A stretch of DNA of 64,000 nt from Gluconobacter potus (lineage in GTDB: Bacteria > Pseudomonadota > Alphaproteobacteria > Acetobacterales > Acetobacteraceae), in the NCBI RefSeq assembly GCF_015244705.1, contig NZ_JABCQF010000010.1:1-64000 (forward strand), in the 5' to 3' direction. Below, piece by piece: positions 1 to 64,000 of this stretch. The notes below the pieces were generated by a model that saw nothing but the letters and a program-made list of their open reading frames with translations, was not told where the DNA came from and made no database searches. Each line of letters begins with the position of its first letter. The stretch's first letter is position 1. A program made the position numbers and the translations under genes.

Positions 1-359
1 CGTCCGATGTCCTCTCCCTGCATCGCCCGGCACAGGGAAGTGGTCGTCCCACGATTGACGCTTCGGCCCTGTCGCGCCTGAAGCAGGGGGCGATCCTCAT
101 CAATACCAGTCGTGGGGGAGAAGTGGACGGTCCTGCGCTGGCGGAGGCTCTGAAGGCAGGGCATCTGGGCGGAGCAGGTCTGGACGTGATGTCCCCCGAG
201 CCCCCTCTGCCGGATGATCCGCTGCTTGGAGCGCCGAATGTCGTTCTGACGCCACATATCGGTGCGACGACGGAACAGGCTCTGCGGCGCATGGCGATGC
301 TATGCGCGTCACAGGTTCAGGATGCTCTGGCGGGGCGTGTGCCGCCGCACTGTCTCTGA
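1..359 (+). CDS. D-2-hydroxyacid dehydrogenase, C-terminal part (5' end outside window)
   Basis: The frame is open from the first bases of the window to a TGA at 357-359. It encodes the C-terminal half of an NAD(P)-dependent D-2-hydroxyacid dehydrogenase of the glyoxylate/hydroxypyruvate reductase or phosphoglycerate dehydrogenase type. The three catalytic positions of the family are visible: Arg in INTSRGGEVD, Glu in GLDVMSPEPP, and His in TPHIGATT near the C-terminus. The enzyme would reduce a 2-keto acid to a D-2-hydroxy acid in the cytoplasm. Only about 119 residues are present, so the substrate cannot be judged. A stem-loop follows the stop codon, so this is probably the last gene of its transcript. 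Confidence 0.85.
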   Translation, partial: SDVLSLHRPAQGSGRPTIDASALSRLKQGAILINTSRGGEVDGPALAEALKAGHLGGAGLDVMSPEPPLPDDPLLGAPNVVLTPHIGATTEQALRRMAMLCASQVQDALAGRVPPHCL

Positions 360-369
360 CTTTTATGAA

Positions 370-404
370 CCTGCCTCCCTCTTCCTGACGGAGAGAGAGG
401 CAGG
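370..404 (+). terminator. stem-loop after the hydroxyacid dehydrogenase
   Basis: Arms CCTGCCTC (370-377) and GAGGCAGG (397-404) are perfect complements, followed by CCTGTTTC. The U-tract is short, so termination is plausible but weak. Confidence 0.45.
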
Positions 405-467
405 CCTGTTTCAGCGAGCGCCCAAACCACCGCCGCTGCTAGTGGTGATGGCATAGGTCTGGGGTGT

Positions 468-693
468 CTAGTATTCTTCGATGGTCATTTTATGGGACCA
501 CGTGCTCTGCGGAAGGGCCGCGATCTTGCCCAGAACGGCCTGTCGGGAACGCTTGATGATGAAATCGGCCAGTGGATCAAGGGTGTTGAGCTGGAACTCG
601 TCTATCATGTCATACAATGCGCGGACATTAACATCGGTACAGGCCGTCATTTCCACACGGGGGAATATGGCGCACAAGACATCCATTCGGGCT
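468..693 (-). pseudogene. possible remnant of a hydantoinase B/oxoprolinase-like gene
   Basis: Downstream of the dioxygenase stop the minus strand stays open to a stop at 468-470. The translation reads like real protein: it includes RALYDMIDEFQLNTLDPLAD and IIKRSRQAVLGKIAALPQST, then WSHKMTIEEY. This resembles the stretch around the ALPDGTW/Y motif of hydantoinase B or oxoprolinase-type proteins, which are over 500 residues long. Only about 75 residues remain. There is no clear start of its own, because the frame runs back into the dioxygenase coding region. I read it as a gene fragment left by deletion. The family match is from memory and uncertain. Bases 405-467 hold nothing I recognise. 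Confidence 0.35.
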
Positions 694-1626
694 TCAGTGA
701 TCAAGGTTGTGGCCATCATCGGGGCCTTTGAGCAGGTGGCTCGGTTCACCGGTGACACTGACGGGAATGTCTCCGCGCACCGTGATCCGGCGCAGGAGGC
801 GGGGATGGGTGTCGAAATCGGCCGTGGCGTAATGCTGGGTGGCGCGATTGTCCCAGATGGCGATGTCACCGGGCTTCCAGTTCCAGCGGACGGTATTGTC
901 GATCTGCGTGATGTAGGACTGGAAGATTTCCAGGAGCCGGTTGGCGTGCTGGGTGGGAATGCCGCGGATTTCCTTGAAAAAATGGCCCAGGATCAGTGTG
1001 CGTTCGCCGGTTTCGGGATGGACGCGGACCACAGGGTGTTCTGTTTCGTAAATGCGTGAAATGAAGCGGGCGCGGAAATCGGCGATTTCCTCGTTGCGGG
1101 TATCGTATTTGTAAAAATTGGTGTCGTAGTCGTTGCCATGAACCGCCCAGAGCGTGTCCGCGAGCTGTTGCAGCGAGGCGGGCAGGTCGTCGTAGGCCGT
1201 GGCGGTATTGGCCCAGAGCGTGCTGCCGCCATAGGGCGGGATCGTGATGGCGCGCAGGATCGAGGCCTTGGGATAGGCGGGAACGAACGTGACATCCGTG
1301 TGCCAGGAATCCGTGGAGCGGCCGTTGCGGGATTTCAGTTCGAATGTGTAGGGGGTGCCTTCGGCGGCGGGGATGGTCGGGTGGAGGATGGGGTCTCCGA
1401 AGATGCGGCTGAGAGTTTCATGCTGGGCGTCATCAAGGAACTGGTCGCGCAGGAAAATCACCTTGTGGCGCAGCAGCGCCTCATGGAGAAAGGCTTTGTG
1501 CTCTTCGGGCAGGGGCTTGCGGGCGTTGATGCCGTGCACGATGGCCCCGATGCGGGATGTGACCTTTTCAGTCGTGAGGCTGTCGGCGGCCGTGGGGTCG
1601 CGGGGGACGATACGCAGGGTTTTCAT
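694..1626 (-). CDS. TauD/AtsK-type 2-oxoglutarate-dependent dioxygenase
   Basis: This 310-residue protein has the size of TauD and AtsK, non-heme Fe(II) enzymes that use 2-oxoglutarate and O2 to release sulfite or sulfate from sulfonates or alkyl sulfates. The iron-binding facial triad is visible: His109 and Asp111 in SWHTDVTF, and His265 in DNRATQHYA. Arg276 or Arg280 in HPRLLRR would hold the 2-oxoglutarate carboxylate. It is the last intact gene of a leftward operon, and its ATG overlaps the stop of the upstream MFS gene. Two flavin-dependent, sulfur-type monooxygenases in the same operon favour a sulfur-scavenging role. The exact substrate (taurine, another sulfonate or a sulfate ester) cannot be read from the sequence. 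Confidence 0.88.
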   Translation of the reverse strand: MKTLRIVPRDPTAADSLTTEKVTSRIGAIVHGINARKPLPEEHKAFLHEALLRHKVIFLRDQFLDDAQHETLSRIFGDPILHPTIPAAEGTPYTFELKSRNGRSTDSWHTDVTFVPAYPKASILRAITIPPYGGSTLWANTATAYDDLPASLQQLADTLWAVHGNDYDTNFYKYDTRNEEIADFRARFISRIYETEHPVVRVHPETGERTLILGHFFKEIRGIPTQHANRLLEIFQSYITQIDNTVRWNWKPGDIAIWDNRATQHYATADFDTHPRLLRRITVRGDIPVSVTGEPSHLLKGPDDGHNLDH

Positions 1627-2936
1627 GAGGGGACTCCTTCGGACTGGGGGAGTGTGGTGTGGTTGCTGACGCGGTCGGGACGCGTGACGGTCGGTGGTGT
1701 GATGAAGAAGGTGAGGAGGGCGCTGGTCAGGAAAAGTGCGGCGTAGATGAGGATGATCCCCTGTGTGCCGACGGTGCCTTCGAACGCGTAAACGATGAAG
1801 GGGCCGATCCAGACGCTGCTGCCCGCCCCGAGGTTGAGCAGGGACATGGCGATGCCCTTATGGTCCGGCAGAAGGGACGGGGTCAGGGCGGAAAGCGGCA
1901 CGTATCCGGCGAGCGTCATGCCGAAGACGGCGGCTGAGGCGTAGACCGCAAGCAGGCTGCTTTGTGCGTAGAGCAGCGGGATCCAGTACAGTCCGACGCA
2001 GCTCAGCGCGCTGCCGATGCCGCCAAACCAGATGACGGTCTGGCGCCAGGAAATATAGTCACTGGCAAAGCCGATCAGCAGGTTGAAGACGATGTTGCTG
2101 GCGAAAATGATTTCAAGAAACCGGATCCATACATCCTGCGACAGGCCAAGGCGGCCTGTAAAAAAGAACGGCATGAAGACGATCAGGCCATGCGTGGCGC
2201 TGGAATTGACTGCACGTACGATGCACGCCAGCCCCACACCCGGATTCTGGCGAATCTGACGGACGGTTTCGCGCAGGGTGGGGCCAATGTCCTTCAGGCT
2301 GCCTTTCTGCGCGCGCGGGGTCGCGGACAGCGGCAGGACGGCAAGCACGCCACCTGCTCCGACGCCGAGAAGTGCGATCCAGAGCGTAACGTATTGTCCG
2401 TAAACCGGCAGAAGGAGCTGCGCCACGATGGACCCGACCGTAGGCAGGCCGCAGGTAAAGCAGAACCAGAACAGCCCGACGGCACGGCCCAGACGGTCCT
2501 GCCGGATTGTGGTGACGAGCAGGGTCAGCAGTCCGTAGGAGAACAGCGGATAACCCGCCCCCCGCAACCCGTAGGTTAGCAGAAGAAGCGCTGGAGAGTG
2601 GGCCGGGATGGCCACGCCAAGGAACAGGAGCTGCGGGAGTATCCAGAACAGCAGGCCGGCCGTCATAACGGTCCGGCTGCCGAAAATATCGCATAGCAGT
2701 CCCGAGAACCAGGCAGCCAGCGCCGCGACCAGTCCATAGGCGGTGAAGAGGAGCGCGACGAAATGCTCCGTCTGGCCCGTCTGAACCAGGAACGGCGACA
2801 GATAGCCGACCTCAACGCCATCTCCGATCATGAAGACCAGAAGCCCGGCATACTGGAGAGCAAAGCTCCGCGGCAGGCGGCTGGCGGGCAGGAGCGGACC
2901 GTTTGAAACAGAGGGGGCGGGAAACGTCGTCTGCAT
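1623..2936 (-). CDS. MFS transporter of the polyol-permease (RbtT-like) type in the sulfur operon
   Basis: A 12-helix major facilitator protein of about 437 residues. Its sequence is clearly paralogous to the permease at 59401-60780 in the polyol cluster: both have GDGVE.GYLS in helix 1, TEH.VALLFT.YGL in helix 2 and AMSLLNLGAG.SVWIGP near the end. The chosen ATG (2936-2934) starts one base after the TGA of the TonB receptor gene (2940-2938), which suggests translational coupling. An ATG at 2951 and a longer in-frame start at 2981 would both overlap the receptor gene. As the only inner-membrane transporter of the operon, it probably carries the organosulfur compound imported by the receptor. 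That substrate is an inference; the close family normally carries ribitol, arabinitol or other polyols. Confidence 0.85.
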   Translation of the reverse strand: MQTTFPAPSVSNGPLLPASRLPRSFALQYAGLLVFMIGDGVEVGYLSPFLVQTGQTEHFVALLFTAYGLVAALAAWFSGLLCDIFGSRTVMTAGLLFWILPQLLFLGVAIPAHSPALLLLTYGLRGAGYPLFSYGLLTLLVTTIRQDRLGRAVGLFWFCFTCGLPTVGSIVAQLLLPVYGQYVTLWIALLGVGAGGVLAVLPLSATPRAQKGSLKDIGPTLRETVRQIRQNPGVGLACIVRAVNSSATHGLIVFMPFFFTGRLGLSQDVWIRFLEIIFASNIVFNLLIGFASDYISWRQTVIWFGGIGSALSCVGLYWIPLLYAQSSLLAVYASAAVFGMTLAGYVPLSALTPSLLPDHKGIAMSLLNLGAGSSVWIGPFIVYAFEGTVGTQGIILIYAALFLTSALLTFFITPPTVTRPDRVSNHTTLPQSEGVPS

Positions 2937-2937
2937 C

Positions 2938-5403
2938 TCAGAAATCCGCATGAACGGCGCCGAAATACTGGCGTGGCGCACCGAGGACGACGGACTGGTA
3001 ATCGCCGGACATGGGATAGCCGTTCTGGCCCATGGTGGAGATGTATTTCACGTTCGTCAGATTATAGACGTTGAAGTCCAGCGAGAGGTGCTGGAGGAAG
3101 CCCGTATGGGACAGGCGGTGGAGCTGCTTGGTCAGGTCATAGCGGGCGCCGAAATTGGTCAGCCAGTAGGACGGGACTTTCGTGTCGCCCGTGTAGCTGA
3201 GGTTTCGCTTGCCGACATACTGGGCCTCGATATGGGCCTGAAGATCGTGCCAGGTGTAGGACAGATCAGCGTGGTACATCAGGCGCGGATAGGCCACGAC
3301 CTGCTGGCCCCGGATGTTGTAGGTGACGACTGCGCCGTTGACGGTCTGGGTGATGTTGTTGTCGTAGACAGCATGGTTGTAGCTGATGCTGTTGGTCAGG
3401 CTCAGCCCCTTGACGGGGGTGAGGGTCACGGCCCCGTCCACGCCGGTCATCGTTACGCCGCCGACATTCTGGATGGTCGTGTAAGGCTGGGTTGTCGGGC
3501 CAGTGGAGATGCGCTGCAACCGGTTGGAAAAGATCGTATGGTAGCCGTAGAGCGAGCCACTGACGAGGCGGCCGGTATATCGGTAGCCACCGGCGAAGTT
3601 CCAGTCGGTTTCAGGTTGCAGAGTATTCTTCGAGGCCAGATAGGCCGCCTGTGAGGTCGAGAACGGGGATGTGCCGCTGTTGTAGCCCGAGACGGGATAG
3701 ACCTTCACGTTTTCCGCAATGTCGAAATAGAGCTGATGGCCGGGAGCGAAACGCCATTCCCCGCTGAAATGCGGCAGGAAAGGTTTGCTTGATGTCAGGG
3801 AATCTCCGCCCGCAATGGCGGTGGTGCGCGTGTAGGTTTCCCAGTTGGCGAGTGCACTGACGCGGGTCGTGTTCAGGACGGAGCGGAAACCGGCATGAAG
3901 CGAGATGGTGTTGGTGACGCGGTAGGTATCCTGGAAATAGGCGACGAACGTGTTGGTATTGAAGACCTGTCTGTAGCCGTCTTCGAAGGGATTCTTGAGA
4001 TTGTCGAGACCATTGACCGGCGTTGCCGTGCCATTGAGCACGTCTTCCAGCAGGGGCTCCTGATAGAGCGGTTTACTGATGTCGAAATGGGTGTTTTCGT
4101 ACCAGATTCCGGCATTCAGGACGTTATGCGCGATGCGGTAGGATAGCGATGTCGTGAAGCCGAAGCGGTCCGTGTCGGGCTGCGTAACCTGATCGATCAG
4201 CGGTGCGCCGTTGGGGGATGAGATCAGCGGGCTTGCGACCGAACCGCGCTGATAGGAACGGTGTCCATATACCGTGCTCTGCCAGCGCAGGCGGTCGGTC
4301 AGGGCAAGATCGGCCGAGACGCCCCCGATATAGGAATGCTGCATCTGCGCGCCTTCGTAATAGGACGCGGTATAGGGGCTTTTGAGGTTGGCGTAGGCGG
4401 CCGGGACCTGTCCGCCAGGCAGACCACGCTGGGCCAGTGCCAGACGATAGGCTTTTTCGTAACCGCCGGGCTGGCCGATGAAATTATCGATCGCGTAGCC
4501 ACCGTTGTTGAACATGTCCAGGCTGTAGTCCTGGTAGTTCTGCATCTCCAGATCGGCGTAGTCGAAGAACGCCGTGATGCGGCTGTCCTGCCCGATCGGA
4601 TGCAGGACCTTGGCGTTGACCTGCTGCATGAACTGGTCCTGTCCGCCGCGCCATTTGTCTGTGTCGTTGCGGGCATAGGAGACATAAAAGCGCGTGCCCT
4701 GGCGGTTCAGATCCCCGCTTTCGAGGCGCAGGAAGGTGCGGTAGGTCGAGTTGCTGCCAAAGGTCTGGTTCACGCTGGCACCGCGCTTATGGGATGGATC
4801 ACGGGAGATGAACTGCACCGTGCCGCCCAGATTGGAGGTGCTGGCCACGCTTTCCGAACCCGTGGAGGCTGATACATCCATGCGTTCGATATTCTCGGAC
4901 GAAATGGCCGATGTCGGGCTCAGGCCGTTGACGTTGCTGAACTGCTGGTCCCCGAGCGGGATGCCATCCAGTGTCATGCCGATCTGGCTCTGGTCAAAGC
5001 CGTGCATCAGGAACGAATTTTCCCAAGTGTTTACGCCCTGCGGATCACCGGAATTGAACAGCACTCCGGGCAGGCGCGTCAGGGCCTTAAGCGGATTGGT
5101 TCCGGCCGCATATTCGCGGATCGTGACGGCAGAGACGGGATTGGACACCCAGTTCGCCTGCCGGTGTCCTTCCACGCCGATGTTCTCGGTGGTGTGGGAT
5201 GTCAATGCGTGTGCTTTGGTGGATGGCTTGTGAGCAGGCTGTGCCGGTGTGGCATGACGGGATTTCTCACCGGGCTTTGTGGTCGGTGTGGTTGTCGCGG
5301 CGAAGGCATGCGTGCTGACCGACAGGGTCAGCAGGGCAATCAGGGAAATGGAACTGCTGGACGTGCGGATGGCAGCGCGGCTCGAAAACGGGAAAGCGGG
5401 CAT
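2938..5403 (-). CDS. TonB-dependent outer-membrane receptor of the sulfur operon
   Basis: An 821-residue TonB-dependent receptor. An N-terminal signal segment (hydrophobic ISLIALLTLSVSTHAFA, residues about 20-36) is followed by a Thr/Pro/Lys-rich linker and a plug domain with PVSAVTIREYAAGTNPLKAL and LDGIPLGDQQFSNVNGLSP. A 22-strand-type barrel follows and ends in the aromatic outer-membrane signature YFGAVHADF. Receptors of this class use TonB/ExbBD energy to import scarce substrates larger or rarer than porins handle, usually iron complexes or vitamins. Here it sits inside an operon of sulfur-releasing oxygenases and shares translational coupling with the MFS gene. An organosulfur ligand is therefore more likely than a siderophore, but that rests on context only. 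Confidence 0.9.
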   Translation of the reverse strand: MPAFPFSSRAAIRTSSSSISLIALLTLSVSTHAFAATTTPTTKPGEKSRHATPAQPAHKPSTKAHALTSHTTENIGVEGHRQANWVSNPVSAVTIREYAAGTNPLKALTRLPGVLFNSGDPQGVNTWENSFLMHGFDQSQIGMTLDGIPLGDQQFSNVNGLSPTSAISSENIERMDVSASTGSESVASTSNLGGTVQFISRDPSHKRGASVNQTFGSNSTYRTFLRLESGDLNRQGTRFYVSYARNDTDKWRGGQDQFMQQVNAKVLHPIGQDSRITAFFDYADLEMQNYQDYSLDMFNNGGYAIDNFIGQPGGYEKAYRLALAQRGLPGGQVPAAYANLKSPYTASYYEGAQMQHSYIGGVSADLALTDRLRWQSTVYGHRSYQRGSVASPLISSPNGAPLIDQVTQPDTDRFGFTTSLSYRIAHNVLNAGIWYENTHFDISKPLYQEPLLEDVLNGTATPVNGLDNLKNPFEDGYRQVFNTNTFVAYFQDTYRVTNTISLHAGFRSVLNTTRVSALANWETYTRTTAIAGGDSLTSSKPFLPHFSGEWRFAPGHQLYFDIAENVKVYPVSGYNSGTSPFSTSQAAYLASKNTLQPETDWNFAGGYRYTGRLVSGSLYGYHTIFSNRLQRISTGPTTQPYTTIQNVGGVTMTGVDGAVTLTPVKGLSLTNSISYNHAVYDNNITQTVNGAVVTYNIRGQQVVAYPRLMYHADLSYTWHDLQAHIEAQYVGKRNLSYTGDTKVPSYWLTNFGARYDLTKQLHRLSHTGFLQHLSLDFNVYNLTNVKYISTMGQNGYPMSGDYQSVVLGAPRQYFGAVHADF

Positions 5404-5455
5404 GGAGAGACACTCACAAGATACAGGAAACGGGGATTTTCAGGTCTTGGGAGGA

Positions 5456-6823
5456 TCAACAGCGCCAGGCCGGATGGTCGGCGGCCGGGTGTGCGGATGT
5501 GTTCTGCGGGAAAAGGCTTTCGCGCAGGGTTTTGCCAGGTTTGGGTTTGATGCGACCGCGCCGCTTCAGTTCCGGCAGGACGAGGCGGATGAAGTCGTTG
5601 TAGCTGTCCGGGTTGACGACCTGGATCAGGTTCAGCCCATCGGTTTCTGAATCTTCGAGCCAGCGTTCGATCTGGTCCGCGACAGTTCCGGGGCTGCCGA
5701 CGAAAGTCTTGGCGCGGCCAAATCCTTCCGCCGGGCTCGTTGCTTCGGCGATGGTCCAGGACCGGCCGCTGATGGCAGGGTCGAACTGTTCGAGGACGGA
5801 CTGGCTGGCTTCCGTCGGGCGATAGGTCAGGACCTCATCCGTCTGGTTCTTTGAAAAATCCACGCCCGTCATGGAGGAATAATGAATGAGCGATCCGGTT
5901 GCGTCGTAGAACGCCTTGTATTCCGCGAACTTGCGGATGGCCTCTTCTTCCGTCTCGCCCACCACGACGGCGGCAGCGCAGATGAAGCGCAGGCTTGCAG
6001 GATCGCGGCCTTCACGGGCGGCTTCTTCCCGGATGCGCCGGACGTTCTTTCGCGTGCCTTCCGCTCCGGCCCCGACAACGAAAATGACTTCCGCATGCTT
6101 GGCCGCGAAAGCGCCGCCCCGAGCGGAGGCGCCGGCCTGAAGAAGGACGGGAACACGCTGCGGGCTGGGTTCAGCGGTATGGCCATCCGGGACGCGGTAG
6201 TACTGGCCGTCATGGCGGATAGGATGGACTTTTTCCGGATCGGTATAGATCCATTCGCCTGAAGCTGTCTGGCCGCGGATGACGGCGTTCTCTTCCCAGG
6301 ATTTCAGCCAGAGCTTGTAGACGACATCCATGAACTCGTCGGCGCGGTCATAACGCTCATCATGCGGGATCTGATGGTCCAGCCCGAGATTGCGGGCCGC
6401 GCTTTCCTGCTGCGAGGTCACGATGTTCCAGCCCAGACGCCCCTTCGTCAGATGATCGAGGGTCGTGAGCTTGCGGGCGAGTAGATAAGGATGTTCGTAG
6501 GTCGTGGACAGCGTAATGCCGAAGCCGAGCGACGTTGTGGCAGCGGCCATGGCCGACACCAGCAGCAGCGGGTCGATCAGCGGGGACTGGATGCCGTGCT
6601 TCAGGGCGGCGTCCGGGCTGTTGCCGTAAACGTCGATCTGACCAAGCGCATCTGCGATGAACAGGGCATCAAAGCCGGCATCATCGAGCGTCCGGGCCAG
6701 CTCGGTCCAGTAGCTGATATCCTTGTAACGGTGGGTCTGGTCCGCGGGATGGCGCCACAGGCCATAATTCAGGTGCGAGACGGTGGCCATCGTGAAGCCA
6801 TTGAGGATGATGTGCTGTCCCAT
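5456..6823 (-). CDS. FMN-dependent monooxygenase, NtaA/SnaA/DszA type (bacterial luciferase-like)
   Basis: A 455-residue member of the luciferase-like group that includes nitrilotriacetate monooxygenase and dibenzothiophene-sulfone monooxygenase DszA. Family features seen are HPADQT near the start, ISYWTELARTLDDAGFDALF, the GRLGWNIVTS segment, NLGLD, RYDRADEFMDV, and SPQRVPVLLQAGAS. Such enzymes use reduced FMN supplied by a separate reductase to oxidise and cleave C-S or C-N bonds. No reductase gene is adjacent. The start chosen is the ATG at 6823-6821, which overlaps the TAA of the upstream gene (TAATG). A longer reading from 6844 would invade that gene. Substrate not determined; sulfur supply is inferred from its partners. 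Confidence 0.88.
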   Translation of the reverse strand: MGQHIILNGFTMATVSHLNYGLWRHPADQTHRYKDISYWTELARTLDDAGFDALFIADALGQIDVYGNSPDAALKHGIQSPLIDPLLLVSAMAAATTSLGFGITLSTTYEHPYLLARKLTTLDHLTKGRLGWNIVTSQQESAARNLGLDHQIPHDERYDRADEFMDVVYKLWLKSWEENAVIRGQTASGEWIYTDPEKVHPIRHDGQYYRVPDGHTAEPSPQRVPVLLQAGASARGGAFAAKHAEVIFVVGAGAEGTRKNVRRIREEAAREGRDPASLRFICAAAVVVGETEEEAIRKFAEYKAFYDATGSLIHYSSMTGVDFSKNQTDEVLTYRPTEASQSVLEQFDPAISGRSWTIAEATSPAEGFGRAKTFVGSPGTVADQIERWLEDSETDGLNLIQVVNPDSYNDFIRLVLPELKRRGRIKPKPGKTLRESLFPQNTSAHPAADHPAWRC

Positions 6824-8052
6824 TACGCTATTCCCACGCGCCACTGGAGTGGCGGAAGAGTGCCGTTGACAGCATAATCTCCGACGACACGCGTGCGATA
6901 GACGCGCGGATTGTGATTGCCGAGCGTGCGGACGTTGCGCCAGTGCCGGTCCAATCCGGCGACGCGAAGGGTGGCACCGCCGCTCAGTGCATCGAACAGG
7001 GCGGTCGTGGCTTCGAGTACCAATGGCAGGATACGGTCCTGAACCTGCCAGACTTCGAGTTCGGCACGTGCAACCGTGAGGTCGAGCTCCGGAGCGGGGC
7101 TGTCCGCGACGGCCTGAATGGCGCGGGCGGCGCGTTCGACGGCAGCCCCAGCAATGTAGGCACCACTGAAGACATGCCCCACGACTTCAAGGATCTGCGG
7201 GTCTTCGGCGGGAAGGTCCGCATTGCCGTGGCTGAAGGTGCGCTTGCGGCGACGGACGGCATCCGCAACGTCTGTTGCGGCAGCGCGGGCGATGCCGGCC
7301 ACTGTGGCCAGATGATAGAGCTGGAAGAAGGCCTGTGAATACGGGAAGGCCGTGTTGCCGTAGCGCAGGTCGTCTTCTTCCGTATGGACATTGCGGAAAT
7401 GCGCGGTGCCGCTGGCGGTCAGTCGCTGGCCGATGCCATCCCAGTCATCGACGATCTCAAGGCCGGGATCGTTGCGCGCAGCGAGCGTCTTGACGGTCTG
7501 TCCGTCTTCGGTGGTGCCGGTGACGGTCAGCCAGTCGGCATAGAGGGAGCCAGTGGTGAAGAACTTGGAGCCGTTGATGACCCACTGGCCATCCGTCCGG
7601 GACAGGGTCGTGCTGAACAGATCGCGTTTGGAGGCCGGCCCTTCCGCGGCGGCGGCCCCTGCGGTCTGTCCGGCGCCGAGGCGGTCGAGCCATTTTGCCC
7701 GGTATGCGCCAGCGGGTTCTGACAGGAGATGCTCGACGAAGCCAAAATGGGCCCGGAGCGCCTGCGCGACGTTTGAATCGGCCGTGGCCAGCGCCGTGAT
7801 GAGGGAGAACAGATCTTCAAGGCTGGCGCCCAGACCACCATGGGCGACGGGAACACGAAGGGCCGTAAAGCCACTCTCCTTAAGGAGGCGGATCTGTTCG
7901 AAAGGCAGTTCGCGGTTCAGTTCGGCGTGCAGTGCCTGCCTGCGGATCTGCTCGAAAACGGGAGTGAAGCGGTCGTGAAACGGAGTGGTTTCACGGGCAT
8001 CCTGTCCCCAGAGAAGGGAAAGGTCAGGAAGCGGAGCGGATATGTAGGTCAT
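6823..8052 (-). CDS. acyl-CoA-dehydrogenase-like flavoprotein, SfnB/DszC family
   Basis: A 409-residue flavoprotein with the acyl-CoA dehydrogenase fold: a helical N-domain with ALRVPVAHGGLGASLEDLF, a middle beta-domain with WVINGSKFFTTGS and TASGTAHFRNV, and a C-terminal helical domain. It lacks an obvious acyl-CoA dehydrogenase catalytic Glu context and fits the monooxygenase branch (DszC, SfnB) that acts with reduced flavin on sulfur compounds and is induced on sulfur limitation. It is the first gene of the leftward operon, overlapping the next gene by one base. Together with the DszA-like protein it would form a two-step, FMNH2-dependent oxidation, analogous to DszC then DszA. This pairing is known biochemistry for Dsz; its use here is inferred. 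Confidence 0.85.
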   Translation of the reverse strand: MTYISAPLPDLSLLWGQDARETTPFHDRFTPVFEQIRRQALHAELNRELPFEQIRLLKESGFTALRVPVAHGGLGASLEDLFSLITALATADSNVAQALRAHFGFVEHLLSEPAGAYRAKWLDRLGAGQTAGAAAAEGPASKRDLFSTTLSRTDGQWVINGSKFFTTGSLYADWLTVTGTTEDGQTVKTLAARNDPGLEIVDDWDGIGQRLTASGTAHFRNVHTEEDDLRYGNTAFPYSQAFFQLYHLATVAGIARAAATDVADAVRRRKRTFSHGNADLPAEDPQILEVVGHVFSGAYIAGAAVERAARAIQAVADSPAPELDLTVARAELEVWQVQDRILPLVLEATTALFDALSGGATLRVAGLDRHWRNVRTLGNHNPRVYRTRVVGDYAVNGTLPPLQWRVGIA

Positions 8053-8148
8053 GGTATCTGCCTGTGGCGTGCGGTCCGAACAAAGGAGATGAGAGCAGGA
8101 AGGAACCTGGCATCATCGGAGGACAGGAACAGAGCAGCGTTGCACACA

Positions 8149-8171
8149 TAAAACTAAACCGTTTCGTTTTA
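8149..8171. promoter_or_regulatory. near-perfect 23-bp palindrome, candidate operator of the sulfur operon
   Basis: Left arm TAAAACTAAAC (8149-8159), centre C, right arm GTTTCGTTTTA (8161-8171). The arms match at 10 of 11 positions. It lies just downstream of the predicted promoter and about 97 bases before the first start codon, a typical place for a repressor site. The regulator is not encoded next to it. Confidence 0.55.
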
Positions 8172-8185
8172 TTGATAATACAAGA

Positions 8186-8215
8186 ATTATTGTAGTGATT
8201 CTTTTGTTCCGTCAA
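8186..8215 (-). promoter_or_regulatory. candidate sigma-70 promoter for the sulfur operon
   Basis: On the minus strand TTGACG (8215-8210) is followed after 18 bases by AATAAT (8191-8186). An overlapping TACAAT (8194-8189) would give a 15-base spacer. The predicted transcription start is near 8180, which puts the 8149-8171 palindrome at roughly +9 to +31. Confidence 0.45.
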
Positions 8216-8220
8216 CAACA

Positions 8221-8242
8221 TAGTTATTTAACTAAATAACTA
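8221..8242. promoter_or_regulatory. perfect inverted repeat just upstream of the -35 box
   Basis: TAGTTATTT (8221-8229) and AAATAACTA (8234-8242) are perfect complements around AACT. The site is very AT-rich in a GC-rich genome and lies directly upstream of the predicted -35 element, where an activator would bind. Confidence 0.5.
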
Positions 8243-8553
8243 TAAAAATAAGTGTTTTAAATTGGGCGTTGTGCCCCTCGCTGTATGATCGGAGCGGGCA
8301 TTCAGAAGTAGCTGAAACCGGGACGGTTCAAGGCGGGTTCAGGGCCGATACGGCATCTGCGCAGCATGGGGAGAATGTGACCTGGACCCCATTCGCAAAC
8401 GCTGGCGGCAGGCGGATCATCTGTTCGTGAGTGGAAGCTGATGATCACACGTATTTTTCTGGAAAGCCCGATATGCACCTGTGCCTTGGGCTGGGCTGTA
8501 TCCTGGGCGGTACTGGCCGGGCGACGGCCAGCACTATTCTTCGTGACGCCTGT
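8243..8553. other. intergenic stretch without a recognised gene
   Basis: Between the sulfur operon promoter region and the oxyR stop I see no convincing gene. A small inverted repeat (CTGGCC 8513-8518 with GGCCAG 8526-8531) follows oxyR on its strand but has no U-tract. Confidence 0.5.
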
Positions 8554-9483
8554 TCAGTTGCAGGCGTGGCAGTGTTCCGGAGTGATGCTGCGCAGATAGG
8601 CTGCGAACTCGCGGAAGACCGGGGCACGGGGGTCGGAGGCGCGCCAGGTCAGGCCGATCGTACGGCGTGCTTCGGGTTCGGGCAGGCTGCGGACGGTGAT
8701 CAGATCTTCGAAATCCGCGCGATTGCGGAGTGCGATCTGCGGGATGAGGGAAAAGCCCTCGCCGGCACCGATCATGTACCACAGCATCTCGAGACTGGTG
8801 GCCAGACGCTGCTCGCCTTCGCGGGGTACCGTCGGGCAGATGGACAGGGCCTGATCGCGCAGGCAGTGCCCGTCCTCAAGCAGAAGCAGGTCCGGGCGGC
8901 CGAGCTGGCTCAGGGAAAGTTTCGGTTTGTGCGCCAGTTCATGTGTGCTCGGGAAAACGGCGAGGAAGGCCTCCTCGAAAAGTGGCGCGCATTCCAGCGC
9001 GTCCGACGGCGTGGGCAGGGCCATCAGGGCCACGTCCAGCTCGCTGTTGCGCAGGGCGTGGACAAGCGTGTCCGTCATGTTCTCGCGCAGGCGCAGGCTG
9101 AGGGATGGATAATGTTCCCGCAGGCGGGGCAGAAGGCCGGGGATGTAATAGGGGCCGAGTGTGGGGATGACGCCGAGACGCAGGGGGCCTTCCATCGGTC
9201 CGGTCTGGGCGCGGGCGACTTCGAGCAGGTTGCGGGCGGCCGCCAGAACCTCGCGGCCGAGCGCAAGGAGCCGTTCACCATCGGGCGTCGGGGCGACATG
9301 GCGCCGGGAGCGTTCGAAAAGCGTTACGTCCAGAAGCTGTTCGAGCTTGCGGACCTGTTCGGACAGTCCGGCCTGACTGACGCCGCAGCGTTCTGCCGCG
9401 CGGGAGAAGTTGCGCAGGTCATCGACCGCAACCACATATTCGATATCGCGCAGGGACAGGCCGGAAAGGGGAACATAGCTCAT
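8554..9483 (-). CDS. oxyR: peroxide-sensing LysR regulator OxyR
   Basis: A 309-residue LysR-type regulator with an N-terminal winged helix-turn-helix (residues about 8-67, including FSRAAERCGVSQAGLSEQVR) and a substrate-like sensor domain. The diagnostic OxyR redox segment is present: GHCLRDQALSIC, with Cys207 and Cys216 spaced as in E. coli OxyR (Cys199 and Cys208). These cysteines form a disulfide on reaction with H2O2 and switch on peroxide defence genes. It is divergent from ahpC-ahpF, the classic OxyR targets, so a direct regulatory link is very likely. It is transcribed in the same direction as the sulfur operon but ends 500 bases before it, so the two are probably separate units. Confidence 0.93.
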   Translation of the reverse strand: MSYVPLSGLSLRDIEYVVAVDDLRNFSRAAERCGVSQAGLSEQVRKLEQLLDVTLFERSRRHVAPTPDGERLLALGREVLAAARNLLEVARAQTGPMEGPLRLGVIPTLGPYYIPGLLPRLREHYPSLSLRLRENMTDTLVHALRNSELDVALMALPTPSDALECAPLFEEAFLAVFPSTHELAHKPKLSLSQLGRPDLLLLEDGHCLRDQALSICPTVPREGEQRLATSLEMLWYMIGAGEGFSLIPQIALRNRADFEDLITVRSLPEPEARRTIGLTWRASDPRAPVFREFAAYLRSITPEHCHACN

Positions 9484-9646
9484 GTCCCATAGATAAGACC
9501 GAATATCTCAATGGGGAAGTGCGGTTCTGCCTGTCAGGAAAAAATAGCGTTGAAACAGGCCGGCTTCAGGAAAAAGCTCCACGTTTTCTGATCGGGAGTC
9601 TTGATATCTTCATCTCGTCAATTCGGTTTTAGCGATCAGTCATATT

Positions 9647-9666
9647 GACAGGAACTGTTTCCTGTC
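9647..9666. promoter_or_regulatory. perfect inverted repeat in the oxyR-ahpC intergenic region
   Basis: GACAGGAA (9647-9654) and TTCCTGTC (9659-9666) are perfect complements around CTGT, 64 bases before the ahpC start. A TTGACA-like -35 box (9645-9650) overlaps it. It could be a regulator site or a leader hairpin. It does not match the four-part ATAG-type OxyR consensus. Confidence 0.4.
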
Positions 9667-9730
9667 CCTCTCTTTCTGTGGGACACAGAGTCCGCAACAC
9701 AACTTCAACCCAAGGTCAGGAGACAGTCTG

Positions 9731-10294
9731 ATGGTTCGCATCAACTCCCCGCTGAAGCCCTTCTCTACCGATGCTTTCCGCAACGGTGAGTTCCTCACGG
9801 TCACGGACTCCGACGTTCGCGGCAAGTGGTCCGTTTTCTTCTTCTACCCGGCTGACTTCACGTTCGTCTGCCCGACTGAACTTGAAGATCTCGCTGACAA
9901 CCAGGCCGCTTTCGACAAGCTGGGCGTGGAAATCTATTCCGTCTCCACGGACAAGCATTTCACGCACAAGGCCTGGCACGACACGTCGCCGGCCATCGGC
10001 AAGATCAAGTACACGATGCTAGGTGACCCGACGGGCACGATCGCACGCAATTTTGATGTGCTGATCGAGGAAGCCGGTCTGGCTGACCGCGGCACGTTCC
10101 TGATCGATCCGGAAGGCAAGATCCAGTACATCGAGATCACCGCTGGTGGCGTTGGCCGGAGTGCTGCCGAACTGCTCGACAAGATCCAGGCTGCCCAGTA
10201 CGTCGCCACGCATCCGGGTGAAGTCTGCCCGGCCAAGTGGAAGGAAGGCGGCGAGACGCTGAAGCCGTCCCTCGACCTCGTCGGCAAGATCTGA
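9731..10294 (+). CDS. ahpC: alkyl hydroperoxide reductase peroxiredoxin subunit AhpC
   Basis: A 187-residue typical two-cysteine peroxiredoxin, the usual AhpC length. The peroxidatic Cys47 lies in the signature DFTFVCPTE and the resolving Cys166 in GEVCPAKW. The enzyme reduces H2O2, organic peroxides and peroxynitrite in the cytoplasm and is regenerated by AhpF. The start has a good Shine-Dalgarno sequence (AGGAGA) upstream. ahpF follows on the same strand after 124 bases that contain two strong hairpins. The gene is divergent from oxyR, which probably controls it. Confidence 0.97.
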
Positions 10295-10315
10295 TTCGGC
10301 ACCGGATCTGATGAT

Positions 10316-10360
10316 GGTGGGACCTTCGGGTTCCACCAGCCCCGCCTCCTTTGTGGAGGC
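10316..10360 (+). promoter_or_regulatory. two intercistronic hairpins between ahpC and ahpF
   Basis: Hairpin one pairs GGTGGGACC (10316-10324) with GGTTCCACC (10329-10337) around a TTCG tetraloop. Hairpin two pairs GCCTCC (10344-10349) with GGAGGC (10355-10360). Neither is followed by a U-run. Such structures usually protect the upstream message or cause partial termination, giving more AhpC than AhpF. Confidence 0.6.
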
Positions 10361-10418
10361 TGCTGCACCGGACAGTCTTCCGGCTCGAACTCCAAACCCC
10401 GAAATCCGGAGAAAAACA

Positions 10419-11990
10419 ATGCTTCAGGATGACCTGAAAACCCAGATGCGCGCCTATATGGAGTACCTGCGTGATGCGGTCGTGCTTGAGGCGACCCTTG
10501 GTACGGATGACCGCTCCAATGAGGTGCGCGGTCTGCTGGAAGATATTGCCAGCCTGTCTCCCAAGGTCACGTTCTCGGACAAGGGGCACGGCACCCGCAT
10601 CCCGTCCTTCGTGATCCGCCGGCCGGGCACGGATGTGCAGGTCTGCTTTGCCGGTCTGCCGATGGGGCACGAGTTCACGTCCCTGGTGTTGGCGCTGCTT
10701 CAGGTCAGCGGGCATCCGCCGAAAATCGAAGCGGATGTGGTTGCGCAGATCCGTGCGCTGGACGGGGACTACCATTTCGAGACGTATTTCTCCCAGTCCT
10801 GCCAGAACTGTCCGGATGTGGTGCAGGCGCTCAATGCCATGAGCGTGCTGAATCCGAAGATCCATCACACGGCCATCGATGGGGCAGATTTCCAAGATGA
10901 GGTGGAGCGCCTTGGCATCCGCTCGGTCCCGCAGGTCTATCTGAACGGTGAGCCCTTTGCGTCGGGCCGGATGGAAGTGGCGGATATCCTGGCCAAGCTG
11001 GACACGGCTTCCGTGGCCCGTTCGGCAGAGAAGCTGAATGATATGGCGCCGTTTGACGTGCTGGTGCTTGGTGCGGGGCCAGCCGGTGATGCGGCGGCGA
11101 TCTATGCTGCACGGAAAGGCCTGCGCACGGGCCTCGTGGCCGAGCGGTTTGGCGGTCAGGTCATGGATACGGCCGGGATTGAGAACTTCATTTCCGTGCC
11201 GGAAACGGACGGCCCGAAACTCTCGGCAGCACTTGAGGCGCATGTGCGTCAGTATGACGTGCAGATCATTGCCTCGCAGCTTGCGGCGAAGCTGATCCCG
11301 GCGGAGCAGACCGGTGGGCTGCACCAGATCGTTCTGGAAAGTGGCGCGATCCTGCGCTCGAAGACGGTCATTATTGCGACCGGTGCGCGCTGGCGGCATC
11401 TGGGTGTGCCGGGTGAGGACGAGTATCGCACCAAGGGTGTGGCGTACTGCCCGCATTGCGACGGTCCGTTCTACAAGGGGCGTCCGGTTGTGGTGACCGG
11501 CGGCGGCAATAGCGGCGTGGAAGCGGCGATCGACCTTGCGGGGATCGTCTCGCATGTCACGCTGCTGCAGCGCGGGGCGCATCTCAAGGCGGACAAGGTG
11601 CTTCAGGACCGGCTGCTGAGCCTGCCGAATGTCACGGTTCTGACGAACGCCCTGACCACCAAGATCGAGGGTGACGGCAAGGAAGTGACCGGCCTGACCT
11701 ATAGCGATGGCGATGGTGGGCTGCATCAGATCAAGACGGATGGCGTGTTTGTACAGATCGGTCTGCTGCCCAATACGGAATGGCTGAAGGGTACGCTGAA
11801 GCTCAGCCCGTATGGCGAGATCGTCATTGACGACCACTGCGGGACGTCTGTTCCGGGCGTGTTTGCGGCGGGCGATGCGACGACCGTGCCTTACAAGCAG
11901 ATCGTCATTGCGATGGGTGAGGGCGCGAAGGCTTCCCTGTCGGCATTCGATTATCTGATCCGTCTGCCGGTGGCGGCGAAGGCGAACTGA
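10419..11990 (+). CDS. ahpF: alkyl hydroperoxide reductase flavoprotein subunit AhpF
   Basis: A 523-residue AhpF of normal length. The N-terminal thioredoxin-like double domain carries Cys128 and Cys131 (QSCQNCPD). The C-terminal thioredoxin-reductase-like part has an FAD site ([20 protein letters not shown]), a redox pair Cys344 and Cys347 (AYCPHCDGP), and an NADH-binding [10 protein letters not shown]. Electrons pass from NADH through FAD and the two disulfides to AhpC. The ATG at 10419 is chosen because it follows a GGAGA ribosome site; an in-frame start at 10311 would add 36 low-complexity residues. It forms a unit with ahpC. Confidence 0.97.
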
Positions 11991-12030
11991 GAAAAGAAGG
12001 ATTGGGGGTTTTCGGGAGGCGGTGTAGGTC

Positions 12031-12669
12031 TTGCGCATGCATCCTTACCTGATCCCCCTTCTGACGTTTGCTGCCGCGGCGGCTGTTTTCACGATTACGC
12101 CGGGCCTTGATACGGCCATGACATTGCGAACGGCCACGACGTCCGGCTGGAAGGCCGGTCTGGCGGCCGTTACGGGGATCTGCCTCGGGCTGGGCATCTG
12201 GGGACTCGCGGCGGCCTTTGGGCTGACGGCGCTGCTGGCGGCCTCCGAGACGGCGTTTACGGTCGTCAAATGGGCTGGCGCGCTCTATCTCGCCTGGCTT
12301 GGGATCGGATTGATCCTGCATCCCCGGGCTTCGCTTGGGATAGCGGAGACGGTCCCGGTGCATGACGATGCCCGCGCGGCGTTTCGCCGGGGCCTGCTGA
12401 CCAATCTGCTCAATCCCAAGGTCGGCATTTTCTACATGACGTTCATGCCGCAGTTCATTCCACCGCATGTGAACGTAAAGGAGTTTTCGCTCCTGCTGAC
12501 GGCCATTCAGGCCATATTGTCCTTCTCGTGGCTGGCGCTTCTCGTCGCCCTGACCGTGCCGCTGGGACGGTTTCTTTCCAGCCCCGTGGTTGTGCGGCGC
12601 ATGGACAGGCTGACGGGCGGGATTTTTATCGCGTTCAGTCTTAAACTGGCGCTGAGCAGGAGAGCCTGA
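12031..12669 (+). CDS. LysE/RhtB-family amino-acid exporter
   Basis: A six-helix inner-membrane protein of about 212 residues with the family hallmarks: TPGLDTAMTLRTATTSGWKAGLAAVTGI in the first third and NLLNPKVGIFYMTFMPQF in the middle. The family exports amino acids such as lysine, homoserine or threonine. The substrate here is unknown. The ribosome site GGGAGG sits 10-11 bases before a TTG at 12031, and 16 before an ATG at 12037; either could be the start, a two-residue difference. A very short membrane peptide gene follows immediately. Confidence 0.88.
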   Translation: MRMHPYLIPLLTFAAAAAVFTITPGLDTAMTLRTATTSGWKAGLAAVTGICLGLGIWGLAAAFGLTALLAASETAFTVVKWAGALYLAWLGIGLILHPRASLGIAETVPVHDDARAAFRRGLLTNLLNPKVGIFYMTFMPQFIPPHVNVKEFSLLLTAIQAILSFSWLALLVALTVPLGRFLSSPVVVRRMDRLTGGIFIAFSLKLALSRRA

Positions 12670-12673
12670 CCCG

Positions 12674-12757
12674 ATGACCAAAACCTATCTCTTCATGATC
12701 TGCTTCGTCGTGGGAGCAACCTGCGCCATCGTGTCTTACGGCATCACCCATCATTAA
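12674..12757 (+). CDS. 27-residue single-span membrane peptide
   Basis: An ATG at 12674 preceded by AGGAGAG (about nine bases away, overlapping the exporter stop) opens a 27-codon frame ending TAA at 12755-12757. The peptide is a hydrophobic helix (YLFMICFVVGATCAIVSYGI) flanked by a basic start and a His-His end. It lies between the LysE-type gene and a strong terminator, so it is cotranscribed. Small single-span proteins of this kind often modulate a neighbouring transporter. No family is recognised and the function is unknown. Confidence 0.55.
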   Translation: MTKTYLFMICFVVGATCAIVSYGITHH

Positions 12758-12760
12758 AAT

Positions 12761-12787
12761 GGCGGGGCCGAAGCCCCGCCATTTTTT
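12761..12787. terminator. bidirectional intrinsic terminator between the exporter unit and acnA
   Basis: GGCGGGGC (12761-12768) pairs with GCCCCGCC (12773-12780) around CGAA, followed by ATTTTTT on the plus strand. On the minus strand it is followed by ATTTTAAT, so it can also end acnA transcription. The convergent gene layout fits. Confidence 0.88.
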
Positions 12788-15480
12788 CAGTTCGCTGAAG
12801 CCATTCCCCGCAGGACGTAGGGCAGGATGCCCCCGTTGCGGTAATACTCCGCCTCATCGACCGTATCGACACGGCACAGCAGCGGGACATCCTGCGTGCT
12901 GCCATCCTGACGGGTGATCGTCATGGTTAAGGTCTGGCGCGGTGTCAGGGTTTCGATGCCGTGAATGGCGATCGTCTCCGTGCCGTCCAGCCCCAGCGTC
13001 TTGCGCGTCGTGCCCGGCTCGAAGGTCAGGGGCAGGACGCCCATGCCGACGAGGTTGGAGCGGTGGATGCGCTCGAAGCTCTCGGCAATGACGGCCTTGA
13101 TGCCGAGCAGGCGCGTGCCCTTTGCGGCCCAGTCACGGGACGAGCCCATGCCGTATTCCTTGCCGCCGAACACGACGAGCGGCACCCCGTCCTGCGCATA
13201 ACGGCTGGCGGCATCATAGATGGACATCTTCGCGCCATCCGGCTGATGCAGCGTGACGCCACCTTCGGTTCCGGGCGCCATCTCGTTGCGGATGCGGATA
13301 TTGGCGAAGGTGCCCCGGACCATGACGCGGTCGTTGCCACGACGGGAGCCGTAGGAATTGAAATCCTTCACCGCGACCTGATGTTCCTGTAGATACACGC
13401 CTGCCGGGGAGGACGGTGCGATTGCACCGGCCGGGGAGATGTGATCGGTCGTGATGTTGTCACCCAGCAGCGCCAGAATCCGCGCGCCGGAAATGTCTTT
13501 CGTGGGCGTGGGTTCGGCGGTCAGGCCGTCGAAATAGGGCGGGTTCTGCACATAGGTCGAGCCCGGCTGCCAGTCATAGGTGGCCGAGGTTCCGGCAGAG
13601 GCGAGGGCCTGCCATTCCTTCGTGCCTTCCGTGATGTGGCTGTACCTCTCGACGAACGCTTCGCGCGTGACGGCAGAGCCGACAAGCTCCGCGATCTCGT
13701 GGTTGGTCGGCCAGATATCGCGCAGGTAAACCGGCGTGCCGTCGGGCGCGTGTCCGAGAACGGCTGTCGTGATGTCTTCGCGCATCGTCCCCAGCAGCGC
13801 ATAGGCGACGACGAGCGGCGGGCTTGCGAGATAGTTGGCGCGGACGTTGGGCGAAATCCGACCCTCGAAGTTTCGGTTGCCGGACAGGACCGAAGTCGCC
13901 ACCAGACCATTGCCTTCAATGGCGTCCACCAGTTCCTTCGCCAGCGGGCCGGAATTGCCAATGCAGGTCGTGCAGCCATAGCCGACCGTCTCAAAACCCA
14001 GCGCGTCCAGATCGGCGCTCAGATTGGCGCGATCCAGATAGTCCGTGACGACCTGCGAGCCCGGTGCGAGCGACGTTTTTACCCAGGGCTTCGGCATCAG
14101 GCCGAGCGCCCTGGCCTTGCGGGCCACCAGTCCGGCCGCGACCAGAACGGCGGGGTTGGACGTGTTGGTGCAGGACGTGATGGCGGCGATGACGATGGAG
14201 CCATGTCCGATCGCATAATCCGTGCCAGCGACGGGGGCGGTCTTGTGAATGTCGGCGGGTTTGACGCTGAGCGATTCCGTCAGGGCTTTTTCGAACGCCG
14301 GAGTGGCGGCAGAGAGTTCGATCCGGTCCTGCGGGCGTTTGGGGCCGGAAATGCAGGGCGTGACCGTGCCCAGATCCAGCGTCAGAATATCCGAAAAGAC
14401 TGGCTCGGGCGTGGAGGCATCGCGGAACATGCCCTGTGCCCGCAGCCAGGCCTCCGTCAGTGCAATGCGATGCTCGTCACGGCCGGTCTGGCGCAGATAG
14501 TCGAGCGCCAGCGCATCCACGGGGAAGAAGCCGCAGGTCGCGCCATATTCCGGCGCCATGTTTGCGATGGTCGCGCGATCCGCGACTGGCAGATGATCCA
14601 GCGCCGGGCCGAAAAACTCCACGAACTTGCCGACCACGCCCTTGGCGCGCAGCATCTGCGTGACGGTCAGGACCAGATCGGTCGCGGTCGTGCCTTCCGG
14701 CAGACGTCCTTCCATCCGGAAGCCCACGACATCGGGGATGAGCATGGAAATCGGCTGTCCGAGCATGGCGGCTTCGGCCTCGATTCCGCCAACGCCCCAG
14801 CCCAGAACGCCCAGGCCATTGACCATGGTCGTGTGGGAATCCGTGCCATACAGCGTGTCGGGATAGGCGTAGGTGACGTCGCCGACCGTCCCCGTCCAGA
14901 CCACCTGGGACAGATATTCCAGATTGACCTGATGGCAGATGCCCGCACCGGGCGGGACGACGCGGAACTGGTCGAACGCTTCCTGCCCCCAGCGCAGGAA
15001 CGCGTAACGCTCGCCATTGCGCTCGAATTCCAGCGAGACATTCTGCTGGAGCGCGTCCTTGCGCCCGGCGACGTCCACCATGACGGAATGGTCGATCACC
15101 AGATCGACGGGGACGAGTGGATTGACCTTCTGCGGATCACCGCCGAGCGAGACGATACCGTCGCGCATGGCCGCCAGATCGACCACGGCCGGAACGCCGG
15201 TGAAGTCCTGCATCAGAATGCGGGCTGGCTTGAACGGCACTTCCTGCGTGGAGTGGGCGTTCTTCGTCCAGTCAACGATCGCCTGCGCGTCCTCGACGCG
15301 ATAGGTCGAGCCATCCGTAAAGCGCAGGACGTTTTCGAGCAGCACCTTCAGGCTGACGGGCAGTCGCGAGATGTCGCCCAGTTTTTCCGCCGCGACGGGC
15401 AGGGAGAAATAGCGATAGGAGCGCCCCTCGATCGAGAGGTCGCGCTGGCAGTCCAGAAGGTCGTGTCCAACCTGTTTCAT
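12787..15480 (-). CDS. acnA: aconitate hydratase AcnA
   Basis: An 897-residue aconitase of the AcnA/IRP type, full length for the family. It interconverts citrate and isocitrate through a [4Fe-4S] cluster. Cluster cysteines are visible in [10 protein letters not shown] and [13 protein letters not shown]. Other marks are the [19 protein letters not shown] segment in the N-terminal half and the C-terminal swivel domain with [14 protein letters not shown] and [13 protein letters not shown]. It lies directly downstream of icd on the same strand (33-base gap), forming an acn-icd pair that makes 2-oxoglutarate. In acetic acid bacteria with an incomplete citrate cycle, this branch supplies glutamate. 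Confidence 0.97.
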
Positions 15481-15513
15481 GATAGGAATGTTCCTTGAAG
15501 GGCTGTCAGAAAA

Positions 15514-16536
15514 TTACTGGATGGCGCGCAGAAGGGCCTGCGTGACGTCCTGCGTGGTGGCCTTGCCGCCCAGATCGCGGGTCCGGAGGCCTTCGACCTG
15601 AAGGATCTGCTTCATCGCACCGTCCAGACGCTGGGACAGGTCCTGCCGTCCGACATGGGCGAGCATCATGCTGCCTGCCATCATCAGCGCCAGCGGATTG
15701 GCAATGCCCTGTCCGGCAATGTCTGGCGCGGAGCCGTGCACAGCCTCGAAGATGCCCATTTTCTCGCCGATATTCGCACCTGGCGCCATACCCAGGCCGC
15801 CCACGAGACCGGCTGTCAGATCAGACAGGATATCGCCGAACAGATTGGTCGTGACGATGACGTCGTAATTCTCCGGACGGATCACAAGCTCCATCGCGCA
15901 GGCGTCAACAATGCGTTCTTCCAGCGCCACGCGGCCTTCATATTCCGCAGCGACCTTGCGACCTTCATGCAGGAACAGGCCGCTCAGGATTTTGAGGATG
16001 TTCGCCTTGTGGACGAGCGTCACCTTCTTGCGGTTGTGCTTCACGGCATATTCGAAGGCGAAGCGGACGATCCGGTTGCATTCCGCGCGGGTATTGAACC
16101 CCGCACCATAGGCCACGGCTTCGGGATCGCCGTCCACGGCCATGTAATGCTCCATCGCAGCATACAGGCCTTCGATGTTCTCGCGGATCACGACCAGATC
16201 GACGTTTTCATAGCGGCCGCCAGGGACGATCGTCTGGGTCGGGCGGACATTGGCGTACAGGTCAAACGCCTGACGCAGCGTGACGTTGATGGAGCGGAAG
16301 CCCTTGCCCACAGGCGTGGTCAGCGGCCCTTTCAGCACGAGGCCGGTGCGGCGGATGCTGTCGAGCGTGGCCTCGGGAAGGGCCGTACCGTGCTGGTCGA
16401 ATGCGCCTACGCCTGCGCTCTGGGGATCCCAGAGGAAGGGGGCGCCGAGGGCCTCCATGACGGTCGTGACCGACTGCATGATTTCCGGGCCAATTCCGTC
16501 ACCGGCGATGAGTGTGGCGGGAATGGTCTTGGTCAT
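15514..16536 (-). CDS. icd: NAD-type isocitrate dehydrogenase
   Basis: A 340-residue member of the isocitrate/isopropylmalate dehydrogenase family with the short, NAD-type architecture. Visible motifs are GDGIGPEIM at the N-terminus, LKGPLTTPVGKGFRSINVTLR, NVRPTQTIVPG, VVIRENIEGLYAAMEH, the Lys of VTLVHKANILK, the metal-binding NLFGDILSDLTAGLVGGLGMAPGANIG segment, and FEAVHGSAPDIAGQ. It oxidises isocitrate to 2-oxoglutarate. The ATG at 16536 is preferred because the family begins at MTKTIPATLI; the frame is open upstream to 16632 but those residues are not homologous. Divergent from a LysR gene. Confidence 0.93.
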   Translation of the reverse strand: MTKTIPATLIAGDGIGPEIMQSVTTVMEALGAPFLWDPQSAGVGAFDQHGTALPEATLDSIRRTGLVLKGPLTTPVGKGFRSINVTLRQAFDLYANVRPTQTIVPGGRYENVDLVVIRENIEGLYAAMEHYMAVDGDPEAVAYGAGFNTRAECNRIVRFAFEYAVKHNRKKVTLVHKANILKILSGLFLHEGRKVAAEYEGRVALEERIVDACAMELVIRPENYDVIVTTNLFGDILSDLTAGLVGGLGMAPGANIGEKMGIFEAVHGSAPDIAGQGIANPLALMMAGSMMLAHVGRQDLSQRLDGAMKQILQVEGLRTRDLGGKATTQDVTQALLRAIQ

Positions 16537-16630
16537 GGCGCGTTCCTGTTCGGTCAAAGGGTGGGTCTGTGACGCGGCGGACCTTAAAGAAGTTTCATGT
16601 GCGAACCAATGTTTGCAGCAGGGTTTCATC

Positions 16631-16645
16631 ATACTTTAAAGGTAT
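16631..16645. promoter_or_regulatory. candidate LysR-type site between icd and the LysR gene
   Basis: ATACTTTAAAGGTAT has outer arms ATAC and GTAT and the T-N11-A form typical of LysR operators. It ends four bases before the LysR gene start, where bound protein would block its own expression and could affect icd. Confidence 0.4.
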
Positions 16646-16648
16646 GGA

Positions 16649-17575
16649 ATGATTGAGCTCAGACATCTCCATGCCGTCATCGCCATTGCCGAAGAACGCA
16701 ATCTGACCCGTGCCGCCGAGCGTCTCGGGATCCAGCAGCCTCCACTGACCCGGTTGCTCAAGGGTATGGAGCAGGAACTTGGTGTTCAGCTCTTTGAACG
16801 TCATGCCCGCGGTATGCGCCTGACCTCGGCCGGGCGCAGCATGCTCAAGGGAGCATATGATGTCATCGAACGTATGGATGAGACGGTCGAGGATGTCCGG
16901 CGGATCGTGCGTGGTGAGGCCGGAGAACTGTCGATCGGGTTCACGAACTCCGCGCTGTGTCATCCCAGTCTGCCCGATCTGCTGGGACAGTTTCGCGAGA
17001 CCTGGCCGGATGTCGGGCTGACGCTGACGGAAGGCAATTCCAGCCAGCTTCTGGGGGCATTGCGGGAAGATACCGTGGATGTTGCTTTCGTCCGGACGTC
17101 CATTCCCTATGTGTCGGATGTGGTGGTCGAACTGATCGTGGAAGAGCCGATGGTGTTGGCAGTGCCAAAGAGCCATCGTCTTGCAAAAGAGGCCCCGGCT
17201 GCGGGTCTGAAACTGGCTGAACTTGAGGACGAGGACTTCATCCTGTATCAGAGCCAGTACAATAACGGCCTGTACAAGACGATCGTGGATGCCTGTCTGG
17301 GCGCAGGCTTTACCCCGCGGATCCGCCAGAAAGGCCCGCAGCTTCTGGCAGCCTTGAACCTTGTGGCAGGAGGATTGGGCATTTCACTCGTGCCCCAGTC
17401 CATGCAGCAGCATCACGCCGGGCAGGTGGTCTATATCCCGCTTTCGTCCCGTACGGCCCTGACGGCGCCGCTTTATCTGGTGTTCCGTTCGGTTCGGATG
17501 ACGGGGGCCAAGCTGTATTTCATCCATCAGGCCCGCCGTATCCGGCAGGCCTATGGCGCGGTCGCGGCGGAATGA
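16649..17575 (+). CDS. LysR-family transcriptional regulator
   Basis: A 308-residue LysR-type regulator. The N-terminal winged helix-turn-helix (NLTRAAERLGIQQPPLTRLL) is followed by an effector-binding domain starting near residue 90. The IQQPPLTR helix is typical of the BenM/CatM-like group, whose members respond to aromatic or small carboxylic acids. It is divergent from icd-acnA with a T-N11-A palindrome at its start codon, which suggests autoregulation and possibly control of the citrate-cycle genes. Effector unknown. Confidence 0.88.
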   Translation: MIELRHLHAVIAIAEERNLTRAAERLGIQQPPLTRLLKGMEQELGVQLFERHARGMRLTSAGRSMLKGAYDVIERMDETVEDVRRIVRGEAGELSIGFTNSALCHPSLPDLLGQFRETWPDVGLTLTEGNSSQLLGALREDTVDVAFVRTSIPYVSDVVVELIVEEPMVLAVPKSHRLAKEAPAAGLKLAELEDEDFILYQSQYNNGLYKTIVDACLGAGFTPRIRQKGPQLLAALNLVAGGLGISLVPQSMQQHHAGQVVYIPLSSRTALTAPLYLVFRSVRMTGAKLYFIHQARRIRQAYGAVAAE

Positions 17576-17579
17576 GGGT

Positions 17580-18677
17580 TCAGGAGTCCAGAGGCGTTGA
17601 AACGGATGGGGGTGTCTGGCGGGAGTCACTGATCCAGCTCTTGGTCAGAGTATAGGCCACGGACAGGATCAGTGGGCCGATGAAGATCCCGACCAGCCCC
17701 AGTCCGCCGAGCCCGCCAATCACGCCGAGCATGATGAGAATGAGCGGGATATCGGCCTGTTTGCGGATCAGGAACGGGCGCAGGACGTTATCGATGATGA
17801 TCGTGATGATGGTGACGACCAGCAGAAGCGCTGCCGGGGCAAGACCACGGTCAAAATAGACCCAGATCACGGCCGGGATCAGGGTGACGCCCGGTCCGGC
17901 CTGAAGCAGGCAGACCATGAAGGTCACGGCGGTCAGGATACTGACCCAGGGCGCACCTGCGAGTTTCAGTCCAATGCCGGCCACGGCGGATTCAACGACT
18001 GCGGTGACGGTCACGCCAAAGGCCACGCCCCGGATCGTATAGGCGGCGAGCTGAAGCATTTCCTTGCCGCGATTGCCCGCCAGGATGGTGACGAGTGTGT
18101 CCGCAACCGCGATCGCTGATTCCGCGCGCATCAGGAGCACACCGAGGATGACCAGCGTGAGGATGAACTGCAGGGCCAGAATGCTGAAACTGCCCGCATA
18201 GGCCAGAAATGTGTGGATGAGGGTTTCCGGCGCCGGGATGACCTGCCGGATCATTTCGGGGAACTGCATGCGCTGCATGCGGTCCCAGAATGGCGCGATA
18301 TGCGGACCGACCAGAGGAAGCCGGCCCATCCATGGCGGCTCATCCGGGATGTGGAGCGTGGAAGACGAGGAGACCAGCGCGATGATATCGCCGAAATGGC
18401 TCGAAACCGTCGTGATGGCGAGCCAGAGCGGCAGGATGAACACCAGCATCGCAATCAGGATGGTGAGGGAAACGGCCACCCGGCGGCTGTTTCCGACGAA
18501 GGTCTGAAGCCGTCGCAGCATGGGCCAGGTCGTCACCGCGATCGTGACGGCCCAGATCGTGGCGGGAAGGAACGGCTTGAGGATCCAGATGGCGCTGATG
18601 ACAATGCCGCTCGCCAGCAGGGCAACCAGAACGGACCGGGTATTGTCCTGAGAACCGTTCTGGAAAAGGTCTGGCAT
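17580..18677 (-). CDS. AI-2E family (YdiK/PerM-like) membrane protein
   Basis: A 365-residue polytopic inner-membrane protein. It has two N-terminal helices (VLVALLASGIVISAIWIL and LPATIWAVTIAVTTW), a large loop at about residues 85-165, and a C-terminal block of helices with PGVTLIPAVIWVY, DNVLRPFLI and the Gly-rich LIMLGVIGGLGGLGLVGIFIGPL typical of the family. Members have been linked to autoinducer-2 or Na+/H+ export, but most are uncharacterised. It lies 105 bases after the thiamine operon and could be read through from it, but no functional tie is evident. Confidence 0.85.
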   Translation of the reverse strand: MPDLFQNGSQDNTRSVLVALLASGIVISAIWILKPFLPATIWAVTIAVTTWPMLRRLQTFVGNSRRVAVSLTILIAMLVFILPLWLAITTVSSHFGDIIALVSSSSTLHIPDEPPWMGRLPLVGPHIAPFWDRMQRMQFPEMIRQVIPAPETLIHTFLAYAGSFSILALQFILTLVILGVLLMRAESAIAVADTLVTILAGNRGKEMLQLAAYTIRGVAFGVTVTAVVESAVAGIGLKLAGAPWVSILTAVTFMVCLLQAGPGVTLIPAVIWVYFDRGLAPAALLLVVTIITIIIDNVLRPFLIRKQADIPLILIMLGVIGGLGGLGLVGIFIGPLILSVAYTLTKSWISDSRQTPPSVSTPLDS

Positions 18678-18782
18678 TGAAGGCTTGGCTTTCCGTGGAA
18701 ATAAAATCAGCAGTGCTGCGCTGGGAAAGATAGGCCGATCTGCCCGCAGGAGAAAGTAGGGGTATCTGAAATCTGCGAATGC

Positions 18783-19352
18783 TTAGTCTGGTGAGGCGGC
18801 TGACGGATCGGGCTTCCAGAGGCGGTATCCGTTGACGGCGAGCAGGACGAAGCCGGCATACAGGACTGCCGTCGGGTAAAGGCCACGGCTGATGAACAGG
18901 GCGACATAGGCGCTGTCTACCACGATCCACAGGGACCAGGTTTCGCGATAGCGCATGGTGTCCCAGCACTGGGCGAGAATGCTGTAGGCCGTGAGGGTAG
19001 CATCCGTGACGGGCATGGGATCATTGGTGAAGCGCGCGAGGACGAAGGCCCAGACCGCGCTTCCCGCTGCGCCGCAGAGCAGACCGTTCAGAAGGGTACG
19101 GCGTGTCGGGCGCCGGACGCGGATCCGGCCATCCGGTTTTTCCATCCGGCGCCAGTGCCGCCAGCCGTAGACAACATACAGGCAGAACGCGATCTGAAGC
19201 CCTGCATCGGCATAGAGCCGCGCTTTGAGGAACACCCAGCAGTAAAGCCCCGCCGCTGCCAGTGAAACGGGCCAGCAGATCATGCTGCGTCGTGACGTCA
19301 GCCAGACGGCGAGTGCGCTGAGGACGGCGCCCAGAATTTCGATCAGGGACAT
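18783..19352 (-). CDS. pnuT: PnuC-family vitamin transporter, probably thiamine-specific PnuT
   Basis: A 189-residue protein with about seven membrane helices and PnuC-family motifs: WPVSLAAAGLYCWVF, YADAGLQIAFCLYVVYGWRHW and TWSLWIVVDSAYV. PnuC carriers move nicotinamide riboside, riboflavin (PnuX) or thiamine (PnuT) by facilitated diffusion, driven by phosphorylation inside the cell. This gene is the third of an operon headed by a TPP riboswitch and overlaps the upstream kinase gene by 10 bases, so thiamine is by far the most likely substrate. It would complete the path from the outer-membrane receptor to the kinase. Confidence 0.85.
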   Translation of the reverse strand: MSLIEILGAVLSALAVWLTSRRSMICWPVSLAAAGLYCWVFLKARLYADAGLQIAFCLYVVYGWRHWRRMEKPDGRIRVRRPTRRTLLNGLLCGAAGSAVWAFVLARFTNDPMPVTDATLTAYSILAQCWDTMRYRETWSLWIVVDSAYVALFISRGLYPTAVLYAGFVLLAVNGYRLWKPDPSAASPD

Positions 19353-20497
19353 GAAGGGGCCTGAAGGATCCGGGTCAGCCAGCGCAGGAACTGCTGCCCG
19401 GAGGGCGAGCCGAACCAGTGCGCGTGGCCCAGAAGATAGTCCGTATAGGCCGCTTTCACGCCAGCCCGGTCGTGGACCAGCGTCTCGTAATAGGCGACCT
19501 CGGAGAGGGCATATTCGACGTGCACAAGCGGAAGGAAGAGGGGTACCAGACGGCGTTCTTCGCGGGAGAGCGCATATTGCGCCAGATAGCCCGACAGGAA
19601 CGCTTCGAGCCGTTCATGAATGACAGGGCAGTCGTTCTGGGGTTCGAGCCATGCGATGGCGGTGCGTTCGATGGCGACCGCAAGATCATAGGCGGCGCAG
19701 GTCCGGTCCGACATGCCGAAATCGAGAATGCCGCAGACCTGTGCATCGGCGCCCGTCCCGGTCCAGAACAGGTTGGAGGGGTGCCAGTCGCCATGGCCCC
19801 AGCGGGGCTGGATCGTGCCGAGATGGGGTTTCAGTCTCTCATGAAACGGCAGCAGGGCGGTAGGGATATCCTCACGCCAGGGATGACGGGTCAGGGCCTC
19901 TGTCAGCCCGGCCTGTTGCGGGATCCAGCGTTCCAGTCCGGCCATCAGGTCAGGCGATGTGATGACCTCGAACGTGGAGAGCAGGGGGCGTCGTGAAGGA
20001 CGTGCAGGGGCATCAAAGCTTCTGGCGGCCTCATGAAGCCGTCCCAGATGCAGGCCGCCCGAAAAGGCGTGCTTGACGTTGTGGAATGGCTCCCAGGACT
20101 GCACGGTTTCGTACAGGTCATGGCCGGGCATGATGGAAAAGACTTCGTATGCTGACCCACCGAGATCGAGGGCGGCCTGACCGGTTTTTGTGCGCCATGT
20201 CTGGCCGACTGGAACGCCCTGTTCGGCCAGATGCGTGATGAAGCGGTGTTCTTCCCCGAGAGCCGTGGCATCGCGTAGGCAATGGTCATGACGTTTGACG
20301 AAAACCTGGCTCCCATCCGCCAGCGCGACGACGCCCGTCGAGGAAAACGGTCGCCGTCCATGCCAGATGACCTGTCGGGCCGGAGCTGGAAGCGGGAAAT
20401 GGGACAGGACCTCGCAGGCTTCGGCATCCGACAGTGCCGGCCAGTCCCGTTTGTTTTCGGGACCGTTGACGCCGAACTGTCCGGATGCCTCTGCCAT
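19343..20497 (-). CDS. APH-fold kinase in the TPP-riboswitch operon, predicted thiamine (or precursor) kinase
   Basis: A 384-residue phosphotransferase of the aminoglycoside/choline-kinase fold. The catalytic loop HGDWHPSNLFW holds the base Asp and Asn, and ILDFGM holds the metal-binding DFG Asp. An N-lobe lysine is likely in QVFVKRHDH. The family phosphorylates many small molecules. Its place between a TPP-controlled TonB receptor (3-base gap) and a PnuT-type carrier (10-base overlap) predicts phosphorylation of thiamine, trapping it after facilitated uptake. It is longer than E. coli ThiK (about 270 residues), so it is not a simple ortholog. Hydroxymethylpyrimidine or another precursor is an alternative substrate. 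Confidence 0.8.
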   Translation of the reverse strand: MAEASGQFGVNGPENKRDWPALSDAEACEVLSHFPLPAPARQVIWHGRRPFSSTGVVALADGSQVFVKRHDHCLRDATALGEEHRFITHLAEQGVPVGQTWRTKTGQAALDLGGSAYEVFSIMPGHDLYETVQSWEPFHNVKHAFSGGLHLGRLHEAARSFDAPARPSRRPLLSTFEVITSPDLMAGLERWIPQQAGLTEALTRHPWREDIPTALLPFHERLKPHLGTIQPRWGHGDWHPSNLFWTGTGADAQVCGILDFGMSDRTCAAYDLAVAIERTAIAWLEPQNDCPVIHERLEAFLSGYLAQYALSREERRLVPLFLPLVHVEYALSEVAYYETLVHDRAGVKAAYTDYLLGHAHWFGSPSGQQFLRWLTRILQAPSCP

Positions 20498-20499
20498 GC

Positions 20500-22998
20500 T
20501 CAGAATCCCGTGGAGGCGGTGAACAGGGCCGCGAAGCCGCCACCGATATAATAGCTCGGGGCACTGCCGGCGATGGTGGTGCCATAGACGCCGGTCGTGT
20601 CCTTCGCGTTCAGGGTGGGGCTCGCCACGCCGGAAAGATAGTGCTCGTTCGTGATGTTGATGAAGTTCATCCGCAGGGTCGGCTGATGCAGATGGACGTG
20701 GTCCGAAAAGCGGTAGCCGATGGCGAGATCACCCGTCGTATGATCCGAGACGCGCTCGTCATTCATGAAGGTGGCGTACTGGTGGCCGGTGTAATGCACG
20801 GTGGCGACGCCGAAGATGTGTCCGTCATCGTAACTCAGCCCGGCTGCGGCCTGAAGGGTGGGGCTGCGGACGGCGATTTTGCCACGGGTGCGCAGAAGGT
20901 CCCCGCCGGACATCAGGTCGTTGTCGATGGTGGCGTGCAGGTATTCACCCGACACATAGGGGCTGAAATGGTGCCAGGGGCGCAGGCCGATTTCCACGTC
21001 CACGCCGCGTGATGTCTGGCCGCCGGCATTCATGGTCGTGCTGACAATGGAGCCGTTCTGCACGGCCTGCGTGGAGATCTGGCGGTTGGTGAAGTTGTAG
21101 TTGAACAGCGTCAGGCTGCCGATGATCCAGCGTCCCGTCCGGCGATATCCCAGCTCTTCGGAAATGGAATATTCATTGCGGACATCCGTGGAGCCGGTTC
21201 CGTACATCTCGCCCGATGAGGGGTCATAGGTGTTGTAAAGCGCGGTCTGATCGGGGGCGCGGAAATTGGTCGTGGCATTGAAGAAAAGCTGGTTCTCGCC
21301 ATCAATCCGCCAGCGCACGCCCAGACGGGGCAGGGGCTCCATGCTGTTGGACGCGACATGGTACTGCGGCCCCGGCAGGCTGTTCGTGCCGTCACGGCTC
21401 ATCATGACGGCCTTGAAGCCGAGGTCGATGGCCAGATGGTCGTGCAGCAGGGACATGTGATCGCCGACGAACAGGGCATTGGTCTGGGAAATGGTGTGGA
21501 AACTGCCGCCCAGAAGTCGCTCGCCGTTTGACAGGCGGATCACGTCCTTGCCGTTTTCCGCCCAGATATCCGGAGCATATCCATTGGTCTGGACGGCTGT
21601 GAACGGCTGCTGCTCGTTGTCATCGCCGTAATCGTACCAGTAACCGAGAACGAAATCGTTCCAGCCGGTCTTGTAATGCAGGGCGCTGGTAAAGCCGGAG
21701 CGGTAGCTGCGCTGGGTATAGTCTGCGCGGACCACGCCGACGCCGTCCTGCGCGCCGGGCAGGTTCAGCGTGTCGGACAGGGCCTGCGTGCCCTGATAGA
21801 GACCGGAGGTGGACATCGTGCTTCCGCCTGGCCAGTTGCCATAGGCGAACTGGGCGTAAGGTGTGACGTCCAGGGACAGGCGGTCTGTCAGTGTCAGATG
21901 AACGGGCGCTCCGCCATAAAGCGTGCGCTCTCCGTCCCGCCACAGGCGCCAGTAATTCGCGCCGTTTTCGGGATTGCTGCTGTCATAGCGGGCCAGAAGG
22001 TTGTTCTGCCCTTTGATCCCGTCCGATTTCCAGCTCTCCATCGTCGGTTCGGGATACCAGCTTGTGATGGTTGTGTTGAAAGAGCCGAGGAGACTGGCGC
22101 GGTTGCCCTGCCCCCATTCCTTGAGGAACTTGAAATCGACGTGCTGTTTCTCGTCGCGTCCGGGGCCGCGCCAGTTGTCGGTTGCGCCATGAGAATAGGA
22201 TATGAAGCCACGGATGCCGGTATGGGCGATGTCGCCGGTATCGAGGCGGATGAATTCGCGGTTGGTGTTGTAGGACCCATAAGACACGCTGGCATCGCCC
22301 CCGGCTTTTTTGGCGGGGTCGCGGAATGTCAGGTTCATCAGGCCGCCGGCCGCGTTCAGGACCGGGCTGTCGAGATCGGCCGATCCCTGAGCCAGGGCGA
22401 TTTCCTGATAGTTTTCACTGTCCGCGAACTGGCTCGGCGTGCCGGAATAATAGGCCACGTCATTCAGCGGCATGCCTTCGAGCACATAGCCGATGGCGCT
22501 GTTATCGAGACCGCGGACGGTGATGTTCGTATTCGGGGAAAAGCCCATCGGATCGGACGAGGCGACATTGGCGCCGGGCAGCATGGAGGCAAGCTGGAAA
22601 GCTGTTGCCATCGGGGCCTGTTTGGAAATGAAATCCTGACTGACCGTACTGACGGATTTCACGCCGTCCTGCAGATGGATCAGTCCGCCCCCCGGCTGGT
22701 TGCCGGGAGCGCTGTCCGGAATCCGGTGCACGATGATGTGCTCGGCCCTGAGGGGCTTAACTGCATGCGTTTGGACGGCCTGCGTCTGGGATGCTGTCTG
22801 CTGGACCGGTGGCTTGGTCGTAGCCGGCGTATCGGCGGCACGCGCGACCGAAAAACAGACCGTTGTGCCGAGCAGGACGGGCAGAAGACTGCGATATCGC
22901 GGACGCAAGACGGGAGACGCAGGTGTTTCCCGGGTATTGGGGCAGTATGGTCTGACAGACGCTGGGGCCGGAAGGGCCGGAGGTTGTCTGTGTGCCAT
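20500..22998 (-). CDS. TonB-dependent outer-membrane receptor under TPP riboswitch control, predicted thiamine receptor
   Basis: An 832-residue TonB-dependent receptor. The N-terminus has a long basic leader and a hydrophobic signal core (LLPVLLGTTVCFSVARA), then a Thr/Gln-rich linker, a plug domain with ITVRGLDNSAIGYVLEGMPL, and a beta-barrel with aromatic ends (SYYIGGGFAALF, then ASTGF). The ATG at 22998 is chosen because GAGGAG lies nine bases upstream; an in-frame TTG at 23025 precedes that site. The message begins with a TPP riboswitch, so the receptor is made when thiamine pyrophosphate is scarce. Thiamine-regulated TonB receptors are known from comparative genomics; the ligand here is inferred. 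Confidence 0.9.
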   Translation of the reverse strand: MAHRQPPALPAPASVRPYCPNTRETPASPVLRPRYRSLLPVLLGTTVCFSVARAADTPATTKPPVQQTASQTQAVQTHAVKPLRAEHIIVHRIPDSAPGNQPGGGLIHLQDGVKSVSTVSQDFISKQAPMATAFQLASMLPGANVASSDPMGFSPNTNITVRGLDNSAIGYVLEGMPLNDVAYYSGTPSQFADSENYQEIALAQGSADLDSPVLNAAGGLMNLTFRDPAKKAGGDASVSYGSYNTNREFIRLDTGDIAHTGIRGFISYSHGATDNWRGPGRDEKQHVDFKFLKEWGQGNRASLLGSFNTTITSWYPEPTMESWKSDGIKGQNNLLARYDSSNPENGANYWRLWRDGERTLYGGAPVHLTLTDRLSLDVTPYAQFAYGNWPGGSTMSTSGLYQGTQALSDTLNLPGAQDGVGVVRADYTQRSYRSGFTSALHYKTGWNDFVLGYWYDYGDDNEQQPFTAVQTNGYAPDIWAENGKDVIRLSNGERLLGGSFHTISQTNALFVGDHMSLLHDHLAIDLGFKAVMMSRDGTNSLPGPQYHVASNSMEPLPRLGVRWRIDGENQLFFNATTNFRAPDQTALYNTYDPSSGEMYGTGSTDVRNEYSISEELGYRRTGRWIIGSLTLFNYNFTNRQISTQAVQNGSIVSTTMNAGGQTSRGVDVEIGLRPWHHFSPYVSGEYLHATIDNDLMSGGDLLRTRGKIAVRSPTLQAAAGLSYDDGHIFGVATVHYTGHQYATFMNDERVSDHTTGDLAIGYRFSDHVHLHQPTLRMNFINITNEHYLSGVASPTLNAKDTTGVYGTTIAGSAPSYYIGGGFAALFTASTGF

Positions 22999-23100
22999 GA
23001 TGAGAGACTCCTCGCCTGCAAGCAATGAGATCTCAGCTCTGACAGGAAAGGTTCAAGCTGCTGGCTGCGTTGTGCATGAGCATGCGTCGGGCAGACAGCG

Positions 23101-23213
23101 ACCACCATCCCTCCGCCAGTATGAACTGGATCAGGTTCAATGGGTCACTGCGCCGCATGACTTTTAAGGGTCACACCAGCAGAATCTCAGCCCCATGTCG
23201 GAGCCCCCCACGG
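23101..23213 (-). ncRNA. TPP (thiamine pyrophosphate) riboswitch, THI element
   Basis: On the minus strand the leader contains the conserved THI-box parts in order: GGGGGGCTCC, then GGGGCTGAGATT, then TGAACCTGATCCAGTTCATA, and CTGGCGGAGGGA. The pyrimidine-binding CTGAGA and the pyrophosphate-helix CCTGATC and GCGGAGGGA blocks are all intact. The P3 region carries an extra arm. The element ends about 100 bases before the receptor start, so TPP binding would switch off the receptor, kinase and PnuT genes. Confidence 0.95.
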
Positions 23214-23223
23214 TGAAGCGTCA

Positions 23224-23252
23224 CAAATCCTCTCTGGAAGAGAAATTGTCAA
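23224..23252 (-). promoter_or_regulatory. candidate promoter of the TPP riboswitch operon
   Basis: A consensus -35 box TTGACA lies on the minus strand at 23252-23247, with a weak -10 (GGATTT or GATTTG) 16-17 bases downstream. The predicted start is near 23217, exactly where the riboswitch begins. The rest of 23253-23415 holds a small perfect hairpin (CGCCCG 23264-23269, CGGGCG 23274-23279) and AT-rich sequence before the chemoreceptor gene. Confidence 0.45.
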
Positions 23253-23415
23253 CATGACGGAGCCGCCCGAAGCCGGGCGTCGCATACGACCAGGGGTATG
23301 TTGCGAACAGCTCTGAGGAGAATGTTCATTTTTTATTAATAACGATGGTATAAATTTACAAACACTCACGCCCCTCCCTGAACATAGCGTGAGACCAGAG
23401 GTCAAAAAGGCTCTC

Positions 23416-24843
23416 ATGCTGAACTGGATTGAAAAAACCGCCTATGTCCGCCAGAAAATCAAGGTGCTCTTTGCCGTTCTGATTCTGGTTTCTGTACTTC
23501 AGTTCATGGTTGAGCAGGTTTTTCAGCATCTGTTCGTGCATTACCGGCATGAACAGACCCTGTCGCAGTGCGCGGGACTGCTGTTCCAGATTGCCCTGAC
23601 GCTCCTGATCGCCAGATTTGCCATCCGTATCGTCGCGGTTCCCTTCGAGGAGATTACGGCGGCCACGGAAAAAGTGGCCGGGGGGGCGCTCAACATCACC
23701 ATTCCGTGCCTTCATCATCAGGACTGCGCCGGGCGTCTGGCCCGCTCCCTTCAGTCCTTTCGGGAAAACAGCCAGAACCAGCTGAAGCTTCAGGAAATCT
23801 CGGCCACCGAGGCGCGTGAGGCCGCGCGTATCCAGAAGGAACTCTCCGGAAAGAGCGAAAGCATCCGTCGGCTGCAGAGCGAAACGATCGGGACGATCTG
23901 CGCCGGGATGGAAATCGTGAAGAAGGGGGACCTGACCTTCACGTTCCAGGAGCATTTTCAGGACCGGTTTGAAGAGTTCAGGCGGGATTTCAATACACTC
24001 ATCCATATTTACCGCACGGCGATTGCCAGGATTTCCGATGCAACGTCCATGATTGCCAACGGGACATCGGAAATCGCTTCGGCTTCCGCGGAACTGAGCG
24101 AGCGGACAGAACGGCAGGCCGTCAACCTTGCCCAGTCCGCCGCGTCCCTCAACAGCATCACGCAGACAGTCGGCAAAACCGCCCGCTCCGCGGTGCAGGC
24201 GCGTGAGACGTCTCTGGAAACACGGGCCCAGACGGTTGTGATTTCGGGGGTCATGCATTCGGCCAATACGGTCATGGGGGAAATCCGGGCCTCCTCGCGG
24301 CAGGTCGAGAGCATTCTGGGCCTGATCGAGGAGATCGCGTTTCAGACCAATCTCCTGTCGCTGAACGCGGGGATCGAGGCCGCGCGCGCCGGTGATGCGG
24401 GCCAGGGATTTGACGTGGTCGCAAAGGAGATCAGGGCTCTGGCCCAGCGTTCGGCCAAGTCCGCCCAGGATATCCGCAACATCATCACGTCCTCGGGGCG
24501 TCAGGTGGAAGAAGGTGTTCATTTCGTCGGCGAGGCGGATCGGTCGATGAAGGTCATCAGCCAGCATGTGGACGGGATCACGTCGCTGCTTGAAGAGATT
24601 TCCCGGTCCACGACGGGTGAGGCTGAAAGTCTTGAGACGATCAACAAGGCCATCAATGAAATGGACCAGATGACCCAGCGGAATGCCGCCATGGTGGAAG
24701 AGGTCAACGTGGCGTGCCGGAACCTGAGCAACGAGGCGAAGGATCTTTTCGCCGAACTGTCCAGATTCCGCTTTGCTCCAGCCCCGCCATCCGATGACTG
24801 GATGCATCCTGCAAACCGGAGCCTTGCTGCGGTAGAAGGCTGA
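23416..24843 (+). CDS. methyl-accepting chemotaxis protein with no periplasmic sensor domain
   Basis: A chemoreceptor of about 475 residues. Two membrane helices near the N-terminus ([18 protein letters not shown] and [19 protein letters not shown]) are separated by only about 20 residues, so there is no external ligand domain. A HAMP-like segment and a long coiled coil follow. The highly conserved signalling tip is intact ([20 protein letters not shown] and [19 protein letters not shown]). It would pass signals to CheA/CheW. No CheR-type C-terminal pentapeptide is seen. A GTG at 23389 could add nine residues; the ATG at 23416 has AAGG upstream and is preferred. It stands alone, away from any che operon. 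Confidence 0.92.
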
Positions 24844-24979
24844 CGAAGACGGTCCTGTCCCGGCCGGGACGGTGGAACATTATCGCGACATGCCTCGACA
24901 TCGGGCCTGATATTCCCGACACTGGCGGCATGCCGGCTCGTTCCTTGTGCTCTCCTGTCCTGAATGACGGATCCTGCCC

Positions 24980-26218
24980 ATGATGGGGCACGCTTTCCGT
25001 TCTCTGGGGAGACGTAATTACCGCATCTGGGCCATGGGGGCCCTGGTCTCGAATATCGGGACCTGGATGCAGATGACGACGCAGGACTGGCTGGTCCTGA
25101 CGGAACTGACCCGGCATGATGCGACGGCTGTCGGCATCGTCATGGCGCTTCAGCTCGCGCCACCGCTCCTGCTGATTTTCTGGACCGGGAAAATCGCCGA
25201 CAGGGTGGAGAAGCATCGCTTTCTGCTGCTGACGCAGGCTGCACTTGGAACTCTGGCCATTGCGCTGGGGGTTCTGGTGGTGACGGGCCTGATCCGGTTG
25301 TGGGAAGTGGACCTGTTTGCGTTTCTGAGCGGCTGTGTGGCGGCGTTTGACAGCCCGGTGCGGCAGATTTTCGCGGGTGAACTGGTGGGCGAAGCGGATC
25401 TGGCCAACGCCGTTGCGCTCAATTCCGTCTCTTATAATGCGGGGCGTATGATCGGGCCGGCCGTGGCGGGGTTCTGTATTGCGGAACTCGGCTCGGGCTG
25501 GTCGTTCATTCTGAACGGGCTTTCGTTTTATGGCGTGCTGATGTCGCTCCTCTCCCTGCGGACACAGGAACTGCATCGTCTCGCACCCGTCAAACCGGAA
25601 AATGCGCATCAGGAAAAACAGGATCTGCTGACAGGCGTGCGCTACGTCTGGAAGCGCGATGACCTGCGGACCATCCTGTTCATGCTGTTTCTGCTCGGGG
25701 CGTTCGGTCTCAATTTCCCGATCTATATCTCAACCATGGCCGTCAGCGTCTTTCACGTTGGGGCACATGGCTATGGAGTTCTGAATTCGGCCATGGCGGT
25801 TGGGACGATCACCGGGGCCCTGTTCGCCGCCAGTCGGAAGACCATGCAGTTTTCGGCCCTGCCGCAGGGGGCCGTCGTCTTCAGTCTGGCCTGTCTGCTG
25901 GGTGCGCTTTCGCCGGGATACTGGGCTTTTGCCGTCACGCTGGTCATGGCCGGCATGGCGTCGCTGACCTTCACGGCGGTGAGCAACAGCTACATGCAAC
26001 TGGCGACGGATCCCGGCATGCGGGGGCGTGTGGTGTCGATCCGTTTCGCCGTTTTCGCCGGATCGTCTCCGCTGGGGGCACCGCTGGTGGGCATGGTTGC
26101 GAACTGTCTGGGTCCCCGCTGGGCTCTGGGGGTGGGATCGCTCTCCGGCATTCTGGCGGCCGGGGTGGCGCTGCTTTACCTGCACCGGTTGCAGGCTGGA
26201 AAAGAGACATGCTCCTGA
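24980..26218 (+). CDS. MFS transporter, EntS-like (MFS_3) exporter group
   Basis: A 412-residue, 12-helix transporter of the EntS-like group, recognised by NYRIWAMGALVSNIGTWMQ at the start, QDWLVLTELT, the loop GKIADRVEKHR, DSPVRQIFAGELV, and NAVALNSVSYNAGRMIGPAVAG. Members export siderophores, drugs or metabolites. The last 10 bases overlap the next gene, suggesting a two-gene unit. No siderophore genes are nearby, so the substrate is unknown. Confidence 0.88.
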   Translation: MMGHAFRSLGRRNYRIWAMGALVSNIGTWMQMTTQDWLVLTELTRHDATAVGIVMALQLAPPLLLIFWTGKIADRVEKHRFLLLTQAALGTLAIALGVLVVTGLIRLWEVDLFAFLSGCVAAFDSPVRQIFAGELVGEADLANAVALNSVSYNAGRMIGPAVAGFCIAELGSGWSFILNGLSFYGVLMSLLSLRTQELHRLAPVKPENAHQEKQDLLTGVRYVWKRDDLRTILFMLFLLGAFGLNFPIYISTMAVSVFHVGAHGYGVLNSAMAVGTITGALFAASRKTMQFSALPQGAVVFSLACLLGALSPGYWAFAVTLVMAGMASLTFTAVSNSYMQLATDPGMRGRVVSIRFAVFAGSSPLGAPLVGMVANCLGPRWALGVGSLSGILAAGVALLYLHRLQAGKETCS

Positions 26219-26802
26219 CGTCTCGGGGCATGATCGTCAGAAGGCTGCGTCGGGGACTGGTTGGTGTCGTGGTGCTGTTCGGTCTGTTGCTGCTCTGGAT
26301 GGGATGGGTGGCGTTCCGGGGTGTCTCGGCTGTGCCGGTCCGCTCGGAAATGGCGGTTATCCTCGGAACAGCCGTTACGCAGAAGGGGGAGCCGCGACCG
26401 GCGCTGCGTGAGCGGCTGGAAGAAGGGCTGCGGTTGTGGCGTGCCGGGTTTGTGCGGAAGATCATGGTGAGCGGTGCGATCGAAAGCGGCAACCATCAGG
26501 ACGAAGCCCGGATCATGGCGGACTGGCTGATGGCCAGGGATGTTCCGGCTTCGGCAATTATTGTGGATTCGCACGGAAACAACACCTGGCTGACGGCCCT
26601 GCATGTCGCCCGGCTGCATCCCCAGGGCGCTATTGTGGTCACGCAGTGGTTTCATGTCCTGCGGTCGGAATGGGCACTTCGCCGGGCTGGGGTGAAACCG
26701 GTCTCGGGAGCGGCGCCGTGCCGCTTCCGGATGGTGGAACTCTGGTACCTGTTCCGGGATTCTGTAGCGCTTCCGGTCTATGTGCTGACGAAAGCGCCCT
26801 AG
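26209..26802 (+). CDS. YdcF/SanA-like DUF218 protein
   Basis: A 197-residue protein with one N-terminal membrane anchor (VGVVVLFGLLLLWMGWVAF) and a DUF218 domain: AVILGTAVTQKGEPRPALRERLEEGL, KIMVSGAIESGNHQDEARIM, VDSHGNNTWLTALHV and VVTQWFHVLRSEWALRRAG. Relatives (SanA, ElyC, YdcF) affect envelope integrity, but the biochemical role is not settled. It overlaps the upstream MFS gene by 10 bases and faces the isomerase gene, only 13 bases away. Confidence 0.87.
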   Translation: MLLTSRGMIVRRLRRGLVGVVVLFGLLLLWMGWVAFRGVSAVPVRSEMAVILGTAVTQKGEPRPALRERLEEGLRLWRAGFVRKIMVSGAIESGNHQDEARIMADWLMARDVPASAIIVDSHGNNTWLTALHVARLHPQGAIVVTQWFHVLRSEWALRRAGVKPVSGAAPCRFRMVELWYLFRDSVALPVYVLTKAP

Positions 26803-26815
26803 GACGGGGGGGAGA

Positions 26816-28075
26816 TCAGTAGGGGACGCCGATCTGCTCGATGACCGTGGCAAGGGACGGGGCGAGCGGCATCATCGGGGCGAGCGTGGCCTGATAGGCG
26901 TGATACAGGTCTCCCTTGCCCTTGTAGATCGTTTCGGTAGGCTCGCCTTCGGGGCTGACTTCGTTGAACCAGCTCCCGAAATCGCGGTCGATCAGGGTTG
27001 TGTCGATATAGTCCCAGATCATGCGGTACCAGTGTTCGTAATGGGGGTTGCCGGTCCGTTTGTAGAGGTTGATGGCCGCCGTCAGGGCTTCGGCCTGCGC
27101 CCAGTGGATGCGACTGCGGTTGTGCGGCCCGTGCTCCCAGTTGATGGTGTAGAGCATGCCGGGCCGACCATCGGCGTTCCATCCGGTGTTCATCCCGGTC
27201 TCGAACAGGGCCTGCGCGTCGTGCAGCATCCATTCCGGCGTTGCGAGGCCGTGACGCAGCAGGGCGGCTTCAAGCTTCAGGGTCAGATGGGCCCATTCCA
27301 CGAAATGCCCGGGCGTCATGCCGTAGGGGCGCAGATCATCGTTGGGTTTGTCGCTGTGATAGTCGCGCATGAGCGTCCAGTTGCGGTTGAAATGCTCCGG
27401 CATCGCGAATCCTTCCGCGGCGGCCAGTTCATGCACGAAGCGCGTGACGATGCGCCGGGCGCGATGGAGCCATTTCACGTCACCGGTGACGTCCGCCAGC
27501 GCCATGAAGGCCTCGGTAGAGTGCATGTTGCTGTTGGCGCCGCGATAGTCTTCCTCGTCCGACCAGTCCGGGGCGAAGCTCTCGCGCATGACGCCTTCCT
27601 CCTCGCTCCAGAAATGGGTTTCGATCTGATCGATCGCATCCCGGAGCAGATCGCCCGCGCCCTCCGCCCCGATCAGGACGGCCGAGGATGCGGCGAGGGC
27701 TACGAAAGCGTGCAGGTAAGCCTGCTTGCGGTCATTGTCCTTGTCCGCGAAATGCTGCCAGCCGCCATGGGCATCATCACGGAAATTCGTGCGCAGGGCA
27801 TGGATTCCATGGGCGACGAGCGGCGCGCTTCCAGGGAGACCCTGAAGCTCGGCCACGGCATAGGCATGCACGCAGCGCGCGGTCAGCGTGGCTTCGGGTT
27901 TCGCATTTTCAGGCAGCGTGCCTTCCAGATCCAGCCCGGTAAAACCGCCGTCTATGCACCCGCCCTTGCTGAAATCCAGAAGGCGGCGACCCTGCATTTC
28001 CAGCCACGTCCGGTGAGAGGGGCGGCGGATCCAGCTGTCGCGGCTGAGGAGGGTGGGTGAAAGGCGGTCGGTCAT
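26816..28075 (-). CDS. AGE-family aldose-ketose isomerase (mannose isomerase/YihS-like)
   Basis: A 419-residue (alpha/alpha)6-barrel protein of the N-acylglucosamine 2-epimerase superfamily. It resembles YihS and D-mannose isomerase along its length, for example HGIHALRTNFRDDAHGGW, FWSEEEGVMRESFAPDWSDE, YRGANSNMHSTEAFMALADV, TPGHFVEWAHLTLKLEAALL and INWEHGPHNRSRIHWAQAEAL. Conserved histidines in these blocks are the likely catalytic residues. Such enzymes interconvert mannose and fructose (or, for YihS, sulfoquinovose and sulfofructose). No sulfoquinovose genes are near, so mannose/fructose or a related sugar is more likely. It is divergent from rpe. Confidence 0.85.
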   Translation of the reverse strand: MTDRLSPTLLSRDSWIRRPSHRTWLEMQGRRLLDFSKGGCIDGGFTGLDLEGTLPENAKPEATLTARCVHAYAVAELQGLPGSAPLVAHGIHALRTNFRDDAHGGWQHFADKDNDRKQAYLHAFVALAASSAVLIGAEGAGDLLRDAIDQIETHFWSEEEGVMRESFAPDWSDEEDYRGANSNMHSTEAFMALADVTGDVKWLHRARRIVTRFVHELAAAEGFAMPEHFNRNWTLMRDYHSDKPNDDLRPYGMTPGHFVEWAHLTLKLEAALLRHGLATPEWMLHDAQALFETGMNTGWNADGRPGMLYTINWEHGPHNRSRIHWAQAEALTAAINLYKRTGNPHYEHWYRMIWDYIDTTLIDRDFGSWFNEVSPEGEPTETIYKGKGDLYHAYQATLAPMMPLAPSLATVIEQIGVPY

Positions 28076-28231
28076 GAGGCACTCCGGGCAGGTCGACAGA
28101 TGTGGCTATCAGGACGTTTCAGGGACGCCGGGGTTCCGGAAGGGTGTGTGGACAGACATGATGCTCACGAAGATGCGCACGGATGCGGATGTGGCTTGCG
28201 TCGCGCGATGGGTTTGCCGATACATGACAGT

Positions 28232-28909
28232 ATGACTGACCGTCCTTCGATCATCGTCGCTCCCAGCCTTCTGGCTGCTGACTTTTCCCGCCTCGGGGAA
28301 GAGATCGCCTCCATTGCGCGTGCGCCCTGGCTTCATCTTGATGTGATGGACGGGCATTTCGTGCCGAATATCTCGTTTGGCCCTCCGGTCATTGCGGCCC
28401 TTCGCAAGCATACGGATGCGAAATTCGACGTCCATCTGATGATCGATCCGGTGGACCCGTATCTGGAGGCCACTGCGAAAGCAGGCGCCGATCACATCAC
28501 GGTGCATGTCGAGAACGCGCCTCATCTGCACCGTTCGCTTCAGACCATCCGCGCCCTGGGCTGTCGTCCCGGCGTTGCCATCTGTCCGGCGACGCCTGCC
28601 GTGGCGCTGTCGGAAGTCATGGATCTGGTGGACATCATCCTCGTGATGACGGTCAATCCGGGATTCGGCGGCCAGAGTTTCCTCGACAGCCAGCTTTCCA
28701 AGATCAGGACGCTCGCGGAAATGAGCCGGGAGAGCGGTCGGGACATCATCCTTGCCGTGGATGGGGGGATCGACCCCAGTACGGCACCGCGCGTGGTTGA
28801 GGCCGGTGCCACCATGCTCGTTGCCGGATCGGCCATTTTCGGAAAAGAGGACCGGGATGCTGCCATCAGGGCGCTTGAAGGACCGTTCGTGGAACAGATT
28901 ACCGGATGA
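28232..28909 (+). CDS. rpe: ribulose-phosphate 3-epimerase
   Basis: A 225-residue TIM-barrel enzyme with the family signatures IVAPSLLAADFSRLGEEI, WLHLDVMDGHFVPNISFGP, VHLMI, VNPGFGGQSF and LAVDGGI. It interconverts ribulose 5-phosphate and xylulose 5-phosphate in the pentose phosphate pathway, the main sugar route in Gluconobacter. The ATG at 28232 matches the family N-terminus (MTDRPSIIVAPSLLAADF); the frame is open further upstream without homology. The ribosome site is weak. The next gene overlaps by four bases. Confidence 0.96.
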   Translation: MTDRPSIIVAPSLLAADFSRLGEEIASIARAPWLHLDVMDGHFVPNISFGPPVIAALRKHTDAKFDVHLMIDPVDPYLEATAKAGADHITVHVENAPHLHRSLQTIRALGCRPGVAICPATPAVALSEVMDLVDIILVMTVNPGFGGQSFLDSQLSKIRTLAEMSRESGRDIILAVDGGIDPSTAPRVVEAGATMLVAGSAIFGKEDRDAAIRALEGPFVEQITG

Positions 28910-30558
28910 CAGGCAGTCGCTGGCTTCGAGGTCTTCGTCTCTCCCTTGCCCGTCTGCCCTTCGGGGGGCCTGCTTCCGAAGGCCCAGTGCATGCGTTCCG
29001 TGATCCCTGGAAAGGCGATCCGGATCAGGGTGCACGCCTGATTGGTGGCCATTTCCGTTTCGACCGACAGGACTATCCGCTGCCGAACGGAAACTGGGAG
29101 CGTGGTCCCTGGCCGGAGCCGGTGCGCGAATGGCTCCACGGCTTCAACTGGTTGCGGGATCTGCGGACCCTCGGGAGCGACAGGGCCCGCCTGACCGCGC
29201 GGGGACTCGTCAGTGACTGGCTGGCGCATCCGCCAACCGATCCGCTGGTTCGCGATGCGTGTGTCACGGGGTCCCGCCTGGCGTCGTGGCTGTCCAATCA
29301 TGAGTTCTGCCTGGCCTCTGCCGATCCGCGGCTTCAGCAGCGTCTGATGGAACGGATGCTGGTGGAGGGCCGGACCATCGCTGCCCTTCTGCCTCTGCCC
29401 CCGCAGGGCACGCGTGGCCTGATGGCATTCCGGGGACTGCTGGCGGCAGCCATGGCGATGCCTGAGCAGACGGGGTTCATGTCCCGATTCCTGCGGTATC
29501 TGCCCGGGGAACTGGAGCGGCTGGTTCTGGCGGATGGCACAGTGGTGGAGCGCAGCCCGGAGGCGCAGTTCCTTGTTGCGCGGGAACTGGCGGAAATGTC
29601 CGTCATGTTCCGTACCGCCCATGCCAGTGTTCCGCCCTTTATCGATCGGGCGCTGGACAAGGTCTGTCCCGTGCTGCGGGCGATGCGGCATGGGGATGGC
29701 GGTCTTGCGGTTTTTAACGGGGCAAACGAGCGGCACAGTGCGGCTGTGGAAGACGTTCTGGCGCAGGGCTCGCGGCAGAAGCTGATTGCGCCTGCCATGC
29801 CGCAGGGAAAATTCACGCGGCTGGCACTCGGCAAATCACTGCTGCTCGTGGACAGCGGTCCCCCCGCGCCAGCCGGTTTTGACAGCATGGCGCATGCCGG
29901 AACGCTGTCCTTCGAATTCTCGCACCAGCGTCATCGCCTGTTCGTGAATTGCGGAAGCGCCGTGGTCGGGGCCTGGCGTGATGCCATGCGATGCAGTGCC
30001 GCGCATACGGTACTGGTAGCAGATGGTCTGTCGTCCGCGGACTTCGGACCGGATGGCGGCATGACGCGCCGGCCGGTTACCGTGTCCTGCGATCATCAGA
30101 CGGACGGTTCCGCGCACTGGCTGGATCTGTCGCATGATGGCTACCACGCGCCGCTGGGCGCAAAATGGACCCGTCGCCTGTATTTCGGCTCTGATGGCGA
30201 GGATCTGCGCGGGCAGGAAATCATTGATGGGGAACGCAATATCGACTTTGCCATCCGCTTCCATATCCATCCGGATGTGAAAGTGACGCAGGATGATGAG
30301 GACATCATTCTGCAGGTTGGCGGGGCGATCTGGCGTTTCAGGCAGCGTGACGGCGCCGTGCGGCTGGAAAACGACGTTTATCTGGGGCGCGGAAAGCGCG
30401 AAGTCTGCCAGCAGATCATCATTACGCCGCGGGCCCTTCCTGACGTGGCTCCGCCGGAAGGAGAGGCCCCACCGGCTGATGAAAAAACTGACGCCGAGAA
30501 GGCGGTCAAACGCACGCATCAGAGCGTGACCTGGCTGCTCGAACGCATCCCGGAATAG
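28906..30558 (+). CDS. heparinase II/III family protein
   Basis: A 550-residue protein with an alpha-helical N-terminal region (FNWLRDLRTLGSD, TGSRLASWLSNHEF) and a beta-rich C-terminal heparinase II/III-like domain (LALGKSLLLVDSGPPAP, AHAGTLSFEFSHQRHRLFVNCGS, AAHTVLVADGLSSADFG, YHAPLGAKWTRRLYFGSDGEDLRG). True members are polysaccharide lyases, but this alphaproteobacterial group is uncharacterised. It has no obvious signal peptide. Its ATG overlaps the rpe stop (ATGA). The C-terminus has a charged, Pro-rich tail. A role in surface polysaccharide is possible, given the glycosyltransferase that follows. Confidence 0.85.
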   Translation: MTGSRWLRGLRLSLARLPFGGPASEGPVHAFRDPWKGDPDQGARLIGGHFRFDRQDYPLPNGNWERGPWPEPVREWLHGFNWLRDLRTLGSDRARLTARGLVSDWLAHPPTDPLVRDACVTGSRLASWLSNHEFCLASADPRLQQRLMERMLVEGRTIAALLPLPPQGTRGLMAFRGLLAAAMAMPEQTGFMSRFLRYLPGELERLVLADGTVVERSPEAQFLVARELAEMSVMFRTAHASVPPFIDRALDKVCPVLRAMRHGDGGLAVFNGANERHSAAVEDVLAQGSRQKLIAPAMPQGKFTRLALGKSLLLVDSGPPAPAGFDSMAHAGTLSFEFSHQRHRLFVNCGSAVVGAWRDAMRCSAAHTVLVADGLSSADFGPDGGMTRRPVTVSCDHQTDGSAHWLDLSHDGYHAPLGAKWTRRLYFGSDGEDLRGQEIIDGERNIDFAIRFHIHPDVKVTQDDEDIILQVGGAIWRFRQRDGAVRLENDVYLGRGKREVCQQIIITPRALPDVAPPEGEAPPADEKTDAEKAVKRTHQSVTWLLERIPE

Positions 30559-30583
30559 GCTGTTTCGTGTCCGGGATGCGATT

Positions 30584-31702
30584 GTGAAGATACTTGAAAT
30601 CACCAACGTGGATTTTGCGCTCCGGCAGTTCCTGCTGCCGCTGATGCGGGAGCTGCGTGATGCCGGGCATGACGTTCAGGGGGCCTGTGCCGAAGGCTCC
30701 CATCTGGAGCCTGTGCGGGCCGAGGGCTTTACGGTGCATGGTGTTCCGATGGCCCGCTCCTTTTCCCCAATGGCGCAGTACAGGGCATTTGTTGCTCTGG
30801 TGAGGCTGATCCGGCGGGAAAAGCCTGATCTGGTCCATGGGCACATGCCGATCAGCGGAATTCTGGCGCGCTTTGCCGCGCGGCTCTGCGGAGTGCGCGT
30901 CGTGGCCTATACCTGCCATGGCTTCCTGTTCAATCAGCCGGGATCATGGCGTCGCCGGATGCTTTCCCTGATCCTGGAATGGGCGGCAGGGCGCATAACG
31001 GATCTGTATATGACGGTCTCCCGTGAAGAGGCGCGGGACGCACGCCGGCTGCATCTGAACCGTAACCCCATTGCCATCGGCAACGGTCGTGATCCCCGGC
31101 GCTACCATCCCGATCCGGAGACGCGTGCACGCTTGCGCAGGGAGCTCGGGGTGCCGGAAGACCGGCCGGTGGTCATCGTGGTGTCGCGCCTGGTGCGGCA
31201 CAAGGGTCATCCCGAACTGCTGCGTGCGATGGAAGACGTGCCGGAGGCGGAGCTCTGGGTGGTTGGGGAGCGTCTGCCTTCGGATCATGGTGCAGATCTG
31301 ACGGCAGCCTTCGAGTGCGCGCGCGACCGTCTTGGCCCGCGTCTGCGGATGCTTGGATATCGTGAAGACGTCCCGGAGTTGCTGAGGGCCGCAGATGTGT
31401 TTGCGCTGCCCAGCCATTTCGAGGGGCTGCCCATGTCGGTCATCGAAGCGATGCTGACGGGATTGCCGGTCGTGGCGACGGATGTCCGGGGGCCGAGAGA
31501 GCAGGTGCTGGACGGCAAAACGGGATTTCTGGTTCCGCCGGGCCTGTCCATGCCTCTCGCAAAGGCTCTGCGCACACTGACGCAGGATGCAGCGTTAAGA
31601 CAGAAGATGGGCGCGGCCGGACGGCAGGTCGCGCTTGAGGCGTATGACGAACGGCATATCCTGAAGCATGTCGTGGCGCTTATGGAAAAAGCCTGTTCCT
31701 GA
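30584..31702 (+). CDS. family 4 glycosyltransferase
   Basis: A 372-residue GT-B glycosyltransferase. The N-terminal acceptor domain contains PDLVHGHMPISGILARFAA and the C-terminal nucleotide-sugar domain contains VVSRLVRHKGHPELL and the EX7E-type motif in FEGLPMSVIEAMLTGLPVVA. It would add a sugar to a lipid-linked or surface glycan on the cytoplasmic face. The start is a GTG preceded by a GGGA-like site. It lies 25 bases after the heparinase-like gene, probably in the same transcript. Sugar and acceptor are unknown. Confidence 0.9.
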   Translation: MKILEITNVDFALRQFLLPLMRELRDAGHDVQGACAEGSHLEPVRAEGFTVHGVPMARSFSPMAQYRAFVALVRLIRREKPDLVHGHMPISGILARFAARLCGVRVVAYTCHGFLFNQPGSWRRRMLSLILEWAAGRITDLYMTVSREEARDARRLHLNRNPIAIGNGRDPRRYHPDPETRARLRRELGVPEDRPVVIVVSRLVRHKGHPELLRAMEDVPEAELWVVGERLPSDHGADLTAAFECARDRLGPRLRMLGYREDVPELLRAADVFALPSHFEGLPMSVIEAMLTGLPVVATDVRGPREQVLDGKTGFLVPPGLSMPLAKALRTLTQDAALRQKMGAAGRQVALEAYDERHILKHVVALMEKACS

Positions 31703-31709
31703 AACCCTG

Positions 31710-34088
31710 TCAGCCCTGGAAAAGCTTGAGGATCATTGAGGACTGCCCATCCATGATCGAAAGGGACTGCACGGCGAGCTGCTGTTTGGTCTGGGCGGAA
31801 AGAAGCAGAACGCTCTGTTTTGCCAGATCGGCGTCGGTCAGGGCGGATATTCCGGTGGTGATGGCATCCTGCTGGGCGGCGGTGTTCTTCGTCAGCTGCG
31901 AAATGAGGTTGGTGCTGTCGCCAAGGTTGGCGTTGATGGACGTCATTTTCGAAATGGCCGCTGTTACGGCTCCGATCGCGACCTGATAACCGCTGACCTG
32001 CTGGCCTGTGATCGTACTTCCAGAAAAGTTTCTGCTGTCTGCGGCCAGCAGAAAGCTGTTGGCTGGTACGGAATGGTAGACGGAAAGGTAGGTATCCAGC
32101 GTACTGTCATAAGGGTGCTGGATGTTGCTGAAGACAGAAGGTGCTGCTGGCGTTGCCCAGACAGGCGTTCCGTCATCGGCGGTGACCGTGCCGGAAGGAA
32201 GGGAGCCCGCGATATTCGAACCGCTTGCAACGATGGAAAGCGTGCCGCTGTCGATGCTGCTGGAAGCCGTACTGATGCCCAGGGAGGTCAGCGTGTCGAC
32301 GATCGGGGTGAACAGACTGTCCTGATACGTGGAGGGGGACGTCATGTCGGGTGTGACGTTTACGGCCACGATATTCTGCGTCTCTCCCTGCGGAAAGTCG
32401 GAAGATGAGGAGACGGCATAGGTCAGATTGCCGGTTGTTCCGTCCTTTTCAAGGCTGACATACGTGGGAACGCCTGTGGGAGTTGTGGAGATTGCGAAGA
32501 CCGTACTCCCACCGCTTTGTGAAATGATTTTTGAAGGTGCAGGAATGCCGGTGGTGGCATCCACGGTCATTGCCGGCGTGCTGTCGACCAGGGACTGGAG
32601 ACTGCCGGCTATGGTCTGCGAACTGGAAAGCTTTCCGTCGCTGGTCGTCTGGTTCAGGACGAGCTGGTAGCCATCCTTTCCGGCAGCGGTGCCATTCGTG
32701 TTGAAATCCATCCGGGTGGCAATGGGATCGGCGAGGCTGGCCTGGGCAGAGCTCAGGCTGACCTGCTGCCCGTAGGTGGAAACGAAGCTTTCCGTTGAAG
32801 GTGTGGTCTTGATGTTCCCGCTGCTGTCGTAAGCCAGGGTGCCATCGTCATTTCTCTGGGCGACGGAGACGGTTTTGGTATCACTCGACACGGCAACGAT
32901 GTGGCCGGACAGAGGCGCCGTGTTGATGGCATTGGTCAGAGCGGAGACACTGGGGCTGGAAGACAGGGACGGCGCGTAGATGTTCCCGCCGCTGATGGTC
33001 AGTGCGCCATCGGTGCTGCTGCGGTCGACATGGAAACCCTGGCCGGAAATGGCTGTCATGAATGTGTCCGAAATGGCCTCGTCGTCCATTTTCCCCGATC
33101 CGGCGGATGTTATGGTGACGGGGGTGATCACGCTCTGTGCGGTGGGATTGCCCAACGCATCGAATGCAGAACTCACGGTATAGACCGGATTGCCGTTGCT
33201 GCCCTGCGAGACCTGAATGGCTTCGCCGGAATTCAGCGTATAGAATTTCACACCGTTCGGATCAGTGTACTGGGACGTGATAACGGTGTTGGTGCCGGAT
33301 GTCAGGTCGCCGGTGCTCGGATCCCACTGAAGATCCGCTCCCCCTCCTATGGCGGTATTGATCGTGGCCAGCGTGGATGTTCCCGGATTATTGGCTCCGG
33401 TATCGCTTTCCTCGGCGACGAACTGGTACTGGACTGCCGGATCCTGGGCCGTTCCGGTGCCGGTGGCCTGGGCGATATTGTGTAGGGTCAGGGTGGTGGT
33501 TTTGGGGCCGGCAATGACCAGGGATTCCGGGTCGAACGGAATGGTGACACCGGCCTGATCGACGTTGAGGCCTGAAAGGCCGAGCCCTGCGGAGGTGGCA
33601 TTGTTGCCGGCCATCTTGAGCGTCCCGCCATACACGTCCAGCGACGTAGACGCGGTACTGTAATTGACGCCGCTGACGAGGGCGCCCGCCAGAAGATTGA
33701 CGCCGTTGAATGTGGCGGATGAGGCCATGGAGTCGATCTGGGTCAGTGTCTGGGAAATCTGGGTATTGATGGTGCTGGTGTCGATGCCGGTATTCTGCCC
33801 CTCGCTGATATTGGCGGCGAGGGAGGTCAGGGCATTGTTGATGAGTGTGCCTTGGGCACTGGCCGTCTGGACGATCTGTCCGAGAACATTCAGGCCTTGT
33901 GAAATGCCGGTCAGGGCAGAGGACTGGGCCTGCATGGTGTTGGCAATGGAATAGATCGCCGGATTGTCCGAGGCGGTCGAGACGCTCTTTCCGGTTGAGA
34001 CTGCTGTTTCGGTCTTGTTCAGCGCAGTGGTGGCCTGGGACAGGGCCTGGAGCCCGGAGAGAACGGCGGCATTATTCACACTCAGCAC
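31710..34088 (-). CDS. very large flagellin with a long variable central region
   Basis: A 792-residue flagellin. The D0/D1 ends are typical: LSVNNAAVLSGLQALSQATT and GKSVSTASDNPAIYSIANTM at the N-terminus, ADLAKQSVLLLSAQTKQQLA and IMDGQSSMILKLF at the C-terminus. Between residues about 160 and 680 lies a Ser/Thr/Gly-rich, beta-type insert with almost no charged patches and no Cys, which would form outer D2/D3 domains on the filament. Most flagellins are 270-500 residues, so this is unusually long. The start is a GTG with GAGAAG upstream. It is an orphan gene with no other flagellar gene in the window. It may be an extra or the main filament protein. Confidence 0.9.
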   Translation of the reverse strand: MLSVNNAAVLSGLQALSQATTALNKTETAVSTGKSVSTASDNPAIYSIANTMQAQSSALTGISQGLNVLGQIVQTASAQGTLINNALTSLAANISEGQNTGIDTSTINTQISQTLTQIDSMASSATFNGVNLLAGALVSGVNYSTASTSLDVYGGTLKMAGNNATSAGLGLSGLNVDQAGVTIPFDPESLVIAGPKTTTLTLHNIAQATGTGTAQDPAVQYQFVAEESDTGANNPGTSTLATINTAIGGGADLQWDPSTGDLTSGTNTVITSQYTDPNGVKFYTLNSGEAIQVSQGSNGNPVYTVSSAFDALGNPTAQSVITPVTITSAGSGKMDDEAISDTFMTAISGQGFHVDRSSTDGALTISGGNIYAPSLSSSPSVSALTNAINTAPLSGHIVAVSSDTKTVSVAQRNDDGTLAYDSSGNIKTTPSTESFVSTYGQQVSLSSAQASLADPIATRMDFNTNGTAAGKDGYQLVLNQTTSDGKLSSSQTIAGSLQSLVDSTPAMTVDATTGIPAPSKIISQSGGSTVFAISTTPTGVPTYVSLEKDGTTGNLTYAVSSSSDFPQGETQNIVAVNVTPDMTSPSTYQDSLFTPIVDTLTSLGISTASSSIDSGTLSIVASGSNIAGSLPSGTVTADDGTPVWATPAAPSVFSNIQHPYDSTLDTYLSVYHSVPANSFLLAADSRNFSGSTITGQQVSGYQVAIGAVTAAISKMTSINANLGDSTNLISQLTKNTAAQQDAITTGISALTDADLAKQSVLLLSAQTKQQLAVQSLSIMDGQSSMILKLFQG

Positions 34089-34473
34089 GGATCTGTACTT
34101 CTCAGAAAACGCAGGATGTTACGAGGATGTCAGCCTCGATATAATTTTCCGTTAATGGCAGGAGTGTCTGTCTTTCAGCGGCGAAAAAATTTTTCCGGAC
34201 ATTCTGTATCGAAGGGATTGGGTATTGGGGATGGAATTGCAGGCCCGGAGAATTTTAATGGAAGCATGAATTAATACTTAAGGATGTGAAATACATTTAT
34301 TCATTGTAATTTGCAAAGCATCCATAATTCACTATTCTGTTTTGGTGTTATTATCAGGACTAAAATACTCTGGTTATGATGACTTCGATTCTCCCGTAAA
34401 CTTGTCTTTTGTTTCTGCGCTATTTTCATGAGACTGTCGTCGCACGAGATGATTGAAGACAAAGGTATTCCCC
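34089..34473. other. AT-rich divergent intergenic region between the flagellin and lutA
   Basis: No gene is supported here. The sequence is much richer in A and T than its surroundings and must hold the promoters of the flagellin (minus) and lutABC (plus). I did not find a confident -35/-10 pair or palindrome. Confidence 0.5.
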
Positions 34474-35217
34474 ATGAAGGTCGGTCTGTTCGTTCCATGT
34501 TACGTGGACATGTTTCACCCCGAGACAGGAATTGCGACTCTGGAACTGCTGGAGCGCTTTGGGCTGTCCGTCGAGTATCCCGTTGACCAGACATGCTGTG
34601 GCCAGCCCATGACCAATACGGGCTGCGAGCGTGAAGCGGCCAAGACGGAAGAACTGTTCGTCCGTAATTTTGAAAAATACGATTATATTGTCACGCCATC
34701 CGGAAGCTGCACGAATCAGGTCCGCAACAACATGACGGCCATCGAGCAGAGCGACGCCGTCAAACACGTTCGCAGCCGGACCTACGAACTGGTCGAGTTC
34801 CTGCATGATGTCCTGAAAGTCGATGCCTTTCCCTGGGCCGAGTTTCCGCATCGTGTTGCGCTTCACAACAACTGCAACACGCTGCGGAACCTGCGGATCG
34901 CCAGCATGACCGAGCGCCGTGAGGAGCCCTTTTCCAAGCCAAAAGCGCTCCTGAAGATGGTCAAGGGGATCGAATTCGCCGATCTGACGCGGCCTGATGA
35001 ATGCTGCGGCTTTGGCGGGACGTTCTCCGTGTTCGAGGAAGGTGTCTCGGCCAAGATGGGTCAGGACAAGGTTACGGACCAGCTGAAATCCGGGGCGGAA
35101 TATGTCACGTCCTCCGACAGCTCCTGCATGATGCATCAGGAAGGCTGTGCCCGGCGGATGGGCGCCAATCTCAAATACATCCACATCGCCCAGATCCTGA
35201 ATGGAGCACGCGCATGA
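34474..35217 (+). CDS. lutA: L-lactate utilisation Fe-S protein LutA/LldE
   Basis: A 247-residue protein with two CCG-type cysteine-rich domains: VGLFVPCYVDMFHPETG then DQTCCGQPMTN in the first half, and HNNCNTLR then DECCGFGGTFSVF in the second. These bind Fe-S clusters. LutA, LutB and LutC together oxidise L-lactate to pyruvate. The ATG at 34474 is preferred, with AAAGG upstream; an in-frame codon at 34453 would add seven residues. lutB overlaps the stop (ATGA). No lactate permease or LutR-type regulator lies beside it. Confidence 0.93.
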   Translation: MKVGLFVPCYVDMFHPETGIATLELLERFGLSVEYPVDQTCCGQPMTNTGCEREAAKTEELFVRNFEKYDYIVTPSGSCTNQVRNNMTAIEQSDAVKHVRSRTYELVEFLHDVLKVDAFPWAEFPHRVALHNNCNTLRNLRIASMTERREEPFSKPKALLKMVKGIEFADLTRPDECCGFGGTFSVFEEGVSAKMGQDKVTDQLKSGAEYVTSSDSSCMMHQEGCARRMGANLKYIHIAQILNGARA

Positions 35218-36737
35218 CCGCCGAACTGCATGAAGAACTGACCGATCCGCATGCCGATCAGCTGGATCACGGCGCGGCATCCTCCCGGCCGCTGAAATCG
35301 CGGATTTCGGAACCTCAGCCCCGTGGTGCGAAAATCCACGGGAACCGGCCGGTCGATCAGTCCGAGGCGGCAAACCGCTTCATGGCGGCGACCGAACACG
35401 AGGCTATGCATGACGCGCGTCTGTGGGACCTGCGCCAGAAGCGTGACAAGGAAATGCATGGGATCGAGGAATGGGAAGAGCTCAGAAACCTAGCCTCGGG
35501 CATCAAGGAGCACACGCTTTCCAAACTCGATTACTATCTTGAGCTGTTCGAGAAAAATGCGACGGCCAACGGGATCAAGGTCCACTGGGCCAAGGACGGG
35601 GCCGAGCATAACGCCATCGTTCTCGAGATCCTGCGCAGTAAGGGCGTCGAACGGCTGATCAAGAGCAAGTCGATGCTGACGGAGGAATGTGGCTTCCGGG
35701 AATTCATGGCCGAGAACAATGTCGAGGTCATCGAAACGGATCTTGGCGAGCGTATCCAGCAGCTGGATGATGAAGCACCCAGCCATGTTGTCGTGCCCGC
35801 CGTGCACAAGCTGCGGACCGATGTCGCGAGTGTTTTTGCCAAAACAATCGGTTCCGATCCTGACAATGCGGATGCCCATTACCTGACGGAATGTCAGCGC
35901 GAAGCCACGCGCCCGCTGATCCTCTCGGCGCAGGCCGGTATGACGGGCGGCAATTTCGTGGTTGCGGAGACGGGCACGTTCGTTGTCTGCACCAATGAAG
36001 GCAATGCCGATCTTTCCGCCAACACGCCGCCGTTGCATATCGCATCCATCGGGATCGAAAAGCTGATCCCCGGACTGGATGATCTGGCCGTGTTTGTGCG
36101 GCTGCTGTCGCGCAGTGCTCTGGGCTCGCCGATCACGCAGTATACGTCCCATTTCCGCGGTCCCCGCAAGGGAAGCGAGATGCATGTCGTGCTCGTGGAC
36201 AACGGCCGCTCCGCCCGGCTTGGCATGGAAAAGTTCTGGCCGGGACTGAAATGCATCCGCTGCGGCGCCTGCATGAATACCTGCCCGGTTTTCCGGCGCA
36301 GTGGTGGCCTGAGCTACGGCGCGACCTACGCCGGGCCGATCGGGCTGATCATCGATCCGACCTTCAACGTCCACAAATACCGCAACCTGCCGTATTCCTC
36401 GACGATGAACGGCAGCTGCACCAATGTCTGTCCGGTGAAGATCAATATTCACGAACAGATCGCTGACTGGCGCAAGACGCTGGCAGGCGAGGGGGAAATC
36501 TCCCCGGTCAAGAAGGTCATGATGAAGGCGGCCGGCGAGGTTCTGGCATCCCCGGTGGTCTATCGGGCCAGTCTGCCGCTGGGACGCAGCGCGCTGCGGC
36601 ATCTTCCGCATTTCATGCTCTACAACAAGCTCAATACCTGGGGCCGCAAGCGCGATATTCCCGAGACGCCCAAACAGACGTTCAATGAATGGTATCGCAA
36701 GAACCGGAAGCAGCAGGACGAAGGGAAAAAGTCATGA
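35214..36737 (+). CDS. lutB: L-lactate utilisation Fe-S protein LutB/LldF
   Basis: A 507-residue protein with a LUD domain (residues about 80-300, including GGNFVVAETGTFVVCTNEGN) followed by two ferredoxin-like [4Fe-4S] motifs, CIRCGACMNTCPVF and CTNVCPVKINI, and a C-terminal helical part. It is the electron-transferring subunit of the LutABC lactate oxidation complex at the membrane. The start overlaps the lutA stop by four bases, and its own stop overlaps lutC, so the three are translationally coupled. Confidence 0.94.
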   Translation: MTAELHEELTDPHADQLDHGAASSRPLKSRISEPQPRGAKIHGNRPVDQSEAANRFMAATEHEAMHDARLWDLRQKRDKEMHGIEEWEELRNLASGIKEHTLSKLDYYLELFEKNATANGIKVHWAKDGAEHNAIVLEILRSKGVERLIKSKSMLTEECGFREFMAENNVEVIETDLGERIQQLDDEAPSHVVVPAVHKLRTDVASVFAKTIGSDPDNADAHYLTECQREATRPLILSAQAGMTGGNFVVAETGTFVVCTNEGNADLSANTPPLHIASIGIEKLIPGLDDLAVFVRLLSRSALGSPITQYTSHFRGPRKGSEMHVVLVDNGRSARLGMEKFWPGLKCIRCGACMNTCPVFRRSGGLSYGATYAGPIGLIIDPTFNVHKYRNLPYSSTMNGSCTNVCPVKINIHEQIADWRKTLAGEGEISPVKKVMMKAAGEVLASPVVYRASLPLGRSALRHLPHFMLYNKLNTWGRKRDIPETPKQTFNEWYRKNRKQQDEGKKS

Positions 36738-37327
36738 GCGGTTCACGCGAAGCCATTCTGGACACAATCCGGAAAAACCACGTCCAGGGCGACCGTCCCC
36801 GACCGACTGTGCCGCTGTTCGATCAGGCCGCACCAGCCGACCTGAAGGCACTGTTCCAGAAGTCGCTTGAGCGCATGGGCGGCAAGATGCTGACCCCGGA
36901 TGCGGCCGATCCGATGGCGCCCGTGCGTCAGGCTATCGTCAAGCCGGGACCGGTCCTGTCCTGTGTGCCGGAATTTCAGGGGGATATGCAGATCACGCCC
37001 CAGACGAAGCCGACGGATATTGCGCCGGTTGAATATGCCGTTCTGCGGGCGGCGTTCGGTGTGGCGGAGACGGGATCGTTGTGCTTCACGGAAAAACAGC
37101 TTCTCGTGAACACGACGGGCTTTCTGCCGCAGCATCTGGTAGTCCTGCTGGATCCGACGCAGATCGTGTATAACCTGCACAATGCTTACCAACGCCCGGA
37201 ATGGACGCAGGCGCATTATGCCGTGTTCCAGAGCGGTCCGTCAGCGACAGCGGATATCGAGGGTGTGCTTGTGCACGGGGCGCAGGGTGTGCGCTCGCTG
37301 AGCGTGCTGTTTCACCCCGCATCCTGA
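36734..37327 (+). CDS. lutC: lactate utilisation LUD-domain protein LutC/LldG
   Basis: A 197-residue single LUD-domain protein. Family features include REAILDTIRKN at the N-terminus, the DIAPVEYAVLRAAFGVAETGSLC core, LVNTTGFLPQHLVVLLDP, and DIEGVLVHGAQGVRSLSVLF at the end. It completes the LutABC lactate oxidation set. The ATG at 36734 overlaps the lutB stop; the reading from 36689 runs inside lutB. A strong hairpin follows 50 bases after the stop. Confidence 0.92.
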   Translation: MSGSREAILDTIRKNHVQGDRPRPTVPLFDQAAPADLKALFQKSLERMGGKMLTPDAADPMAPVRQAIVKPGPVLSCVPEFQGDMQITPQTKPTDIAPVEYAVLRAAFGVAETGSLCFTEKQLLVNTTGFLPQHLVVLLDPTQIVYNLHNAYQRPEWTQAHYAVFQSGPSATADIEGVLVHGAQGVRSLSVLFHPAS

Positions 37328-37376
37328 TCCAGATGGTGGCATCAACCCTGCACCCCTGAGGGGGAGCAGAAGAATT

Positions 37377-37409
37377 AGGGGGAATCCAACTGTTTGTTGG
37401 GTTCCCCCT
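37377..37409 (+). terminator. strong stem-loop after lutC
   Basis: AGGGGGAA-T-CCAAC (37377-37390) pairs with GTTGG-G-TTCCCCCT (37396-37409) around TGTTT, followed by TTTGGG. The stem is long and GC-rich; the U-run is short. Confidence 0.65.
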
Positions 37410-37508
37410 TTGGGCTGCCTGCTATTAAGCTGCCCATGACTGTACGGACAAGTGCAGTGTCCGGATTGGACGCGATCTGGAAAACGAATTTAAATATATG
37501 GATTTCCT

Positions 37509-38081
37509 TTGGAAAATATTGAGCAGTTTCAGATACGTGCCGTCTTCGATCACAAGACAATCCGTGTCTATCAGGCCTATAGCGATGAAATAGCGGATGC
37601 TGCCCTATCAAACGGTACGTTTCGACCGCCTACGTTCAAAATGGAACGTATGACCTGGATTAAACCCTCATTTCTGTGGATGATGTATCGAGCGGGATGG
37701 GGCTACAAGGATGCGGGGCAACGCCGAATTCTTGCCGTGGATATTACGCGCACAGGCTTTGAGTGGGCTCTCACGAATAGCTGCAACACCCATCGGGATC
37801 ATTCCATAAGTCCCGAAGAATGGAACAGGCTTAAACTTAAATCGCCTGTGCGAGTTCAATGGGATCCAGAACGCAATTTGCAGCTTGAGCCTCTGCCCTA
37901 TCGTTCTCTTCAAATTGGACTAAGTAAAGATGCTGTCAGTCTCTATACTGGTGAATGGATACAGAAAATCACAGATATGACAGACCTTGCTCATGACATT
38001 CATGCCTGCGTTTTATCTGGTGATCTGGAAAATGCGCGCAAAAAACTTCCAAAGGAATCAGTTTACGGGTTCTCTGTCTGA
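37509..38081 (+). CDS. DUF4291 domain protein
   Basis: A 190-residue protein that fits DUF4291 over its whole length: IRAVFDHKTIRVYQAYSDEI, PTFKMERMTWIKPSFLWMMYR, RAGWGYKD, ILAVDITRTGFEWAL and VQWDPERNL. The function of this family is not known. The start is a TTG without a good ribosome site; no ATG lies closer to the family N-terminus. Its base composition is visibly richer in A and T than neighbouring genes and it has no operon partner, which suggests horizontal acquisition. Confidence 0.8.
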   Translation: MENIEQFQIRAVFDHKTIRVYQAYSDEIADAALSNGTFRPPTFKMERMTWIKPSFLWMMYRAGWGYKDAGQRRILAVDITRTGFEWALTNSCNTHRDHSISPEEWNRLKLKSPVRVQWDPERNLQLEPLPYRSLQIGLSKDAVSLYTGEWIQKITDMTDLAHDIHACVLSGDLENARKKLPKESVYGFSV

Positions 38082-38158
38082 GTGGGATGCAGAACTACAA
38101 TGTGACGTGCCATTTACGCTGTAGGTCGTAAAATCGGTCAAGTAATCGTTCCTGAAGT

Positions 38159-40672
38159 TTATGAACCTGGGGCAACATAGCGGCGGAGGAACGGAGCGGT
38201 GACGCTGTGTTCTGAGGCCGCGACGGCCTCCGGTGTTCCTGAGGCCACGATCCGGCCGCCCTTGCGTCCTGCACCGGGGCCGAGGTCGATGATCCAGTCA
38301 CTGGCCGCTGCTACGCGCATGTCATGCTCGGCCAGCACGACGGTGTTGCCCTGATCGACCAGAGCCTGAAGCTGGAGCATCAACCGGTCCACATCGGCCG
38401 GATGCAGGCCGGTTGTGGGTTCGTCCAGAACATAGAGCACATGTCCGCTGCGCTGTTTCTGAAGTTCGGTCGCGAGCTTGATGCGCTGTGCTTCGCCGCC
38501 TGACAGTTCGGTGGCGGGCTGTCCGAGCCGGAGATAGCCCAGTCCCCCGCGGCACAGGGTATCGAAGCCGCGCGCCAGAGCCGGCACATCCGCAAAGACG
38601 TCACAGGCATCGTCAATGCTCAGGCCCAGCACGTCCGCAATACTGTGCCCGTTCCACAGGACTTCCAGTACTTCGGGTTTGTAGCGGCTGCCGTGGCAGA
38701 CGGGGCAGGGTGTCTGCACGGTTGGCAGGAACAGAAGCTCCACATCGACTGTTCCCACGCCCTCACAGCGCGGGCACCGTCCCTTGGCGACATTGAAGGA
38801 GAACCATCCGGCATCGAAACGGCGCTTTTTGGCGTCCGGCGTTTCGGCAAACAGGCGGCGGATCGTGTCGAACAGGCCGGTATAGGTTGCGGGATTGGAG
38901 CGCGGGGTCCGCCCGATCGGCTTCTGGTCGATCATGACCATGCGTTTGATCGGGCCGGTTCCACCCGAAACGTTCCCCTTGGGTTCGCGGTGTTCGGGGG
39001 GCGGGGCATCATCCGTGCTGTCGTCGTCGGGGTCGATGTCTACTTTCTGGCCCAGAGCGCGGGCCATGATGGACACGAGCGCCTGTCCGACCAGGCTGGA
39101 CTTTCCGGACCCTGACACACCTGTCACTGAAACCAGCACTCCGAGCGGGAGCGTCAGGGCCAGATGGTCCAGATTGTTCCAGCAGATGTCGGTCAGTTCC
39201 AGCGTACCGGGTGGCTTGCGGACCGGTGTGGTGCGAGGCTGGACTGTACCGAACAGATAGGGGCGGGTGCGGGAGTCTTTCACGTCCCGCAGGCCGTCGG
39301 GCAGGCCACTATAGAGGACGCGGCCGCCGCGTTCCCCGGCATCCGGGCCGACATCCACCAGCCATTCCGCACGGCGGATTACGTCCGGATTATGCTCGAC
39401 GACGATCAGCGAATTGCCCGCGTCGCGCAGTCCGTCCAGTGCCCGCAGAAGGGCCTGCGTGTCGGCAGGATGCAGGCCGGAACTGGGTTCATCCAGCACA
39501 TAGACCACGCCGAACAGGTTTGAGCGGATCTGGGTGCCAAGCCGCAGACGCTGGTATTCGCCTGGCGAGAGTGTCTGCACGCCCCGGTCGAGCTGGAGAT
39601 AGCCCAGACCCAGATCCAGCAGCACGTCGATGCGTTCGATCATGGCGTCGACCATGCTACGCGCTGCTACGGCCGTGGCGTCCTTGCCGTTCGCAAGGGT
39701 TTTGGCGGATGCGCGGAGCGAGGTGGCGATGTCTTCGAGGGTACGGCTCGCGAAGTCGGCGATGTTCAGTCCGTCGAATGTTACGCGCAGGGCATCGGGG
39801 TTCAGACGCTGTCCGTGGCAGACCGGGCAGGGGGCGGAGACCATGAAGGACGCCGCGCGTTTGCGCATTTTCTCGCTCTGCGACTGCGTGAAGGTGTGCA
39901 GGACATAGCGCCGCGCGCCGCTGAAGGTGCCGTTGTAATCAGACGGAATGCCGCGCTTGATGGCGTCCATGACCTGAGCATGGGTGCGGCCGGGATAGAC
40001 GGGCTCGGTCGGTGTTTCTTCCGTGTAGAGGATCCAGTCGCGGGTCTTTTTCGGCAGGTCGCGCCAGGGGCAGTCCACATCCACGCCACGGGTGATGAGA
40101 ATGTCCCGGAAGTTCTGTCCCTGCCACGCCGTGGGCCAGGCTGCGACTGCACGGTCGCGGATGCTCAGGCTGTCATCGGGAACGAGTGTCTGTTCCGTCA
40201 CGTCATAGATGCGGCCGAGCCCGTGACATTTCGGGCAGGCGCCCATGGGGGTGTTGGGCGAAAAGGACTCCGCTTCCAGTCGTGACAGGCCGGGCGGATA
40301 GGTGCCTGCGCGGGAATAGAGCATCCGCAGCAGGTTCGAGAGCGTCGTCAGGCTGCCAACGCTGGAGCGGCTGCTGCTTCCGCCGCGCTGCTGCTGAAGC
40401 GCGACGGCGGGCGGTAGTCCGTCGATGGAGGCCACGACCGGCACCGGCATCTGGTCGAACAGGCGCCTGGCATAGGGGGAGACGGACTCCAGATAGCGCC
40501 GCTGCGCCTCGGCATAAATCGTCCCGAAGGCCAGCGAGGACTTGCCGGACCCGGAAACGCCCGTGACGACGACGAGGCGGTCACGCGGCAGGTCCACGTC
40601 CACGTTTTCCAGATTGTGTTCCCGCGCCCCTCGGACGCGGATCATCTCATGGGGCGAGGGCGTCTGGGACAT
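38159..40672 (-). CDS. UvrA-like ABC ATPase lacking a UvrB-binding region (UvrA2 type)
   Basis: An 837-residue UvrA paralog, about 100 residues shorter than housekeeping UvrA. It has two ABC ATPase modules, each with Walker [11 protein letters not shown], and zinc-binding CPKCHG, CPVCHG, CPRCEG and CPVCHG motifs. The second module has the normal signature [13 protein letters not shown]. The first has the odd [12 protein letters not shown] in place of LSGGE.QRI.LA. Between the first Walker A and the first zinc motif the usual long UvrB-binding segment is shortened. Relatives (UvrA2, DrrC) are linked to DNA damage or drug resistance. It is monocistronic. Confidence 0.88.
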
Positions 40673-40738
40673 GGGGCACTCCTGATGATGTCCGCAGGAG
40701 TGTAGACCCGCCAGACATCAGAGTACACAAACCACGCC

Positions 40739-41095
40739 TCAGAAGCCGCGGCTGAGGCGTGCTTCCTGAAAAGCGGCGTTGATGAGCTGTGTCTCGCGCA
40801 TGGCCAGTTCGCGGATTTTTTCTCCCATCGCGCCGACCTTGTCCGGATGGTACTGGCGGATCAGATCGCGATAGGCGCGCTTGATGTCGTCAGGCGATGC
40901 GAATTCGCTGACGCCGAGGACTTCGAACCATGTCCGGTCCGCAGGCGGCTCATCGATCGGGTCTTCCGCTGTTTTCTGATCGGTGTTTCCTGCATCCTTT
41001 TTCCCCGGGATCATCTGCATCACGATGCCCAGAATGACCAGGGCTCCAAGCGTAAGGATGATGAACTTCGCGAAAGCAAAGATGAGCCCGAACAC
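40739..41095 (-). CDS. membrane-anchored J-domain protein
   Basis: A 118-residue protein with one N-terminal membrane helix (FAKFIILTLGALVILGIVM) and a C-terminal J-domain (residues about 54-115) with the HPD motif in RQYHPDKVG. It would stimulate an Hsp70 (DnaK) at the membrane, like DjlA-type proteins. The assigned start is a GTG. The frame stays open upstream to a TAG near 41190 and that stretch also codes for a hydrophobic helix (LLALIGAAFLVYWVL), but it has no ATG, GTG or TTG. An ATG lies just before the TAG, in frame, so a mutated longer gene is possible. Confidence 0.82.
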   Translation of the reverse strand: MFGLIFAFAKFIILTLGALVILGIVMQMIPGKKDAGNTDQKTAEDPIDEPPADRTWFEVLGVSEFASPDDIKRAYRDLIRQYHPDKVGAMGEKIRELAMRETQLINAAFQEARLSRGF

Positions 41096-41256
41096 AAGTC
41101 CCAGATGCGTCAGGACCCAGTAGACAAGAAACGCTGCTCCGATGAGCGCGAGAAGCTGTATGAAAAGTCTTCCGCCAGTAGTTGCAGGCTATCCTATCAT
41201 GGCCGGGTGGACTTCAGGGAGCGACTTCTTTCTCCGGACTGTCTTTCCCGTCCCTG

Positions 41257-41862
41257 TTAGAGCCAGCCGTTTGCCCGAGCGATCCGTCCGGCCTCGATGC
41301 GGTTGCGGGCATCGAGTTTCTGCACGATTTCCGAGAAGTAGTTGCGGACCGTGCCGGAAGAGAGGGACAGTTCCTCGGCGATTTCGCGGTTGGTGCGTCC
41401 GGCTTCGGCGAGGCGAAGCATGGCGCGTTCGCGTTCGGAGAGGGGATCGGGCAGAGCGTCCCAGACGGCTTCGGCCAGGTCGGGTGCGATAGCCCGGCCG
41501 CCTGCCGCGACCTTGCGGATGGCGGCGGCGAGCTGCGTGATGGGCGCGTCCTTGAGCATGTAGCCGCGCACACCGGCCTGAAGCGCGCGGCGCAGATAGC
41601 CGGAGCGGCCGAAGGTCGTCACGATCATCACGCGGCTGGGCAGGCCTTCCTGAAGGATCTTTTCCGCAAGCTCGATGCCGGTGACATGGGGCATTTCGAT
41701 ATCGGTCAGGACGACATCGGGGCGGTGTTCGCGGATCAGGTCGAGCGCCTCGCGCCCGTCGGTCGCCCGTCCGACGATCCGGATGTCGTCTTCGAGTTGC
41801 AGCAGGGCCTCGAAGGCATCGAGGAGCATGGTCTGGTCTTCGGCGAGGATGAGGCGGATCAT
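41257..41862 (-). CDS. NarL/DesR-type response regulator
   Basis: A 201-residue response regulator. The receiver domain has the acidic pocket (AEDQ), the phosphoacceptor Asp54 in VVLTDIEMP, and Lys in YMLKDAP. The LuxR-type helix-turn-helix at the C-terminus shows LSERERAMLRLAEAGRTNREIAEELSLSSGTVRNY. It is encoded after, and overlaps by four bases, the histidine kinase gene, its obvious partner. In the related DesK/DesR system the pair senses membrane state; the signal here is not known. Confidence 0.93.
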   Translation of the reverse strand: MIRLILAEDQTMLLDAFEALLQLEDDIRIVGRATDGREALDLIREHRPDVVLTDIEMPHVTGIELAEKILQEGLPSRVMIVTTFGRSGYLRRALQAGVRGYMLKDAPITQLAAAIRKVAAGGRAIAPDLAEAVWDALPDPLSERERAMLRLAEAGRTNREIAEELSLSSGTVRNYFSEIVQKLDARNRIEAGRIARANGWL

Positions 41863-42983
41863 GGGAGTGTCGTTGCAGTCAGCTTGAAGCCCTGGGGCTG
41901 GGGGGAGAGGGTTAGCGTACCGCCTGAGGCGGCAAGCCGGGCGCGCATGCCGCGCAGGCCGTTGCCTTCGACGATGCTGCGGGCTGGCTGTGGGGCCTGG
42001 AGCGGGCCGTCGTCTTCGAGGGTGAAGGTGTGGATATGGCCTTCCGCGTTCTGCTGGAAGGTCAGGGTGCAGGTCCGGGCATCGGAATGACGGATGACAT
42101 TCGTGACGGCTTCGCGCAGGGCTAGGGCGAGCACGCTGTTCTGCGGCTGATCGGCGGAGGGGGCGTGACCGTTCAGAACGAGCGTGATGCCAGCCGTATT
42201 CAGGGCCTTGCGGGCACGGTCCAGTTCGCGCTGAAGCGACGCACCGTTCATGCCGGCGACGGCTTCGCGGACTTCGCGCAGGGACGTGCGGGCGATCTGG
42301 CTGATTTCCGCGACTTCCTGCCGCGCACGGGGGGCATCGGACGTGAACAGGCGGTCGGCCAGTTCGGCTTTCACGGAAATGACCGTCAGGGAATGGCCGA
42401 GAAGATCATGCAGATCACGCGCGATGCGTTCGCGCTCGGCGGTCGTGGCGAGGGTGCGGATCTCGTTCTGGGCTTCGCGCAGTTCGAAATTGCGGATGCC
42501 GAGCTGCCACTGCACCAGCGTGCCCATATAGGTGATGATGCTGAAAAAGGCGCCGGGGATGACTTCCAGCGTGGTCTTGTGGCGGAAATGCCCGGAAATG
42601 ATCAGGACGACCTGAAGCAGGATGACCATCGTGATGGACTGCCGCTTTCCGGGCAGGCGGGCGCACATCCCGGCGGCGAAAATGCAGTAGACCTCCCAGT
42701 CCCCATGCGTCCAGGCACAGGCATAGCCGATCAGGTCGGTCAGGATGATCTCGCCGTAGCCGTAATACCGGTCTTTCCGGTAGGGCGCGAAATAGACCAG
42801 CAGGAAGACCAGCATGGCGGCCGTGGAAAACAGGACGCCGGCAAGCGTGGGGCGGTGATAGCCCAGCAGCCAGGGGACCGGATAGAACAGCAGGTAGCTC
42901 AGATAGGCCACCAGATACTGGTTGAAATGGGGCCACGGCGTCTTGCGGTCTGCCAGATGGCGGGAGAGGGAATCTGCGGCCAT
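41859..42983 (-). CDS. DesK-like sensor histidine kinase
   Basis: A 374-residue kinase. About five membrane helices in residues 25-155 form the sensor, followed by a HisKA_3 domain with phosphoacceptor His192 in RIARDLHDLLGHSLT, and a HATPase with N-box LREAVTNVIRHS and G-box GNGLRGMRAR. The ATG at 42983 overlaps the stop of the upstream membrane protein gene (ATGA); the reading from 43037 runs into that gene. It pairs with the response regulator downstream. The intimate coupling with the upstream membrane protein suggests that protein is part of the same sensory unit. Confidence 0.92.
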   Translation of the reverse strand: MAADSLSRHLADRKTPWPHFNQYLVAYLSYLLFYPVPWLLGYHRPTLAGVLFSTAAMLVFLLVYFAPYRKDRYYGYGEIILTDLIGYACAWTHGDWEVYCIFAAGMCARLPGKRQSITMVILLQVVLIISGHFRHKTTLEVIPGAFFSIITYMGTLVQWQLGIRNFELREAQNEIRTLATTAERERIARDLHDLLGHSLTVISVKAELADRLFTSDAPRARQEVAEISQIARTSLREVREAVAGMNGASLQRELDRARKALNTAGITLVLNGHAPSADQPQNSVLALALREAVTNVIRHSDARTCTLTFQQNAEGHIHTFTLEDDGPLQAPQPARSIVEGNGLRGMRARLAASGGTLTLSPQPQGFKLTATTLP

Positions 42984-43534
42984 CAGGCGAGGGTGGTTGA
43001 GGACGTGTCCGGGGTCAAGAATACGCCCGAACGCCATAGTCGCATGGCGCTTCCAGCCCAGATGGCGATGGCCGTGCCGAAACCCGCGACTTCAAGGTGA
43101 TGCGGTTCGGGCAGGAGCATGGAAAGGCCGGAAATCAGGACTATGGCGCCGCCCATGAAGAGATGAACCGGCTCCTTCAGGGCACGGCCCAGCGGGATAT
43201 AAGACAGACCGATGATGGCGCCGAGGAGCGGATAGAACAGATCCAGCTGGTGATGGGCATGTGTCCATGATGCGGCGATGAAAATCCCGATGAAGCGCAG
43301 GATTTTGATACGGCGCGCCAGCTTTGGGTCGAGAGTGATTTCGGGGCCGCGCAGAATGAGGTCGCGCCGGATGAAGCCCAGGACGAGAAGGATCGTCGGG
43401 ATGGCGAGGATTGCAACGGTCAGGGTGATGGGAAGCGTGGCCGCCTGTGCGCCGCGTGCAGCCCAGAGAGCCGCGAAGGCCAGACCTGCACAGTCGGTCA
43501 GCAGGCCACGCCAGTTTTTCCGTTCCGTCATCAT
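42983..43534 (-). CDS. polytopic membrane protein of unknown function, first gene of the two-component operon
   Basis: A 183-residue protein with about five membrane helices (for example LPITLTVAILAIPTILLVLG, LFYPLLGAIIGLSYIPL, LFMGGAIVLISGLSMLLP). No family is recognised with confidence. A His-rich loop (SWTHAHHQLD) lies between helices three and four. It is translationally coupled to the DesK-like kinase, so it may sense with it or be its target. The start could be either of two consecutive ATG codons (43534 or 43531). Confidence 0.75.
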   Translation of the reverse strand: MMTERKNWRGLLTDCAGLAFAALWAARGAQAATLPITLTVAILAIPTILLVLGFIRRDLILRGPEITLDPKLARRIKILRFIGIFIAASWTHAHHQLDLFYPLLGAIIGLSYIPLGRALKEPVHLFMGGAIVLISGLSMLLPEPHHLEVAGFGTAIAIWAGSAMRLWRSGVFLTPDTSSTTLA

Positions 43535-43653
43535 CCGCGTTCCGTCTCTGCCGGGGCTACCCGCCGTGAGGATGCCCGTTCCTGCGCTGGAAAACAGGGT
43601 GCAGTGTCAGATGTCGCGGATGACATCGGTCATGGCTGGGGTCATGACGGGGC

Positions 43654-44904
43654 TCAGACCGGACGGAGCAGGATGTGCTTCTTCTTGCCGGACGAGACCT
43701 TCAGGACACCATCCCGCAGGTCGTCGAGCGTGAAGGTCTGGTTCTCGTCCGAGACCACCACGTCATTGACGCGACCGCCACCGCCACGGATCAGGCGGCG
43801 GGCTTCACCACCACTGGCAGCGAGGCCGGCTTCCTGAAAGACGCGGAAAGCGGGCAGGCCTTCGGCGATCAGGTTGGCGGGCAGGTCGATTTCCGGCAGC
43901 GCGGCCTGAGCGGAGCCCTGTTCGAAGACGCGGCGGGCTGTTTCGGCGGCTTCTTCGGCGGCGGCGCGGCCGTGGCAGATGGCGGTGGCCTCGGTCGCGA
44001 GGATCTTCTTGGCCTCGTTGATTTCCGAGCCTTCGAGCGCGCCCAGACGCTCGCACTCCTCAACGGGAAGATCCGTGAAAAACTTGAGGAAGCGGCCGAC
44101 ATCGGCGTCCTCGGTGTTGCGCCAGAACTGCCAGTATTCAAAGACCGGCAGCTTCTCCGGACGCACCCAGGTCGCGCCCTTGGCGGACTTGCCCATCTTG
44201 GCGCCCGAGGATGTGGTGACGAGCGGGGTGGTCAGGCCGAAGATCTGCTTGCCGTCCGTACGGCGCGTCAGATCGATGCCGGAGACGATGTTGCCCCACT
44301 GGTCCGAGCCGCCCATCTGCAGGACGGCGCCGTGACGGCGGTTCAGTTCGCGGAAATCATAGGACTGTAGGATGGAGTAATTGAATTCCAGGAAGGTCAG
44401 ACCCTGTTCGCGTTCCAGACGCTGGCGAACGCTGTCGAAGCCCAGCATCCGGCTGACCGAGAAATGCACGCCCACATCCTGCAGCAGGTTGATGTAGGAC
44501 AGCTTGTCCAGCCAGTCGGCATTATTGGCGAGGATGGCACCGCTGGACGGGTCTTCATCGCTGAAAGTGATGAACTGGCGCAGGGATTTTTCGATCCCGG
44601 CGATGTTGTGCGCGATCGTCTCGTTCGTGATGAGGGAGCGGGCCTCGTCGCGGAAGGACGGGTCGCCAATCTTGGCCGTGCCGCCACCCATCAGCGCAAT
44701 CGGGCGATGGCCGTGCTTCTGGAGCAGACGGAGCGCCATGATGGAGAGCGCATTGCCGACATGCAGGGAGTCCGCGGTCGGGTCGAAGCCCACATAGGCG
44801 GTGATCGGTCCGGCCAGCATGGCCTCGTCGAGGGCGTCGAGGTCGGTGCACTGGAAGATCAGGCCGCGGGCCTGGGCTTCGAGGAGGAACGGACTCTTTG
44901 GCAT
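43654..44904 (-). CDS. tyrS: tyrosyl-tRNA synthetase
   Basis: A 416-residue class I synthetase of the TyrS group, normal length. The HIGH-type motif is in ADSLHVGNAL, the KMSKS-type motif in AKMGKSAKGATW, and tyrosine-site residues in YVGFDPT and QMGGSDQWGNI. The C-terminal S4 RNA-binding domain (EARRLIRGGGGRVNDVVVSD) is present. It charges tRNA-Tyr with tyrosine. It is transcribed alone; I see no T-box leader. Confidence 0.96.
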   Translation of the reverse strand: MPKSPFLLEAQARGLIFQCTDLDALDEAMLAGPITAYVGFDPTADSLHVGNALSIMALRLLQKHGHRPIALMGGGTAKIGDPSFRDEARSLITNETIAHNIAGIEKSLRQFITFSDEDPSSGAILANNADWLDKLSYINLLQDVGVHFSVSRMLGFDSVRQRLEREQGLTFLEFNYSILQSYDFRELNRRHGAVLQMGGSDQWGNIVSGIDLTRRTDGKQIFGLTTPLVTTSSGAKMGKSAKGATWVRPEKLPVFEYWQFWRNTEDADVGRFLKFFTDLPVEECERLGALEGSEINEAKKILATEATAICHGRAAAEEAAETARRVFEQGSAQAALPEIDLPANLIAEGLPAFRVFQEAGLAASGGEARRLIRGGGGRVNDVVVSDENQTFTLDDLRDGVLKVSSGKKKHILLRPV

Positions 44905-45010
44905 GGGTCGGTCTTGCTACGCTGCTACAGGGAAGGAAAGGACGCGGACCCTAGCATGACCAGCGCCGGAGCGGAAACTCCAGCAGCGGCCATGGCGGCG
45001 GCCCAAGTGC

Positions 45011-46417
45011 TCATTCCGTTTCGTAAGGCCAGTCGGTGCGGGCCATGCGGGACGGGACGACGAAGAAGCAGAGTGTCCCGAGGGCGGCGAAGGCCAGTGC
45101 GACCGGCCCGAAGATGCGGCTGCCCAGAATGAACGGATTGCAGAATTGCAGCACGAAGGCGGGCGCGACGGTTGCTGCAACGATGACACCCTGCGGAGGC
45201 TGCTTCATGACGAGGAAGGGCAGCGGGCAGCAGAACGTCACGCCGAGGGTTGCAACCAGAAGTTCTGCGGCGTCCAGCAGGGCATGCGAGGGCGCGAGCG
45301 GCTTGAACAGGGTGACCGGCAGCATGAGGCTCAGCGTGCGCAGCGGGGCCGTCATGAAAACCCTGTTGGCCTTGGCGGTGAAAACCGCCCGCACGAAGTC
45401 CAGCCGGCTGCCGAAGCGACCCGTTGTCAGAAGCAGCGGCCAGTGTTTGCGGTTGCTGATCCAGGCGTCCTGCAGGGCGATCAGGATGGTCATGCCGGGG
45501 GTCAGATGCGCGATCCGGTTGCCGAAACTGCCATGTCCGAGCGGCAGGCTCCCCATGATCAGGACCGCGCAGGCGGGCATGAACAGGCTGGTCAGGAGAT
45601 CGTTGCGCAGATTGGTCGGCGCTGCGGGAGCGAGGAGCATCTGCCGCAACTGGTAGAAGCTGAGATCCCGCGGGGCGACACGGGGCGTCGTTTCGGGAAG
45701 TGCAAAATCCGGGGTCGAGGCAGTGAAGCCGTCCGTGGGGGCCATCATCGCCGGGGAATGCAGACGGTTCGGCAGAGTCATGATGGCGGCCGTCAGGAGG
45801 CCCATCATGGCGAGATCGGCCGGGATGGTCAGCAGGGCCGGGCGTGTGAGGGCCCAGAGCGGAAAATCGGTGGCGAAGGTCAGGAGCATCAGGCCGAGCA
45901 GCAGGCCAACGCCAATGACCGCCGTGATGCCCTTGATCCGGCGGGAAGCCTGCTGCGGCGGGGCATACCACTGGATGACGGCCGGCACGGTATTGAGAAG
46001 CGTGTAGAACAGCGTGTCATGCAGGGGCAGGCCGCTCCAGGCGAGCAGACCGGAAAGGGCGAGGATGGCCACCATGGACATAAGGGCTGCCGCGCGGGCC
46101 TCGGCCTGGAGCAGGCCGGGGATGGCGGGGGCCTGGGATGCGCCGATCTGGTTGCCGGAATGGGTCTGAAGGCAGTTCTGCACGAAGGTCGCGGCGATGG
46201 CCGCGTTGAAGACATTGGCGTGTTTGAGCGCCTTTTCCAGACTCTGGGTCAGGAGGGCGGTGTGCAGTTCATGGGCCGTCAGACCCGCCAGCAGGATGAA
46301 GATCACAGCCGTGAAAATCATCGGATTGCCGACAAGGAAAATGCGTGTCCCATAGAGCCGCAGCGCGCGGATCATGTCGCTGCGTTCCAGTGCGCCCGAG
46401 GGCAGGAAACTCCTCAT
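45011..46417 (-). CDS. membrane component of an ABC transporter
   Basis: A 468-residue polytopic protein with roughly 10-12 membrane helices and no motif I can assign to a named family. Its ATG overlaps the stop of the ABC ATPase gene upstream (46417-46414), so the two should form one transporter. The long, weakly conserved sequence with a proline- and threonine-rich loop near residue 235 (TASTPDFALPETTPR) is typical of large ABC-2-like export permeases. Substrate unknown; export is more likely than import because no binding protein is encoded. Confidence 0.75.
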   Translation of the reverse strand: MRSFLPSGALERSDMIRALRLYGTRIFLVGNPMIFTAVIFILLAGLTAHELHTALLTQSLEKALKHANVFNAAIAATFVQNCLQTHSGNQIGASQAPAIPGLLQAEARAAALMSMVAILALSGLLAWSGLPLHDTLFYTLLNTVPAVIQWYAPPQQASRRIKGITAVIGVGLLLGLMLLTFATDFPLWALTRPALLTIPADLAMMGLLTAAIMTLPNRLHSPAMMAPTDGFTASTPDFALPETTPRVAPRDLSFYQLRQMLLAPAAPTNLRNDLLTSLFMPACAVLIMGSLPLGHGSFGNRIAHLTPGMTILIALQDAWISNRKHWPLLLTTGRFGSRLDFVRAVFTAKANRVFMTAPLRTLSLMLPVTLFKPLAPSHALLDAAELLVATLGVTFCCPLPFLVMKQPPQGVIVAATVAPAFVLQFCNPFILGSRIFGPVALAFAALGTLCFFVVPSRMARTDWPYETE

Positions 46418-47337
46418 GCCGCGGCATCCGGGGTTTCAGTCGCAGGTGCCGTGCGCGGCGCCGTGATTTCCAGAAAGGCGTCTTCGAAATCCGGAATGAC
46501 TGTCAGGGTGCCTTCGGGAAGGATCAGGTCTCCGGTCCAGCCATGCACCAGCAGCGCATCGGGACGCTGGCCGAGGATCTGGAGATCGGCGGGCAGGGCG
46601 GCGAGGAGCTGGTCGGGCGTGGGATGTTCGAGCCAGCGCGTGGTGGCGCGGAAGGTCTCGGTCGGGACGTCGAGCACGACATGTCCCTGCCGGACGAAGA
46701 GCAGGCGGGAGCACAGGCGTTCGAGATCGGACAGGATATGTGACGAGATCAGGATGCTGGCGCCGGTCCGCTGCGTGTAGGTATCGAGCAGGTTCATGAA
46801 GTCGCGCCGGGCATGGGGGTCCAGACTGGCGACGGGTTCGTCCAGAACCAGAAACTCGGGGTTGTGACGCATGGCGAGCACGATGGCCAGGCGCTGTTTC
46901 TGGCCACCCGACAGGGAGCGCACCTGCTTTTTCGGATCGAGGTCGGCCCAGGCGATCAGGGCCGGATCGATGGGGGGAAGCTCCCCGTAGAACGCGGCGA
47001 TGTAGTCCATGAGCTGGGCGACGCGGAAGCTGCCGAAACCGGTCATGGTCTGGGGAACGAAGCCTGTCCGTGCCCGGATTTCGCGGGGGAGGGCCGCGAT
47101 GCTGTGACCGAAAATGTCGATGCTGCCGCCATCCGCGAGCAGGAAGCCCATGAGGCATCCGATCAGCGTGGATTTGCCCGCCCCGTTGCGTCCCAGAAGG
47201 GCTACAGTTTCGCCCTGCGCGATGGAGAAGGAGACGTCATCCAGCGCCCGGAAGCTCCCGAAGCTCTTGGTGAGGTGCGAGACCTCCACAGGCAGGGACG
47301 AAGGGGCGGCGGGGTGCAGAATGTTTCGGTCTTGCAT
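46414..47337 (-). CDS. ABC transporter ATP-binding protein (CcmA/NatA type)
   Basis: A 307-residue ATPase with Walker A LLGRNGAGKSTL, signature SLSGGQKQRLAIV, Walker B FLVLDEPVASLDP and H-loop ILISSHILSD. A C-terminal extension of about 90 residues is typical of the NatA/drug-export branch. The ATG at 47337 has CCGGA upstream; a codon at 47373 would add 12 residues. It is coupled to the membrane component downstream. Confidence 0.92.
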   Translation of the reverse strand: MQDRNILHPAAPSSLPVEVSHLTKSFGSFRALDDVSFSIAQGETVALLGRNGAGKSTLIGCLMGFLLADGGSIDIFGHSIAALPREIRARTGFVPQTMTGFGSFRVAQLMDYIAAFYGELPPIDPALIAWADLDPKKQVRSLSGGQKQRLAIVLAMRHNPEFLVLDEPVASLDPHARRDFMNLLDTYTQRTGASILISSHILSDLERLCSRLLFVRQGHVVLDVPTETFRATTRWLEHPTPDQLLAALPADLQILGQRPDALLVHGWTGDLILPEGTLTVIPDFEDAFLEITAPRTAPATETPDAAA

Positions 47338-47393
47338 GAAATATCCGGTTACATATTTGTCTGGACGGAGCAAGGGATTGTGCAGCCCGAATC

Positions 47394-47426
47394 AAAAAAG
47401 GCTCTCCGGAAGGGAGAGCCATTTTT
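47394..47426. terminator. bidirectional intrinsic terminator after the alpha/beta hydrolase
   Basis: GGCTCTCC (47400-47407) pairs with GGAGAGCC (47413-47420). It is followed by ATTTTT on the plus strand and by TTTTTT (47399-47394) on the minus strand, where it ends the hydrolase transcript and separates it from the ABC genes. Confidence 0.85.
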
Positions 47427-47455
47427 GAAGTGTCTGACGGGGCGGATGTCCCGGA

Positions 47456-48121
47456 TCAGTCTGCGGCCAGAGCCAGCGCCTTGCGGCCACGCATCGTGTT
47501 CACGTGGTCTTCGAGGGCTTCAGCAACCCGGTCGGCCTGCTTGGCGAAGATGTGGTCGGCGTCTTCGAAGATGCGATAGTCGACGGTCACGTTCTTCTGG
47601 GTGTTCAGCTTGTCCACCAGCTTGCGGATGCCCGGCTCGGGAGCCATTTCGTCCCGGCCGCCGGCAATCATCAGGCCGCTGCACGGACAGGGGGCCAGAA
47701 AGCCGAAATCGTAGTCGTTGGCTGGCGGGGCCACACTGATCCAGCCGCTGATCTCGGGGCGGCGCATCAGGAGCTGCATGCCCACGAAGGCGCCGAAGGA
47801 ATAGCCCGAGATCCACAGTTCCGTGGAGTTCGGATTGACCATCTGCATCCAGTCGAGGGCTGCCGCTGCATCGGAAATCTCGCCGATACCGCCATCGTAA
47901 CGGCCCTGGGACCGGCCCACGCCACGCGAATTGTAGCGCATCACCGAGAAGCCCATCTTCTCGAAGCTGCGATACATCGTATAGGTGATACGGTTGTTCA
48001 TGGTGCCGCCGTGGAGCGGATGGGGATGCAGCACCAGGGCAAGCGGAGCGTTGGGTTCGCTGGAGTGGTGGTAACGACCCTCAAGCCGGCCGTCGGGGCC
48101 GGCGAACATCACTTCAGGCAT
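47456..48121 (-). CDS. small alpha/beta hydrolase (COG2945 type)
   Basis: A 221-residue serine hydrolase with ALVLHPHPLHGGTMNN (oxyanion region), MRYNSRGVGRSQGRYD, nucleophile Ser in GYSFGAF, an acid in GGRDEMAPEP and the catalytic His in EDADHIF. The COG2945 group is widespread in Alphaproteobacteria, often next to Fe-S cluster genes, and its substrate is unknown. Here it is divergent from a cysteine desulfurase gene, the same genomic habit. Confidence 0.87.
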   Translation of the reverse strand: MPEVMFAGPDGRLEGRYHHSSEPNAPLALVLHPHPLHGGTMNNRITYTMYRSFEKMGFSVMRYNSRGVGRSQGRYDGGIGEISDAAAALDWMQMVNPNSTELWISGYSFGAFVGMQLLMRRPEISGWISVAPPANDYDFGFLAPCPCSGLMIAGGRDEMAPEPGIRKLVDKLNTQKNVTVDYRIFEDADHIFAKQADRVAEALEDHVNTMRGRKALALAAD

Positions 48122-48258
48122 GAATACTCTCGCACTGTGTCAGGCAGGATTGGAACTCTGCCGTCCGGTGACGCAGTGTATATCGATTCGCAAAACCCGA
48201 TTTCCACCAAAATCGACACGGCGTTGCGATTTCCGCCAGTTTGTCCAATCTGGAAAAC

Positions 48259-49359
48259 ATGATGACTGCACTCAAGACCGTCTCCGGGACGACCTATCTG
48301 GATGCCAACGCCACTGAGCCTCTGCGCCCCTGCGCGAAGGAGGCGGCGCTGGAGGGGATGATGCTGTCCGGAAACCCGTCTTCGGTGCATGCCGAGGGAC
48401 GGGAAGCGCGGCGGTTTCTGGAGGATGCCCGCAGCCGGGTTGCAGCGGGTTTCGGGCGGATTTCCGGCACCTGCGTGTTTACATCCGGGGCGACGGAAGC
48501 CGATGCGATGGCGGTTCATGCTTTCGGACGGGAACGCCGGATTTTCGTTGGGTCTACGGAACATGATGCCATCCTCAGGGCCGCGCCGGAGGCTGAAATC
48601 CTGCCCGTGAACAGGGACGGAATTCTGGACGTGGAACACCTGCGCGCGCGGTTGCAGGACACCGGACCGGCGCTGGTCTGCGTGATGTCCGCGAATAACG
48701 AGACGGGGGTGCTTTCGCCGCTGGAGGACGTGCTGGCGGTCTGTCGCGACTCGGGGGCACATGTGCATGTCGATGCCGTGCAGAGCGCGGGGCGGGTGCC
48801 GTTTGCGCTGGGCGGATGCAGTGTTGCGGTGTCCGGGCACAAGATGGGTGGGCCAAAAGGGGCGGGCGCGCTGCTGCTGGCGGAAGACGAGCCTATGGAC
48901 GCGCTGGTGGCTGGTGGCGGTCAGGAGCGGGGACGCCGGGGCGGGACGCAGGCTCTGCCGGCCATTCTGGGCATGGCGGCGGCGTTCGATGCGGCGCGTG
49001 CGCAGGACTGGGCTCCGGTGCAACGTCTTCAGGATCGGGTCGAAACGGCTGCGAAAAATGTTGGCGCGCGGGTTGCCGGGGAAGCTGTGGCTCGGCTGCC
49101 GAATACGAGCTGCCTGATTCTGGATGGGGTAGCGGCTCAGGTGCAGCTCATGGCGCTGGATCTGGCCGGATTCTGCGTCTCGGCGGGGTCGGCCTGTTCG
49201 TCGGGGAAGGTGTCGTCTTCGCATGTCCTGCGGGCGATGGGGGAGACGGAGGGCGCGTCGCAGGCCATCCGCGTTTCGCTGCCCTGGAATGTGCAGGAGG
49301 CCCAGGTCGAGGCGTTCTGTGAGGCCTATGAGGCGATGGCGCGGCGTCTGCGGAAATGA
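48259..49359 (+). CDS. cysteine desulfurase-like protein, first of a tandem pair
   Basis: A 366-residue PLP enzyme of the NifS/IscS class. The N-terminus TYLDANATEPLRP fits the family; the PLP lysine is in VSGHKMGGPKG and the catalytic Cys in SAGSACSSGKVSSSHVL. It would take sulfur from cysteine as a persulfide. It is shorter and more divergent than the IscS-like protein that follows, and it begins after a weak ribosome site (an in-frame TTG at 48241 is an alternative start). It opens a rightward operon with IscS, ferredoxin and MnmA. Confidence 0.88.
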   Translation: MMTALKTVSGTTYLDANATEPLRPCAKEAALEGMMLSGNPSSVHAEGREARRFLEDARSRVAAGFGRISGTCVFTSGATEADAMAVHAFGRERRIFVGSTEHDAILRAAPEAEILPVNRDGILDVEHLRARLQDTGPALVCVMSANNETGVLSPLEDVLAVCRDSGAHVHVDAVQSAGRVPFALGGCSVAVSGHKMGGPKGAGALLLAEDEPMDALVAGGGQERGRRGGTQALPAILGMAAAFDAARAQDWAPVQRLQDRVETAAKNVGARVAGEAVARLPNTSCLILDGVAAQVQLMALDLAGFCVSAGSACSSGKVSSSHVLRAMGETEGASQAIRVSLPWNVQEAQVEAFCEAYEAMARRLRK

Positions 49360-49381
49360 GGCGGGCAAAGGGGCAGCGGGC

Positions 49382-50524
49382 ATGATCTATCTCGATTATC
49401 TTTCAACGACGCCGTGTGATCCGGCAGTCGTGAAGGCCATGCTGCCCTGGTTCGGGGAGGATTTCGGTAATCCGCACAGTCCGCATGGGCCGGGGCGGAA
49501 GGCGGCGGACGCCGTGGAGCGGGCGCGGGAGTGCGTGGCGCGGCTTCTGGGCGTGGAGGAGCGGGAAATCGTGTTCACGTCTGGTGCGACGGAAGCAAAC
49601 AACCTCGCCATCAAGGGGGCTGCACGGCATCTGGCGCGGCTGGGCGATCCGCGGCGTCGGATTGTCACGGTGGCGACGGAGCATAAATGCGTTCTGGAAT
49701 CGGTGCGCGATCTGCAAAGCGAGGGCTTTGAAGCGGTCGTGCTTGGCGTGGATGGCGAGGGACGGGTTGATTCCGAAGCCCTGCGGGAGGCGCTGAAAGC
49801 GCCGACGCTTCTGGTCAGCATCATGGCGGCGAATAACGAGACCGGGGTGTTGCAGGATATTCCGCAGCTTGCACAGATCGTGAAGGAAAGCGGGGCGCTG
49901 ATGCATGTCGATCTGGCGCAGATGGCGGGGAAGATGCCGGTGTCGCTGCGGGATGTGGATCTGGCGTCCGTCTCCGCTCACAAGATGTATGGTCCCAAGG
50001 GGATCGGCGCGCTCTATGTCCGGAGGAAGCCGCGTGTCCGGCTGGAGCCGCTGTTTTCCGGGGGCGGGCAGGAGCGGGGGCTTCGGTCCGGGACGCTGCC
50101 GACGCCGCTGGTCGTGGGATTCGGGGAGGCTGCGGATCTGGCGGCTGCAGGCCTGGGTGATGAGGCGGCGCGTCAGGTTTTTCTGCGGGATGATCTGTGG
50201 GCGCAGCTTCGCGAAGGCCTGCCGGGGATTGCGCTGAACGGAGCCGGGGCGCCGCGTCTGGCGGGGGCGCTGAACGTCTGTCTGCCGGATGGAGTCCGGG
50301 CGCTGGATGTCCTTGAAGCCTGTCCGGATGTCGCCGCTTCGACCGGATCGGCATGCACGGCGGCGGAGATTGCGCCGTCCTATGTCTTGACGGCGATGGG
50401 ACTTTCTGCGGAGAAGGCGTCCCGGTGCTTGCGCCTGTCGGTCGGACGCTCTACCTCCAAGGCCGATATTGACCGTGCGGCCTCTCTTCTGATCGCAGCT
50501 GCCCGGGCGTGCCAACCCAACTGA
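49382..50524 (+). CDS. cysteine desulfurase IscS-like, second of a tandem pair
   Basis: A 380-residue cysteine desulfurase. Hallmarks are [52 protein letters not shown] lysine in [29 protein letters not shown], and catalytic Cys in TGSACTAAE. It supplies persulfide sulfur for Fe-S clusters and for tRNA thiolation. The ATG at 49382 fits the family start; the frame is open further upstream inside the previous gene. mnmA two genes downstream is a known acceptor of IscS sulfur. Confidence 0.92.
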
Positions 50525-50546
50525 AACCGGAAAAAGCGGACGAACT

Positions 50547-50861
50547 ATGCCCAAGATGACCTTTATCGAGCGTGATGGAACCCGTCGTGACGTTGACGCG
50601 CCCGTCGGCCTGTCGGTGCTGGAAATCGCACACAAGCACGACATCGATCTGGAAGGCGCCTGCGAAGGGTCGCTGGCCTGCGCGACCTGTCATGTGGTTG
50701 TCGATCCGGAATGGGCCGCCAAGCTGAGTGCGCCGACCGATGACGAGGAAGACATGCTTGACCTGGCGTTCGGTCTGGAAAAGACGTCCCGTCTGGGCTG
50801 CCAGATCGTCATGACGGACGCGCTTGATGGCCTGACCGTCCGTCTGCCGAAGGCGGGCTGA
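50547..50861 (+). CDS. fdx: [2Fe-2S] ferredoxin, adrenodoxin/ISC type
   Basis: A 104-residue ferredoxin with the vertebrate-type cluster ligands in [13 protein letters not shown] and RLGCQIVM, and the ISC-type segment DPEWAAKL...[12 protein letters not shown]. Such ferredoxins give electrons to Fe-S assembly on the IscU scaffold. Position after two cysteine desulfurases supports that role. No IscU, HscA or HscB gene is present here, so assembly must use partners elsewhere (perhaps SUF). Confidence 0.94.
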
Positions 50862-50866
50862 GCATC

Positions 50867-51952
50867 ATGCGGATCCTCGTTGCCATGTCGGGAGGCGTGG
50901 ACAGTTCCGTAGTGGCCGCGCTGCTCAAGCGGCAGGGCCACGAGGTGATTGGCGCGACCCTCCAGCTTTACGACCACGGACAGGCCGCCAAGCCCGGCGC
51001 GTGCTGTGCGGGGCGTGACATCATGGATGCACGTGCCGTGGCAGATCGTCTGGGCTTTCCGCACTATGTGATTGATGCGGAAAGCCGGTTCCGCGACAGC
51101 GTGGTTGAGAGTTTTGCCGATGCCTATGCGCGGGGCGAGACCCCGGTCCCGTGCGTGGCCTGCAATCAGGGCGTGAAGTTCACGGACCTTCTGGGCATGG
51201 CGCGGGATCTGGGCTGTGAGGCCATGGCGACCGGACATTATGTCCGCCGCGTCGAAGGGCCGGAGGGGGCGGAAATGCACCGTCCGGTCGATGCGGAACG
51301 GGACCAGACCTGGTTCCTGTTCGCGACGACAAAAGACCAGCTCGATTATCTGCGTTTTCCGCTGGGGGAGATGCCGGACAAGGCGCATGTCCGTGCGCTG
51401 GCGCAGGAACTGGGGCTGGAAATCGCGGCCAAGCCGGACAGTCAGGACATCTGCTTTGTGCCCAGCGGTTCTTATGCCGAACTGGTCGAGAAGCTGCGTC
51501 CGGAAGTCCGTGGCGAAGGTGAAATCGTAGACGAAGACGGCCGCGTGCTTGGTCGTCATGAAGGTGTGGCGCGCTATACGGTCGGGCAGAGCAAGCGTCT
51601 GGGCGACATCCACACCGCAACGGGCGAGCGCCAGATGGTGACGCGCATTGATGTGCCGAAGCGGCGCATTGTAGTCGGGCCGCGCGTGCAGGTTTCGGAA
51701 GCCGACAGCCGCCGGACCGTGCGTCTGCGGGACATGAACTGGCTAATCGATGCGCCTGCGGCAGGCGTGCGCTGTGGCGTGCAGATCCGGGCGCGGGAGA
51801 AGCTGCGCGAGGCTCTTGTGAAGCCGCTGGAGAATGGTGGCGCGCTGGTGGAACTGACCGAGGCTGCCATGCCGGCGCCGGGTCAGGCCTGTGTGTTGTA
51901 TGATGGAAGCCGCGTTCTGGGTGGTGGCTTTATTACTGCGGGAGACGCCTGA
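50867..51952 (+). CDS. mnmA: tRNA-specific 2-thiouridylase MnmA
   Basis: A 361-residue enzyme that makes 2-thiouridine at position 34 of tRNA Lys, Glu and Gln. The ATP-binding P-loop MSGGVDSSVVAALL, the catalytic cysteine in VPCVACNQGVKF, and the second cysteine in DSQDICFVPSG are all present, as is the C-terminal barrel (YTVGQSKRLGD). It receives sulfur through the IscS system, so its place behind two desulfurases is meaningful. Start ATG five bases after fdx. Confidence 0.95.
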   Translation: MRILVAMSGGVDSSVVAALLKRQGHEVIGATLQLYDHGQAAKPGACCAGRDIMDARAVADRLGFPHYVIDAESRFRDSVVESFADAYARGETPVPCVACNQGVKFTDLLGMARDLGCEAMATGHYVRRVEGPEGAEMHRPVDAERDQTWFLFATTKDQLDYLRFPLGEMPDKAHVRALAQELGLEIAAKPDSQDICFVPSGSYAELVEKLRPEVRGEGEIVDEDGRVLGRHEGVARYTVGQSKRLGDIHTATGERQMVTRIDVPKRRIVVGPRVQVSEADSRRTVRLRDMNWLIDAPAAGVRCGVQIRAREKLREALVKPLENGGALVELTEAAMPAPGQACVLYDGSRVLGGGFITAGDA

Positions 51953-52599
51953 TGGCTGGGGTGCTACTTCTGGGATCGCGCCGGTATTCGTCTTGGTCCC
52001 TGCGGGGCTGGCTGGCGGTGCGTCTGGCCGGGCTGGATGTGACGGAAGAGGTCATCCCGCTCAAGGGTGGGGGCAAGACGACCGAAATCCATGCGCGTTC
52101 GCCCAACCGGATGGTGCCGTATCTGACGCATGATGGCGCGGATGTCTGGGAAAGTCTGGCGATCTGCGAATACTGCGCGGAAATTGCGCCCTCGCTGTGG
52201 CCGGAAGACCGGATCGTTCGGGCCCATGCCCGCAGCATCAGTGCGCAGATGCATGCCGGTTTCCGCCCGATCCGCCAGAACTGCTCCATGGATGTGGAGC
52301 GCGTTCCGGCCCCTCCGCCGGAAATCAGCGAGGAACTGGCGGCCGATGTGGCGCTGCTGAGTCGTACGCTCAAGAGCGCGCTTCTGCGCTCAGGCCAGCC
52401 GACACCGTTCCTGTTCGGGGAGCGGATGACGGTCGCGGACTGCATGTATGCGCCGATCGCCATCCGGATTCATACGTTCGAACTGGATGTCGATCCGGTC
52501 GTGAAAACCTGGGTGCGGACGATGCTCGATCATCCGCTGATGCGGGAATGGTACGAACTGGCAGCGGCTGAACCGGCGGAGTGGCGTCTGGTCTACTGA
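51952..52599 (+). CDS. glutathione S-transferase family protein
   Basis: A 215-residue GST-like protein. The N-terminal thioredoxin-like domain has RRYSSWSLRGWLAVRLAG (catalytic Ser region), RSPNRMVPYL and WESLAICEY; the C-terminal helical domain has FLFGERMTVADCMYAPIAIR. The ATG overlaps the mnmA stop (TGATG), so it is part of the sulfur operon. Substrate unknown; a role in thiol or persulfide handling is possible but unproven. Confidence 0.9.
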   Translation: MAGVLLLGSRRYSSWSLRGWLAVRLAGLDVTEEVIPLKGGGKTTEIHARSPNRMVPYLTHDGADVWESLAICEYCAEIAPSLWPEDRIVRAHARSISAQMHAGFRPIRQNCSMDVERVPAPPPEISEELAADVALLSRTLKSALLRSGQPTPFLFGERMTVADCMYAPIAIRIHTFELDVDPVVKTWVRTMLDHPLMREWYELAAAEPAEWRLVY

Positions 52600-52614
52600 C
52601 GCTCGGTGAGGCGT

Positions 52615-52827
52615 TTAGTGATGGGCGAAGCTCATGCCGGTCTGAAGGGCGGTTCTGAGGACTTCGCCCCAGATATTGCCATTGCCCCCCATGCCACCAC
52701 CCTGATGGCCCCGGACAGTGTAACCAGAATCATCGTCATTGGCGGCGGCTGCCATGTCGGCAGGCGAGGAATGTGAGGCACAGGCTGAAAGCAGAACGAA
52801 AACGGTCGCGGCGCAGGTTTTTTTCAC
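52615..52827 (-). CDS. small putative lipoprotein
   Basis: A 70-residue protein with a short signal sequence and lipobox (VLLSAC, Cys16), so it should be lipid-anchored. The mature part is short, with an Asp-rich patch, a Gly/Met-rich stretch (HQGGGMGGNGN) and a His-His end. No family recognised; possibly an accessory or metal-binding peptide. Confidence 0.65.
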   Translation of the reverse strand: MKKTCAATVFVLLSACASHSSPADMAAAANDDDSGYTVRGHQGGGMGGNGNIWGEVLRTALQTGMSFAHH

Positions 52828-52987
52828 GGGGACCGGTTCCTCCTGTTTCCCTGCCGGAAAGAATGCGTCCTGTCCTCATGACTGTCATGTCAGGAACCGT
52901 AAGGAAGCGTAATCGTGCCGCCCGCGGGATGGAAACCTGCGCCATTCTGTAACGCTCTATGTCTGTAATGGGCATGAGGCGTCAGGA

Positions 52988-53545
52988 ATGAGTGCGGCGG
53001 ACAGTCACGAAACGGATGCGAAAACGCAGGCGCGCAGCGCGGGCCTGCACTATGTGGACCGGTCCATGCCGGGGATTGCGCGTCGCCGGGCCGGGCGCGG
53101 TTTTGCGTTTTATGCACCCGATGGCAGGCTTGAATCGGTGCTGACCGAAGAGCAGGTGCCGGGACCAAACGGGCTTTGTCTCTCGCCGGATATCAAGACA
53201 CTTTACATGATTTCCACCGCGCCCGATCCGGGCGTTCGCTATGGTCAATGGCCGCCCGCAAAACGGTCGCGTGTTCTGTGACATGACGCCGGAGGGGCAG
53301 AGGCTCGTGCCGGATGGCATGAAGGCGGATGTGTTCGGCAATCTGTGGTGCGGGTCCACGGGACCGTATGGTCTGTGTAGTGTGTTCTGCTACAGTCCGG
53401 GCGGGAAGCTGCTGGGCAGATCCGGTTGCCGCATGGTGTGTCGAATCTGACATTCGGCGGCCTCAAGCAGAATGAGTTCTACATGTGCGCGGCGGGGAGT
53501 CTGTATCGTGTCATGCTGAACCCGCAGGGCGCGGCATTGTGTTGA
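52988..53545 (+). pseudogene. degenerate SMP-30/gluconolactonase gene
   Basis: Three consecutive reading frames add up to the C-terminal two thirds of a gluconolactonase-type beta-propeller. Frame one (to about 53240) has GPNGLCLSPDIKTLYMI. Frame two (to about 53418) has NGRVFCDMTPEGQRLVPDGM, VFGNLWCGSTG and GGKLLGR. Frame three, to the TGA at 53543-53545, has LPHGVSNLTFGGL and SLYRVMLNPQGA. Two indels break the gene and the N-terminal third is missing. Intact enzymes open glucono-1,5-lactone. Loss is tolerable where another lactonase exists, as expected in a glucose-oxidising bacterium. Confidence 0.8.
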
Positions 53546-53692
53546 ATTTTCCCTGTCGGGGAATGGGTCACGGCAGTTTTCACAAGAAACTCCGGGGGGC
53601 TGTTGGCAGTTAAGCAGGCTGGATCTGTTCGCCTGCGGTTCGTCATGCTGTAAGGGGCTGCCGGAGCGGACATCGGGGAGGAAAACGCGGAC

Positions 53693-54952
53693 ATGAACTC
53701 TCTGGGGTTGTTTGCTCTGCTGCTGGCTGTGGCAACACTGCTCGGGATCATCAATTACCGGACTCTGAAACTGCCGCTGACCATCGGGATCCTGCTGATC
53801 TCGATGCTCATCTCCCTGATTGTCATGATCCTGAACCCGCTATTTCCGGGCTATGACCTGCAACAGGTCCCGCAGTCCCTGCTGGGAACGATCAATCTGC
53901 CGCGGACGCTGCTTGATGGCGCGTTGTCCTTCCTGCTGTTTGCGGGAGCGATGCAGGTCGATCTGGGCCTGCTACTGTCGCGCGGGAAATCGGTTGCGGC
54001 GCTGGCCATTCTGGGAACGTCCCTGGCCGTGGGGCTGCTGGCGGTTCCGGCCTGGCTCATCTTTCCCGTGTTCGGGCTGGCGGTCCCCTTCAGCTGGTGC
54101 GTGCTGCTCGGAGCGATGCTGGCGCCGACCGATCCGGTTTCAGTGGTGGGCATGCTGCGCAGGCTGGGGCTGCCGCCGGCTTTGCAGGCGACATTCGCGG
54201 GTGAAAGCCTGTTCAATGATGGTGTGGGTGTCGTCATTTTCGGGACCATGATCGGGCTGGCGACCGGAGAGACGAGTTCCGTTTCGATCGGGGATTTCGT
54301 GCTGCGGTTTCTGGTGGAAGCCGTGGGTGGCGGCCTGCTCGGTGCCTTTACGGGCTGGCTGACCCTGTTGCTGCTGCGGGGCGTGGAGGACACGCAGATT
54401 GATCTTCTGGGCTCTCTGGCTCTGGCGACGGGGACGTACAGCTTGGCGAACGGGCTGCACATGTCCGGGCCGATTGCGGTCGTGGTGGCAGGCATGAGCC
54501 TTGCGGGCAAGGCGGGTCATCGGGCCATCACGCAGAAATCCCGTGAGGAAATGGTGGTGTTCTGGAACCTGATCGATGAGATCCTGAACGCCCTGCTGTT
54601 CCTGCTGATCGGGTTCGAGCTTCTGGAAATCCGGCTTCACCTGGCGCCGCTCCTGACGATGCTGGTGGTTATCCCGCTTTCGGTTCTGGTGCGGGGGGCG
54701 AGCGTTTTCCTGTCCACCATGCCTGTTCATCTGCAACCCGGAGAACGGGGTCGTGCTTTGGGCGTTCTGACTTGGGGCGGGTTGCGGGGTGGCATTTCCG
54801 TTGCTCTGGCCCTGGGGCTTCCGGCCGGGGAACTGCGCGAGACGCTGCTCCCGGTTTGCTATGGCGTCGTGGTCTTCACGATCATCGTGCAGGGCCTGAC
54901 GATGGGGCGGGTGGTGCGCTGGCTTTACCCCGAGACGGCTCCACCGTCCTGA
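53693..54952 (+). CDS. Na+(K+)/H+ antiporter, CPA1 (NhaP-like)
   Basis: A 419-residue, 12-13-helix cation/proton antiporter. The CPA1 signature APTDPVSVVGMLRRLGLP and FAGESLFNDGVGVVIF are intact, as is the Arg/Gly-rich RGGISVALALGLPAGELRE near the C-terminus. It exchanges cytoplasmic Na+ or K+ for H+ across the inner membrane and helps pH and salt balance, useful in an acid-producing organism. No long C-terminal regulatory domain is present. It is probably monocistronic. Confidence 0.92.
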   Translation: MNSLGLFALLLAVATLLGIINYRTLKLPLTIGILLISMLISLIVMILNPLFPGYDLQQVPQSLLGTINLPRTLLDGALSFLLFAGAMQVDLGLLLSRGKSVAALAILGTSLAVGLLAVPAWLIFPVFGLAVPFSWCVLLGAMLAPTDPVSVVGMLRRLGLPPALQATFAGESLFNDGVGVVIFGTMIGLATGETSSVSIGDFVLRFLVEAVGGGLLGAFTGWLTLLLLRGVEDTQIDLLGSLALATGTYSLANGLHMSGPIAVVVAGMSLAGKAGHRAITQKSREEMVVFWNLIDEILNALLFLLIGFELLEIRLHLAPLLTMLVVIPLSVLVRGASVFLSTMPVHLQPGERGRALGVLTWGGLRGGISVALALGLPAGELRETLLPVCYGVVVFTIIVQGLTMGRVVRWLYPETAPPS

Positions 54953-55052
54953 AGCGCCATTTCCGCAAAAGGTGTTTGGCGGCCTCTGTGGGTTCTGCCG
55001 GGAGGCTGTGATAGATTCGGAAAACAGACGGTTTTGTTGGAGTATTTTGCAG

Positions 55053-55517
55053 ATGGTACGCTTGAAGCATTTCAGGGGGTTTACGATGGCTGCGGCGCTG
55101 GGAGCGGGGCTTGTCATGCCTCAACTGGCATCTGCCACGCCGCTTGCGGGTCAGAAGGCGTGCTGGGATTCAAACGTGGGCGAGGACCCGCGCCCTGAAA
55201 TCAGCTGTCAGAGCCTGTCGCCCGAGTTCCTGCGCAAGCTGGAACATGCGACCCCGGCTCAGGTGAGCAAACTGTTTGCCGTTCCTGGAAAAGACGGAAA
55301 GCCGACCTATTTTGAAGGCGTGGGCAAGATTCCGGGCTTTCACAACGGATATGTCGATCTGGTCTACAGCAAGGGGCATGTGACGAATGTGAGCGCGGTG
55401 ACGACCGAGTTCCAGAACAATGGTATGGCAGGCCCGGAAATGGATTTCCGCTGGGATGCCGTAAAGGGCGAATGCTCGGATTTTCCCGGCTCGACCCAGC
55501 GCTGCAATGCACTTTAA
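55053..55517 (+). CDS. small secreted protein of unknown function
   Basis: A 154-residue protein with a signal peptide (FTMAAALGAGLVMPQLASA, cleaved before TPLAG). The mature part of about 130 residues has four cysteines (KACWDS, ISCQSL, GECSDF, RCNAL), which could form two disulfides, and a likely periplasmic fold with FHNGYVDLVYSKGHVTNVSA. No family is recognised. The start chosen is the ATG at 55053; the frame runs further upstream with no signal-like sequence. Confidence 0.7.
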   Translation: MVRLKHFRGFTMAAALGAGLVMPQLASATPLAGQKACWDSNVGEDPRPEISCQSLSPEFLRKLEHATPAQVSKLFAVPGKDGKPTYFEGVGKIPGFHNGYVDLVYSKGHVTNVSAVTTEFQNNGMAGPEMDFRWDAVKGECSDFPGSTQRCNAL

Positions 55518-55599
55518 TAAAGCCCGATCATCACGGATGAGCCAGGAGGCATCGCGCTAACGCCGCATGATCAGGCGGAACGGCGCAGCCGCCGGGTTG

Positions 55600-55631
55600 G
55601 CGATAGCTATATCGCGCGTTCTTGAGAACGC
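55600..55631. repeat. two back-to-back 16-bp perfect stem-loops
   Basis: GCGATA-GCTA-TATCGC (55600-55615) is directly followed by GCGTTC-TTGA-GAACGC (55616-55631). Both are perfect six-base-pair stems with four-base loops. They lie between two convergent genes and have no U-tract. Confidence 0.6.
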
Positions 55632-55667
55632 ATGAAACATCCGATCATGGAATTCTGGCAATAAGGC

Positions 55668-56633
55668 CTAAGAAATTCCCAGTATTGTTTTCGCAATAAG
55701 CTCGGTTGTTGCCAGAGTAGTAATCGTTCCTGTCCGCAAGGCAGCCAGAATGGCTACAAGTTTGGAACTTTCACTGGCAATGGTAATGACGTTGGGAATG
55801 CGCCGCAGGTCTTCCAGTGCCAGTCCGATTACGCGACCTTGCAAGGAAATGTCCGCATGCTTTCCTTCAATCGTGATGAAATCATATCCCATCATGTCTC
55901 CGACGGTTCCGGCGAGCTTTGCTTCCGCGACTTCCTGGGGTGAAAACCAGCCCATCCGAACCATGTTGCTGTCTTCGCTGACATCTCCAATGCCGATCAG
56001 CGCGACGTCCGCACGACGGGCCCTGTGCAGGGTGCGACGAACGACATCATTATCCATCAAGGCACGACGAAGGGCTGCATCAGAGACTAGGGCCGGCGCA
56101 TAAAGTGTTTCGCTCATGCCGCCGAAGCGTGCCGCAAGCCGTCGGCAGATGTGATCAGAGCTCATATACTCGCCAGCCCGGGTCGAACCGCCGATTGCCG
56201 AAACGAATGTAATCGCGCGTGCAACCGGCATGCCGATCTGGTCTGCGATCGCAGCGACATTGCGTCCCATTCCGACCGCGACAATCATTTCGTCGCGTAA
56301 TATGCTTTCAAGATGCGCAGCCAGCATGGCTGCTACGGCACTGCGCTGTGCATCGGGATCATTCTGGTTCACCGCCGTAAGCAGGCGTTCTATACCAAAA
56401 CGTTTTTGAAACTCCTGCTCAAGTTCTGCAGCCGCAGCCGGGCGTGTGCGGACGCGGATCTCGACGATCCCTTCTTCACGCGCCCGTTTCAGGAGTTTGC
56501 TGACGGTAGGCCTGGAAAGGGCAAATTTTCTCGACAGTTCTTCCTGAGTGACCTGCTCAAGGTAATAAAGTGCCGCCAGTTCCGTGAGTTGATCGGCGGG
56601 GAAATCAGACCGACTGCTCCGACGTCCCTCCAT
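55668..56633 (-). CDS. SorC/DeoR-family sugar-binding regulator of the tetritol cluster
   Basis: A regulator of about 321 residues with an N-terminal helix-turn-helix (LYYLEQVTQEELSRKFALSRPTVSKLLKRA) and a C-terminal SorC sugar-phosphate-binding domain (IVAVGMGRNVAAIADQIG, AITFVSAIGG, VALIGIGDVSED). EryD, the erythritol regulator of Brucella, is of this type. It sits with a RpiB-type isomerase and opposite the kinase-permease-dehydrogenase genes it probably controls. The ATG at 56633 avoids overlap with rpiB; longer in-frame readings run back to 56858 inside rpiB. Confidence 0.85.
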   Translation of the reverse strand: MEGRRSSRSDFPADQLTELAALYYLEQVTQEELSRKFALSRPTVSKLLKRAREEGIVEIRVRTRPAAAAELEQEFQKRFGIERLLTAVNQNDPDAQRSAVAAMLAAHLESILRDEMIVAVGMGRNVAAIADQIGMPVARAITFVSAIGGSTRAGEYMSSDHICRRLAARFGGMSETLYAPALVSDAALRRALMDNDVVRRTLHRARRADVALIGIGDVSEDSNMVRMGWFSPQEVAEAKLAGTVGDMMGYDFITIEGKHADISLQGRVIGLALEDLRRIPNVITIASESSKLVAILAALRTGTITTLATTELIAKTILGIS

Positions 56634-56706
56634 GGATGGAACAGAACTGTCGGCCGAGCCCTTTGAGAGTCGGGAAGTGAGTTGCTCGATACGCTTTTGC
56701 GGCTTT

Positions 56707-57156
56707 TCAAACAGAAATCCGGCCCTCGTAATAGGTAATCCGCTCGACTTTTTCCGCAGATGCGCCACCGCTGAACTCGGAAGAAAGATATGCATGCACG
56801 ATGGTTTTGGCAAGTTCCGGCCCAATGACACGGGCGCCCAGCGTAATGATCTGGGCATTGTTGCTCTTCATGGCCCGTTCGGCCGAATAGGTGTCATGTG
56901 TTTGGGCCGCGCGTATGCCCGGAACCTTGTTGGCGCTGATTGCAACACCGATTCCGGTTCCGCAGAGCAGAATGCCGCGCTCATGTTTTCCGCTCATGAT
57001 GGCATCTGCAACCGTTACGGCGATATCGGGGTAAAGCACGGACTTTCCTTCATGGGTGCCGTAATCCGTTACGTCGTGTCCCCAGGATTCCAGGGTAGTC
57101 CGGATGATGTCCTTGAGGGTTGTCGCTGCTTCATCGCAGCCAAGCGCGATCTTCAT
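56707..57156 (-). CDS. RpiB/LacAB-family sugar-phosphate isomerase, probable D-erythrulose-4-phosphate isomerase
   Basis: A 149-residue isomerase, standard RpiB size, with KIALGCDEAATTLKDII, the active-site Cys in GILLCGTGIGVAISANK, and NNAQIITLGARVIGPELA. RpiB-type enzymes isomerise ribose or allose phosphates, but members such as EryC and DerI convert D-erythrulose 4-phosphate to D-erythrose 4-phosphate. The adjacent DhaK-DhaL kinase and dehydrogenase favour that role. The ATG at 57156 has GGAGAAA upstream; the frame is open further but non-homologous. Plain ribose-5-phosphate isomerase remains possible. Confidence 0.85.
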   Translation of the reverse strand: MKIALGCDEAATTLKDIIRTTLESWGHDVTDYGTHEGKSVLYPDIAVTVADAIMSGKHERGILLCGTGIGVAISANKVPGIRAAQTHDTYSAERAMKSNNAQIITLGARVIGPELAKTIVHAYLSSEFSGGASAEKVERITYYEGRISV

Positions 57157-57257
57157 TGTTTTTCTCCATTTTAGCCAGAATGTCTGCCGGGCGATAATCG
57201 ACTGTATTGACGTGTGTTTTCTTGCACAAAAGAAAAAAATAAAACACATTTGTTAAA

Positions 57258-57271
57258 TCACATATATGTGA
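57258..57271. promoter_or_regulatory. perfect 14-bp palindrome, candidate SorC-regulator site
   Basis: TCACATATATGTGA is a perfect palindrome in the 324-base divergent region between the rpiB-type gene and the kinase gene. This region is AT-rich and has further TCAC/GTGA elements. Confidence 0.5.
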
Positions 57272-57304
57272 ATTTCCAGGTTTTGGAATGAATTTTCCGC
57301 ATAA

Positions 57305-57345
57305 ATCACACGGTAGTGAGATAAATTTCGCTAAAAACGTGTGAT
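57305..57345. promoter_or_regulatory. paired inverted repeat, second candidate SorC-regulator site
   Basis: ATCACACG (57305-57312) and CGTGTGAT (57338-57345) are exact inverted copies 25 bases apart. A smaller dyad TCAC-N6-GTGA (57306-57319) overlaps the first. Shared TCAC half-sites with 57258-57271 suggest binding of one tetrameric regulator at two places, with DNA looping. Confidence 0.45.
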
Positions 57346-57480
57346 AGTGTTTGATGGCTTTCCTGATTGGCGTTATGTTCAGGAACTTTTGTAAGGCGGA
57401 TATATCAAACGTTCTGCTTTGGGGCCGTGTTGGCTGGAGACGCCGCAAATAACAGCGGTGATGGGTTAAGGAGATATCAG

Positions 57481-59253
57481 ATGAACAACATCGACACGAA
57501 ACTCCGTTCTGTTCCGAAGCTGGACAGGATCTTCAATAGTCCTGATCATATCGTGGAAGACGGGCTGAGAGGCTATCTGCTGGCGCACCCGAACATCATT
57601 GCCGAAACTCAAAATCCGCGTGTGGTGCGTCGGCGCGAGGGGAGCCCCGTGCGCAAGGTCGGCGTCATCACCGGCGGCGGTTCGGGTCATGAGCCGGCTT
57701 TCCTGGGCTATGTCGGAACGGGAATGCTGGATGCTGCAGCCATTGGCGAAATTTTCTCTTCCCCGACCGCCGCCAGCTTCCTTGATGCGATGCGTGTCGC
57801 CGATATGGGGGCGGGTGTGGCGTGTCTGTTCGGCAATTATGCCGGTGACACGATGAACGTCCGGCTCGCCATGAGCGATGCGGCCAAGGAGGGGATTACG
57901 GTTGGCACGGTCGTTGCCAATGACGACGTGGCATCCGCCTCGAAGGATGAGGCCGGGCGCAGGCGGGGTGTGGCCGGCGAGATCCTGATGTGGAAAGCAG
58001 GTGGCGCCCGTGCCGAAGAGGGGGGATCGCTGGAAGACGTTCTGGCGGCTGCGCAGAAAGCGATTGATAACACGCGTTCGATCGGCGTTGGTCTCTCCCC
58101 GTGCACTATCGTGGCCAATGGGCATCCGAATTTCACGATTGAAGCGGGCACCATGGAAGTCGGTATCGGCCATCATGGAGAACCGGGCGTCGAGATTCGT
58201 CAACTTGAGCGCTCAAGCGATATTGCGCGCATGATGTGCGACTATGTTCTGAATGATCTTCCGTTCAAGTCCGGCGACAATGTCGCGGTCCTGCTTTCCG
58301 GCCTGGGTGCGACGCCCATCATCGAACTCTATGTGCTGTTTGCCGATGTGGCGGCGGTGATGAAGGAGAGGGGAATTGAAATCCGGCACAGTTTCGTCGG
58401 CAATTATTTCACGTCCCTGGAGATGAAAGGGGTCACTCTGACGGTCATGCGGCTCGATGAGGAACTGGATCGTCTGATGTCTCATCCGACGCATTCGATC
58501 GGTCTGACCCGGGTCGGGACATTTTATACGCCGCCACAGAAGGCGGCTCCGGCGATCGTGCGTAAGATTCAGTCCGAAGTGGAGGATGTCACCGTTATCG
58601 ACAGATATGCCGCCAGAACCGGGATTCCGCTCCAGAAGACAACTGACATCGTTCCGGCGCTCGTCGAAGCCATCGTTGGTGCCCGCGACTGGCTGAGCGA
58701 GATCGATGGCAAGATCGGCGACGGCGATCATGGAATCAACATGGCGAAAGGCTTTGAGCGTTGTGGGGAAAGGCTTGGAGCCAATCCGCCGCCTCTGCGC
58801 GAGGCCCTGCAGATCCTTTCAGACTCGCTTCTGGCGGGGATCGGTGGGTCCATGGGGCCGCTGTACGGACGCTTCTTTGCCGGGATGGCGCTGCCGCTGG
58901 AAAACACCGATTATATCGACGGCAAGGTTTTCGGTCTCATGCTCGATGGCGCCGAGGCTGGTATCCGTTCCCTGGGGAACGCCGATGTTGGCGACAAGAC
59001 GCTCATGGACACGCTCGTTCCTGCCGTTCGGGCCTGTCATGCCACGGAGGACGGGGATTTTCTGACCTGTCTGAAGGCGACGTCCGAGGCTGCCGAGAAG
59101 GGACGGGATTCCACTATTGATCTTGTCGCGCGGATCGGGCGCGCGAGCCGTCTCGGGGAGCGCTCCCGGGGTGTGCTGGATGCAGGTGCTACGTCGTGCT
59201 GCCTCATCCTCCAGACGGTAATCGCCAGTCTGGAAAAAAGCCTGAAGGCCTGA
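57481..59253 (+). CDS. fused DhaK-DhaL kinase, predicted D-erythrulose (or dihydroxyacetone) kinase
   Basis: A 590-residue ATP-dependent kinase with an N-terminal DhaK domain (GGGSGHEPAFLGYVGTGMLD, GVGLSPCTIV, and the substrate-binding His in VGIGHHGEPGVEI) and a C-terminal DhaL domain (DGKIGDGDHGINMAKGF and GGSMGPLYGRFF, with the metal-binding Asp residues). Family members phosphorylate dihydroxyacetone, or tetruloses in the case of DerK and LerK. The RpiB-type isomerase, polyol permease and dehydrogenase around it support D-erythrulose. The ATG at 57481 follows AAGGAG; upstream open frame is not homologous. A 12-bp perfect hairpin follows the gene. Confidence 0.9.
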   Translation: MNNIDTKLRSVPKLDRIFNSPDHIVEDGLRGYLLAHPNIIAETQNPRVVRRREGSPVRKVGVITGGGSGHEPAFLGYVGTGMLDAAAIGEIFSSPTAASFLDAMRVADMGAGVACLFGNYAGDTMNVRLAMSDAAKEGITVGTVVANDDVASASKDEAGRRRGVAGEILMWKAGGARAEEGGSLEDVLAAAQKAIDNTRSIGVGLSPCTIVANGHPNFTIEAGTMEVGIGHHGEPGVEIRQLERSSDIARMMCDYVLNDLPFKSGDNVAVLLSGLGATPIIELYVLFADVAAVMKERGIEIRHSFVGNYFTSLEMKGVTLTVMRLDEELDRLMSHPTHSIGLTRVGTFYTPPQKAAPAIVRKIQSEVEDVTVIDRYAARTGIPLQKTTDIVPALVEAIVGARDWLSEIDGKIGDGDHGINMAKGFERCGERLGANPPPLREALQILSDSLLAGIGGSMGPLYGRFFAGMALPLENTDYIDGKVFGLMLDGAEAGIRSLGNADVGDKTLMDTLVPAVRACHATEDGDFLTCLKATSEAAEKGRDSTIDLVARIGRASRLGERSRGVLDAGATSCCLILQTVIASLEKSLKA

Positions 59254-59268
59254 GGCCGGCAAGGTCTG

Positions 59269-59306
59269 CGGAACGGATCAGCCGACAGTCCGGATGATCC
59301 GTTCCG
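59269..59306 (+). promoter_or_regulatory. perfect 12-bp hairpin between the kinase and permease genes
   Basis: CGGAACGGATCA (59269-59280) and TGATCCGTTCCG (59295-59306) are exact inverted copies with a 14-base loop. There is no U-tract, so an mRNA-stability or attenuation role fits better than full termination. Confidence 0.65.
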
Positions 59307-59400
59307 ACAGGAACTCTACCTCGAATGATCTGTGAGCCTGAAAACTTCGTCACGGCATGATGCGTCATCGTGCGTGCCGTTTTCTGTACCGGGGACAACC

Positions 59401-60780
59401 ATGGCTGGAACAACGTTCAAAAGTCCTTCTTCTGTGGAAGAGGAGATCCCGGTCGAAGAGCGGCCGGCAACGAGACTGGGTCGGCTGCTGCTCAGGATTG
59501 GCATGCCCCCCTCCCTCCTGTGGGGGTTTGTCGGTGTTCTGATCTTCATGTCCGGTGATGGGGTCGAGAGTGGATATCTCTCTTCATATCTCGTCAGTCT
59601 TGGAAAGACGGAACATGACGTGGCGCTGCTCTTCACGGTTTATGGCCTGAGCGCGGCCGTGTCGGCATGGTTGTCCGGCGCCCTTTCCGATCTCTGGGGC
59701 GCGCGTCGCGTCATGATGACCGGTCTTGGCATCTGGGTTGTTTTCCAGATCGGCTTTCTCGCATTCGCCCTGCCGTCGAATTCCTATCCGCTGATGCTCC
59801 TCTTTTATGGCATCCGGGGCTTCGGCTATCCGCTTTTTGCTTTCGGGTTTCTCGTCTGGGTGGTCACGACCGTCCATCCGCGTCGTCTGGGATCTGCTGT
59901 GGGGTGGTTCTGGTTCTGCTTTACCGGCGGCATGCCAACGCTGGGCTCCGTGTTTGCGCGCTATACAATTCCCTGGATCGGCTCGGTCTACACATTATGG
60001 TCTGCGCTTTTCCTGGTGATTCTCGGTGGTGTCATGGCGCTCAGCGGGATCAGGGAGAAGCATGGCGACGAGCATATCCCGGGCGCTGAAAAGCATCCTT
60101 TGCGTACGCTGTTCGCGTCTTTGTCCATTGCCTGGGAACGTCCCAAGGTGGGGCTTGGCTGTATCGTCCGTGCCATCGACACATCGGCGGAATTCGGTTT
60201 TCTCGTCTGTCTGCCGATCTATTTCATGCACGATCTGCATTTCAGTCTCGGACAGTGGCTTCTGGTCCTGCAGGCGATTTTTATTTCCAACGTCATCTGG
60301 AACCTCCTGTTCGGCATTCTCAGCGACTGGCTGAGCTGGCGTGGCACGGTCATGATCGGCGGTGGAGTGGGATCTGCTGTCAGCACCATGCTGCTCTACT
60401 GGTGCCCAACATGGTTTGGCCCGGAACATATCCTGCCTACCCTTTTTGCGGGTGCTCTCTATGGCATGACACTGGCAGCTTATGTCCCGCTGTCTGCGCT
60501 CATGCCTTACCTGGCGCCTGATGACAAACCCGCTGCCATGTCGCTGCTCAATCTGGGCGCTGGCGCGAGCGTCTGGATCGGTCCAGCCGTTGTCTATCTT
60601 GTTGAGCCGTTTTTCGGAATCTTTGGTGTCATGGTGGTCTATGCGGTGATCTATCTGATCAGCGCTGTCCTGACATGGTTCCTGACACTCGAGCCTGAAC
60701 TCCAGGCCCAGCTCGATCGTGTGCGACGCAGCAGCCGCAGAACAGATCCCTCTGTTCTTCAGCCCGGCTCCGCTGAATAG
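59401..60780 (+). CDS. MFS polyol permease (RbtT/DalT-like)
   Basis: A 459-residue, 12-helix transporter related to ribitol and arabinitol permeases. Motifs are SGDGVESGYLSSYLVSLG, TEHDVALLFTVYGLSAAVS, GALSDLWGARRVMM, VGWFWFCFTGGMPTLG and AMSLLNLGAGASVWIGP. It would import a four-carbon polyol or ketose by H+ symport. The ATG at 59401 has GGGGA upstream; the reading from 59332 is less likely. The protein in the sulfur operon at 1623-2936 is its paralog. It lies between the kinase and dehydrogenase of the same cluster. Confidence 0.9.
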   Translation: MAGTTFKSPSSVEEEIPVEERPATRLGRLLLRIGMPPSLLWGFVGVLIFMSGDGVESGYLSSYLVSLGKTEHDVALLFTVYGLSAAVSAWLSGALSDLWGARRVMMTGLGIWVVFQIGFLAFALPSNSYPLMLLFYGIRGFGYPLFAFGFLVWVVTTVHPRRLGSAVGWFWFCFTGGMPTLGSVFARYTIPWIGSVYTLWSALFLVILGGVMALSGIREKHGDEHIPGAEKHPLRTLFASLSIAWERPKVGLGCIVRAIDTSAEFGFLVCLPIYFMHDLHFSLGQWLLVLQAIFISNVIWNLLFGILSDWLSWRGTVMIGGGVGSAVSTMLLYWCPTWFGPEHILPTLFAGALYGMTLAAYVPLSALMPYLAPDDKPAAMSLLNLGAGASVWIGPAVVYLVEPFFGIFGVMVVYAVIYLISAVLTWFLTLEPELQAQLDRVRRSSRRTDPSVLQPGSAE

Positions 60781-60822
60781 CGGTGTCCCACACATCTTCA
60801 TGATCAATAAGGAACACTGGAA

Positions 60823-61578
60823 ATGAAGTCTTTCTCTGCGCTTTTTTCTCTTGAGAACCGTAGTGCACTCGTGACGGGTGGCGCTTCCGGAATCGGATTT
60901 GCCATCGCCCAGCGGCTGGCCGAGCAGGGCGCACGGGTCTGCCTTGTCGATCGCAGCCCGACGGTCAGGGATGCTGCCGCCAGACTTGGAGATGGGCATA
61001 TCGGAATCGAGGCTGATGTCACCGATGAAACTGCCGTTACCCGCGCCTGTCAGGCTGCTATCGAGCATGCCGGGAAGATCGACATCCTGGTTAATAATGC
61101 CGGTATCGCGCTGATTGCTCCGGCAGCAGAGCTGACCACCCAGGCGTGGGACACCACCCTGTCCATTAATCTGCGAGCTCCGTTTCTTTTCGCCCGGGCA
61201 CTCGGGCCTCATATGTGCAGCAATGGTTTCGGGCGGATTGTAAATCTTGCCTCGCAGGCTGCTCTTGTCGCGCTCGAAGGACATATCGCCTATACGGCCA
61301 GCAAGGCTGGTATTCTCGGCCTGACGAAAGTTCTCGCTTTTGAGTGGGGCCCGCACGGCGTCACGACGAATGCAGTCTCGCCTACGGTTGTGGAAACCGA
61401 GCTCGGCAAACAGGTCTGGGCCGGCCCTGTTGGGGATGCCTTCCGCGCGCAGGTGCCGACAGGCCGTTTCGCCCAACCGGATGAAATCGCCTGCGCCGTC
61501 ACCTATCTCGTGAGCGAAGCTGCTGCAATGGTGAATGGCGAGAACCTGGTCGTCGATGGTGGTTACACGATCCGCTGA
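60823..61578 (+). CDS. short-chain dehydrogenase, predicted D-threitol (polyol) dehydrogenase
   Basis: A 251-residue classical short-chain dehydrogenase with the NAD site TGGASGIGFAIAQRL, the NNAG motif in LVNNAGIAL, catalytic Ser in NLASQAAL and the YxxxK pair in AYTASKAG. Asp at the end of strand two (CLVDRS) favours NAD over NADP. With the kinase and RpiB-type isomerase it would convert D-threitol to D-erythrulose, as DthD does in Mycobacterium smegmatis. A good ribosome site (AAGGA) precedes the ATG. Other polyol substrates remain possible. Confidence 0.88.
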   Translation: MKSFSALFSLENRSALVTGGASGIGFAIAQRLAEQGARVCLVDRSPTVRDAAARLGDGHIGIEADVTDETAVTRACQAAIEHAGKIDILVNNAGIALIAPAAELTTQAWDTTLSINLRAPFLFARALGPHMCSNGFGRIVNLASQAALVALEGHIAYTASKAGILGLTKVLAFEWGPHGVTTNAVSPTVVETELGKQVWAGPVGDAFRAQVPTGRFAQPDEIACAVTYLVSEAAAMVNGENLVVDGGYTIR

Positions 61579-61584
61579 TTTACA

Positions 61585-61618
61585 AGGTGCTGGCCCCTGA
61601 ATCCTGGAGCCGGCACCT
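61585..61618 (+). terminator. stem-loop after the tetritol cluster
   Basis: AGGTGCTGGC (61585-61594) pairs with GCCGGCACCT (61609-61618) with one G-U pair. It follows the dehydrogenase stop by seven bases. No U-run follows, so the terminator call is tentative. Confidence 0.45.
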
Positions 61619-61732
61619 CATGGATCCCGCAAATCCTGTTGACCACCTGTTCCTTGAGACCGAAATAGCGTGAGGTGTGTGAGGGGCGCAGTTCTTTTCC
61701 GCCTCCGGGAACAGAGAAGGACGAGGATGTTT

Positions 61733-62647
61733 TTATCTGATGTTGACGTTCCGGTTGTCGACAGGCCTGAAAACTCCTGACAGCCAGTCTATGAAGACTC
61801 GGACACGCGGAGACATCTGCCGGTTATGCGGATAAAGCAGTGAGACGGGGGATGGAGCTGGCGGAAATTTTCCCAGTACTTCGACCAGTGCTCCGGACCG
61901 GATATCGTGTTCGGCATGATAGCGCGGGATCTGGATAAGGCCCAGCCCTGTCCGGGCCGCTGCAATATAGCTCTCCGCCGCGTTGACCGAGATACGAAGC
62001 GGCAGGAGAATATGTTGTGCCCTGTCGTCAATAACGAATTCCAGGGGCAGTATCCGGCCGCGCAGACTTGACTGGAAACCGACCATGACGTGGCCTTCCG
62101 CCAGGTCGTCTGGATGTGCTGGAATGCCATGCGCTTCCAGATAGGCGGGGGATGCCAGTGTCACTTCCCGCAGGGTGGCGAGATGCCGGACCATCATGTC
62201 ACTGTCTCGCAGTTCGCCCACACGAAGAACACAGTCCATGCCTTCACGGACCAGATCGACCAACCGGTCGCCTTCGCTCATATGCAGTTCGATGTCCGGA
62301 TATGCTGCGAAGAATTCCGGCAGGGCAGGCACGATGAAATGACGGGCCAGCGTGCCGTGCACGTCGATCCGGAGTGTTCCTCTGGGACTGACGTTTCCGA
62401 ATGCCGTTTCAGCGTCTTCGATGTCGGCGACGATATGGCGGCAGCGGCGATAATAGGTTTCGCCTTCCGGTGTCGGACTGACCTGCCGCGTCGTCCGGTG
62501 CAGAAGACGCACGCCCAGCCGGACCTCCAGCGTCTTGATGACGTCGGTGGCAGTCGAGCGTGGCAGGTTCATGTCTTCGGCAGCCTGGGTGAAGCTTCCG
62601 CGTTCCACGATCCTCATGAACAGCCGCATGATATCCAGCCGGTCCAT
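61733..62647 (-). CDS. LysR-family regulator divergent from a short-chain dehydrogenase
   Basis: A 304-residue LysR-type regulator of the DmlR/YafC-like group: FMRIVERGSFTQAAEDMNLPRSTATDVIKTLE (helix-turn-helix), LLHRTTRQVSPTPEG, and effector domain beginning LRIDVHGTLARHFIVPALPEF. This group often represses a divergent dehydrogenase gene. A 29-bp near-perfect palindrome lies between the two genes. The effector is unknown; an aldehyde or electrophile is common for such pairs. Confidence 0.9.
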   Translation of the reverse strand: MDRLDIMRLFMRIVERGSFTQAAEDMNLPRSTATDVIKTLEVRLGVRLLHRTTRQVSPTPEGETYYRRCRHIVADIEDAETAFGNVSPRGTLRIDVHGTLARHFIVPALPEFFAAYPDIELHMSEGDRLVDLVREGMDCVLRVGELRDSDMMVRHLATLREVTLASPAYLEAHGIPAHPDDLAEGHVMVGFQSSLRGRILPLEFVIDDRAQHILLPLRISVNAAESYIAAARTGLGLIQIPRYHAEHDIRSGALVEVLGKFPPAPSPVSLLYPHNRQMSPRVRVFIDWLSGVFRPVDNRNVNIR

Positions 62648-62657
62648 AAACTGTTCT

Positions 62658-62686
62658 CACAATCCGGATAATCTATCCGAATTGTG
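62658..62686. promoter_or_regulatory. 29-bp near-perfect operator for the LysR regulator
   Basis: CACAATCCGGATA (62658-62670) and TATCCGAATTGTG (62674-62686) are inverted copies matching at 12 of 13 positions around ATC. The site begins 11 bases upstream of the LysR start and lies 77 bases before the dehydrogenase start, so it can control both. Confidence 0.75.
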
Positions 62687-62762
62687 CGGGATTATCAGGC
62701 GAACGAAAAGGGCCATTCTTCCTTCAGGGCCATAATGGCCACAGACAAAGGGAAAAGCAGAT

Positions 62763-63500
62763 ATGACACAGGACAGGAAAGTCGCGATCGTCACGGGGTC
62801 ATCGCGCGGGATCGGTGCGGCCATTGCCACGCGGCTGGCGAAGGACGGGCTGGCGATTGTCGTTAATTATGCGGGAAATGCAGCTTCGGCTGAAGAGCTT
62901 GTCGCGAAGATCCGTCAGACGGGCGGTGAGGCAATTGCGGTGAAGGCCGATGTCTCTGACTCTGCTGCTGTTTCCACTCTGTTCGACGAGACGGAAAAAG
63001 CCTTTGGTGGCGTTGATGTGCTGGTCAACAATGCGGGCATCATGACGCTGGGGCGGATTGCCGATGTAGACGATGCCGCCTTTACGCGGCAGGTGGATAT
63101 CAACTTCCGGGGGACTTTCAACACGCTGCGTGAAGCCGGAAAGCGCCTGCGGGACGGTGGACGTATTGTGAACCTGTCCACCAGCGTTGTCGGGCTGAAA
63201 TTCGAGAATTACGGCGTGTATGCTGCAACGAAAGCTGCGGTCGAGACGCTGACGGCGATCGTGGCCAAGGAGCTGCGCGGGCGGAATACGACTGTAAATG
63301 CGGTCGCTCCTGGGCCCACCGGTACGGATCTGTTTCTTGAAGGCAAGAGCCCCGAACTGATCGAAAAACTGGCGAAGATGAACCCGCTTGAGCGTCTTGG
63401 AACGCCGGACGACATTGCCGCGGCTGTTGCCTTCCTGGTGGGACCGGATGGTTCGTGGATCAATGGCCAGACGCTGCGGGCCAATGGTGGCATGGTCTGA
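62763..63500 (+). CDS. short-chain dehydrogenase/reductase
   Basis: A 245-residue classical short-chain dehydrogenase with TGSSRGIGAAIATRLAKDG (nucleotide site), VNYAGNAASAEELV (no acidic residue at the end of strand two, favouring NADPH), LVNNAGIM, catalytic Ser in NLSTSVVG and YGVYAATKAA. It probably reduces a carbonyl compound. Divergent from the LysR gene and followed by another short-chain dehydrogenase 27 bases later, likely in one transcript. Substrate unknown. Confidence 0.9.
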   Translation: MTQDRKVAIVTGSSRGIGAAIATRLAKDGLAIVVNYAGNAASAEELVAKIRQTGGEAIAVKADVSDSAAVSTLFDETEKAFGGVDVLVNNAGIMTLGRIADVDDAAFTRQVDINFRGTFNTLREAGKRLRDGGRIVNLSTSVVGLKFENYGVYAATKAAVETLTAIVAKELRGRNTTVNAVAPGPTGTDLFLEGKSPELIEKLAKMNPLERLGTPDDIAAAVAFLVGPDGSWINGQTLRANGGMV

Positions 63501-63527
63501 GGGCGGTAGCGGCAGAAGGGGAAGATC

Positions 63528-64000
63528 ATGGCCAAGCAGGTTATTCTGATTACGGGGGCCTCAAGCGGGTTCGGGGCTATGACGGCCCGGCAGCTCGCGA
63601 CAGGTGGGCACTGTGTCTATGCCGGCGTACGGAACATTCACGGAAGCGGCGCGGCTGCTGTCGCGGCTGCTGAGAGTTTCGCGAAGGAGTGGAAGGTCGA
63701 ACTGCATAGCGTGGAACTCGACGTTCTCGAGCAGGAGCAGGCGGACGCCGCCGTTAGCCGGATCATGACCGAGCAGGGGCGGATCGACGTGGTGATCCAT
63801 AACGCTGGTCACATGTGCTTCGGTCCGGCCGAGGCTTTTACGCCGGAGCAGCTGGCGGCATTGTATGATGTGAACGTCCTGTCCACCCAGCGTCTCAACC
63901 GGGCCGCGCTGCCACATATGCGCGACAAGGGGCAGGGGCTGGTCGTCTGGGTGTCATCGTCCAGCACACGGGGCGGGACACCGCCGTTTCTGGGGCCGTA
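63528..64000 (+). CDS. short-chain dehydrogenase, N-terminal part (3' end outside window)
   Basis: The ATG at 63528, preceded by GAAGGGGAAG, opens a frame that runs to the end of the window. About 157 residues are visible, with LITGASSGFGAMTARQLATG (nucleotide site), YAGVRN (Arg favouring NADPH), DVVIHNAGHMCFGP and the start of the catalytic region WVSSSSTRGG. It belongs to the 17-beta-hydroxysteroid-dehydrogenase-like short-chain group. It probably forms an operon with the preceding dehydrogenase under the LysR regulator. Confidence 0.87.
   Translation, partial: MAKQVILITGASSGFGAMTARQLATGGHCVYAGVRNIHGSGAAAVAAAESFAKEWKVELHSVELDVLEQEQADAAVSRIMTEQGRIDVVIHNAGHMCFGPAEAFTPEQLAALYDVNVLSTQRLNRAALPHMRDKGQGLVVWVSSSSTRGGTPPFLGP

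Follow-up and report, generated by a model that had tools for sequence, protein, structure and literature searches.

A conserved five-gene unit of acetic acid bacteria, probably for organosulfur scavenging, with a TonB-dependent receptor and an MFS carrier in place of an ABC importer

Introduction

Uptake during sulfur starvation in Gram-negative bacteria is usually described in terms of ABC importers. The Dsz 4S pathway and the Msu/Sfn dimethyl-sulfone route both use DszC/MsuC-type and DszA/NtaA-type flavin oxygenases. The locus described here has the same two enzyme types, but is without a DszB desulfinase, an SsuD/MsuD enzyme or a flavin reductase, and has an AtsK-type dioxygenase instead. 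By analogy with tauABCD and ssuEADCB it may also release sulfur oxygenolytically from organosulfur anions; unlike those systems it has no ABC importer, and its dioxygenase falls below the TauD cut-off and lacks the residues that contact the taurine amine. A summary of the 4S pathway is given in PMC11852219 (in extract).

An ats/sft cluster, atsACBR-sftR-atsK-sftP, is reported together with an ABC importer for the Pseudomonas UW4 genome (PMC3596284, in extract). Like the present locus it has an AtsK-type dioxygenase and a TonB-dependent receptor, there for organic sulfur; it differs in having an arylsulfatase, an ABC importer and a LysR regulator, and the seven genes listed in that extract include no SfnB-type, NtaA-type or MFS gene. 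Among the matches listed in the open-licence literature there is no description of a TonB-dependent receptor (TBDR) with an MFS carrier for sulfur, nor of any Gluconobacter or Acetobacter operon for organosulfur compounds; a G. oxydans transcriptome study names genes of the alkanesulfonate route among those with lowered expression at high glucose, but gives no description of them in the extracted text (PMC9412170). In a Gordonia paper the log2 values of Table 2 are printed with a minus sign, contrary to its text.

A conserved unit free of ABC genes would mark the importer as an interchangeable module of sulfur scavenging: related enzymes go with Ssu-, oligopeptide- or branched-chain-type ABC sets, and those of acetic acid bacteria with a TBDR and an MFS carrier. 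Such a unit also offers deletable genes for TonB-driven uptake of sulfur nutrients and for MFS carriage of organosulfur anions.

Gene content and conservation

The window is the whole stretch of Gluconobacter potus DNA that was analysed, 64,000 nucleotides in length. Its open reading frame listing bears out the original prediction of five tightly coupled leftward genes, with all five minus-strand frames of 694-8052 where they had been placed (Table 1). Taken from their listed start codons, the SfnB-like and NtaA-type frames overlap by 22 nt, the TBDR and MFS frames by 44 nt, and the MFS and dioxygenase frames by 4 nt, and a 52-nt gap separates the NtaA-type gene from the TBDR gene. Pfam and NCBIfam matches agree with the five enzyme and transport families first proposed, and the operon does lack an ABC importer, as proposed, there being no such gene inside 694-8052 in the open reading frame list or by Pfam.

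Table 1. Features of the unit and of the region upstream of it
Feature	Coordinates	Strand	Remarks
SfnB/DszC/MsuC-type acyl-CoA-dehydrogenase-fold flavin monooxygenase	6823..8052	-	409 aa; family and structure-relative scores
NtaA/DmoA-family FMN-dependent monooxygenase	5456..6844	-	462 aa; TIGR03860 match
TonB-dependent receptor (TBDR), plug and barrel	2938..5403	-	821 aa; Pfam
MFS carrier, RbtT/DalT/CsbX family	1623..2981	-	452 aa; TIGR00897 match
AtsK/Rv3406-type Fe(II)/2-oxoglutarate-dependent dioxygenase	694..1626	-	310 aa; TauD Pfam, AtsK chains
Perfect 24-bp palindrome, candidate operator	8220..8243	.	upstream of operon

A neighbourhood search for this gene order in Acetobacteraceae, suggested with the original prediction, gave a positive answer: the five genes stand together in all 13 named relatives of the TBDR, every one from Gluconobacter or Acetobacter, in two arrangements (in one locus, L060, the TauD gene is cut by the contig end). 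Among the strains with the unit are Gluconobacter cerinus NBRC 3267 and G. kondonii NBRC 3266. They are also together in four of 18 further family regions examined, two of which (L034 and L036) are by sequence the named loci L061 and L062. Because it is kept in these 13 loci and four regions, the grouping is more than chance. Counted by the SfnB marker alone, 8 of the 26 genomes of the genus are positive.

The three oxygenases

The SfnB-like protein matches the N, M and C domains of Pfam Acyl-CoA_dh weakly (1.5e-7 to 5e-9, each over the cut-off), and its score against the SfnB equivalog TIGR04022 is 257.8 bits, below the cut-off of 430.9. Its nearest solved sequences are TdsC (110 bits), an unnamed probable monooxygenase (103.5), methanesulfinate monooxygenase (91.8) and DszC (86.6); TdsC, MsuC and DszC are thus the closest that have a named function.

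The NtaA-type protein has a Bac_luciferase domain (Pfam, 6.3e-53) and exceeds the cut-off of the NtaA/DmoA family TIGR03860 (488.2 bits against 279.7). A chain named dimethyl-sulfide monooxygenase is the top solved relative at 425 bits, followed by alkane monooxygenase (408), hexachlorobenzene dehalogenase (314), riboflavin lyase (299) and DszA (233). The breadth of this family, which also includes alkane, chlorobenzene and riboflavin enzymes, was counted against sulfur scavenging.

The dioxygenase matches Pfam TauD (3.8e-57), but scores 237 bits against the taurine dioxygenase family NF007104, for which the cut-off is 313. Compared with solved chains it is closest to AtsK (318-320 bits), with Rv3406 at 275 bits, three chains deposited as taurine dioxygenase at 279-291 bits and the taurine dioxygenase 1gqw at 186.5 bits; weaker matches include phenoxy-acid dioxygenases. 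An HxD...H iron site (His109, Asp111, His265), the 2-oxoglutarate residue Arg276 and the proximity to AtsK (320 bits) place it by sequence with the type II alkyl sulfatases of the AtsK/Rv3406 kind, and His82, His109, Asp111, His265, Arg276 and Arg280 are invariant across five carriers of the operon. In the alignment with E. coli TauD the positions of His70 and Arg270, which have a part in binding the sulfonate, are retained. The counterpart of TauD Phe159 depends on the alignment, being Thr169 in one and Phe171 in the other, and the AtsK/Rv3406 group has Tyr. The TauD residues that contact the taurine amine, Tyr73, Asp94 and Asn95 (PMC3675115, in extract), are replaced in both alignments by Ile85, Ser104 and Thr105; the same extract reports that Rv3406, a relative of AtsK, cleaves alkyl sulfates and not taurine.

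Since the protein is nearer to AtsK than to 1gqw, is without the amine contacts and misses the TauD cut-off, taurine is an unlikely substrate. The original prediction of a TauD/AtsK dioxygenase is corrected to this extent: the enzyme is of the AtsK/Rv3406 type, and the cleavage of alkyl sulfates is a putative activity.

The receptor and the carrier

The TBDR has a Pfam TonB barrel (2.1e-28) and a Plug domain, and its N-terminus, read by eye, resembles a signal peptide. It scores 82.6 bits against the siderophore-receptor family TIGR01783, below the cut-off of 223.5, and its profile finds no solved structure at E <= 1e-10; the predicted structure, with a mean pLDDT of 39.1, is too poor for use. 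Among 17 neighbourhoods of its relatives, eight contain phosphoesterases, one has arginine deiminase with an amino-acid ABC set and one an NCS1 permease. A paralogue of the TBDR in the same genome has neighbours that are not of the sulfur kind, which was counted against sulfur scavenging.

Members of the RbtT/DalT family import polyols. The MFS carrier (Pfam MFS_1, 2.7e-29) exceeds the cut-off of the RbtT/DalT/CsbX family TIGR00897 (413.9 bits against 375), and to call it polyol-type is correct at the level of the family. The operon carriers differ from these polyol carriers: in a tree of the family, 18 operon rows (including two identical pairs, with row orientation taken from tblastn) lie on one side of a branch with support of 100/100, opposite 27 other family members, and His264 and Glu290 are found in all 18 and in none of the 27. 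As they form a separate clade with changed residues, polyol transport by the operon carriers should not be assumed. An RbtT-type paralogue at 59332-60780 of the window shares 46-49% identity with the carrier of the operon. The predicted structure (mean pLDDT 72.7) matches only the general MFS fold, from NorA and VMAT to OxlT and MelB, and such a model says nothing about the substrate.

Related loci and other sulfur genes of the host

SfnB relatives in other Proteobacteria often lie beside NtaA-type enzymes and ABC parts of Ssu, oligopeptide or branched-chain type. Among 27 such loci (23 from the phylum and four from plasmids), 20 have at least one match to an ABC part, which in five of them is a lone SBP or ATPase match only, and seven have none; neither a TBDR nor an RbtT-type carrier is found in any of the 27. 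Three of the four plasmid loci are ABC-positive by construction, as they were sources of the ABC queries. On Caballeronia zhejiangensis plasmid p2 (NZ_CP084288) an SfnB-like protein (49.5% identity), an NtaA-like LLM monooxygenase (49%) and a TauD-family protein (50%) are clustered as in our unit, but with an SBP/permease/ATPase ABC set of their own and with no TBDR or RbtT-type MFS gene found there. In Pantoea a four-gene ABC set adjoins an NtaA/DmoA gene, and besides this set the SfnB-like gene has a different kind of MFS gene nearby; in Rhizobium and Methylobacterium a branched-chain-type ABC set is near the related enzymes.

The importer check of the whole host genome covered two binding-protein families: the SsuA family, in which nothing exceeds the cut-off, and the sulfate/thiosulfate binding proteins, for which there is no match. 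SsuA-family proteins over the cut-off occur in none of five carriers and in seven of 20 genomes taken as non-carriers, a difference that is not significant (one-sided hypergeometric ~0.16, by hand); one carrier, G242, has an SsuA relative of 129.8 bits, under the cut-off. The host has one PF01613 flavin reductase (G000:C1:334162), unlinked to the operon, and PF01077 sulfite/nitrite reductase domains at G000:C6:119290-120582 and on C20.

Proposed function

The unit is probably an organosulfur scavenging operon of acetic acid bacteria, in which a TBDR and an MFS carrier take the place of the ABC importer. Scavenging of sulfur, as originally predicted, is supported by homology and conserved context, but not by the equivalog-level matches to SfnB and TauD, both of which fall short. 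We infer sulfur to be the element harvested, and likewise infer the substrate, the direction of transport, the order of the reactions and the regulation. The pairing of TBDR and MFS carrier had been thought non-standard. Its unusual part is the MFS carrier together with the missing ABC importer; the TBDR alone is not unusual, as Pseudomonas atsK-sftP already pairs a TonB receptor with an AtsK-type enzyme.

In the proposed pathway the TBDR would carry a scarce anionic organosulfur compound over the outer membrane. Passage through the inner membrane would fall to the MFS carrier, an altered member of a polyol-carrier family, as secondary transport with no ABC importer involved. The three oxygenases would then release inorganic sulfur in the cytoplasm: the SfnB/DszC/MsuC-type enzyme may oxidise the sulfur, turning a sulfide into a sulfone or a sulfinate into a sulfonate, the NtaA/DmoA-type enzyme may cleave the C-S bond, and the AtsK-type dioxygenase may take off the last sulfonate or sulfate-ester group. 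Reduced flavin would come from the unlinked reductase, and sulfite would pass to a sulfite-reductase-type enzyme encoded elsewhere. More tentatively, and with some doubt, we suggest that acetic acid bacteria assembled an import line free of ABC parts from a polyol-family MFS carrier and a TonB receptor whose relatives often occur beside organophosphate hydrolases. The line would feed a chain of three oxygenases that starts with a sulfide or sulfone and leads by way of the sulfinate and the sulfonate to sulfite, the AtsK-type enzyme standing in for DszB or SsuD.

It is quite possible, if short of an even chance, that the oxygenases work in parallel, each on its own organosulfur class (sulfones or sulfides, sulfinates, sulfate esters), with the TBDR and the MFS carrier as importers of broad specificity. 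An AtsK relative acts on alkyl sulfates directly (PMC3675115, in extract), with neither flavoenzyme needed, and a TauD-type gene is near the SfnB relatives in only three of the 23 phylum loci and one of the four plasmid loci, itself a query source; however, the five genes keep company in every one of the 13 named loci, and this speaks for a joint substrate. Degradation of a sulfur-free compound (such as an aminopolycarboxylate, an alkane, a phenoxy acid or a flavin) for carbon or nitrogen appears distinctly unlikely. In its favour are the alkane, hexachlorobenzene and riboflavin enzymes that rank in the top five solved relatives of the NtaA-type protein, and the phenoxy-acid enzymes related to the dioxygenase. 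Against it are the dioxygenase, which has AtsK as its closest relative and retains the TauD positions His70 and Arg270, and the SfnB-type enzyme, whose nearest relatives of named function are TdsC, MsuC and DszC.

Transport may also be read otherwise. With polyol importers as the known members of RbtT/DalT, and with nothing over the SsuA cut-off and no sulfate-binding-protein match in the host, we consider it unlikely that the MFS carrier exports a product (the desulfurised carbon skeleton or sulfite) and that uptake falls to the TBDR and an unlinked or unrecognised inner-membrane importer. Such export would fit the exporters NorA and VMAT among the nearest solved sequences and folds, a likeness that reflects the general MFS fold only, the restriction of the importer search to the two families, and the sulfonate exporter YihP of a review (PMC12890257, in extract). 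Very unlikely is a TBDR that supplies iron for the iron-dependent dioxygenase and not the sulfur substrate; the weak match to the TonB-siderophore family agrees with this, but no siderophore gene is present in the unit (694-8052), and the relatives of the TBDR adjoin nutrient genes, among them the phosphoesterases.

Upstream region

The adjacent LysR gene was considered as the regulator of the operon and rejected: its best match is OxyR (236 bits, under the cut-off of 329), and it stands beside ahpC and ahpF. It looks like OxyR and not like a dedicated LysR such as SftR of ats/sft, and no sulfur regulator is adjacent to the operon. A genome scan with the pattern of the upstream palindrome gave 4 and 7 sites by strand, against 15 and 13 for a reversed-pattern control; as the control exceeds the pattern, no regulon can be inferred. 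The palindrome itself is the sole zero-mismatch site in the host genome. Of eight Gluconobacter upstream regions, four (the window, L053, L055 and L056) have an inverted repeat some 180-200 nt ahead of the first gene, with arms and spacing that differ from one to another, and the other four have no such repeat in the palindrome scan.

Organization of the five-gene unit

The five genes of the unit lie on the minus strand and are transcribed in the order SfnB-like flavin monooxygenase, NtaA-like FMN monooxygenase, TonB-dependent receptor (TBDR), MFS carrier of the RbtT/DalT/CsbX family, and AtsK-like (TauD-type) dioxygenase. Overlaps between open reading frames are 22, 44, and 4 nt, values that hinge on the start codons picked; the 44-nt TBDR/MFS overlap is seen again in 7/7 named Gluconobacter loci, taking the starts closest to those of the window. 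A rightward reading frame, recognized by eye, ends on the downstream side (~1-360). Immediately upstream (8554-11990), an OxyR-like LysR gene is divergent from ahpC and ahpF.

Coordinates of features in the window
Feature	Position	Strand	Remarks
Five-gene unit	694-8052	minus	
AtsK-like dioxygenase	694-1626	minus	
MFS carrier	1623-2981	minus	
TBDR	2938-5403	minus	
NtaA-like monooxygenase	5456-6844	minus	
SfnB-like monooxygenase	6823-8052	minus	
LysR gene	8554-9483		OxyR best match, 236 bits (below cut-off, 329)
ahpC	9731-10294		above its cut-off; adjoins LysR gene
ahpF	10311-11990		above its cut-off
Second TonB-receptor-like stretch	20539-22908	opposite to unit	~25% identical to the unit's TBDR
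MFS paralogue, RbtT/DalT/CsbX family	59332-60780		TIGR00897, 514.8 bits

Distribution of the unit

The genome containing the window is 3.42 Mb in 67 contigs. Its TBDR is 93-96% identical (best segment) to those of six Gluconobacter records, which makes Gluconobacter the most likely host. A scan of named genomes, using a five-row TBDR alignment as query, recovered 13 relatives out of 73 pattern matches; its two peptide patterns detect fairly close TBDRs only, and absence elsewhere is not implied. The other four genes are present at all 13 loci, in two arrangements: the seven Gluconobacter loci have the order SfnB-NtaA-TBDR-MFS-TauD, and the six Acetobacter loci have TauD-MFS-NtaA-SfnB divergent from the TBDR. 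A contig end cuts TauD at locus L060. At L057 (G. vitians) the TBDR (10001-12440) matches two frames near the gene start, which suggests a frame break; two more TBDR-like stretches lie inside ~10 kb of this locus.

Elsewhere in the family, 18 regions surrounding MFS relatives, selected from the 67/299 genomes having an MFS match, contain the unit in four cases, two of which (L034 and L036) are on the same contigs as named loci L061 and L062. Within the genus, 8/26 genomes have the SfnB-like gene (E <= 1e-120). From these counts we conclude that the five-gene unit of the original prediction is real and conserved, and that its distribution is patchy.

Importers beside related enzymes

A phylum sample of 398 genomes gave at least 24 SfnB-type matches (E <= 1e-90) in 22 genomes, window included, with at most four candidates per genome scored. 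The 23 non-window loci, together with four plasmid loci selected from 641 matching plasmid records, were searched by tblastn at a threshold of E <= 1e-6; the queries were five TBDRs, two MFS carriers, and the ABC parts of three annotated clusters. Neither a TBDR nor an RbtT-type MFS match was found at any of these 27 loci. At least one ABC-part match is present at 16/23 phylum loci, five of which (L146, L148, L154, L159, and L161) have a lone binding-protein or ATPase match only, and at 4/4 plasmid loci, three of which are themselves the sources of the ABC queries. Two of the seven phylum loci without ABC matches are on short contigs. LLM-type monooxygenases match at 16/23 phylum loci, five of them only at 28-29% identity, and TauD-type enzymes at 3/23 phylum loci and 1/4 plasmid loci, the latter a query source. 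Caballeronia has all three enzyme types together with a binding protein/permease/ATPase set; in Pantoea an MFS gene of a different type lies ~600 nt from the SfnB-like gene, in addition to an ABC set.

Judged from these neighborhoods, importers appear to have been swapped around related enzymes, with the TBDR and MFS carrier of acetic acid bacteria occupying the position held elsewhere by an ABC set. It is the presumed importer, not the enzyme set, that is peculiar. A TBDR on its own has precedent: as given in its genome description, Pseudomonas sp. UW4 has a cluster that, like the unit, combines a TonB receptor with AtsK, and, unlike it, includes an ABC importer (PMC3596284). Among the open-licence papers listed, none was seen to describe a TBDR paired with an MFS carrier for sulfur.

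Genome-wide, the host has no SsuA-family protein above the cut-off (one partial match, 25.6 bits), and nothing in it matches the sulfate/thiosulfate binding protein family, which is itself detected in only 5/14 control genomes. Among 25 chosen genomes the SsuA cut-off is exceeded in 0/5 carriers of the unit versus 7/20 presumed non-carriers, congener G218 included; non-carriers were called by the context of the best MFS match (11), a missing SfnB marker (6), or MFS similarity alone (3; G060, G085, and G169). The direction fits replacement, without significance (about 0.16, one-sided, by hand). Elsewhere the host genome encodes one PF01613 flavin reductase, over no equivalog cut-off, and PF01077 sulfite/nitrite reductase domains.

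Enzymes and candidate substrates

The NtaA-type enzyme is above its family cut-off; its closest solved relatives are dimethyl-sulfide monooxygenase (by name), alkane monooxygenase, hexachlorobenzene dehalogenase, riboflavin lyase, and DszA. Among relatives of the SfnB-type enzyme with a named function, TdsC, MsuC, and DszC are closest, and a C-terminus-proximal His aligned with theirs is invariant in five carriers. The dioxygenase has AtsK as its best solved match (320 bits), followed by three chains deposited as taurine dioxygenase (279-291 bits), Rv3406 (275 bits), and taurine dioxygenase chain 1gqw (186.5 bits). It retains the iron and 2-oxoglutarate ligands and shares 37% identity with E. 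coli TauD.

Sulfur scavenging, the role originally predicted, is plausible. Taurine is an unlikely substrate: the dioxygenase falls below the TauD cut-off, and the taurine contacts Tyr73, Asp94, and Asn95, as named in PMC3675115, are replaced by Ile85, Ser104, and Thr105 in two alignments. The counterpart of TauD Phe159 is Thr169 or Phe171, varying by alignment. The earlier best explanation, in which the three oxygenases would act in series on one organosulfur substrate, finds literature support by analogy only.

Relatives of the receptor and the carrier

An organophosphate hydrolase gene adjoins or is divergent from the distant TBDR relative in 8/17 neighborhoods (PhoD at L093, L095, and L100; phospholipase C at L096 and L141; phosphodiesterase at L092 and L142; GDPD at L101), a raw count over four plasmid regions picked out of 40 records and 13 stretches in which a few selected neighbors were scanned and two genomes contributed two loci each. 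A host TBDR paralogue (53% identity; L090, G000:C6:122000-141999) shares its unit with genes for an NCS1 permease, an M20 peptidase, an amidohydrolase, and a CobW-type GTPase, a further set of TBDR and secondary carrier; at L140 an amino-acid ABC set takes the carrier's place. Because of these neighborhoods, receptors of this group seem to serve nutrients and not siderophores. SftP is placed among siderophore/vitamin-group TBDTs in PMC3400609. Genes for an aminotransferase, a GlcD-like oxidase, and a HutD protein run divergently to the L090 unit.

In an unrooted, orientation-corrected MFS tree, a branch with support of 100/100 separates the 18 rows from the unit (16 different) from 27 other members of the family; the program flags long branches, L037 included. 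His264 and Glu290 are present in 18/18 of these rows and 0/27 others. The MFS paralogue in the window is flanked by a Dak1/Dak2 (dihydroxyacetone-kinase-type) gene and a short-chain dehydrogenase, and this region (57367-61578) is likely a sugar-alcohol unit.
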